Shown: piece by piece, positions 1 to 64,000 of the stretch
Layout of the letters: every line of letters begins with the position of its first letter
Numbering within the stretch: position 1 is the first letter of the stretch
DNA from: Antedon mediterranea
Lineage: Eukaryota; Echinodermata; Crinoidea; Comatulida; Antedonidae
Length of the DNA: 64,000 bases
Assembly (NCBI RefSeq): GCF_964355755.1
Contig: NC_092671.1
Coordinates: forward strand, 15,294,501-15,358,500
Direction: 5' to 3'
Translations under genes and position numbers: made by a program
The notes under the pieces: generated by a model
Seen by the model: only the letters and a program-made list of their open reading frames with translations
Told to the model about the DNA's origin: nothing
The model's database searches: none

Positions 1-1202
1 AGCCCACTTTGTTTGCCAACAGCCAATCACCGACAGCATCAGGTTTCAGTTACAGCATGTTTTAATGATTAGGTAATAGTTTGATTTCATGAAATAAATG
101 AATATTTATATAATAGCCTTTTCACGCCTTATAATTATTTAAGTAAGCCTTTATTTCCATGTTTCCTTTTCGATTTTGTACATTTTAACAACATTGTATG
201 GGGAGCTACAAAGTTCAACCTTAGATTGAGTAGTCAAGCGATCAACCAATTACAATTGAATAATTTTAATTTTATTAATTTACCAATGAAATACATAGCC
301 TACTACAAATGGATTCTGAAATAAACTGGGATGGTGCGATGGGATTTGGTAGGGATGTCAAGAGGTACACCATCACATCAGACTCGGGCTGAGGTATAGG
401 CAGGGAGTTGTTATTAATAACAACTCCCTGGTATAGGTAGGCCTACAATTTTTGAGAATATGAGCGGGAAATTCAAATAAAATAATGTAGCCGTAGGGGG
501 TGGTACCCATACGCTTCCCAAAAAGTGTTTGCGCTATATTAGTATATAGGACCAGATATATGAATTAATTAATAATACTAAAAAATCTAAAAAATAAATC
601 TTTTTATTTAAAAAAATGTAATTGAATGAATGTTAATAAACATAAACGAAACCCATATAAATAACAATCTTTTTTATTGTGTAATAACAAGTTGATGTTA
701 TACGATATTATAATAGAGGGATTATGCCTCATTTTAGTTGTTTATGTTATTCTAAGAAAACTGCACATAGGCCTACATACATTATGTTCACTTTAGCACT
801 CTAGTATTTTAAAACATTGATGACTAGCAATTATACACGCCCGGGCGGGTTTCCTATGTAGTTTTAAAACTTCACAGTACATTCCCGATCATTTGATAAC
901 TCATTATCCAGATGCCCTAAAATGCACCCACCTCCCCAACACACACCCGCACTCGGGGATTTTTTAACTTATAATGTTAAACTTCCTGGTACAAATTCTA
1001 TTGCACACCCCGGCTTTATGACGGTTTTCAAATGCAGTTAAAACATACCCCCAGTTCACATTACTCATGTGGTCATTGATACTAACCCCAGCAAATCACT
1101 AAGCCTCCAACCCCTCTAACCTCTGCACACTGTGATTTTTTTAAATATAGTTTAAAACCTTCCCAGTACAATTGTGGTCATACAATCACGAAATATTGTG
1201 CT
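1..1202. other. Gene-free AT-rich stretch
   Basis: No ORF or exon with a recognisable product was seen. Between about 860 and 1180 there are four loosely similar segments. Each has a run like TTTAAAAC, then a C-rich patch and a 'cagtaca' motif (near 861, 975, 1033 and 1147), which looks like a degenerate tandem repeat of roughly 90-110 bp. An 'acaactccctg' inverted motif lies near 405-430. Missing 5' exons of KIFBP could lie here or further upstream, but none could be recognised. Confidence 0.5.
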
Positions 1203-1976
1203 ACCTACATTTGAGAAAGTGTGCTCCTCTTTGAGAAATTGTGCAATATGCAACATTCAGGAAATTGTGCTACCTTTTTGAGAAATAATTGTGCTAACCA
1301 TTCGGGAAATTGTGCTACCTCTTTGAGAAATTGTGCTACCCATTCGGGAAATTGTGCTACCTCTTTGAGAAATTGTGCTAACCATTCGGGAAATTGTGCT
1401 ACCTCTTTGAGAAATTGTGCTAACCATTCGAGAAATTGTGCTACCCATTCGGGAAATTGTGCTACCTCTTTGAGAAATTGTGCTACCCATTCGGGAAATT
1501 GTGCTACCTCTTTGAGAAATTGTGCTAACCATTCCGGAAATTGTGCTACCTCTTTGAGAAATTATGCAATCCTTTCGGGAAATTGTGCTACCTCTTTGAG
1601 AAATTGTGCTAACCATTTGGGAAATTGTGCTACCTCTTTGAGAAATTGTGCTAACCATTCGGGAAATTGTGCTACCTCTTTGAGAAATTGTGCTAACCAT
1701 TCGGGAAATTGTGCTACCTCTTTGAGAAATTGTGCTAACCATTTGGGAAATTGTGCTACCTCTTTGAGACATTGTGCTAACCATTCGGGAAATTGTGCTA
1801 CCTCTTTGAGAAATTGTGCTAACCATTTGAGAAATTGTGCTCCCTCTTTGAGAAATTGTGCTAACCATTCGGGAAATTGTGCTACCTCTTTGAGAAATTG
1901 TGCAATCCATTCCGAAAGTTGTGCTACTTCTTTGAGAAATTGTACGTACGGTATACCTATTTGAGAAATTGTGCTA
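1203..1976. repeat. 21-bp (42-bp higher-order) minisatellite
   Basis: About 37 tandem copies of a 21-bp unit sharing the core 'gaaattgtgcta'. Two variants alternate: one continues 'cctctttga' and the other 'accattcgg', giving a 42-bp higher-order unit. Copies diverge by a few substitutions, more so at both ends. Because 21 is a multiple of three, long open frames persist on both strands (about 247 codons on + and 217 on -). These translate into the same low-complexity repeats and are not convincing genes. Confidence 0.95.
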
Positions 1977-2133
1977 TCTTTTTCACGTTTTTTCATCCCC
2001 TTCATAATCCATATTCCTATATCTTACCATGCACCAACTCATTCCAAATGTTAAAGGATACAAGATAATACTGTGACGGGATTTAATATATGTGCCAACA
2101 ATACTTTATCGCATTATGCAGGTTCACATTTTT

Positions 2134-2213
2134 AGTCGCGTGCACGCGACTCTATAGTTCACTATGTCGGTCGGTCGGTCCGTCTGTCTGTCGGTCCGGT
2201 ATCACTATGCATG
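2134..2213. repeat. 18-bp palindrome followed by CGGT/CTGT microsatellite, copy 1
   Basis: A perfect 18-bp palindrome (agtcgcgtgcacgcgact, 2134-2151) is followed by 'agttcactatg', then an interrupted CGGT/CTGT microsatellite and 'ccggtatcactatgcat'. The same block from 'agttcactatg' onward recurs at 2769-2829. This indicates a short interspersed element or local duplication with an expandable tetranucleotide core. Confidence 0.8.
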
Positions 2214-2768
2214 TTATCGCTTTCTGACCTTATCTTGATATCAGTTTAATCTAGCTAAGTCAATTTTTCACAGTATATTCCTTATGGCCAGGAATCGATG
2301 TGGTTATGTTTTCACGGTGCGCAATAAAAAATTACGCGGTCTACGCACGATTTAACGAAATCACGTTTGTAATCATATCTTCACAACCATGAATCACAAT
2401 TAAATAAAATTTGGTACTCATAAATTTCAGGGCATAAATCATTATATGGCAATACAATTACGTGCGTAGCGCATGTAACGCATGCGTACGCGCGCTTAAA
2501 ATTTTCAAAATTTATTTTCGATGAAATAAGAGTACGTTTCAGGCAATTTTAAGCGTTTACAAAATTGCCATGAGTGCGCAGATTTTTGCGCGCGCACTGC
2601 GCGTTAAATGTTATTGCGCACTCTTTTTGCCCGATTTCTGTTTTCTTGACTTACTTTTCAACTAGAAATTACGTTATATGAGCACGTCAAAAGTGACAGG
2701 CTACGCACGTGTAAATTAAAAAAATATAAATGTTTTTAAACATTTCAACATTTTTACACATGTTCAGT

Positions 2769-2845
2769 AGTTCACTATGTCGGTCGGTCTGTCGGTCTGT
2801 CTGTCGGTCGGTCCGGTATCACTATGCATTGTAGCACGCGACTTA
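2769..2845. repeat. CGGT/CTGT microsatellite block, copy 2
   Basis: Direct repeat of 2156-2213: 'agttcactatg', an interrupted CGGT/CTGT tract, then 'ccggtatcactatgcat', followed by 'agcacgcgact', which resembles half of the palindrome flanking copy 1. The roughly 550 bp between the copies is rich in CpG-containing motifs such as 'cgcgcg' and 'gcgcac' and has no recognised gene. Confidence 0.75.
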
Positions 2846-3884
2846 ATGGCTGTTGGCCTTGTTTTTTAACGGACAGGAATTTTTTAAGAATATATACTCT
2901 ATAAAATTTAATTCAAATTAGGCCCATAATATATGTTTACATGGCAATTGTTAATTTTCAAATTAAAATAAATATATAACATGCACATACAGATTTTATT
3001 CAGTGTATTAATTACAGTATCTGATTTTTTAGTTAATCGTTAAAATAATGATATCCTGGCCTATAACAAAAATGTTCCATCTGTAACATTAACAACCATT
3101 TTTTAATATTTACTTAGACCTAATCTATTGATTACAATTCAGGAGTTACAAATTAAGAGTTAACATTTTTGGTATCATTACTTCACACAACTTAGACAAA
3201 CAAATGTCACATTAATGTGAAAAAAAAACTGAACTATTATGTATTGAGAAAAACATAAATATATATTTCCTCCATAAATGTGCATACAATTGGGGTATAC
3301 TCAAGAAAAGGGGTTTATAATTGAGACATAAAGTAACTATTATATAAAATATGATTATAAAATACAGTATTTAATTGTTTGCTTATAATTTGAAATAGTA
3401 TTACTGTACTATTTATTATAGGCCTATATATTTAACATTAGAGGGGTGGCAAATCCATAGAGATCATTTTGAGATCTCAGCTGAAGAACATGAAATAGTT
3501 TATAAATATAGTTTTAATTTCAAAACAAAAGTTTTTGCTTTTCCAGCGATTTTAGTCTGGGTGCACAAAACACAAATTTTTATTTTAAACTCATCTCTAC
3601 AGTTCATTCTTTGGCTCCCTGCTGTTAGATTAGAACTGACCTTGCTAACCACAAGGCCACTTGCATTCTTTAATTTTGTGTGCAAAAAATTTACCCATGG
3701 TATAATGGTGGTTTCTAAATACAATGAGTGACCAATTCCAAAATAGGCTGTGCATTGCAGCCAATCAGAAGCAAGGAAGGCTGAGCCTGGAAGATGAACA
3801 AGGTGTTACGTGATTTATTAATTGCCTAAGACATTAATGACTGGCTTTAGGCAAAAATAAACAAGTAAGATGCCAGAGGCAAAA
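2846..3884. other. Gene-free AT-rich stretch
   Basis: Very AT-rich sequence. The only ORF-like segment (minus strand, 3500-3724) is short, shows no family resemblance and has no splice or codon signal that I trust. Nothing else was recognised. Confidence 0.45.
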
Positions 3885-4420
3885 GCTCACGCTAAATAGG
3901 GCTCGTTCTCCTAATGGTCCCATGAGGACTACTCATTCAGAAGCTATAGCGTGCAGCAGTTATAGTATCTAAGGCCGACAGTTTTGCTACTTTGTAAACT
4001 CGACTATAATTTATAGATCCCAGCTGCTGGACCCAAAAAACGTCTGGGAAAAGGGAGTCTAAGAGGGCTCACGGTTGAACGATTTTGGATTCTCGTCCTT
4101 TGATTGGTTGCCGCGAATCAACAGATTGTGGAAGAATTTTCTCACTTGTACTACCGTGAAGTCACGTTGTCTCTAGAGGGTATTCTGCTGCATGCCTACG
4201 GGTTGAGGTCACACACACACAGCACATTAAAGTTCAAAATTGACCATTTTTTAATGGACATGTGATTCATAATTAAAGTACTATCTTTGATTTGTATGTA
4301 TTGTTGTGATTAAAGGACATCTTTTTGATAATTAATCATAAATATATCTGAAGAAATAACAATGATTAATTTTAAAATGTAGAGCAGCGTTTTTTGTAAG
4401 AAATATTTCTTGTTTAATAT
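3885..4420 (+). repeat. Dispersed repeat, copy A (inverted partner at 35.3-36.0 kb)
   Basis: The segment is matched in reverse complement by 35345-36030. Shared blocks include 'gcagcagttatag', 'cgactataa', 'cagctgctggacccaaaaaa', 'gattttggattct', 'cctttgattggttg' and 'aatcaacagattg', and near the far end 'gcgttttttgtaagaaata'. The ends match well and the middle is diverged, as expected for two old copies of one mobile element. No terminal inverted repeat or coding capacity was identified. Confidence 0.75.
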
Positions 4421-4757
4421 ATGTTGAATAACAACAAAAAAAAACAATATTCACAAAAAAAAATCAAGACTCCCTTGAGTCTGCCTATGTATAGTAAATC
4501 TTACATTAATAAATGTCAACAATTAAAATAATTGGATTTTTTTATAGAATTGGGATCGATTAAAAATATTCATTGGTTGAGCAGGCCATCAGTTCATCCA
4601 GGGAGATGTATCTCTCCCTTTTGTTCCCACATTTATGTTTCCTGATGATGACATTTAATAACATTACAATAACACAGTATCTTTTTTGTATTGTCTATTA
4701 TTACCACTATTACTTAAAATATAATGATTATGATAATTTTTTTTTCTCAATGCATAG

Positions 4758-7700
4758 ATGGCAATACTTTGGAACACAAGAAATGACAATGAAAAAGCTT
4801 TGCAAATTTTACTGGTAAATCATATTTGTAAAGTAAAATAATTTGGTTCTGAATAGTAGGTAGATATGTGAATGTACTGTACACCTTCTATCAGAAAATA
4901 AAGTGGGTAGGCCAATGTAATGATAAATTGAGGAATTCCTGTAGCCACCTCAGTTATTGTAATATGCACACAATTTTGTTATTAATAAATTGTTATTATT
5001 TTTGTTTTCTTGCAGAATGCACAGGATTTGTATAATAAATATAAAAATGAAGTTGATAAAGCACCTATTTACATACATGAGTGAGTTCACTAAATTATTG
5101 GTATGGTATAATTGTATATCAGTGTTTCCCCAAAAAACATTTTTATTTTATATCACCATGTATCATAGAACAATTGAGATAATTCATGATGGTCCTTCGT
5201 TGTAAGATCATCTACAGTTACTCTTATTTCCTGAAATTCTGTATTTCATCTCAACAAAATATTTGTTTTTTTAAATTTTAGACTGTTGGATAGCGAGGAG
5301 AAAAGCGATCACGAAAGATGGCAGGAGTTTGAAAAAGTATACACTCACACATTGTATTACCTAGCTCAGGTATATGGTGCTCAGAACGAAAATCACAAGG
5401 TAAATTACTGTGAAAAAATACCCTTTTTAAGGGTCAAACTCTTTAAAGGACCATATTTATTAACTGGCTAGATGTATTCATTGACCACATTTATTTTCTT
5501 TTCATAACATTGTTCTTTGTATTACCTTTTAGTCTGCAAGTTACTGCCAAATAACACTACAAAGGCAGCTAAAGTATGATCAGTACGAGCCTCTAGAATG
5601 GGCTTTGAACTGCGCCACCCTTTCACAATATTACATCTGCCAATCAAACTATACGCAAGCTAGGCATTGTCTGGGTAAGTTATATATTTTGTAACCACGG
5701 AAAAATACATATGTTCTTTTGTCAACTTTCCATGGTAGAATTTCCCACTTGGCCACCTTCTCCACCTCGAATCCAAAACGATACAATAGCCCATTATCAG
5801 CTCTTACTAAAAATTTTATAAGCTAGGCATGACACACTTTTACTAAGATCCTTATGAATATGTGTTTATATTTTTCTACATTACATATTTTCTTCTTTTA
5901 GCAAGTGCTAGCTTTATATTTTCTTTAAATAAAGACAAAGGGGAGAAAAAGACTGATGAAGATGAAGAGCAGAGAAGATTGGAAGACATTGCCAATCGTG
6001 AGGCTGACTTGTACAGATGCTGGACCAAATATTGCATCTCATTACTTCAAGATTCCAGGTGTGTCCCACTCTTCATGTTTTTGTACACACTGTTGTTAGA
6101 TGACTTGTTTAATGATTATGGTAGAGTGTGAATGAAATAAACCATTACTTCACACTATTATTTTCCAGAGAAAAACTACTCGTTGAGAATGCTGATGAAA
6201 CCAGAAAAGAAAAACAAGAAAATGATGATGATGTTGATGAAAATAAAAAACTACATGAAAGGTTTGAAAGCTTAGAACTGACGTCTTTAGAAAGTGAAGT
6301 TACTGACCAATATGTTACAGTATTTGAAGAGGTAAAGTATAATGTAAAAATGTCACAGACAAGTCTCGAACCCATGCTTCTCACATGCTAATCCAATACC
6401 TCTTACCATTATGCCATAACATTTATTGACTTGAATTAATGTTTAAATATTTAATTATATTTGTTTTTGTTTGATTTTGTTTTTAGGCTAGATGTGTGTT
6501 TTTAGCAGCACAGAAGTGGATAGGAGAATCAAAAAGATTTTACGAATTTGATGGATTTGTTTCAGAAAATATAGAAATTGTCAAGGTAAGCAAACAATAT
6601 AGTAATAATTATTTTCATAATTAAAATAAATTACTGAAAATAATAGTTTTAGTCAAGCTTGTTTTATAACAGTATGTAAATCATTTTTTGTAAACAACAA
6701 CAACAGTGGCCAATGGGAAGAGATTTGAATAGTTGTTACTAAATGTGATTGGTCAGATTTTGCCTCAATCTAACATTATTATTTCTGTTTAGGATCACAG
6801 TACGTTATTTAAATTATTAGCTTTCTTTGAGCTTGATCCAGAACGAAAGTGTAAGATGTACAAACGCAGAGTAGACATGTTACAGAATGTTATCAAGCAA
6901 TTAAATCCACAACATTTCCTGCTATTGTGTAGGCAACTGATATTTGAAAGTGCTGAAATTTATAGGTAAGCATCTTAAGCTCTGTCTACACTATCAAACT
7001 TCATGTGACAAAAAAATGTTATGTGCCCATATATGGACATGATGATGTCATATCACTACCATATTTGGGCATATCACTACCATATTTGAGTACATCAAAC
7101 TGGTTTGACAGTGTAGAGAGATCTTTAGAAGAGGAGGTTGGATGGTTTGGTTCATTCTAAAGTCGGTTTAACCGAAGAGTTTACATATAGATTGGCTAGA
7201 GGGCAGACTCTTGTCTAGCATTTTTTGTATAATGTGTTAGCGTTTATATGCTCAACACGCTTAGTTGTGTAACGTATGTTACAATGTAAAGAATACCTCT
7301 CACAGTGATACCCTCAACACATGCGTAATAGTGAGCAACTGCATAGGGGCGTATCAACTGATTCATTGCAGCCGCCATCTTTTTGGTTGGCTCCCTCTCC
7401 ATGAAGAATCATTTTTCTAACTGCGATAACATTTAATTGGATTTCAGTCTATAGCCAATCTATATTACTATGGGTTTTTAACACTGATGCTTCTAATTTT
7501 AATTGTTTTAATAGTGAGATGGTGGATTTCAAAATCAGTATAGCAGAAGAGGCACCTCCTGCCAGTCAGCATGCCGTTAAAAAGATCAATATGCTGTATG
7601 TATTATTTTTTTGTATGTTTGAAGATTTGCATAGCAATAAAAAATATAGTAAAGTTGAAAATGTAATTATCATTCTAACATATATATTGTAGAATGATAA

Positions 7701-9143
7701 CCAAAATGTTTAGTATAATGGTGTACATTGCAACAAACCTAGTTTTACTAGAGTTTTATTCTAGGCTTTGAGTAAATAGTTTAAACTTTGTTTTTCAGTA
7801 TTATGAATTCAATTGGCCAATACCAAGCATTTATAAGTAAGTTGTATATTTAATGTAATTAAATATGATTTATAATGGCTTGTTTGAAAAATTGTGAATA
7901 TAAAATATATTGTGGGTGTATACTCTTACTTTGTAATCCGTTTTAGATTCTTTGCGTAAACCTGATGAAACAATGCCCGATACTCTAGAAGAAGATGTGG
8001 TTAGACCAGCAATGGTTGCATACTTTTGTATGGGAAGGCTGTAAGTAGGCTTATTAAGTTTTTTAAAAGCCCTACTAAATACCATAGTAAAGTAGTTTGT
8101 GGTGCATCATGTGTATCCAGAAGGAAGTACTACGTCTCAATGTTTCAGCTGTTAGACTACAACCATCTTCGGAGTAATAGGCATGGTGTACCTCAAACCT
8201 TATTTTATCATATAATTTTCTGTTATAATATTTTGATTTTGTAATCAGTACCCTTTCACATTGCCTAGCAAAAATGTACACACACACTCGGGCGTCAACA
8301 CCAACGTTTTGTATGCTTTGTGCGCCCTGGTGTGTGTGAACAAGAGTTTTGCTAGCCGATGTGAAAGGGTTATAAGTACCACATAATATAAAGCTCAAAG
8401 TTGTACCCTTATGGATAATGTAATGTATTTGTAAATGTCATTTTTTAAAGGTATTCTAAACTCATAGGTGATCCTAGGAATAAAGTGGAGAATCTTAGAC
8501 ACAGGTAAGAAAAGTTCTTTTTCATTCTGAAATAGGTTCTGATATTCTATGCTCATGTTATGCACATAATAGTATACACTAAATGGGTTATAAATGGGTT
8601 TTCTCGTTGTAAAAAGAAAAGGTGTGACACCGATGTCATAAAGCTATCACTATCAAACTAGTTTGACAACAAAATGTAATGTGCCTAAATATGGTAGTGA
8701 TTTGACATCATCGTATCCATATATGGGCACACCACATAAAGTTTGATAGTGCAGACAGAACTGAGCAAAAATATAAAAAAAAGGTAATTACTGCCTTTGG
8801 ATGCAACACATGCCAGATTGAATATAGGTATTTTATTTATTTATTTGCTTTGTTTTAGTGTTATGCAATACAAAGAAGTTGTTGACTATTGCAAGAGGCA
8901 CCCTGATGTAAAGAGACTAGTTGAGGTAGGCAAAATAATGAGTTCAAATAATATATCGCATGTGATTGGTCAAATTACTTGCATTGGGTCCAGGTTGGGA
9001 ACTCACTCTGAAATTGTTGCTGTTCATCACTGTCATGTTTATCAATTCTTTCATTGTTTTTGCAGGCAGAGCTAGATATATGCGAAGAGATGGTACAGCT
9101 TCTTCCAGCACGCATTGATCAACTTATTTCAGGATTTAATTGA
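4758..9143 (+). CDS. KIFBP: KIF-binding protein (KIFBP), 14 coding exons, 5' end missing
   Basis: KIFBP is a helical TPR-like protein that binds kinesin motor domains and restrains their microtubule binding, affecting mitochondrial and axonal transport. Exons: 4758-4814, 5016-5080, 5282-5399, 5533-5674, 5902-6058, 6169-6331, 6487-6585, 6793-6965, 7515-7595, 7799-7836, 7947-8040, 8451-8504, 8859-8925, 9066-9143. All have AG/GT borders and matching phases, giving 461 codons plus TGA. Recognisable family blocks are FEKVYTHTLYYLAQVY, EWALNCATLSQYYI, QARHCL, RCWTKYCISLLQ, DHSTLFKLLAFFE, EEDVVRPAMVAYF and YKEVVDYCKRHPD. Human KIFBP is 621 aa, so about 160 N-terminal residues are absent and should lie upstream. 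The ATG at 4758 sits directly on an acceptor inside a conserved block and is not taken as the start. Human KIFBP has 7 exons, so this gene is more intron-rich. Identity is secure; the exact borders are my manual splice calls. Confidence 0.93.
6355..6424 (-). pseudogene. tRNA-like sequence in a KIFBP intron
   Basis: Read on the minus strand, the segment has an A-box-like block (tggcataatggtaagagg, 6399-6416) and a B-box-like block (gggttcgagact, 6362-6373) at normal tRNA spacing. The T-loop TTCGAGA is intact but its stem relies on G-T pairs, and the acceptor stem cannot be drawn cleanly. It is most likely a tRNA pseudogene or the head of a tRNA-derived SINE rather than a functional tRNA. Confidence 0.45.
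6978..7123 (+). mobile_element. Short TIR element (MITE), family M1 copy 1, in a KIFBP intron
   Basis: A 146-bp element whose ends are inverted: left 'agctctgtctacactatcaa', and right end reverse-complementing to nearly the same sequence. The interior reads 'gtgcccatatatgg' and 'catatcactaccatatttg'. Related copies lie at 8637-8763 (opposite orientation) and 36868-37015 (same orientation). It has no coding capacity. The structure fits a non-autonomous DNA transposon; superfamily not assigned. Confidence 0.8.
7183..7467. mobile_element. About 285-bp segment bounded by inverted repeats, in a KIFBP intron
   Basis: The left end contains 'acatatagattggctagag' and the right end 'tctatagccaatctatatt', which is its near-perfect reverse complement. 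The interior is non-coding. The arrangement resembles a small TIR element sitting just after MITE copy M1-1 in the same intron. No target duplication was confirmed. Confidence 0.5.
8250..8370. mobile_element. 121-bp foldback element in a KIFBP intron
   Basis: Begins 'accctttcacattgcctagc' and ends with the inverted counterpart (about 22 of 24 positions pair, 8347-8370), with a second pairing of 'cacacacac' and 'gtgtgtgtg' further in. The whole segment could fold into one hairpin. It is a foldback MITE or hairpin insertion between KIFBP exons 8040 and 8451. Confidence 0.7.
8637..8763 (-). mobile_element. MITE family M1 copy 2, in a KIFBP intron
   Basis: Reverse-complement relative of 6978-7123. 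It has 'ctatcactatcaaactagtt' at the left and 'gtttgatagtgcagacaga' at the right, with the interior 'atatggtagtgatttgacat' and 'ccatatatgggca' matching in inverse orientation. It is about 20 bp shorter than copy 1. It lies in the intron before the exon at 8859. Confidence 0.75.
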
Positions 9144-9590
9144 AACTGTGTAAGAGTCGAATACAGTAGTACGCGTCGTCTGATGCCAAAACCATGAAGA
9201 AATATTGCTATTTATAAGCCATATTTGTTCAAATAATTGCAAAATAGGTTTGCTGATACATGCTTTCCAAATCATTGAACCCAGATTTGTTGGGAGACTG
9301 AACAATGTGTTGCTTTTTCCAGGATTGGTGAAGGCACCTGCTGTCCTGAATCAGTGTCAACTATTTGCTGTGTAATATGTAAATCAAGTCAAATGCACAA
9401 TGAGCCAATCAGTGGTCTGGGCAATATATAGGTATGCCAAACTGCAGGCTTGAAATAGAAAAATGTAGTTTGTGTAAAGTGTCATTTCAATCCATGGTAT
9501 AGTTTCAACGCCTTTATAATAACCATTTATTTTAAAGTGATGTACAACTTGCTATCATTTGTGTATGTATGTTGAAAACAATTAGCAAAT

Positions 9591-9596
9591 AATAAA
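9591..9596 (+). terminator. Candidate KIFBP polyadenylation signal
   Basis: A canonical AATAAA hexamer lies about 450 bp after the KIFBP stop codon, following a gene-free stretch consistent with a 3' UTR. It is the first well-placed hexamer seen downstream; use is inferred. Confidence 0.5.
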
Positions 9597-9599
9597 ACA

Positions 9600-12500
9600 A
9601 AAGATGACACAGGAGAAAATGTTCATCAGATCTATTGGAATACTATAGCCTCACATTGATCTGTACAACGAATGAGAAATACATGTATTCCATTTAAATT
9701 ACACAAGGTATGTACAGAGTTAACAACACATGGCGAACAACAAACATTATAGTGCTACCCTCTTACAGACATTCCCTACACCAATCGTGATTAAGTGCAT
9801 CCACAACTAACGATCGGTTTACGCTCAGCCTAGCACGCAACATACCAGCGCACGTTGCGAATAACGTGGCAATAGGATGGTACGTGCCACCGGCTGATGC
9901 GTCTTGTTACTGGGCATCGGCGTATGTCACTAAATTAAGTGCACATCGCTTATTAGGAGTAGTCCCAATGTCCGCAATCACCACCCCTCCCCGTTGTTTA
10001 TTTATTCACCAAATTGAAATAAAATGCCAATAATATGAAACTGGGTAGAGACAGGATACAAAACAACTATATGCATTTACTATTGCCATCATACTATCAT
10101 TGTTAAAATGTAAATAAAATAATGACATGTGGGAAATTGACATAACAATCGCTACATGGTTTAAAATGCTTAAAACTAAGAAGCCTCGTAAACCTCACAA
10201 CACCATACAATTAATACATATAATAATGTTTTAAAATAACGATATCGACAAATTGGTCAAAAAACACTTCCGGAATTTACAAATACAGCAATGTGAAATA
10301 AACCCCAATAAATTAGAAATGAAAACAATTTGATACAACTAATGAAAGAGGAGCACCCACAAACCACTTATGTTAGTGCAAGGCATTGGTAGCATGTAAT
10401 GCTGTACTTAGATCTTAGTAATCACTTCTTTCACTTACATATTGGCCCGGTAAGTAGCACCTTAATTGTTTACACATCAAATTAAACTTTTACAAAAGGA
10501 AAATTATGAGCTCATAATAGCATGTTATATTATATCAACAGTTTGGTTTTTCTAAACTTATCTTATCAGTTAATTTCAATCAAGTTGATTTATACATGGT
10601 TTTGGCTTACACAAAATATAGTGGTGTATTGCATGAGACTTGATTGGTACATAGCTAGCTCCCAAAATGATGCACTCTACTAAACCATTAGTAAAATATC
10701 ATAGCCGAATGAAAAACGAGACTAGGTATGCATTTGATGAAATGGGTCAGTCTCTAATGCGTATGAATATATTGCAATGGAAAAAGGAGTTAAAAAGTGA
10801 CAACGTCCTGATGGTTGGCATACACATCAGCATGTGCGCGAAACCCATAAGTTTATGGGTATTGTCTATTTTACGGTGTTGGGTAATAAAGATGATTAGT
10901 ATAATGATTGGCAATCTGATGTTCCAAAAATTGTGTACTATCATTATTGAACTTCTAATGGTATTGACTGAACAACCGACAAATCACGATAATTTTGTTG
11001 TTAATTGACCATGATTACCAAATAATCCATTTAAGGTAATGTACCACAATATGTTGCTCTACTTGTGGCATAGCAACACATATTTGGAACACACCAAAAG
11101 TGGAAATACCAAATGAGCAGTATGTACAAAAAAGGTTACACTGTATCCACCATTAGAAATATATCAAACCATGGTATTTACAGCACCACCATATAGTGGT
11201 GTACAATTACCAATGTACCCATGTACCAATATAGTGGTGTACAATAACCAATGTACTTTAACTGAAATATCTACTACACCATATACAAGGTACTTTTTCC
11301 ATACATCATATACTATGTGGTACATACATCAATGTAAAGGTGTACACACTACCATTGTAGTACACTATCAAAAACAAGATATGGATACTTTGAAAAAGTT
11401 AGCTTATTTCCGATTCATCAAATGAGTTCGCGGTTTTATGTGGATATCCCAACAAGAAGAAAAAAATGCACTTTACCAATTGTTCACATTAAGCTCAGTT
11501 TTCTTAAAACAACAAGGTATACAAGAGTGGTACCAATCATGCCTACATACAATACACAACAGAGGTATGGCGTGTACATGAAACAGCCAATTTATGAATA
11601 TCATTGCACTATGCATATTCTCAACAACCAGCTGCTAAACAGCACATTAAAATAAAATAATTGTATTCTATTAAAAAAAAAACACCCTATAATGTAGCCA
11701 TCAAACAAATCAACAACTATCTAAATTGTAGTTATCCTACATGTTTGCCGATATGTCCACTCTCTCTAACGCAGTCTTGACGTTCACTGTCCAATACAAT
11801 ACAGCTTACAAACTGTAGTAAACATACATTGGTATAATAACATGACATGAAAAAAGAACAAGTGTTTTTTGAATAGTCAATCAGTGCACAAAATATGTAA
11901 GTGAGATACTGACATCTAAATTACCAGGTGGGTGTATCGTTTAAACACCAGATTTGATTCAAGGTGGATCAATTAAAAAAAACAGCACAATCTAATATTC
12001 AATCACGTATTGCTCATAATGTGGACATCATCTTGTCCGACCAGTCAAGTCATTCTAATTTATACCGATTGCTCCTTCCGTATTACAGTTAAAATTCTGG
12101 TTTGTTTGAAAAACCAGTAAAAATCATTAAACAATTGTAAAATGTTCAGTCAATTAGATGCAACAATACAGCACCTTTAAAATATCACATTAATAAGCTA
12201 AATAATTCAAATTTCATATATTATGAATAAAATTGCAAATTAATTTTAACAAAATAGAAAAAAAAAATCAATACAAGTCTACATTTTAAAGTGGACTGCT
12301 ATTAAACCTGTCATGTCAATAAGATAAACAGGTGACAGATACCACTAGACATCTGCCTAAAGTTTATCTCTACATTGTTAGTACAATACAACTTCTAAAT
12401 TTTATATTTTCCACAACAAAGGAATTGTTTAATTTATTAATGTTGCCTCTGTTGCTTTTACAATCTACTGAATACAGTTTCTAAAGTTAGGTGCGATTTA

Positions 12501-14583
12501 TTAAATATTAACAGTAGAAGCAACAGAACCCCCATCCTAATATGAATATATAGACATGTATACATATACATACATACCATCTGCACCCACTGATTCACTC
12601 GCACTTAGACACGCACGCTAACATATCCCCTTGCACACTCGCTCAGATTTCATGGGTATTGCCATAAATTGATTATACATTTGCTGGGTCTTTACTTTCC
12701 CATTAAAATTGGTTTTTTTTTAAATACCAGACAGCATGCAATAGAATGAATACAAGAACATAATTGCAATCTACTATCAGAGAAACAGATAAAAAGTATC
12801 CAGACTTGGACTTGTAGTGTACAGGAGCATAATGGCCACAATGTGTGTCAAATTTAGTATTGTATGTATTGAGTAAGGCCTTGGCAATAACAGACAATTA
12901 CCTAACAATTACAAGTATTTATCTACTAAGAAGTTGTATTCAATAAAACTTGTTCCAATGTGCAATATTGAAATGATGATACAAGATACAATGATGGGTT
13001 TCATTTTTGCATCATTCAATATTAAAATGGGACACACCATATAAAATTATGTATTATTCCAACAACCTTTGAATTGAGTGCCTAAGTGCTGGGTGTATGT
13101 ATATGCATACATATACATCTATAGATATATAATTTATATATAACTATGTCACCCCATACTGTATATACAGTAATTATTATTTATTATTATTAAAATTTCA
13201 TATAAGTAAAATTACAAATAAAAGAAGTCGTCGATGGCATGTTTCATCCAAATTAAATTTGGTCCAATGCGTTCATCAAGTAAATGTCGTATTTTGTCTA
13301 AAACATCTTAATACAGACGGGTTGGTTAATCAGTGAGTTGTACGTCACAACAATCACTGTCCATCTCAAATTAACGCGCCTTTAAAATAGTCGCATCTCA
13401 ATGAGTATGTCTTCTTAAAAAGTCAACCTAGTATTAGCCAGTCATCATAAACCAACTAGAATAGTCTAAGTGTTCACAATAGTCAGGTACGTTCACGTCC
13501 ACGAAATACAGACCACAAAACTTACAATATAAATTAACCAGACACAAGTCTATATCGCTTGTACTAGTCATTACAATTTCTACATAGGATTCTAAACATA
13601 TCTTTTTTTTTTCAATATAAAATCAGTATAGATATTGGTATTTAAGAGTTTGTAAGACACTAGCATTCACCACCCTTTAATTCATTCATTAACTCAATAA
13701 TATAACAACAAATGCTACTAGAATTGCCCAAATTAATCTTTTAACATTATTTTACTTGTTTTGTTAATAAAATACACACACAAAATGAAAAAGAAACGGA
13801 ATATACCCAGTCAAAATGATGTAATATCCATGGGTTAATGTATTACACACACCGGTATTCACAATACTTGTGAATATTTGTGGTCTCTCTACAACAAGAG
13901 GTGAAAATGAGATTGTATGTATCACAGGCTGTATTAAAATATCCAATGTAGTTAACTACATAGCTTAAACCCACAACAAAATCAACTTTTCAGTCACAAT
14001 CCGTATGATTAAATTACACTAAATGGTTTAAATTTTTAAGACATACGGTATAAGGGCATATGCCTCGTAATCGTTGTCATTTCGGCAGCAGGTTGTGCTC
14101 TGATGGTTAACAACACTGGAATTAAGGTTGACTTTCGTCTCGTCATATGTATGGCAAACTAGTCACATTACATGCTTACATACTCTTCTTCAAAAACTTA
14201 CAAAATTGCTTGTGTACATGAAACAGTCAAATTCCACGCTGCTTATGTTTTTAACGTTTCCACTTCCTTTTTCAGTCACCACCGATTTGGGAAAAACATG
14301 CAGGAATTTTGATGTTGGCCTTAGCCAGCAAGGTTAAACCGCAACTGATGGTGTAACGGTATCAATAAAGACTGCATTCATAATCATAATCATAATCATA
14401 ATCAATCTTTATTGTCCAACATTGGCTGAAGATCCCTATGATACGTCATATCTGGAACCCAGAAATCATGTACACAAAAAAAACGTACGTCTACTAACAG
14501 CACTTGATTTGTCAGGAGAGACAGAGCGGTCAAAACCGATGTCCTGCTGATGTGTGTACAAGGCTTGTATCCATGTTAACAGG
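9600..14583. other. Gene-free interval, probably including the 3' UTR of the G-alpha-q gene
   Basis: About 5 kb of AT-rich sequence between convergent KIFBP and the G-alpha-q gene. ORFs here (for example 10667-11008 and 11171-11655) are low-complexity and match nothing recognised. The 11180-11350 stretch has a loose repeat of 'tatagtggtgtacaa' and 'ccaatgtac'. Alternating purine/pyrimidine TATACATA-like tracts occur near 12545-12580 and 13095-13145. How far the minus-strand 3' UTR extends cannot be determined from sequence alone. Confidence 0.5.
14379..14405. repeat. (ATAATC)n microsatellite
   Basis: Four to five copies of 'ataatc' next to 'aatctttattgtcc'. On the minus strand this reads AATAAAGATTGATTATG..., which resembles the tail of a retroposed element or a polyadenylation region. 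It lies about 180 bp past the G-alpha-q stop codon, in its likely 3' UTR. Confidence 0.7.
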
Positions 14584-32836
<18,253 letters not shown>

Positions 32837-35344
32837 CTTGGTAAGAAAATTATTCTCAGCGTACTGAGTGCCGAAGTTTGGCGAAGCGTATGCACCAAAC
32901 CAAGTACACTCTCTCCCCTGAATTTCCGGACCCTTGTACCTAAGGTAATGTTTGATAATATCGTTCAGACTCAGACCCTGCTAACCGTCCTATCACCCAA
33001 ATTTTTCACCCCAAACCACCCTCGGAATACAGCAAAAGTAGGTTTCCTGTGAGCCAGTGTGCTAAGACACAAAGTGATATTGTACACCGCCTGACGATTT
33101 ATAGTACTGCACATGCGTATACAAATTAATGCGATATGATTGGTTACCAATCATCAATGTACTGCTTTAGTACTGAGCGACCAGAACATAATTCTTTTTC
33201 GTTAGACACCACAGAGTAAAGCGTAGCTTTTATCTTTATATTCATGGAATGCAACATTTTATTTTTTTGAATAGAAAAACTATGCCACAATATTAATTCA
33301 TTAATCTACTAAGCTAAGGTTGGCATTATGTTATGTAACTTAGTTCGCCTCCCAAAATTACACATGCGTAGAAGGTGCCATCGGACAAATTATTGAAAAC
33401 GGTCAATAAATGTTTGAAACTGGGCGTGTCTGGGAAAGGTCCTTGTCAAAGTCTCCCCGCTGGAATTCTGGGAAAATAAATTTTTGTTTGCTTCATTATT
33501 ATTATATGTGCTTTTATAATTTATATATTTTTTCAATGTGATATTATAAATGACTATATTTTTAAATAACGTTTTAAAATTTGATAATAAAGAAGAATGT
33601 CGCGATATTAGATAGTACAACAGAGGGTAGATCTACCTGGAACAGCAATTTCTACGTCATTATGGGATGTAAAGCCCATGATTCTTGATATGAACGACGC
33701 CCTCTCGATCTTCTATATTTATAGGTTATTCAGTGAATATAATATCCCAGTCCTTATCATTGGATAAAGTCCATACATATGTTACAAACAAAATAGCGCA
33801 GAATATTATATATAATATTTATTATTAGATAATGTAATGTTATTATTTCTAATTTATATTTCTTATTTATGTTGAAGTAATTACTAAATGGTTGAATCCA
33901 CACTGCGCCCTGGTAGTAATACTAATTATAGTAAATATACTTATGGGCCAAAAAAACGAACGAAATAAAATACCCTTTGTTAGTAAATAATAGGCATACA
34001 AAGAAAAAAAAATCTTGTACTCCCCGAAAAGAAAAAAAAACAATGCTTTTTTTATAACCATACCTCCACCGGGCGCCGTATAAATAATAAAATATCATTC
34101 TATGGCAATAATTACCGTTTATTCGAATAAATGTTCCGCTTTTAATAAAGCCTCCATAGAACATCGTTTGGAGAAACTGCCTCTCAAATAATCCCCGGGG
34201 CCATAGTATTTTCTCCTCAAATAAACGCTCCGGGAGAATTTATACATGTTACAATTTATACCAAAAATATCACCCCTTCCATCGAATAAATAAATACGAC
34301 TTGCTAAATAAAGTCAAACCATTATTGTTAATTATTATTATGAACTTTAAGAGAAATAAATGTTACTTTGATAGATTGATTGATTGATTGAGTTCCATCA
34401 TTTATCAAAGACTCATACCTGGTATGATATTAATTATTATAAGTTTTAACGCAACTTTTCGAGATGGCACTCGTTACCGTACGTTTTTACTAACTTTAAA
34501 TTAATAATAAATAAAGAATAAATTAAATTAGTATTAAAATAATATTTTTATTCCAATAGAATTGGTATCGCCGTTTTCACACGAAAGTAAGTATTATAAA
34601 TGTGATGATAAAAATGAAAATTATATTATGTGAAACAAGTTTCAAGAAGTGAAATAAATTATTGCTAGTAACAGCAGCAGCCCATAACAAAACAAAACAT
34701 AATATATTGTGAAATACCACACAAAAATAAAATTATGTTGATGGTGATTATTGACAATTGTTACATCATAAAGCTGATAAAGCTTAAATTAACAAAAAAA
34801 TATAAATGTTATATCTTCGTTTGCCACGACGCGCGCTGCATATATGCAGAGCTATCATAACAACAACAGATAAGAGTCAAATTGAAAGTTCCAACTAAAA
34901 CCTGAAGAACTAGAGGGCGGCAAACTGATTATTTTATTACACACGGTGTATTCATAGTATTCGCCAGAAACCTTTACAAGAAACTACATTCTTTGAGATA
35001 CTGTTTACGGGATATTTAAAATAGTGAATTACTGTAATTATGTTTGTACAGTATAACATTGTTAAATTCAATGAAAACAATAACAATTAATAAAACAGTG
35101 AATAAAATATAGTATGTCAGAAAAATGGATAACTTTTAGATTTATATTTTAAGCCATTTATTAAAATATATTTTACAAAATTCATACTCTTTAAAGTTAT
35201 CTTTTTTGTTATAAAATAAAAACAATGTAATACTAATATTATATAACAGGCTTTATTTATTATTCTCATCAATCGTGTCTAAATGAAATCTTATCAATAA
35301 TCAAATTTTCAAGAATTTTTCAGTAGAAATGGATATTTAAAGAA
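32837..35344. other. Spacer upstream of the G-alpha-q gene
   Basis: Gene-free interval containing the presumed promoter of the minus-strand G-alpha-q gene just above 32836; no core promoter element could be identified with confidence. Between 34110 and 34300 there are several 'tattcgaataaa' / 'cgaataaataaa' motifs resembling ends of a dispersed element (a similar motif is at 58520-58550). A short (ATTG)n run lies at 34373-34391. Confidence 0.4.
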
Positions 35345-36030
35345 GAAATATTTCTTACAAAAAACGCTTCTCGCTTATTGACGTAATAGTTTTAAAGGTA
35401 TATTGTCCCTCTGAAAAATATTTTTTATTTCAAATTTGTTTTTGAGTGTGTCATTTTATTGTCACATAATAGTTATTTTACCTGAAAAAATGTAATTTAA
35501 TGCAAAAAATACTTAAATTGTCTGGCAATGTTTTTTTGGGTTATAATTAAACGTTTCTTGTCTCTTTTTATACGTGAATAAATAATTTTGTTACAGAAGT
35601 GAATAACTTTGATATGAAACACAGATTCAATTTCTGTCACTTTAGTTTATTTTATTGCTAAGGTCAAGTCTGGGGGTTACTTTATCACACCTAGATACTT
35701 CCATGTGTGAAGTATCCTATTACAAACAAAAACTTTAATGGACTGTTTTGATAATAATTCAATGATTATCTGACAACGAATTACAGTTTATATATCAGTT
35801 CAATCTGTTGATTCACGTCAACCAATCAAAGGGCAAGAATCCAAAATCATTTAACCGTTAGCCCTCATAGACTCTTTTTTTGGGTCCAGCAGCTGGCACC
35901 TATATTTTATAGTCGAGAATCCTTTTTAGCAAAAACGTCAGTGTCTAGTACTATAACTGCTGCTTGCTTTCAGCTTATAAATGAGTCATCTCTTGTGATG
36001 TAGCAGGCTAGAGCAGCAGCGTGAAAACAA
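35345..36030 (-). repeat. Dispersed repeat, copy B (inverted partner of 3885-4420)
   Basis: In reverse complement this carries the same ordered blocks as 3885-4420: 'gcagcagttatag', 'ctcgactataa', 'cagctgctggacccaaaaaa', 'gattttggattct', 'cctttgattggttg', 'aatcaacagattg', and at the far end 'gcgttttttgtaagaaata'. The interior is longer than in copy A and poorly matched. No coding capacity. Confidence 0.75.
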
Positions 36031-36569
36031 AATAGATATTTATAGAATCTTATCCACACCATAGATGGTAGTATAGTTTAAAGAAAATACAACAAAAAAT
36101 AGAGGGGCTATAAAAAAACATTTTCCATAAGCATTTATTGTAAACTGGCAACCAGTAAGAATTAGAGTGTTATTACCAGATATTTATTATATTAACACAC
36201 TTAATTGTTAAATCAGCCGTTCAATAAATAGTAAAAACTTTTCAATCTTCCCAACTAGCCATCCACTGGCATCATTCTACACCTACTGTAACAGGCGCTA
36301 TACCAGATGTTTAAAGTGTGGCAAATGCCTTTAGTCAATCAAAAGAGGCCAAGAAGAGAGTATAAAAAATGTATGCACTATAAGAATGGATTTCCTCCTT
36401 TGCATTCAAAACAATTGGGAGAAATTGCACTTTTAGTAGTTGGAAGGAAAATCACTGAAAACATTGGGACACTTCTGGAGACTTGGATATAGAATGTACT
36501 ACTGTGCTACTTGCCAGCAACAAGACTATTGTATTAATAAAGGGCAGCTATACTGTGTTGTTTTAATTA

Positions 36570-39500
36570 TCAACGATTAATTCTATCCAAAAGGTTTAGG
36601 AATCTTAAGACCATAGTGTGTTCTTCACTGTTTCTAATAATGCTGCCTTTCTGGTCATCTTTCACAAGCGAGTGTTTTTGTGTTATTTCACTTGAAGTCA
36701 AATTGTTATCAAAGATTAAATCCTGCATATAACTTAACTCATTGTGGTGTTCAGACAAAGTAAGTCTGTCCCAAACATAGTACGGTATCTGAAAAACAAA
36801 AGCAGTTAAAATAAATATAGAATTGTAAAATAATAATATATCCAGAAACTACATTGGCAATTAAGATTTAACATCAAACTTTATGTGACAAAAAAATGTG
36901 ATGTGCCCATATATGGACATGATGTCATATAACTATCATATATTTCCATATCACTACTATATTTGGGCACATCACACTTTTTTTGTCAAATGAGTTTGAA
37001 AGTGTAGACAAAGCTTTGTTGGCAATGAGTCATATCTTGGTGTTACTGTCATATGACACAAAAAAACTTGGAAGCAACCACCATTCCTATACAACAAATC
37101 TACACAAGATATCCACTTTTCTCTGAGAAAATAATGAATACTGTATTCTTGGCAATACCACTTGGGTGCTGACAGGAGCATTGAGGAGTCAAAAATTAAA
37201 TCCTAGTCAGTGGCGTAACGGCTTTAAGCACTCACTGCCTAAACCCAGGGGCCCCAGAGCTTATGGGGGCCCCTGAGCAGTACCCAGAGGAAAATTAGAA
37301 TATGTCGCAAAAAGGCTAATAATGCCCAAGGCCTCCAGCATTGGAGGGCCACTTGGAGTTCCTAAACCAGGGGCCTTAGGCATCTGCGTTACGCCACTGA
37401 TCCTAGTATAAACACTACTTATACCTGTTTCTACTTACTTGTATATACTTGTAACCCATTACCTCAAGATGGCGCTTTTTAGCAGCAACGAGTCCAGACG
37501 TATGATGAGAGTTAAGACAGAACTGAGACTTTGACAGAAAATCAATTGCAATTCTGAAACAAAAAGATATAACTAGAGTATATATAAATTATAATTTTTT
37601 TTAATTATTATTTTAAGTAGTAAATTTTATTAGTTTATATGTATGTTTATGTCAATTTATATATCATTTATCTATTTTTTATTTATTTATTTTTTTAGTT
37701 ATAATTGTTTCTGGGGTCTTTCTCAAGACAAGAAACTTGATTTTTTCTAGAGAAGACCCCAAATGATGGTTCATTACCATGTTCATTTAAATACACACCT
37801 ATGTTATACTGTACAATAATATACCATTAGTGAATAAATAAATGTTTTTTAACTTGAAATCGAAATAACTGAAAAAAATGACAATGCTGTGGGTATCAGT
37901 GGCTGGATTTCAATAATGCAAAATAAAGTATACATATGCTGTACTTGCACTGATGAAGGGCTAGTATTCAATTCAATTCAATCTATTCTGGATTTTACAA
38001 TATAAACAATAACACATACATCACACATGCTAGACCTGGGGGACAACAGCGAACTAAACCGCTTTCGCTACGCAAATTTTTCTGGCTGTTTTGATAATTT
38101 TTTGCTAATTTTATTTTTATCTCCATTGAGATCCAGCCCTGTGGCCGTATTCACCAATCACACCTAAGTGAGATATTTCCCTTAAATCCTAAGAATTTCC
38201 CTTAAATCAAGAAATATTAAGGGTTTTCTTCATTTACTTGTTTTTGTTTTGACTGCCATTTTCTTTTTATTGATCATCGTCCACACACTTTTCTCTCCAT
38301 CCTCCCCGTCCCCCAACCCCTTACTCGTTTTTTAAATATGCAAATTAGAGAGGAAAGTGATTGGACCATAGGGGAATTAAATCCTCTGTGATTGGACAAT
38401 GGGGAAACTCATGAATATTTATGATTATTTTTACCCTGAAGTTTTACCCTTAAATTAAGTGTTTTCCTTAGGTAAGTGAATTCCTTAACTCATTTGTGAA
38501 TACCCCTTAAGTGTTTCCCTTTGTTAAGGGAATTCTTAAATTTTAAGGGTAAGTATTTCCCTTAGCCTAAGTGAGATTGGTGAATACGGCCACTGATACC
38601 CACAAAATTGTAATTTTTTACAGTAATTTTATATGTATCATTTATCTATTTTTTAGAACAGTTTAAAAAAAAATATTACTGTTTCTGTATGTGTGTACTT
38701 ACCTCTGAGCACCTTGTGGTACCTGCTTAGTTTGTGTTCCCCACTGCATGAGATCTGATAACATTGTACTAATCACTTGACCAGACCTGTTTAACACGCT
38801 CCCATAGTCGGCACATGGTAAAGGCTTTCCACCGCGATCAAGGACACACTCAAAATCTAAGTAATTAAAACAAACACAATTAACTTTACCATTAATCATT
38901 GGAGAAAAATATTCAATAGCATAATGCACTTGCGGGGTAAATATATAAATATGTATTATTAATAGTCCCCATTTCTCCATCTTATATTAAAAACAAAGCA
39001 TGTGAATTTCTCCTCTCCCACTCTCAAAGGACAAAGTTCATGTAACTTATTTGTAAAGCTTGTTCCCACTAGGAACACAACGTAAGTGATTTGACCGCTT
39101 GTCATTGGTCAATTTGCTTGCATTGTGTCCAGTGGTGGCGCCACGATCTTCCCGACGCAGGGAATACATTCCCCGACGAGGGGGCTATGCGAGCGAAGCG
39201 AGCATCACTAGGCTGGGGGCCAGGGGGCAGCTAATAGAGCTGTTAGGTCCCGGAAAATGCACTTATTGTATTTCGAAATATGACCAGCTTTATGGTTGAG
39301 CTAAGAAAATGTTTAAAACTAGAACTGCAGGTCTTCAAAAATTGCATTTTATACTTTGGAAACATCAGGTCTGTGGTGGTGGTGGTCTGTTTTGCCTTTA
39401 ATTGGGGGGTGGGGCGGAGGCTCCTCGACGAGGGGGCTAAATACTTAAGAGAGTACTGACTATGAGGAAGGATGGTATGTTGATAATAATTCCTCCAGTG

Positions 39501-42472
39501 TAACACTTACCAATGTCATAAAAATAAGGTGAGAGAACAAATGACCGGAAGTATTGAGGGCCTCCTAGAATTTGACTGAGGCAACTCTGCAGAGACTTCA
39601 AAACAGCTGGTAGATAAGACTTTCCTGAAATGAAACAAATAACTAATGAATCTCGAAACTATCTAATAATTATCCACTTACCTGGATAAGGACTATAAAC
39701 ACTAGGTCCAGTGTACACATCTAGCTCATGTGCACATGTTCATGTGAACCTACAGTACATCTTTCAAGATGAGTATGGGGATACCCCGGTGCACTAGTAC
39801 ACACACAGCCACTGATCATAGCTGGGCCATCTGGCAGACCAGTCTTTGACTGAAGAGGTTACCCAGTATAAATAAATAAATTTAAATTAAAAAAAATTCA
39901 ATAAATAGAATTTCTCTCTTGCACAACAACACGCCAGAATGTTTCTAAAATGCAGACATGACATGGGACTAGAGTAAAAGTACTGCATATTTCATTGATA
40001 CTCACTTGTTTTGAGGATTTCTAGACAGTAGTCTTCATGGAACCATGGAATTTGTAGGTGATTACATTCTATAACTACAGCTCTGTTTAAATGCATCAGA
40101 CGTTGACAATACATCCTGCTCCTTGGGCTTGCTGATTATTTTGATAAAATAACATTTATAAAATAATTCTAATAATAGCATTAGTTAAAACAGTTTCAGA
40201 TGTCAAGTACAAATAACAAGTATACTTATAATAAAAGATTTAATTATAAATTAAAAGCTATGTACTGTTCTCCTTTAAAAACATCAAGTATTTATCTCAT
40301 CAACTCTGCTACCAAACAAACACAGTACAAGGCCTGTATTAAGGGGACACTTAAAATGTTCCCTTGGTTCTAAAGTAATTAGTTAGCAGATAATAATATA
40401 AAGTGATTCTCACCATACACTTCTTCTTCAAGCTTGATAAGAAATTGCAGGTTAAAAAGTTTGTGTAAAAGTTTCTCAGGAAACTCCTCTACTAAAGACA
40501 ACAAGAATGCCATGTCCAAAATCATTACAGATGGCAGATGATCCAAAAATGGCATGAATCTTCTTAGACAGATGTGAAAGAAATCTGGTGTATTCTGTGG
40601 CCTGTAATTCAAGATGCAATATGGAGAAAGAAGCGAAAGAACTTGTCTTGGGGTCACTCTTGACATGTTTTGAGATGTGATGTCAGCAATAGCTTCCAGA
40701 AGTGGAATTTGAAGGAATCGAGTCCTGGTCACATTTCTTGCACATTCTACCGCCAAATTTGGAGTCAGCTTATGTAGACAATTTGTATACTGTGACATGA
40801 TAGTTGATATCAAGGCACTGTTTGTTTCTCCTTCTAACATATGATTGATCATGTTATTCAAATAAACAACACTTTTAACATCAATTATCTTCTCTACTGC
40901 TTGCATGTTTAATTTTTGTAAGAGGCTGTTAAGACCAATTCTTTCATTGGATTCTTTATCAAGTTTTTTACTGATACGACTAAGAGATAAAAACAACTGA
41001 CTTATAGAGGCCACACTATATTGTGGAAGCATTCTTTCTAATTTGTCAATAATCTTTGGCTCAAGATTTGAAATTGGTAGCAAAGAAAGAAGATAGGTTA
41101 TTCCAAGAAAACGTATTGGCGAGAAAGCTTTTTTGTAAAAGTCAAGAACTTTTGTTTCTAAAAATTCAAAAAATGAATTATTATGAGGAAGGTGCGTACT
41201 GTGAAAGAATTCAACAATTTTTAGTAGATTTTTATATTGAAAATTGCTTGAACTTTGATAAGATCTAGCTATTTCAGTGGTAAGATGGCAAGGAACTCGA
41301 AAGCCCATCACTCGTAGAGCACTGCAGAGATCTCCAAGTTGATTGTGTGGTATTTCAGAGATAACCTGGTCTGCCAACGCTTCAAGAGTGAATTTCAATT
41401 CAGGCGAAGCGTTCTGTGCTAGTACAGACATGACTCTTACAAGGTTTGAAGGATTGTTCAAAGTAGGAAGAAAGTTTTGAATACATTTGGTAATGTCAGT
41501 TCTTAATTGAAGACCATCTTCATGTCCTTCTAAACTGTGATAAATACTTGTAAGTTCCCATATGGATAAGGACTTGATATGTGGTTCTAGCAATGATATA
41601 CATTTCTGTATTAACAATCTTGGATTATCTTTCCTAATTGCAATACCTTGCAGAATTTTCCGCAAATCGTTTGTAGTAACAGTATCTTTATTTTCTTCTA
41701 ACATCTTTAAAAGGAGTTTATAAATCTGCTGACGAAATCCATATGATGTCAATGTAACAGTGGCGCGGAATAATGTGGATACATCACGGACATCCATTGA
41801 TTCTTTTTCAATGAATTTGTGGAAACAATCTGTAACATTACCGAGCAACACACTACTCAAATTAAGGGCATCTTCTGAGCATGCTGCAAATTTTGCAAGT
41901 TCATTAACATTAAACGAACTCAGTCGTCTGTGCACCTCAGTTATCATCTCAGCAACAAGAGAATTTGAATGATGCAGTACAAATTTCAACAATCCATAGA
42001 GTGTATTCACAAGGGTATTATTATCCATATCCCATACTTTATTTTCGGCCAAAATGCAGAGACTATGAAATTCTGGGTGGAATCTTATGTAGTTCCTTAT
42101 TTCAATCACTGCGTTAGAATCATCAACACTCTTCTGTTGCTTCACCAAATTTATCATTGCAGCTCCAATGTGGGCCGTTGTCAACAATGATCGTTTACTT
42201 TTTAAAAGTTCAAATAAAGAATCAACATCATTCTTTAATTCTATCTCTCTCAAGAGAACGGCTTCATTAGTTGTCAATGGTCTTTGAAGAGTCTCTGATA
42301 AGTCTGGTCTTCTGCTGCTGCTGGATTTCTTGCACGAAACATGGTAAGAATTTCTTTGAATATATTTGCAGTTTCTCTGGGTTTTCAATGATGCATATAA
42401 AGTTGACCATTTATTACTGTAAACACAATCTTTTATCATTTGACTACATCTTCGACCTAAAAGTGAAACCAT
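36570..42472 (-). CDS. FASTK-family mitochondrial RNA-binding protein (FAST_1, FAST_2, RAP), complete coding region
   Basis: FASTK-family proteins act in mitochondria on RNA processing, stability and translation; this member is FASTKD1-like in size, but its orthology is not settled. Coding exons in order: 42472-40414, 40131-40006, 39624-39511, 38856-38703, 37553-37439, 36788-36570, totalling 2787 nt (928 aa plus TGA) with consistent phases. The long first exon encodes a basic N-terminus (MVSLLGRRCSQMIK...), typical of mitochondrial targeting, and many helical repeats. FAST_1 lies around residues 590-660. FAST_2 lies around 690-800, with LNRAVVIECNHLQIPWF and DFECVLDRGG. RAP lies around 818-870, with IAIDFLSKSQFCLNS, GLVAAKKRHLEVMGY and IPYYVWDRL. 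An upstream in-frame opening at 42502 begins with TTG and abuts a likely acceptor (42504-42505), so ATG 42472 is chosen and a 5' UTR intron is inferred. Introns hold MITE, hAT and TIR insertions. Confidence 0.9.
36868..37015 (+). mobile_element. MITE family M1 copy 3, in the FASTK-gene intron
   Basis: Same family and orientation as 6978-7123: 'acatcaaactttatgtgaca', 'gatgtgcccatatatggaca' and the terminal 'gtttgaaagtgtagacaaag'. The left terminus is shorter than in copy 1. It lies between the last two coding exons of the FASTK-family gene. Confidence 0.78.
37208..37399. mobile_element. 192-bp non-autonomous hAT element with perfect 8-bp target duplication
   Basis: The ends are a perfect 13-bp inverted repeat, cagtggcgtaacg ... 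cgttacgccactg. The element is flanked by identical 8-bp direct repeats ATCCTAGT (37200-37207 and 37400-37407). An 8-bp duplication with CAG...CTG ends is the hallmark of the hAT superfamily. The interior is a GGCC-rich hairpin-like sequence with no coding capacity. It lies in the intron between the last two coding exons of the FASTK-family gene, just outside MITE M1 copy 3. Confidence 0.92.
38141..38593. mobile_element. 453-bp TIR element in the FASTK-gene intron
   Basis: Left end 'gtggccgtattcaccaatca' plus 'cacctaagtgag'; the right end is its reverse complement, with 19 perfect terminal bases and continuing similarity for over 30 bp. The interior is dominated by repeated 'tttcccttaa' / 'ttaaggga' words, making it self-complementary. 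No ORF. No target duplication was convincingly identified. It is a non-autonomous DNA transposon between coding exons 37553 and 38703. Confidence 0.85.
39683..39880 (+). mobile_element. SINE fragment (body and tail), family S1 copy 1
   Basis: Matches 44897-45076 over its length: 'ggataaggactataaac', 'aggtccagtgtacacatct', 'taccccggtg', 'cagccactgatca', 'gaccagtctttgactgaaga' and 'ggttacccagtataaata', ending in an AAAT-type tail. The tRNA-like head present in copy 2 is missing, so this is a 5'-truncated copy. It lies in an intron of the FASTK-family gene. Confidence 0.85.
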
Positions 42473-42689
42473 CTTGGAAGTCCTCTCAGTCTCAATACTC
42501 AACCTATGAAAATGAAAGAAAATAATAAAGTAAGCAAGTTTGTAATTCTAGTACTCCATTTCAAATACAGCCCCTGTCCCCAAATTTGCTGGTCTCCCTA
42601 TATAGGTTTATCGCAAATACCTTGATTTCACGAGAAACGTCATTGCACAATGCATGATGATCACTCACACAATTTGCGATAAACCTTAT

Positions 42690-43025
42690 TGTCTACTAAC
42701 TACTACTAGCTAGGTAGGGCCTGCCTACACTACACTATACCTCCTAGGTTAGTACTAGGCCTAGTAGTTCTACAGTACTACTACTAGGCCCTCTAGTACT
42801 AGCTAGAGTGAGAGTAGGCCTTGGCCTAAACTAAAGCCTAAGCCTACTGTACTAACTACTATGCCTCGCCTAGGCTAGGTATGGCCAGCTATATAGCCTA
42901 CTTTACTGTACTTACTAGGCTAGGCCTAGGCCTACTAACTAAAAGGCCTAGCCTAGGCCTAGGCCTAGCTAGCTAGCTAGGCTAGGCCTAGGCCTAACTA
43001 GGCCTAGCCTAGGCCTAGTACTAGT
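42690..43025. repeat. AGGCCTA-rich low-complexity tract upstream of FASTK gene 1
   Basis: A dense run of 'aggccta', 'tagcta' and 'ctactag' words, many self-complementary, including 'cctaggcctaggcctagct'. It falls in the inferred 5' UTR intron or upstream region of the minus-strand FASTK gene. A comparable tract lies at 61540-61945, just 5' of the second FASTK gene. Confidence 0.8.
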
Positions 43026-43181
43026 TTGAAACTATTTCAAATACTAATACTGTCTGTGCTCAGCTAACATATTAGGATGGTGATTATATTATGCTCACCT
43101 GTGTTTATTTCCCTTACAATTATGTACAAATCTATAGTTTTGGGGCTCATTTTGTCACCTTCTTCTCTCTGTTTCGTGCAT

Positions 43182-43392
43182 CCGGTCAGTCTAATTACCG
43201 AAAACAACCGAAAACAACCGAAAACAACCGAAAACAACCATAAACAACTGAAAACAACCATAAACAACCGAAAACAAACCGAAAACAAAATAACAATATC
43301 TAAATACCGAAAACAAATTTGATGCAGCTACTATATTGACCTCGCACGCCAAACAAATTTCTACAGTATATTTTTTAAATGTCGCCCTCTAT
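43182..43392 (-). repeat. (CCGAAAACAA)n element upstream of FASTK gene 1
   Basis: Tandem 'ccgaaaacaa' units (about 43198-43315, some 'cataaacaac' variants) bounded by 'ggtcagtctaattaccg' on one side and 'atgtcgccctctat' (43379-43392) on the other. The same arrangement, inverted, lies at 61018-61195. A segment of about 50 bp between the tandem part and the outer border is present here and absent from the other copy. Confidence 0.85.
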
Positions 43393-43929
43393 TGATAGGT
43401 GTTTCTAAAGCCAACAAGACCGCGCGCGCAAAGCCAAGGAGATAGAGACCATACGAAATGGAAGTGTGCACAAAATTTAACTCAATATCGTACAAACTCA
43501 ATGATAACACCGTGCATTTACTTACAGAATCTACAATATGTTAGATATTTAATATATATGTTACATGAATCTTACGGAGACAAGGAATTGTCTGTAGTCG
43601 TAAGACCCTTTGAAAAATAAAACATTATCATAGAAAAAAACATGAAATAAGGTTTTAAAGATACAAGTTGGAAAGTTAAAGTATTCCTACATATAATATA
43701 AAAGAAACTACATAATAGTAGCCTAACACTAACACGCACCACGCATAATATATAAGCATTTTAATATATAAGCATTTTTAAATACTGTAATTCGATATAA
43801 TCACTTCTAAAATATTTTTTAGTATTTTATAACAATTTTAACAACTAGGGATGGTTCTCGAATACATAGTATAATTTCAGCGATTTCAAATGTACTTACC
43901 GCATGACAATAATACACCACTTCTACGAC

Positions 43930-44215
43930 GTTTATTTGTGTATATTGTGTTTATATGTAAAACAGTTTGTGAAAAACACCTCTATTCGGTGCAAATCGTA
44001 AATTAGCAGGTCTGAAAATAATACTAAAAAGTGGTCAAAAATTGGGACCGTAGTCCGGATTGCCTCCAAATGTAATGGAGTGGTCCTTGGCCACATATTT
44101 CTTGCAATAACTTTTTTGAGTAATTCTGCTAACAAACAGACAGACAATCAAATAAACAGACACACGCGATCGATTAGAGATACCTCCTTGGCGGAGGTAA
44201 ATAATAAATAACTTT
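43930..44215 (+). mobile_element. 3' end of a dispersed retroelement
   Basis: The sequence resembles a 3' end common in marine animal genomes: 'ggagtggtccttggccacat', 'gcaataacttttttgagtaa', 'ctgctaacaaacagacagac', then 'acctccttggcggaggtaa' followed by a short A-rich tail. The terminal 'cctccttggcggagg' forms a perfect hairpin. I read this as a 5'-truncated non-LTR retroelement or SINE tail; family not assigned. Confidence 0.6.
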
Positions 44216-44319
44216 TAAACCAATCAATTAATTGTGATAGAAGTATTGTGGTATTTGACTGACTTTGACAAATCAAGAAAGACGCCAATAAAAAAATCCC
44301 TTTTATGTAATGCTGAAGT

Positions 44320-44460
44320 AATTTTATTTCTATCTACCCAATTAATAAAGAAAAGCCAGTAATGCCAAATTCATTCTGCATACGACTGATCAGGATGTCG
44401 TGATCTATCGTATCAAAAGGATAAAAAAAAAACTGCCAAAACTAGCATAATATATCACCC
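44320..44460 (-). pseudogene. Non-LTR reverse transcriptase fragment, copy 1 (broken)
   Basis: On the minus strand it encodes PFDTIDHDILISRM-NEFGITGFSL, matching the conserved FDTIDHDIL...FGI.G..L segment of Jockey/CR1-type reverse transcriptases, but the frame is broken by indels and an A-run. A second, slightly better copy is at 46440-46560. Confidence 0.65.
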
Positions 44461-44703
44461 TTTATCATGTTTCATCAACATAATATATCACTTTTAACGC
44501 GATAGAGCAGTTTCCGTACTATGAGATTTATTATATTATTTATACCGACTGATATGTTTCATAAAGTAGACAGGAAATGGTTAGATACTGAATAATCTTA
44601 CCTAACGTATGAAGGTTAGAAACTGGGCGAAAATCTGAGTTTAATGTTGATTTGGTCGGGAACCTAAACCAATAATTTCGCAAATCAACATTAGTAGACA
44701 TTC

Positions 44704-45076
44704 GTAGGGAGTGAGTGGCCGAGCGGTTACGACAGTGGAACAGTAATTACGGTCTTACTGAAAAACAACTTTTAGTTGAGTTAAGTATCCGTGATTAAAT
44801 AAAGCTTATTATTATTATTATTATTATAGCCATAACATCGGCAGGGGTTCGAGGCTCACTCACTCCGTGGTTCTGGTGGTTAGAACGAGTCTTCTCGGAT
44901 AAGGACTATAAACCGTAGGTCCAGTGTACACATCTCGCTCGTGTGCACTTTAAAGAACCTAGTACGAGACGAGTAGGGGGTTACCCCGGTGTATTAGTAC
45001 ATTACAGCCACTGATCACCAACTGGGTCCTCTGGGAGACCAGTCTTTGACTGAAGAGGTTACCCAGTATAAATATA
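44704..45076 (+). mobile_element. tRNA-derived SINE, family S1 copy 2, with a nested insertion
   Basis: The head has an acceptor-like 'ggagtga' (44709-44715), an A-box 'tggccgagcggtt', a B-box 'ggttcgaggc' and the matching 'tcactcc' (44874-44880), as in a Ser/Leu-type tRNA. The head is interrupted at about 44742-44828 by an insertion ending in 'aataaagctt' and an (ATT)n run. Downstream follows the S1 body shared with 39683-39880, ending in 'cagtataaatataaatt'. A pol III transcribed origin is inferred. Confidence 0.8.
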
Positions 45077-45467
45077 AATTCAATCGATTCTGTGTTTTAA
45101 AACTTTTATTTTTATTTAAAATGTATTAGGATAAAAATGGGCAAAACGGATATATTGCTACATTTAAAAATGGAGGTCAAATACACAGTACAAATATTTT
45201 GTATATAGCCCGATTTAAACAAATGACAGGAGAAAAACATAATATCTATTTGGGTATTTATTTCTAACTATACGTTGATTTGTTTACAAACTTTTACGAT
45301 TGCATGTTCATTAAATTCGTCATAACCATGCCAGGTTACTTTCCAGAGGTGAATGACGATATAATATTTTTACATTAAATGCATTGGCGATATTGTTGTT
45401 ACCTTTATTTTATGTACATCAAGGATTATGTGTTGCGCTGTATTATACATTTTTTTTTACTTTGATG

Positions 45468-45471
<4 letters not shown>

Positions 45472-45535
<64 letters not shown>
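45472..45535. repeat. (TA)n microsatellite
   Basis: About 32 uninterrupted TA dinucleotides. Confidence 0.99.
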
Positions 45536-45536
<1 letters not shown>

Positions 45537-45611
45537 TGAGGACTAGTTGTGTTCCAACCGTACCACGCCGAGAATGTTAAATTGTCGTTATCCAATCGAG
45601 TTAAAGAACAA

Positions 45612-45857
45612 TACCATGAAATGGTCTAATGGTTAGGGCAACTGCATATCAAGCAGACGGTCCGAGTTCGAGTCTCGGTTGGGTCGACTTTTTCTCATTC
45701 TCACAGATTTCCTCATCTTTATCATTTCAAAAATTAATTAAATAATTTTCAGTGTATCACCGGGCGGTTTGGAATTTATTTCTATGCCTGTTGTGTTTTT
45801 ATATTTATACAATTGTATTGCGAAGCACTGTGTAAATTATATATAAATAAATACTGT
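45612..45857 (+). mobile_element. tRNA-derived SINE, family S2
   Basis: A tRNA-like head contains the A-box 'tggtctaatggttagggca', an anticodon hairpin 'ctgcatatcaagcag', and a perfect T arm 'ccgagttcgagtctcgg'. The acceptor stem does not pair well, so this is not a functional tRNA. It is followed by a roughly 180-bp body including 'caccgggcggtt' and 'tattgcgaagcactgtgtaa', with a terminal 'atataaataaata' tail. Confidence 0.75.
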
Positions 45858-46094
45858 CAAATTACAGTGCTCATCGGAACATGATCTCATAAACGCGTCA
45901 TTGGCGAAAGTTCCGTATTTTTTAGTTGTATGAAAAAATGTCTCTGGCGGGATTCGAACCTGTATATACGTTTCATACAAAAATTGTAATTAATCACGGC
46001 AAACAATTCTACGTAGTTCCTCGGAAATCTGTCTTAAGGCCATAACTGACAGGCCTATGCAACTCATCGAATTAATTTACTAACTTATTTTACA

Positions 46095-46244
46095 GAATTG
46101 ATGCCGTCAAGAACTTGGCTGGGATGATGCAATACCTCGCACCATCCAATCCGAATATTGGTTAGATGAACTTAGAAGGCATGAAATATGTTACAAACTA
46201 CAACACAAAAAGTATGCGAGAGCGAATTACACCCTTTTTTAGAT
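46095..46244 (+). pseudogene. Possible BEL/Pao-type pol fragment
   Basis: The frame starting near 46110 reads LGWDDAIPRTIQSEYWLDEL followed by RRHEICYKLQHKKYARANY and a stop. The LGWDD.IP...W...L pattern resembles the segment after the reverse transcriptase in BEL/Pao retrotransposons. Only about 50 residues are present. The match is to a short motif, so confidence is limited. Confidence 0.35.
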
Positions 46245-46439
46245 GCTATAATTAAGGGCCAGCGTTTCTGTAGTTGATGACACTAACTATCGATGAGGCA
46301 GCACCCATAGATAGTAATGAAAATAAGTCAGTCTGAGATTTTCAACATGGGAGAACCTCTGGAAAACTATAGCTTGGGTACCAGGTCCTGAAATACAAGG
46401 CTCGACTGAGACAAATATTAAAACTACCAAGGAAGAAGA

Positions 46440-46560
46440 ATGGATCCATCAATATTCTATCTACCCAATTTAAAGAAAAGCCAGTAATGCCAAATTCCTT
46501 CTGCATACGACTGATCAGGATGTCGTGATCTATCGTATCAAAAGGATAAATAACCTGCAA
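46440..46560 (-). pseudogene. Non-LTR reverse transcriptase fragment, copy 2
   Basis: Minus-strand translation gives FDTIDHDILISRMQKEFGIT followed by GFSLNWVDRI, typical of the RT domain of Jockey/CR1-like elements, then loses similarity. The DNA matches 44330-44425 closely, so the two are copies of one element in the same orientation about 2.1 kb apart. Confidence 0.75.
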
Positions 46561-47605
46561 AAACTAGCGTTAACAAAATTATTGAACCAGTATGAATATG
46601 ATGTTTCAAAAGAGCACGTCATGAAGACCACAACATTTGAGAAATGTCTATTCCCACAATCAAATGCAATCACACACGTATAAAGCATGCTGTGTATTTC
46701 AGTTTCTTATAGATACGGTATCAGTAACTTGAACTAGTATATTATGGAGATACTCTGTGGAGATCGATAGTTCTATCAACTATGGTTGTTCATTTATTTG
46801 GTGCTCTTTAAGTATAGAATAGATAAAGATAAGCTAAAGCGTATCAAGCTCCAAATGGCGCGTTATACCTTAAAAAAAGCACCTCTGGTTGGTCTCCAAT
46901 TAACTGAGATCCATAACGCTCTTTGTATGAAATACTAAAGATGGAAGTGTAATTGTGAATCCAAATATATTTTCTCCTCTCTCCTTTTAAATGTCTAAAA
47001 TTTTAAGAAACTTAACTCTATAATGATAGATGAATGGAGAATTGAATTACAAAACAAATCGTTTGTATTATTAATAAGCTGTGTTTTCTGTTGATTTTAT
47101 TTAATACAATTTCACTATATTTCTTTATTCATTTTTGTACAGTAATGATCTACCCTATGTCCCTATGTATCGATTAAAATTGGTTGGGGTGTTGCGGAGG
47201 GTAGAGGATATTTTAGGGGTTGTTAGTTGTTTTTTGCCTTTATAATTTTCTGTATGTATATTGTTATATTTTGTATTGTTATTGTGAAGGATGCACGTGA
47301 ATTTATCGGCTACTATTCACTGTTTAAAAACACAGACGATTTATTGTTGACACTTGAGAATTTGTATAAGTTATTCATAAATCTAATTTTTTTACGAAAA
47401 AAGAACCTAATTTCACAACTAATTTTAGTGAATTTTCATATATTTATATTTAATCTCTATCGAACGGTGGGGCAGGGAATAGGCCTAATGGAGGAGGTAG
47501 GAGGGTGGGGATGAGCTATATTATAATGATGTAGGCATATGTATAATACCATTAAAATATACAATAGACACATTATAATGTCAACAACCTTATAATAAAA
47601 CAAAT
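46561..47605. other. Gene-free stretch
   Basis: AT-rich sequence with no recognisable exon. The ORF at 47227-47514 is hydrophobic and low-complexity and resembles no known family. The patch near 47460-47515 is GA-rich. Retroelement debris is possible but not demonstrated. Confidence 0.4.
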
Positions 47606-47607
47606 AC

Positions 47608-47705
47608 TAATGGAGAAAAACTCGAAAACAGAGACCCCCACTAAAACGTCTCATTATATTGGGGGTCTCTTTTTTTGAGATTTCCCGAGACCCCCTAATA
47701 TAATC
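47608..47705. repeat. Outlying copy of the hairpin minisatellite
   Basis: Contains 'aaaactcgaaaacagagacc' and 'ccccactaaaacgtctca', the reverse complement of the unit repeated at 48190-48640, followed by 'tgggggtctctttttttgag'. It is a detached, inverted copy of the same unit about 500 bp before the main array. Confidence 0.8.
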
Positions 47706-48179
47706 CCTGTTTATTGAGAGTGTTGCAAATACCCACCAACGAGCTTGGTCATAAATTATTAAAACCCAACTTTTATCGCAAAAACCGTGAATTTATGTTT
47801 ATTTATTTATCAATTTATTTTTATTTTTTTAATTCATTTCTTTTTAAAGGTTCGCCCAACACAATATATTTGTCTTCATCCTCCAGTCTGCCTCAAAGTC
47901 TGACCTCATATCATTTTGTTATTGCATTGTACGTTATTATCTTTTATGCTTGTTAATAAAGGTTACGAAACTAGTGTCAGTTTTTGAAATAATCTCCCGC
48001 TTTTTAGCTTCTAACATGCATTTATACATCTTACTTAACTTCTAGGACGTCGACCTTGTATTCCAAAATGACAGTCTCTTCACACGCGTTCAAGAATTCA
48101 TCAATCTTCTTATCGTTGCGGCATGTTCTTTGATATCGGCATATCAGTTACCGTTTATTACTGATACGTCATTCTGTGA

Positions 48180-48650
48180 TTTTGAGACGTTTTAGTGGGG
48201 ACCCCCTATATAACGTAATATTGACCTAATATTGAGACGTTTTAGTGGGGGTCTCTGTTTTCGAGTTTTTCTCGAAAACAGAGACCCCTATATAACGTAA
48301 TATTGACTTAATATTGAAACGTTTTAGTGGAGGTCTCTGTTTTCTAGAAAAACTCGAAAACTGAGACCCCCTATATAACGTAATATTGACTTAATATTAA
48401 GAAGTTTTAATGGGGGTATCTGTTTTCGAGTTTTTCTGGAAAACAGAGACCCCCTATGTAACGTAATATTGACTTAATATTGAGACGTTTTAATGGGGGT
48501 ATCTGTTTTCGAGTTTTTCTGGAAAACAGAGACCCCCTATATAACGTATTATTTAGACGTTTTAGTGGGGGTCTCTGTTTTCCAGATTTTCTCGAAAACA
48601 GAGACCCTGGGTCTCGGGTCTCTGGTCTCTGTTTTTGAGACACCCGTTTC
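48180..48650. repeat. Tandem array of perfect hairpins, about 83-bp unit
   Basis: About six units, each reading 'gacgttttagtgggggtctc', then 'tgttttcgagtttttctcga', then 'aaacagagacccc', then 'tatataacgtaatattgact'. Each unit contains a hairpin; in the best one (48248-48288) the arms are 18 bp, perfectly paired around a TTTTT loop. Other units have one or two compensated or uncompensated changes. After 48600 the array degenerates into 'gtctctggtctctg' repeats. It lies about 0.5 kb before the inferred first exon of the PHD-OTU-transposase gene. Confidence 0.9.
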
Positions 48651-49099
48651 GACCTATCTCTTAGTCTCTGGTCTCTGTGTTCGAAGAACCTTAGTAATTT
48701 TATCAAGATCATACAAAGGAGTTCCTTACATGTTTATTCTTGACGGTAACCTATTTTGCAATATGTCAGTGGAATAACTGGCATTTTATCGGAGTCGGAC
48801 GGTTTTGTCAAAATAGTGTTTGATATGGCGATAGCACCGGTTCCGTGTGCGGTTATTATCAAAGCAGCCTGTTGGTTTCCGATTTCTTAAAGATGGTCCC
48901 AAATATGAGAGCAGCTTTGGCAAAATGTGCATTGCGATTGGTCTAGAACTTTGACGGTGTTAGGCTTCAGAAAATAAGCCAATAAAAAAGACCTTCATGC
49001 AACTATGTAAAAAGCGTGGTTCTGCTGAAGTTTCTTTCCACTATTTAAAGCGATAAAAAAACACATCATACCTTTATTCTTGAATTCTCACTGGAGAAA

Positions 49100-49195
49100 A
49101 TCCATCTAAATCTTTATTTTTGTACAGTTCAGTTCAGTTGTACAACAGTTCAGTCTATTTTTACTTAACCGTTCGGTTCTGACGAGCACACAGTG
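49100..49195 (+). promoter_or_regulatory. Inferred 5' UTR exon and promoter region of the PHD-OTU-transposase gene
   Basis: A consensus-like donor (cacagtg|gtaagt, with the intron starting at 49196) pairs sensibly with the acceptor 'ttactttcag' ending at 50084, two bases before which no coding is expected. The exon would be non-coding; its 5' end is unknown. 'ctatttaaag' near 49041 could serve as a TATA-like element. This is inference from splice signals only. Confidence 0.35.
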
Positions 49196-50087
49196 GTAAG
49201 TCATTCATAATTATTTACAGTTCATTTTTTAATAGTTAATCATTATTCAGTGTATAAAGAATGCTTTAATTTAAATATCTACAACGGTATTCAAGTTATT
49301 TATTTGTGCGAATCGCAATTTTTCGCGTATAATTTTTACCCAAAAATCATCAAACTAATCATTTTGACTAATAATGATATAAAGAATTGAAAAACAATAA
49401 AGCCTAAGTTAAGCAATTTGATTTGTGTACTTGTTTTTTTTCTTTTTCTCTTTTGTGGCGCAAACACCACTTTTATTCACATTCATATTATCTCATATTA
49501 CATAAAATCGTATTATTTAACTTGTAAATGTCGTTACAGTTCATAAGTAACATTTTTACATATATGAATTCTGTATTACTCCTTTTTTCATTAATTTTCT
49601 TATATTTTGTTATACACTTGACAGGATCATCATTATCATCTATCCCGTTTTAAAATAGTTCACACATTTTCATTTGTTTGTTTTCATTTTACAACCCGGA
49701 TTATACAATATATTTATATACATGATAAAAATAAACAATAATAGCTCAGTACCACCAGTAACCCGTATCACTGTAATTCTTTTTCTGTTAATCGTATCAA
49801 ATTAGAAATTATATTATCATAATCTTATTTCTTAAAGCTACCCATTTTTCTATACTTTTTTCTTTATTGTTATATGTTTCACATTCAATGTTATATAACA
49901 TATTGCTTTTAAATGAATTCCATAAAGATTTACCGACTGGCTTATTTAGTGCAGATAACATTTTTATTCTATAAATAGTAAATGCTGCAAAAGTGTAAAT
50001 ATAATCTGATAAATATAATGTGTACTTGCTAATGATAGGACCTTACAATTGCTTTCAAACCAATTGTTCTTATTTTACTTTCAGAAT

Positions 50088-53000
50088 ATGTACAGACAAA
50101 AAAGGCAGCACAAAAAAACTAGACCTTGTTTAACTTGTTTTGATTGTGACAAGAAAAAAACGGGGAAATACTTTTGTGGTGTTTGTAAGTTTGCGTGCAA
50201 CAATGACAGTATATTTTGTGATTATTGCTTACGCTGGTTCCACATATTGTGCGAAAACTTAACTAAAGCAAACTTGCATAGCTTAGGTAACTCTCCTTTG
50301 CATTTCACTTGTTCCGAATGCTGTAGCCCTAATGGCAGTTTTGATTTTTTGGCCTCATTAGAGCGTATTGATTCAGCTACCAAAAACAATTACAATATAC
50401 TTGACATAGCGCAAAGTGAACGTTTATTTCTACGTAATCATCGCTTTAGTAAACCCCCGTTTACGATATCTCAACAGTATGTCATCGATGCTGTTTCTAC
50501 AAGTATAATGAACAAATGTGGAGGTGGGCGTTTAATCCCTGTATCTGTCGCTGGTGACGGTAGCTGCTTGTTTAATGCCGTAGCTGTTGCTTTGACTGGC
50601 AATGAAAACATTGCTACTGAACTTCGCGTAAGAACATTTGTTGATATGGTAGAAAAAGAAACATTCTACAAGGAACTGCACAAACATTCAAAAATTGCTT
50701 TAACCAGTCCTGATTACAATCTCGCTTGTTCAGATTGTAGTCGTGAAAGCGGTTATTCTTCAGCTTGGCAGATACAGGCGTTGTCTAGTGTTATAGGGCA
50801 AGAAATTATTTCTGTGTATCCTCCTTATAATGGCGTTACTGACAATGCACATCGCATATTGAATAGAAGTTTTTATCCTTGCGAAGAAACAGCTGACAGA
50901 CATCCGATTTTTATTATGTGGACTAGTACACTATTACCTTCTTCAAAGGGTACGTGGATTCCTAACCACTTTGTCCCGTTATTGGACAGTTCTTTAATAG
51001 ATGAGAGAGTGTGTTTACCCGAAATATTGTCATCTTGCTTGTCATCTACTTCGTATGACGACATTGGTCACAAGAAAGTAATCAAAAGGAAAGGTAAATT
51101 AGGCCTACTCTACTAATTTAGACAAATGGTTTCTTATTTATTTGTACAAATTTAAAAAAAATAAAATTTTAGGATAAGAATACACAAAACTTATCCGTAC
51201 GTAGTGTACGCAATAGATTGGTTCATTGTTATTTTTTATTGTAACGAAGTTATCTCAGAGGTGTGTTTATATTATTGACCGAGATAAATCTAAATTTTTA
51301 TAGTTCAAAAAAAGAAAAGGCGACCGAAAATGAAAGAACGAATCGCAACTATAGTACCCATATCATCTGATTCCGTTGACTCAACACCACAGGTTGATCC
51401 TACAGACTTTCCCTCCACTTCTGTTGATACACAACCTTTCCATAAACGGGATATGATTTCCCTATCTCCACTGTCCACGCCCAACAGCGACAACGTACCC
51501 ATGTCGATGACAACGCCCGACTTGAAAACCACAACAGATACGCAACATGCAAGAGGTAGTGTTTTGTTCTGTTATTTTTTTTTTAACAAAGACATGTTTT
51601 ATTTAATAAGTGTAGGCGTCTATAGAAAACTGAGATATCTGATTGTATCTACATCAAATACAATTGTGTGTTTGTACTTATCGATATGAATCTACATTTT
51701 TATAGTGCGAAAAAAGAAAACAAGGCGACCGAAGAAGAAGCAACGAATCGCAACCACAGTAACCATATCATCTGATTCCGTTGACTCAACACTTGATCCT
51801 ACAGACTTTCCCTCCACTTCTGTTGATAGACAACCTTTCCATAAACGTGATATGATTTCCATATCTCCACTCTCCACATCAAACAGCGACAACGGCAAAA
51901 AGACAGACACAAATGCCACGATGGCTAATTTAGAGGGCTATCCAGCTACCTCTTTTTTTAACCAATCTTCCAATATAGATTCTGATCTGATTTCATTATC
52001 ACACCCATTTTCTGACCCCAACAAGAACAGCAATGATCATGCAGACACCAATGAAAAGTTACTACCTAATCATAATGATGTATTGCATATGCCTATAACA
52101 GGAAAGCCTTCCGATAGTGTGATTTTCCAATCCCCAATTTGTAACCCCCACAGCGAAATCATAAAGGAAAAAAGCACCATAAAAACTATGCAACATGAAG
52201 GTAAGTGTTTTGTTCGTTTTGATCTTCGCATTACAAGATCTGTGTTAGAAAACACAAATTTTAGATATATCTAAGTTTTCTAGATCTAAAAAACTCAGAT
52301 ATTTGAGTTTCCTAGAATTATGAAATTTAAATAACAAGATCCGAGTTTCAATCTTCAAATATAAAAATCAAATCACATAATACAGTAAATCGTGTCATTA
52401 TTAATAAGAGGGTAGTGTTTAAAATACACCTATCATTGTAAGTACTGTTATTTGCAATATAGTACTGCGGTCAACCTGCATAAAATGCGCCTAAAATGTA
52501 TAACATGATATAGAACACTGTTCAATGTCTGATTGTTTATCATGTATGTTATTTACCTTTAAAAGGCAAAAGAAAAGCTCCCAGCAATAGCCTGAAAATA
52601 TAGGGGAATACATTTGTAGTTATGTATTGCATTATGGTTTGACAAATATTTTATATATTTTCAAAAAGGAAAACAGCAGAGGCGACACACTGTATTTTTC
52701 AAGATTGAAGATGTCGGTGATAATTCACCAATTATATTTTCTTCGTCCGAGTCTGAAGTTGATCCTACAGACTTTCCCTCCAATTCTGTTGATAGACAAC
52801 CTTTCCATAAACGGGATATGATTTCCATATCTCCACTGTCCACACCCAACAGCGACAACGTACCCATGTCGATGACAACGCCCGACTTGAAAACCACAAA
52901 AGATACGCAACATGCAGGAGGTAGTGTTTTGTTCTGTTTTTTTTTTTGTAAAAAATAAATGTTTTATTCAATAAGTGTAGGTGTCTATAGGAAACTGAGA

Positions 53001-56000
53001 TATCTGATTGTATCTAGATCAAATAACATTGTGTGTTTGTACTTATCGATATGAATCTACATTTTTATAGTACGAAAAAAGAAAACAAGGCGACCGAAGA
53101 AGAAGCAACGAATCGCAACCATAGCAACCATATCGTCTGATTCCGTTGACTCAACACCACAGGTTGATCCTACAGACTTTCCCTCCACTTCTGTTGATAC
53201 ACAACCTTTCCATAAACGGGATATGTTTTCCATATCTCCAATCTCCACACCAAACAGCGACAACGTACCCTTGTCGATGACAACGCCCGACTTGAAAACT
53301 ACAACAGCTACGCAACATGCAGGAGGTAGTGTTTTGTTCTGTTTTTTTTTTTTTTAACAAAGACATGTTTTATTTAATAAGTGTAGGTGTCTATAGAAAA
53401 CTGAGATATCTGATTGTATCTACATCAAATACAATTGTGTGTTTGTACTTATCGATATGAATCTACATTTTTATAGTGCGGAAAAAGAAAACAAGGCGAC
53501 CGAAGAAGAAGCAACGAATCGCAACCACAGTAACCATATCTTCTGATTCCGTTGACTCAACACTTGATCCTTCAGACTTTCTCTCCACTTCTGTTGATAG
53601 ACAACCTTTCCATAAATGTGATGTGATTTCCATATCTCCACTCTCCACATCAAACAGCGACAACGGCAAAAAGACAGACACTAATGCCACGATGGCTAAT
53701 TTTGAGGGCATTCCAGCTACCTCTTTTTTTAACCAATCTTCCAATATAGATTTTGATCATCAATTTTCTGACCCCAACAACGACAGCAGTGATCATGCAG
53801 ACACCAATGAAAAGTTACTACCTAATCGTAATGATGTATTGCATATGCCTATAACAGGAAAGCCTTCTGATAGTGTGATTTTCCAATCCCCAATTTGTAA
53901 CCCCCACAGCGAAATCATAAAGGAAAGAAGCACGTCGATGACAACGCCCGACTTGAAAACCACAAAAACTATGCAACATGAAGGTAAGTGTTTTGTTCGT
54001 TTTGATCTTCGCATTACAAGAATAGATCTGTGTTAGAAAACACAAATTTTAGATATATCTAAGTTTTCTAGATCTAAAAAACTCAGATATTTGAGTTTCC
54101 TATATTTATGAAATTTAAATAACAAGATCCGAGTTTCAAGCTTCAAATATAAAAATCAAATCACATAATACAGTAAGTCGTGTCATTGTTAATAAGAGGG
54201 TAGTGTTTAAAATACACCTATCATTGTAAGTACTCATTGTTATTTGCCAAAAATAGTACTGCGGTCAACCTGCATAAAATGCGGCTAAAATGTATATCAT
54301 GATATAGAACACGATTCAATGTCTGATTGTTTATCATGTATGTTATTTACCTTTAAAAAGCAAAGGAAAAGCTCCCAGCAATAGCCTGAAAATATAGGGG
54401 AATACATGTATAGTTATGCATTGCATTATGGTTTGACAAATATTTTATATATTTTCAAAAAGGAAAACACCAGAGGCGACACACTGTATTTTTCAAGATT
54501 GAAGATGTCGGCGATAATTCACCATTTATATTTTCTTCGTCCGAGTCTGAAGTTGATCCTACAGACTTTCCCTCCACTTCTGTTGATACACAACCTTTCC
54601 ATAAACGGGATATGATTTCCATATCTCCACTGTTCACACCAAATAGCGACAACGTACCCATGTCGATGACAACGCCCGACTTAAAAACCACGAAAGTAAC
54701 GAATCATGCAGGAGGTAGTGTTTTGATCTGTTGTTTTTTTTTTTAACAAAGTAATGTTTTATTCAATAAGTGTAGGTGTCTATAGGAAACTGAGATATCT
54801 GAATGTATCTAGATCATATAACATTGTGTGTTTTTACTTATCGATATGAATCTACATTTTATAGTGCGGAAAAAGAAAACAAGGCGACCGAAGAAGAAGC
54901 AACGAATCGCAACCATATCATCTGATTCCGTTGACTCAACACCACAGGTTGATCCTACAGACGTTCCCTCCACTTCTGTTGATAGACAACCTTTCCATAA
55001 ACGTGATATGATTTCCATATCTCCACGCTCCACACCAAACAGCGACAACAGCAAAAAGACAGACACAAATGCCACGATGGCTAATTTTAAGGGCATTCCA
55101 GCTACCTCTTTTTTTAGCCAATCTTCCGATATAGATTTTGATTTGATTTCATTATCACATCAATTTTCTGACTCCAACAACGACAGCAGTGATCATACAG
55201 ACACCAATGAAAAGTTACTACCTAATCGTAATGATGTATTGCATACGCCTATAACAGGAAGGCCTTCCGGCGATAGTGTGATTTTCCAATCCCCAATTTG
55301 TAACCCCCACAGCGAAATCATAAAGGAAAAAAGCACGTCGATGACAACGCCCGACTCGAAAACCACAAAAACTATGCAACATGAAAGTAAGTGTTTTGTT
55401 CGTTTTGATCTTCGCATTACAAGATCTGTGTTAGAAAACACAAGTTTTAAATATATCTAAGTTTCCTAGATCTAAAAAACTCAGATATTTGAGTTTCTTA
55501 AATTTATGATATTTCAATAACAAGATTCGAGTTTCATTATTCAAATAGAAAACTCAAATCACCAAATACAGTAAATCGTGTCATTATTAATAAGAGGGTA
55601 GTGTTTAAAATACACCTATCATTGTAAGTACTGTTATTTGCAATAGTACTGCGGTCAACCTGCATAAAATGCGGATAAAATGTATCATGATATAGAACAC
55701 GATTCAATGTCTGATTGTTTATCATGTACTGTATGTTATTTACCGTTAAAAAGCAAAAGAAAAGCTCCCAGCAATAGCATGAAAATATAGGGGAATACAT
55801 TTGTAAGTTATGTATTGCTTTATGGTTTGACAAATATTTATATATTTTTAAAAAGGAAAAAAACAGAGGGGACACACTGCATTTGTCAAGATTGAAGACG
55901 TCGGCGATAATTCACCAATTATATTTTCTTCGTCCGAGTCTGAAGTTGCTCTAAGTAATTCCGAAACACGATACAGTCACATAAACAATTCATTTAGTTC

Positions 56001-58317
56001 TGATCTGGAAAAGCAAGGTTCGTTATTTAATTTACACAACCTAATTGAAACACTATATTAATAAAATCTACATTATCTTTGTGTGACACAATATTCGAAA
56101 ACAAAATTCATTATCATTTCCAATATGCAATTAAAATTAAAATAATTCTGTTTATTTTTGTGGGAAATTGTGACGGCTGATATCTTTTATTTTCCAAATA
56201 AAACTATCTTTAGATGTATCGACTACGTTTTAGCGTGTTCTTAAGGTACAATTACATGTTACTAATATACTAATATTCTATTGTGAAAATATTACATATA
56301 AAATAGAAAATGCATGCATCATACATTTGCTCAAAAGTAACTATTGAAATAAAGTTTATAAACAGTGCCCGCAAAAAAGGAAACATGCCTATTACTGTTA
56401 TTAAATATTTTGAAATTTTCAATATGCTTCGTTTTAGGTGACCGAATGTCGTGCAAAAGGTTCACAAAGCGGTTGTTAAACAAAAAATTTGTTCAGGTGT
56501 CTGAACTATACCAAATCCTCATGAAAACATCAGAAAATGCAACATTCCCAGACATTCCGCAGGGTGTTAAAGAAAATATGTTATTTGTTGTCAACAATGA
56601 AGGCAATGTACAACAACGTTTTGGAGGTGGTCGTAGCTTCTTTCCTGATGATTGTGGTGTATGGGACTCGTCAAGTAGTAGTACTCCGAAGACACAGTTC
56701 ACAAGAGTAGCTGGAAGGCTTATCACCATTGTCTTTAAGTGTGATAGATTTTGCATTAAAAAAAACGGTACTTGGGTCCCGCTCGTACCACAACCGACTA
56801 ATATTATAACTTTGCATAGGTGTTATTGTAAATTAAAACGAGACAAAGGGTACAAAAAACGAGTGTCGTGGATAGAAAACGAAAACGAAAAAATGAACAA
56901 CTTCAATAGGCCTAAAGCAGTAGTTGAATACATTGGCAATTTTCCTTTTACCATTTCGTCACATGGTAATGACAGACATACACACACAGAATACGTACGT
57001 ACTCATCCGAAAGTTCTACGTGATGCTGAATGTAGACTTGTCCATTCCAAACCCAGGGATACTTACGCAGATATGGTTTTTTCTAACCCCGAAAGCGCAC
57101 CCAGAGATATGAAACAACTGAGAAATTTGAAATATAACCGATCAAAAAAACTCACCACAGGTAGTAGGTCTAATGTTGCCGATGATATACAAAATTTAAT
57201 AACCGAATTAACAAAACATGAATTTGTAAAAAAAGTCTTTGCTGTACCTAATCAGCCTCCTTGTGTAATTCTGTACACAAACAATCAAATTAATGACTTA
57301 CGAAGGTTTTGTTGTGGCAATATTTCTCAAAGTATACTAGGGATCGATAGGACTTTTAACTTGGGGGCTTGCTATTTAACGGTTACTGTTTTTAAAAACA
57401 CTCTATTGCTTAAAAAAGAAGCAAATGATCATCCCATTTTTGTCGGCCCGATGCTATTACACTGGGATGGTCGGTACAGCACGTATCTTGATTTCTTTAC
57501 ACATTTGCGTTGTCAGCTTGACAGTGACATAAACAATTCCGAAGTTGGTATGAGTTGTAATATGGTCATAGGTTCCGACGAAGAAAAGGCAATTTTGAAA
57601 GCTTTAAACTTTTCTTTCCCCAATTCGCGACACATATTGTGCACAAGGCATATCAAGCAAAATGCATCTCGTTACTTGCTTGAAAAGCAAGGAGCAAATA
57701 ATAAGTACCGACAAATAATACTAAACAAAATCTTTTCGCCGTCCGGATTACTTGGGAGTACAAACATTTCACAATTTGACAAACGTTCACTACAATTGGA
57801 AATAGATTTCCAAAAACAAGTTCCACTATTTGGAAATTATTTTAGAGATAAACTGTGCCCAACCTTAAAAGAAAAGGTTTTCAGACCCAATATTACCGAC
57901 CGAGTGATTCCGGACCGTTGGACAAACAACAACTGCGAAAGCATAAATCACATTCTAAAACTATCCATTAACTGGAAACCACAAAGGCTTCCAGATTTAG
58001 TACAAATTCTACACAAAATTGCGAAATTACAATATGCAGACGCCCGGCGTGCAATTCACGGACAAGGCAATTTTTACGTTATCCCTAGATTAAAGAAATA
58101 TACAGTGCCAAATTCGGTTTGGATAGGGAAATCTGAAGATGAAAAAAACAAATATGTTTTACGATTTTTGAAAATATCACTGAACAAAACAGTTGCAAAA
58201 ACAACAACATCTAAAGACGGGAAATTAATTATTCCTGCAACACCACAATGTGCTAAAAAACCAGGACAAAAAAAAAGAACCAGAGTTGCAAAAACCACAT
58301 CATTCAGTAAGAAATAA
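50088..58317 (+). CDS. PHD finger - OTU-like protease - MULE transposase gene, 10 coding exons
   Basis: Exons: 50085-51093, 51304-51555, 51706-52200, 52669-52920, 53071-53325, 53477-53983, 54463-54714, 54865-55386, 55856-56017, 56438-58317. All junctions are phase 1, all exons are open, and the total is 5583 nt (1860 aa plus TAA). Exon 1 has a C4HC3 PHD finger (C30, C33, C44, C47, H52, C55, C75, C78) and an OTU-type domain with GDGSC (D157, C160) and NHFVPL (H294), suggesting deubiquitinase-like catalysis. The eight middle exons are tandem-duplicated disordered modules with NLS/AT-hook-like KKKTRRPKKKQR. The last exon is a MULE-type transposase: GIDRTFN (Asp codon 57346-57348), IGSDEEKA (Asp 57577-57579), a HILCTRHIK zinc-like motif, and NNNCESIN (candidate Glu 57937-57939). 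The open frame before 50088 runs back through the acceptor and starts at a TTG, so ATG 50088 is used. Joining all exons in one transcript is inference; separate OTU (stop at 51114) and transposase transcripts remain possible. Confidence 0.72.
51304..56017 (+). repeat. Tandem exon array inside the PHD-OTU-transposase gene
   Basis: Three tandem segments, each with exons plus introns. Segment 1 is 51304-53070, segment 2 is 53071-54864 and segment 3 is 54865-56017. Exon types: A (252-255 nt; 51304, 53071), B (495-522 nt, like A with a longer tail; 51706, 53477, 54865) and C (52669, 54463, 55856). Equivalent exons in segments 1 and 2 are about 1.77-1.79 kb apart. Segment 3 lacks the A exon and is about 1.39 kb from segment 2. 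The core peptide DPTDFPSTSVDRQPFHKRD followed by MISISPLST recurs seven times. Flanking introns are duplicated too. Confidence 0.93.
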
Positions 58318-59460
58318 GAGTTGTATCAAGACTTGAAAGAATTAATGGTGAAGATTTTACTTAGGCTATTTTATATTCACACTTATTTGAAACTCATAAT
58401 CTACAATAATTACACTCTTTTTATAATAATATTGTTTTGTATATGTTTTTAACTTAATATCATTTATATTAAATCAGTATATACTTGTATAATACAAAGA
58501 TTTGAATGTGAAAAAAATAGTACCGTATTTATTCGAATAAATTGAATAAATGCAACCCAACCCCTCTAATTAGGGCGACAATTACACAAACTAATTTTTA
58601 CTCTATTTAACACGTCGTGATGTAATTGTATTGTAGTTTTCATATTGAAGAGGTTCCGAGATATCTATTGAACCATTTTACACCAAAAAAAAAAATAAAA
58701 AGTGCATTAAGCTTATTCAATCGGTTTCCCTAAATTTTGTCGAAGAACCCCATTATCCACGCCATCAATGTGTCAAAAGCTAGTAATTTGATTAAATGTT
58801 CTCAGTTGTGTTTTATGTCGCACATTTAATAATTCCACATCTCGTACGTTTTACTATTACTTTAACAATGAAACGTTTATTATTAAAGGTAGGCCTACCT
58901 TAGTTTCTCGTGTTATTAATTCTGTTTGCACTTATTAAATCTATCTTTTTATATTAATTATTGTTAAAGTTAAGTCGCATTTTAAATATACTTATGTATT
59001 TACTCCAGTATTTGTCACAGTGTTAAATTTTTATTATTTAATAACGCATTTACTAGATAGCATTTACAGATTATTATTGCAATTTTAAATATGTTTATAT
59101 TGGTTTGTACATGGAGGTCCTCCATGGTTTGTATAACACTACTTCCTAAAAACATACGTTCTCTGTCTAACAATTTTTAAAAGCAATGCAATCGTATCCG
59201 ATTTAGATTGACAACTTAGCAGTTGTAAATATTCAGTTTTGCAATTAGCATTAAGTTATAAAATTTCTTTTTTCTTTTAAACTTTTGTTCGATAATTTGT
59301 ATTTTTTCTCCACATAGAATATAAATCACTTTGCCTTCAACAAACATGTGTATTAAGTTTGTTCTTTTTCAAAAAAAAATTCACAAATTGATATTTTATT
59401 GAGTTTCAACCTATACCTAAAAAAACATTAGATTTCAGTATGTTTTGTGTGTTTTTTTTT
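58318..59460. other. Downstream region of the transposase gene, no gene recognised
   Basis: AT-rich sequence that presumably begins with the 3' UTR. A motif 'accgtatttattcgaataaa' at 58522-58541 with 'aataaa' copies resembles ends of a dispersed element also hinted at near 34112-34132. No exon or ORF of note was seen. Confidence 0.45.
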
Positions 59461-59474
59461 ACAAATTAAATTTA

Positions 59475-59945
59475 GGTAGATGTTGATAATACATTTGATA
59501 TCTTGAATCAAGTTTGTATACCTCAAAAACATTATATTTAATGCCTTTCCTCTGGTCAAGAGACGAGATAAGCCCTTGACCAATGTTAGGACCAATCAAG
59601 GTGCTTTAAACAGTCCTGGCTTTGTTTGTATCAAACCTGTTAGTGGCGGTAATTATCGCTGTTGGTTTTTATTTTAATAAAATAAAAAATAAAAAAATAA
59701 AAAAGGAATTATGTTACAGATTTTCAGTTGTGTTCTCATGTATTATTTAAAACATGAAAAATGTTATTTATTTACTACACTATGTTATTTAAATTTAGTT
59801 TGTTGTAGTTAAACAAACATGGCTAGATGTTGATAATACATCTGATATCTTGAATCGAGTTTGTACCTCGAAAACAAAATGAAATTTAGTACTAAAAAGA
59901 TGTTACAGACTTGAGTTGTGTTCTCATGTTCTCTCAATATGATTA
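59475..59945. repeat. Two direct repeats with spacer
   Basis: 'tagatgttgataatacat' followed by 'tgatatcttgaatc' and 'agtttgta' occurs at 59477-59520 and again at 59823-59865. Each is followed by 'gttacagattttcagttgtg' / 'gttacagacttgagttgtgt' and 'tctcatgt' (59713 and 59904). The spacer has 'accaatcaaggtgctttaaa' and a poly-A/AAAT run near 59680-59705. The two copies suggest a local duplication or two ends of one element. Confidence 0.7.
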
Positions 59946-60894
59946 GGCCTAAGGTTAATAAAGATTTACAAGTTAATGAAACATGTTTGTGTTTTCACTT
60001 CCTGTCATCATTTTTGTCAGACTATTATATATATATATATATTTCAACGGAGAAAAACATTCATTAACTCATTAATCAGGGGAAACAACATTACGTTTAA
60101 TTGTTAAACAACTTAATCAAAATTAAGCTGTCGCTGCAAAAGACTTAAAATGAATCCTCTCTAAAACGCACACTGCTGGAATTAAGAATTTAACTTATTT
60201 AATAAATGTTTATATATTTTTCTTTTTTATTTTAACCTTGATTTTAATTTGTATTACAATACTTGTCTAGTCTAGTGGTGAATTGGGCATTACACCAGAA
60301 GGCTAGCTATACTCTTTCTTTCAAATTGATTTTTTAATGAAACAAGTACTTTGAACAAATTCATGCGTGAGCACATAGGCATCATTTTCTCTCTATTTGC
60401 ATTCAAATAAATTACAGTTATTCGTTTAGTGAACAAATAAATTCAAGAATCAACATTAAAATAACGTCAAATGATATGAGTTATGAGGTTCCATTTTTCA
60501 TGAATTTTACGCGCGAGAGTACCCATTTCCGGCCATCTAGCTAGGGGTGTCATGGGAGTAAATTAGCTTCGTCACAGGCCCCACCATGGTTCCAATACTT
60601 CTTATCATTTTATCAGAACTAAACTTACCCACCCACCCACAATGATCATCTCAGGCATTACAAATTTCTTAGTAGGCCTTCTAGCTGTTATATGGCCACC
60701 GAATAACAAAGTTTAATAAATAATAGACTATTTAATTAATTTTCAGTGGATTATTTGTTGGGTACTTGGGGGTATAGGCCTACTATAAAACAAAAAAACA
60801 CCTCTGACGTATTTAGCTTTGCTTTTTGCTTCTCAGTTTGAAATGAACATGTCATAGGGGAAAACTTTACCTTTGCTCCCCCCCCCCCCACATC

Positions 60895-60935
60895 TCCCTA
60901 TTTCAAAATCCTGGATCCGCCCCTGATTTTGGTGC
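60895..60935 (-). mobile_element. Possible right end of a hAT-like element
   Basis: Read in reverse complement, it begins 'caggggcggatccaggattt', which resembles hAT ends with CAG termini; a C-run (about 60879-60889) lies just inside. No partner end was located upstream, so this is a truncated copy or a solo end. Confidence 0.35.
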
Positions 60936-61017
60936 CGAATACTCGTCAGATCCTGACAACCAAACCAAGGCTCACGTGTAATAACGCAGTGCTATCTACT
61001 TCAATATATCATTAATA

Positions 61018-61195
61018 TAGAGGGCGACATAACAAAAAATTTGTTTTCGGTAATTAGATTTGTTTTAGTTTGTTTTCGGTTTGTTTTCGGTTGTTTAGGG
61101 TTGTTTCCGGTTGTTTTCGGTTGTTTTCGGTTATTTTCGGTTGTTTTCGGTTGTTTTCGGTTGTTTTCGGTTGTTTTCGGTAATTAGACTGACCC
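61018..61195 (+). repeat. (TTGTTTTCGG)n element upstream of FASTK gene 2
   Basis: Tandem 'ttgttttcgg' units bounded by 'atagagggcgacat' at the left and 'taattagactgacc' at the right. It is the inverse of 43182-43392, so relative to its neighbouring FASTK gene it has the same orientation and order. A minus-strand ORF across it is a repeat artefact. Confidence 0.87.
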
Positions 61196-61539
61196 CGTGC
61201 ATCGCGTGCGATTAAAATAAAAAGAACTTTACAAATCGAAACGGTATTGCCAGACAACCATCTAAAAAAAGAAATACAATTTGAAAGCAAATATGATTAA
61301 TTTATTTATTACGATTATTATTTAATGATATAGTCATAAGAAATAAACAGATTATACCTAGTATAACCATGTTTATATAGGCTATACTATATTCTTAATT
61401 ATATTGTTGTTAATAAATAGAATTATAAAATATCCTGGCAAAATGTTCATGGAGGCTGACATATTGGATACCCCATGCCGCTTGCCGACCACGTTCCTTT
61501 TGAAAAGGAAGGAAGGCCAGGTAATAGTGTAATGGGCCT

Positions 61540-61945
61540 AGGCCTAAATTTGTTGACAAATGATAATAGGCTAAGTTAGTACGGATTTTAGTACATTACT
61601 TTAGTAGGGAATGTAGCCTAGCTAGGCCTAGGTCTAGCTAGGCTAGGCGTTTAATTATCTGTATGATATGAATATGTTTTTAATTTTATGTGTCATGTCA
61701 GACTTTGTTTTTTTTAGTCCTCTAGTAGTAGTTAGTACTACTACTAGGCCTACTACTACTAGGTAACATATAGAAGCTAGCTAAGCTAGACTATGGAATC
61801 CGATGCCTCTACTGGATCCTCTACTACCGTAGCTACTAGTACTAGGCCTAGGCCTATACTTTAGCCCCACTGCACTGGGCAAACAAGACATTTGACAATT
61901 GCATCAAAATATCTAGGCCAATGTTATTAGCCTAGGCCTAGGCCT
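61540..61945. repeat. AGGCCTA-rich tract upstream of FASTK gene 2
   Basis: Clusters of 'aggccta', 'gctagctaagctag' and 'ctactactagg' words, like 42690-43025. It lies between the (TTGTTTTCGG)n element and the first coding exon and is probably part of a 5' UTR intron, since an acceptor 'ttattttacag' ends at 62358. Confidence 0.75.
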
Positions 61946-62416
61946 ATGCGCAATTTGTTTGAAATTGCACAAGGATATCCTTGGGCAATTTTTTGAACAC
62001 AAAGTAACACAAAGTCATCAGCTAAACTTGATCTGGTTGCACTAGGCAACTTTAGCTCATCATATAACACCCATCCATGCGGCGGTGAGAGAATCGCATC
62101 TTCCTAATTGTGCCGTCTAATTTATCTTCTCTTCTCTATTATAAAAACATAGGCCTAAATCTTTTTATTTATTTATGAAATTGTATTCTGTTAATTTATT
62201 TCAATAATATTATTATATTACATTTATTTATCAATTTAGGATATAAAGGTTTGCTGGGCGTACCTATCCACAGAGTTTAATTAATTTAATTGTTATATTA
62301 GATAAATTTTGTAGCACAATCCTCTATTAGAAATAATGGTTTATTATTATTTTACAGGAAAAAGGTGATCATGGTCTTACTGTAATTACAGAGTACACTG
62401 GTAAAGCATTAAAAAA

Positions 62417-64000
62417 ATGTTGTTTTGTAACAGGGCACGACCGTTTTGCCCTCCGTGGGGCTTTTTTTCACCAGAATCAACATTGTCACTTTTGAACAAG
62501 AAGAAGAATCTACTGTCTCAGAAATTAGCAAGTCAACTGCAGACTCGAAAGTATTACCAACAAAGATTGAAATCAGCTTTGAATACGTCATCAAGGAGGT
62601 CACTCAACTTTGCAAACAATCAATCAAGACATTTTATTCCTTGGAGAATCTTCTCTTTTTCAGATGCTGTGTCTGTAAAAGATGAAATTATTGCCGGGAA
62701 CACATTTGAAGACATTTTAAATGTTGTAGAGAAAAGAAGATCTTTGATGAACCCAATGCTAATCTCCGAAGCATTTATAAAACTCAGCAAGATAGTAGAA
62801 AACAATGACAACATTAAAGTTGATAATTTGTTTGAAGAAAATAAGAGTTTTGCAGATCTTTGCATTTTAGCAGAAAATCTTGTTTCAGAAACCAGCAATG
62901 ATGAGCTAATAGTTATCTTACACAGTCTGTATATAATATGTAGAGATGAGTGTTTGAGTCTATCAAATGTTGTTCAATCCGAGTGTCATAACCGTTTACA
63001 TTTGTTCAACCATAGTCAGTTGTCTTATGTAGCTAATTGGTTTCATAAGAGAAAACAGATTAAGAATCACACTTTGGGGCAGATTGCTGCAATTTACCAG
63101 AAAGAATTGTACCAGATAAATGATTTGGAAACCTTTGCACGATTGATGGTAGCTGTTATGCCAATATGTAGCCAAGAATTTGGTGAAGAGTCTTTGAAAC
63201 AAGCATTATGCCTCATAGAAACGTCAGATCCTGAGTTGGTTTCTGCTCAAACTGTTAAGCTCATTCTGCAAACACTAGTAGGCATGAAGAATTGCCATAC
63301 AGCGATTTTAAAGCATTGTGTTAACATACTTTTGCCACGGTTGATGAATTTGTCATTAAGTGATCTTGGCTCTATTCACCAGAATTTGTATTTCCTTGGA
63401 TTCAGTCACAAACAAATTAATTCATCTATACGTGCACGGTTTTTGAAAGAGCTTCCAGAAATTAAAGAAATCAAGGATATTATATGCGCAATGCAAGTTT
63501 TAGGACCAAGCCTATCTTCATTTGTTAGACATCGATTGGAACAAAAGCTTCTTGCAAATTCCCAAGATATATCTATAGAGTTCATACAAGGGGTTTGTAA
63601 TGGACTGCGTTTAATGAAGTACAATTTGGAATCGCCCATTATGAGAAAAATTACCAATATGATTATAGAATTCTCATCTGACCTCACAATATATGACCTA
63701 GTACGTGTATGCGAGTGCCTTAAGAATGTTGACATCTCACCCAAAGACAAAATATTTGACATTTTAACAAAAAGACTTTTGGAAATCTTAGAAACTGCCA
63801 TTACACCTGGACGAGTAAAAAATGTAGCATATTGTTTATCCCTCTTGCCGAGTGAGTCTCTAGATATAATGGTTATAGAACGACTAGAAAATATGTGGTC
63901 TTCTTTTCATCCTGGAGATATCCATCAAATTAAAAAAATATTAAATATTTTTTTGGAAAGAACATTTTTAAGTGGTTATGTAAAGAGTAGGTTACAGGCA
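62417..64000 (+). CDS. Second FASTK-family protein, N-terminal 528 codons, cut by window end
   Basis: A single open frame from ATG 62417 to the window edge (1584 nt). The in-frame TAA at 62402 and an acceptor ending at 62358 support this start; a short upstream ORF begins at the ATG at 62374. The N-terminus (MLFCNRARPFCPPW..., then KYYQQRLKSALNTSSRR) is basic with few acids, as in mitochondrial targeting. The rest is leucine-rich helical repeats like the first FASTK gene. The alignment block RRSLMNP...FADLCILAENLVSETSNDELIVIL corresponds to KRSLLTT...FHSLCILAENKVWDMDNNTLVNTL in that protein. FAST_1, FAST_2 and RAP domains should lie beyond the window. Divergence from gene 1 is large, so this is an old paralogue. 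Family assignment rests on this similarity. Confidence 0.75.
   Translation, partial: MLFCNRARPFCPPWGFFSPESTLSLLNKKKNLLSQKLASQLQTRKYYQQRLKSALNTSSRRSLNFANNQSRHFIPWRIFSFSDAVSVKDEIIAGNTFEDILNVVEKRRSLMNPMLISEAFIKLSKIVENNDNIKVDNLFEENKSFADLCILAENLVSETSNDELIVILHSLYIICRDECLSLSNVVQSECHNRLHLFNHSQLSYVANWFHKRKQIKNHTLGQIAAIYQKELYQINDLETFARLMVAVMPICSQEFGEESLKQALCLIETSDPELVSAQTVKLILQTLVGMKNCHTAILKHCVNILLPRLMNLSLSDLGSIHQNLYFLGFSHKQINSSIRARFLKELPEIKEIKDIICAMQVLGPSLSSFVRHRLEQKLLANSQDISIEFIQGVCNGLRLMKYNLESPIMRKITNMIIEFSSDLTIYDLVRVCECLKNVDISPKDKIFDILTKRLLEILETAITPGRVKNVAYCLSLLPSESLDIMVIERLENMWSSFHPGDIHQIKKILNIFLERTFLSGYVKSRLQA

Follow-up and report, generated by a model that had tools for sequence, protein, structure and literature searches.

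An apparently autonomous 18-kb MULE-type transposon of Antedon mediterranea predicted to encode a spliced PHD-OTU-linker-transposase fusion

The gene and the transposon that contains it

The stretch of DNA analyzed here (the window; 64,000 nucleotides of Antedon mediterranea contig NC_092671.1, positions 15,294,501 to 15,358,500) contains a ten-exon gene in which, as originally predicted, every joint falls in phase 1 and no internal stop interrupts the frame; rebuilding it gave a coding sequence of 5,583 nt with one terminal stop, encoding 1,860 amino acids (Table 1). All nine introns begin with GT, end with AG and lie in phase 1, and exons 2 to 9 have no stop in the frame that is read (2 to 22 per exon in the two other frames). 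The original prediction took the unit to be 50088-58317, which we correct to a transposon occupying 43183-61195.

Table 1. Features of the transposon and its gene (positions in the window, except in the last row)
Feature	Position	Strand	Basis
Left target-site duplication, CGTGCATC	43175..43182	.	sequence identical to 61196-61203
Complete MULE-type DNA transposon, 18,013 bp	43183..61195	+	ends common to five copies
Left terminal inverted repeat; first bases CGGTCAGTCTAATTACCG, about 10-bp minisatellite CCGAAAACAA inside	43183..43320	.	match to inverted right end
5' non-coding part, right border approximate	43321..49050	.	shared by five copies, indels excepted
Possible 5' UTR exon, start approximate; GTAAGT donor 49196, acceptor end 50084	49100..50084	+	consensus by eye
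Exons 1-5	50088-51093, 51304-51555, 51706-52200, 52669-52920, 53071-53325	+	rebuilt gene model
Exons 6-10	53477-53983, 54463-54714, 54865-55386, 55856-56017, 56438-58317	+	rebuilt gene model
Exon 1: PHD finger aa 30-78, OTU protease domain aa 156-294	50088..51093	+	Pfam, PDB profile, residues
Read-through tail of exon 1, LGLLY-stop; candidate PHD-OTU-only product	51094..51116	+	peptide kept in family 2
Exons 2-9 and introns: repeated linker	51304..56017	+	rebuilt gene model, repeat comparison
Exon 10: MULE transposase, stop at end	56438..58317	+	Pfam, residues
MULE D, D, E codon starts	57346, 57577, 57937	+	by eye
Right terminal inverted repeat with minisatellite	61037..61195	.	comparison with left end
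Right target-site duplication, CGTGCATC	61196..61203	.	sequence
Family-2 full copy; exons 991, 96, 114, 270, 2,102 nt, one terminal stop	C3:23574943-23587012		gene model

The main parts of the two terminal inverted repeats (TIRs; each about 140 bp) match at 90-91% when one end is inverted, and the minisatellite lies inside both of them. The 5' non-coding part, of which the copy at C2:1.37 Mb lacks 475 bp, includes tandem and inverted repeats of about 83 bp at 48203-48625 and a tRNA-like stretch at 45620-45680 (Rfam tRNA, 35.8 bits); despite the Rfam match, ARAGORN found no tRNA over 43000-61500.

The genome holds four complete copies besides that in the window, with a pairwise divergence of 0.046-0.080% (8-14 mismatches per pair). 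Each of the five has its own perfect target-site duplication (TSD), identified by eye from the flanks (CGTGCATC, GCTGGCAC, CACTGTTCCT, TATAAAAT and GTACATAC; 8 bp in four copies and 10 bp in one), and each keeps the frame open, including the C11 copy, whose linker is shorter by 966 bp and whose coding sequence is 5,085 nt. Because the copies are near-identical and each has a perfect TSD and an open frame, we conclude that the transposon moved very recently; assembly duplication was rejected as their source, given that flanks and TSDs differ. Two of the five deletion derivatives examined are likewise bordered by TSDs, of 9 bp (L022, GTAGTAGGC) and 8 bp (L025, GTTAAAAT). Membership of the MULEs agrees with the TIRs, with ends that are the same in all five copies and with TSDs that fall in every copy within the 8-11 bp taken as the criterion.

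The gene had been proposed to belong either to an element or to a domesticated protein, and it is the element that stands. An open, multi-exon gene is compatible with domestication, but five copies that diverge by less than 0.1%, occupy unrelated sites and have TIRs and TSDs are not the single locus free of TIR and TSD that a domesticated host gene would present, and we find this explanation hardly credible.

Protease and transposase domains

In Pfam, the PHD finger scored 24.1 bits (cut-off 24), OTU 24.5 bits (cut-off 23.3) and MULE 27.3 bits, just under its cut-off of 27.6; a genome search of the same place scored MULE above the cut-off, at 30.3 bits. All three Pfam scores are near their cut-offs. 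The residues predicted to be intact are all present, as assigned by eye from motifs: the PHD ligands C30, C33, C44, C47, H52, C55, C75 and C78, the OTU triad D157, C160 and H294, and the MULE residues D1538, D1615 and E1735 with a CxxH motif. A PDB profile search placed the PHD finger nearest to those of Pygopus, PPS and MLL1 (PHD3) and the OTU domain nearest to OTUD1 (3.3e-5); exon 1 searched alone returned PHD fingers and, for OTU, only VCPIP1 (E 0.44). Single-sequence AlphaFold models of exons 1 and 10 were unusable (pLDDT 30.7 and 30.4), so the OTU and MULE folds rest on sequence profiles. By its Pfam score and conserved Asp-Cys-His the OTU domain is a candidate deubiquitinase, predicted to cleave ubiquitin.

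Across four aligned sequences, one per family, the OTU residues D157, C160 and H294 are invariant, and the zinc ligands are conserved in the three families that have a PHD finger, at identities of 40-54%. Between this family (family 1) and a second one, pN and pS are 0.323 and 0.783 for PHD-OTU and 0.348 and 0.83 for MULE; pS is saturated, so no dN/dS ratio is given between families, and the similarity of the two pairs of values indicates roughly equal constraint on the protease and transposase halves. Among the five complete copies the PHD-OTU exon has no variable site.

These observations bear on whether PHD-OTU is a passenger, that is, captured host sequence with no role in transposition. 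MULEs are prone to acquiring host gene fragments (PMC6446971), and OTU is common elsewhere in this genome (94 matches in other long open reading frames [ORFs]). The retention of catalytic residues and zinc ligands across divergent families, the constraint shared with the transposase, and the recurrence among relatives of PHD-OTU or OTU lying upstream of, and co-directional with, MULE all argue against capture without function, and we regard a passenger as quite improbable.

A second family and the case for one spliced gene

Family 2 is more damaged; its best copy spans 12 kb, and at the protein level it is 47-54% identical to family 1. Its full copy repeats the PHD-OTU-linker-MULE architecture with other linker exons, all in phase 1, and carries one linker repeat within its MULE exon; no matching TSD was found at the flanks of this copy, and the other family-2 copies examined lack PHD-OTU, MULE or an intact frame. 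Its OTU domain scores below the Pfam cut-off (21.7 versus 23.3 bits), as does its MULE domain (25.8 versus 27.6), which passes at 28.3 bits in the genome search of the same place. Within family 2, the MULE exons of L011 and L015 differ with pN 0.026 and pS 0.042. Of two further relatives, L016 has a PHD finger (24.2 bits) and OTU (26.7 bits), both 5' of a MULE fragment, and in L020 OTU (29.3 bits) lies on the 5' side of a MULE-related ORF, which carries a four-fold acidic repeat. Scans of viral contigs with the MULE exon, the PHD-OTU exon and a PHD-OTU alignment confirmed no relative.

That one gene joins PHD, OTU and MULE, as had been claimed, is thus borne out by an open frame, consistent phases and an architecture that recurs in a divergent family. 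One spliced PHD-OTU-linker-MULE fusion protein is the likely product predicted from the gene model, since family 2 repeats the architecture with every exon in phase 1 and with part of the linker in its transposase exon.

The alternative is two separate products and no spliced fusion: PHD-OTU read into intron 1 and ending at LGLLY, and a linker-transposase starting downstream. The tail differs between the families at four nucleotides, all synonymous (72 of 20,000 random four-change tails keep LGLLY-stop, a feature noticed after the fact); an AATAAA stands at 51160 in intron 1, 44 bases beyond the LGLLY stop; exon 10 has Met as its third full codon; and in L016 the OTU is followed by an in-frame stop and an AT-rich run, by eye with no phase-1 donor. 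Against this, the two families have consensus-like donors (AAAG|GTAAAT and GAAG|GTATAA) at a matching position and phase, a 108-base intron follows exon 1 of family 2 and leads into a phase-1 exon, and phase 1 is common to exon 1 and the linker exons in both gene models. The 950 bases past exon 1 of family 2 contain no AATAAA, only ATTAAA at 21 and 900. Moreover, fusion and short form could both come from one gene. We therefore judge two separate products to be unlikely, and retain the spliced fusion, beside which reading into intron 1 may yield a PHD-OTU-only product.

The repeated linker

The linker was originally described as duplicated; its repetition is confirmed, and in place of a single duplication we find several rounds of repeated exons. 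All 11 alignment gaps between duplicated linker exons are multiples of 3, versus none of the 18 gaps between their corresponding introns (in both counts the pairs overlap and the gaps are not independent). The linker region holds 17 of the 28 variable sites among the five copies, and of 19 derived linker states, 15 equal a different unit within that array. Since both borders of every linker exon fall in phase 1, recombination can add or remove units with the frame intact. The linker exons have no consistent signal of purifying selection (pN 0.040-0.066, pS 0.028-0.158), and from its composition the linker is predicted to be disordered.

By eye, each linker exon opens with a basic patch, after which comes a SIM-like motif. 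Under a rule written after the motifs had been noticed, five units were tried: one has no motif, and in the other four 110-286 of 2,000 shuffles reach one, as do 283 of 2,000 for exon 2 of family 2; individually, the SIM-like motifs are weak candidates.

Relation to known elements

The pieces of the PHD-OTU-linker-MULE combination are known in print; searches of the open-licence literature yielded no instance of the whole. RAG1L-RAG2L transposons comprise two genes, with a transposase of a superfamily other than MULE, and are not known to carry an OTU domain. They are similar in that a DDE transposase works with a PHD finger, which in sea urchin RAG2L binds dimethylated H3K4 (PMC7204232).

The idea that joining OTU to MULE is a different solution from those known was over-stated. 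Table 1 of Dupeyron et al. 2019 (PMC6446971) already lists MuDR-6_HM (group 14; Cnidaria, Hydra) with 'Ovarian Tumour Gene', the MULE transposase and OTU motif being in one ORF; here they occupy different exons of one predicted spliced gene. That table, on whose description the comparison draws, gives no zinc finger for MuDR-6_HM, TIR 'None' and TSD 'Not indicated'. Rehavkus, an outgroup to MULEs, shares the PHD finger, with no OTU listed for it; its TSD is 9 bp (8 bp in four copies and 10 bp in one here, 9 bp in one derivative), and its minisatellite precedes the 3' TIR, whereas here it occurs in both ends (PMC6446971).

Bao et al. 2010 (PMC2836005) list OTU, Ulp1 and PHD in Ginger1, in which OTU or Ulp1 is borne on the transposase protein and one listed family has Ulp1 with PHD. 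Ginger1 differs in its Gypsy-integrase-like transposase, CCGG or CCGT TSD and C-terminal extra domains, which are N-terminal in the 18-kb element. A Ginger1 assignment was rejected: MULE is the only Pfam match of exon 10 at E up to 1, and the TSDs, of 8-10 bp, are not CCGG or CCGT. Mutator elements of hydra, lancelet and plants likewise carry a cysteine protease belonging to the ubiquitin-like system, which is Ulp1 and not OTU; the legend of Figure 1e, which mentions both Ulp1 and PHD for transposases of Ginger1 and Mutator elements, suggests that PHD accompanies Ulp1 in some (PMC2836005).

Proposed function and significance

Taking identity and single gene jointly, we consider it probable that this MULE-type transposon, apparently autonomous and mobile until very recently, has one spliced PHD-OTU-linker-MULE protein as its main product. 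The functional steps, taken alone, are tentative. The transposase would bind the ends, with their minisatellites, of the element that encodes it and of the deletion derivatives, cutting and pasting them. The PHD finger would anchor the complex to histone H3 in open chromatin methylated at K4. OTU might deubiquitinate the transposase itself or target-site proteins, which would spare the complex from degradation or ease repair, a process in which ubiquitin-like proteases of transposons have been suggested to take part (PMC2836005). SIM-like motifs of the linker could add weak multivalent binding to SUMO-marked partners. Both chromatin reading and removal of ubiquitin-like tags, as first suggested, we infer from domain identity. 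The full picture, of a one-chain transposase with an H3-reading PHD finger, OTU, a length-variable SIM array and a MULE core, plus a shorter PHD-OTU product, is doubtful as a whole; if true, the phase-1 exon array would let every recombination event alter how many SUMO-binding sites the element has, adjusting activity from one sibling copy to another.

Ubiquitin-like proteases occur in several unrelated transposons. Five near-identical open copies, a linker-length variant and non-autonomous derivatives form a natural test set, suited to asking if movement or target choice depends on the catalytic residue of OTU, on the PHD finger or on the linker.

A recently mobile transposon containing the predicted fused gene

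We searched the genome from which the window is taken (354 Mb in 18 contigs) at the DNA level and found the complete PHD-OTU exon at 100% identity in five places and the complete MULE exon in five places, which are the same five loci. Comparison of flanks fixed the borders of the window copy (see the table below), and perfect direct repeats border all five complete copies, which range in size from 17,003 to 18,041 bp. At its ends the element has ~140-bp inverted repeats, which begin CGGTCAGTCTAATTACCG and are packed with a 10-bp minisatellite. The copies differ pairwise at 8-14 aligned positions (0.046-0.080%), and the frame is open in every one; this unit (family 1) is a DNA transposon that has transposed very recently. 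The termini are common to its deletion derivatives, five of which we examined: L022 and L025, each about 2.8 kb, match the window copy at 95-97% in their main pieces and retain both termini and a TSD, and in L021, L023 and L024 the left terminus is present with no exact right one. The first 354 bases of the element also match, at about 69-77%, many places that are shorter and more diverged (counts from that search are lower bounds, 40 of 2,220 candidates having been scored).

Rebuilding the exons reproduced the ten-exon gene of the original prediction, with nine GT-AG introns, every one in phase 1; the coding length in the window copy is 5,583 nt, with a single, terminal stop. Profile searches place the PHD finger and the OTU protease domain in exon 1 and the MULE transposase in exon 10, and the candidate residues proposed earlier are all present (PHD C4HC3 ligands; OTU Asp157-Cys160-His294; MULE D1538-D1615-E1735). 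Exons 2-9 form a linker of 900 residues, rich in Ser, Thr, Asp, Pro and Lys and built from repeated exon-intron units. These exons look translated, because their read frame is free of stops (0, versus 2-22 per exon in each other frame) and the gaps between duplicate exons come in threes (11/11 divisible by three, versus 0/18 between matching introns).

Coordinates of features in the window and at related loci
Feature	Location	Strand	Description
Window copy, family 1	43183-61195		18,013 bp; direct repeat CGTGCATC
C5 copy	C5		direct repeat GCTGGCAC
C2 copy	C2, 1.37 Mb		direct repeat CACTGTTCCT
C11 copy	C11		direct repeat TATAAAAT
C3 copy, family 1	C3		direct repeat GTACATAC
Predicted fused gene	50088-58317		
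AATAAA, family 1	51160		
75-bp stretch	44752-44826		in the window copy alone among the five
tRNA-like sequence	45620-45680	+	internal to the transposon; 35.8 bits in Rfam, no ARAGORN prediction; may be an old SINE insertion
Tandem units	48203-48625		4-5 units of ~83 bp, composed of inverted halves, upstream of a possible 5' UTR exon
FASTK-like ORF	40379-42547	-	FAST_1, 43 bits
Minisatellite	1215-1964	+, with overlapping - frames	both strands carry long open frames; the repeat resembles NCATSLRNCANHSG
Best family-2 copy	C3:23574943-23587012		12,070 bp
L022, derivative	C9		TSD GTAGTAGGC
L025, derivative	C1		TSD GTTAAAAT
MULE-like ORF, L019	2824-4758	-	16-residue repeat resembling SYQDVVEHNEIDTLKR, in ~14 copies, separates the N-terminal and catalytic parts

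Among the copies 28 sites vary; the linker region (51304-56017) accounts for 17 of them and the MULE exon for one, and the PHD-OTU exon is invariant. Of 19 derived states in the linker region, 15 are also seen in another unit of that array, a pattern that gene conversion or unequal exchange would produce. Leaving out the C11 states at 51855, 51870, 51879 and 52866, which flank the deletion in that copy and could reflect a single event, the figure is 12 of 15. The C11 copy has lost 966 bp, leaving a chimaeric exon with the frame kept at 5,085 nt, and the C3 copy of family 1 has an in-frame loss of 6 bp; since each linker exon has phase 1 at both sides, such changes leave the frame intact.

A second family and further relatives

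Relatives in which PHD-OTU or OTU parts lie 5' to MULE in the same orientation came up in protein searches at C3:23.58 Mb, C6:26.03 Mb, C8:5.46 Mb, C8:12.34 Mb and C7:15.73 Mb, the last in fragments. Other matches depart from this arrangement: PHD-OTU at C4:31.87 Mb, and weak OTU matches at four places on C9 (32-40%) and at C3:18.50 Mb (31%), all with no nearby MULE match. The best copy of a diverged second family (family 2) has termini like GGTCCGCCTAAAAACCGG plus minisatellite and no matching TSD. Further exceptions are another copy, L015 (C5:26.13 Mb), which has kept MULE and lost PHD-OTU and has GGGGAAAC on each side, and L013 (C4:19.29 Mb), where PHD-OTU is kept and MULE is gone through an internal deletion. 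Five exons (991, 96, 114, 270 and 2,102 nt), all in phase 1 with no internal stop, make up the family-2 gene model, which omits a further possible phase-1 exon at element 6697-6801. Its linker is unlike that of family 1, yet also contains a unit present in duplicate, and one of the two copies sits within the transposase exon, so that at least this part of the linker is joined to the transposase without a splice. As modeled, family 2 repeats the predicted family-1 design, with 54% identity in PHD-OTU and 47-49% in MULE; by hmmscan its PHD lies above the Pfam cut-off, and its OTU (21.7 bits) and MULE (25.8 bits) lie below theirs. The PHD-OTU and MULE halves are under similar constraint, because pN between families is 0.323 and 0.348, respectively, with pS saturated.

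Among further relatives, PHD and OTU both exceed the Pfam cut-offs in L016 (C8:12.34 Mb), at 40% identity, and in L020 (C2:27.40 Mb) OTU lies 5' of an ORF related to MULE (31-35% identity) that contains a four-fold acidic repeat. Neither that ORF nor L019 nor the L016 fragment gave a Pfam MULE match at E up to 0.1. Coding repeats recur in these transposases, L019 being an instance. Genome-wide there are 94 OTU matches, many in ORFs of ~3,000 aa and ~690-716 aa whose scores are identical or almost so; several other repeated elements, of Helitron-like length, seem to carry OTU domains.

Linker motifs and a possible second product

By eye, every family-1 linker exon opens with a basic patch, after which comes a stretch like VTISSDSVDS or SPIIFSSSESE; the family-2 counterparts are SPIITISSSESDE and SPIIISSESDE, with none in the longer duplicated unit of that family. 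We take these stretches to resemble phosphorylation-dependent SUMO-interacting motifs. Because 5-14% of single-unit shuffles yield a motif of this kind, the case rests on recurrence and on likeness between families with otherwise different linkers, and it is suggestive only.

Directly past the exon-1 donor, both families read through into LGLLY-stop, and the codon differences between them (GGC/GGT, CTC/TTA, TAC/TAT) are all synonymous; for this feature, noticed after the fact, four random changes kept the peptide in 72 of 20,000 trials. This conservation suggests that an unspliced or early-ended transcript may give a PHD-OTU protein of ~342 residues besides the fusion. An AATAAA is present in family 1 (see the table), and family 2 has none within 950 bases past exon 1.

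Relation to published elements

In Table 1 of PMC6446971, MuDR-6_HM is given with OTU and MULE in one ORF; in family 1 the domains lie in separate exons of one predicted gene. Rehavkus is given there with PHD, found in family 1 as well, and with a minisatellite, which in family 1 lies within both inverted repeats. Ginger1 is described with OTU, Ulp1 and PHD (PMC2836005), and because a figure legend of that paper mentions Ulp1 and PHD in Mutator transposases as well, the combination of PHD, ubiquitin-like protease and Mutator transposase had probably been envisaged before, with Ulp1. For arthropod MULEs, a survey of 2026 gives a maximum length of 9,972 bp, and its main text contains no word starting with OTU or PHD (PMC13359780). 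Our searches of open-licence papers, a set that excludes Repbase Reports, returned no 18-kb MULE that combines PHD, OTU and an expandable linker.

Working model

The profile search places the PHD finger nearest those of Pygopus, PPS and MLL1 PHD3, some of which bind H3 tails. The PHD finger of sea urchin RAG2L, from another animal transposon family, is described as binding dimethylated H3K4 (PMC7204232). The OTU domain is nearest OTUD1 by profile search; exon 1 alone as query returned, for OTU, VCPIP1 only (E 0.44). From the left target duplication of the window copy to the first Met codon of the FASTK-like ORF the distance is 703 bp, with the copy on the upstream side; this is the site of one copy, in line with promoter targeting and no proof of it. 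The chemistry of the transposase is that predicted by its membership of the MULE family. In what we consider the likeliest working model, drawn from sequence, the PHD finger would dock the complex on open chromatin, the OTU domain would protect the complex or ease repair, and the linker would act as a bridge.
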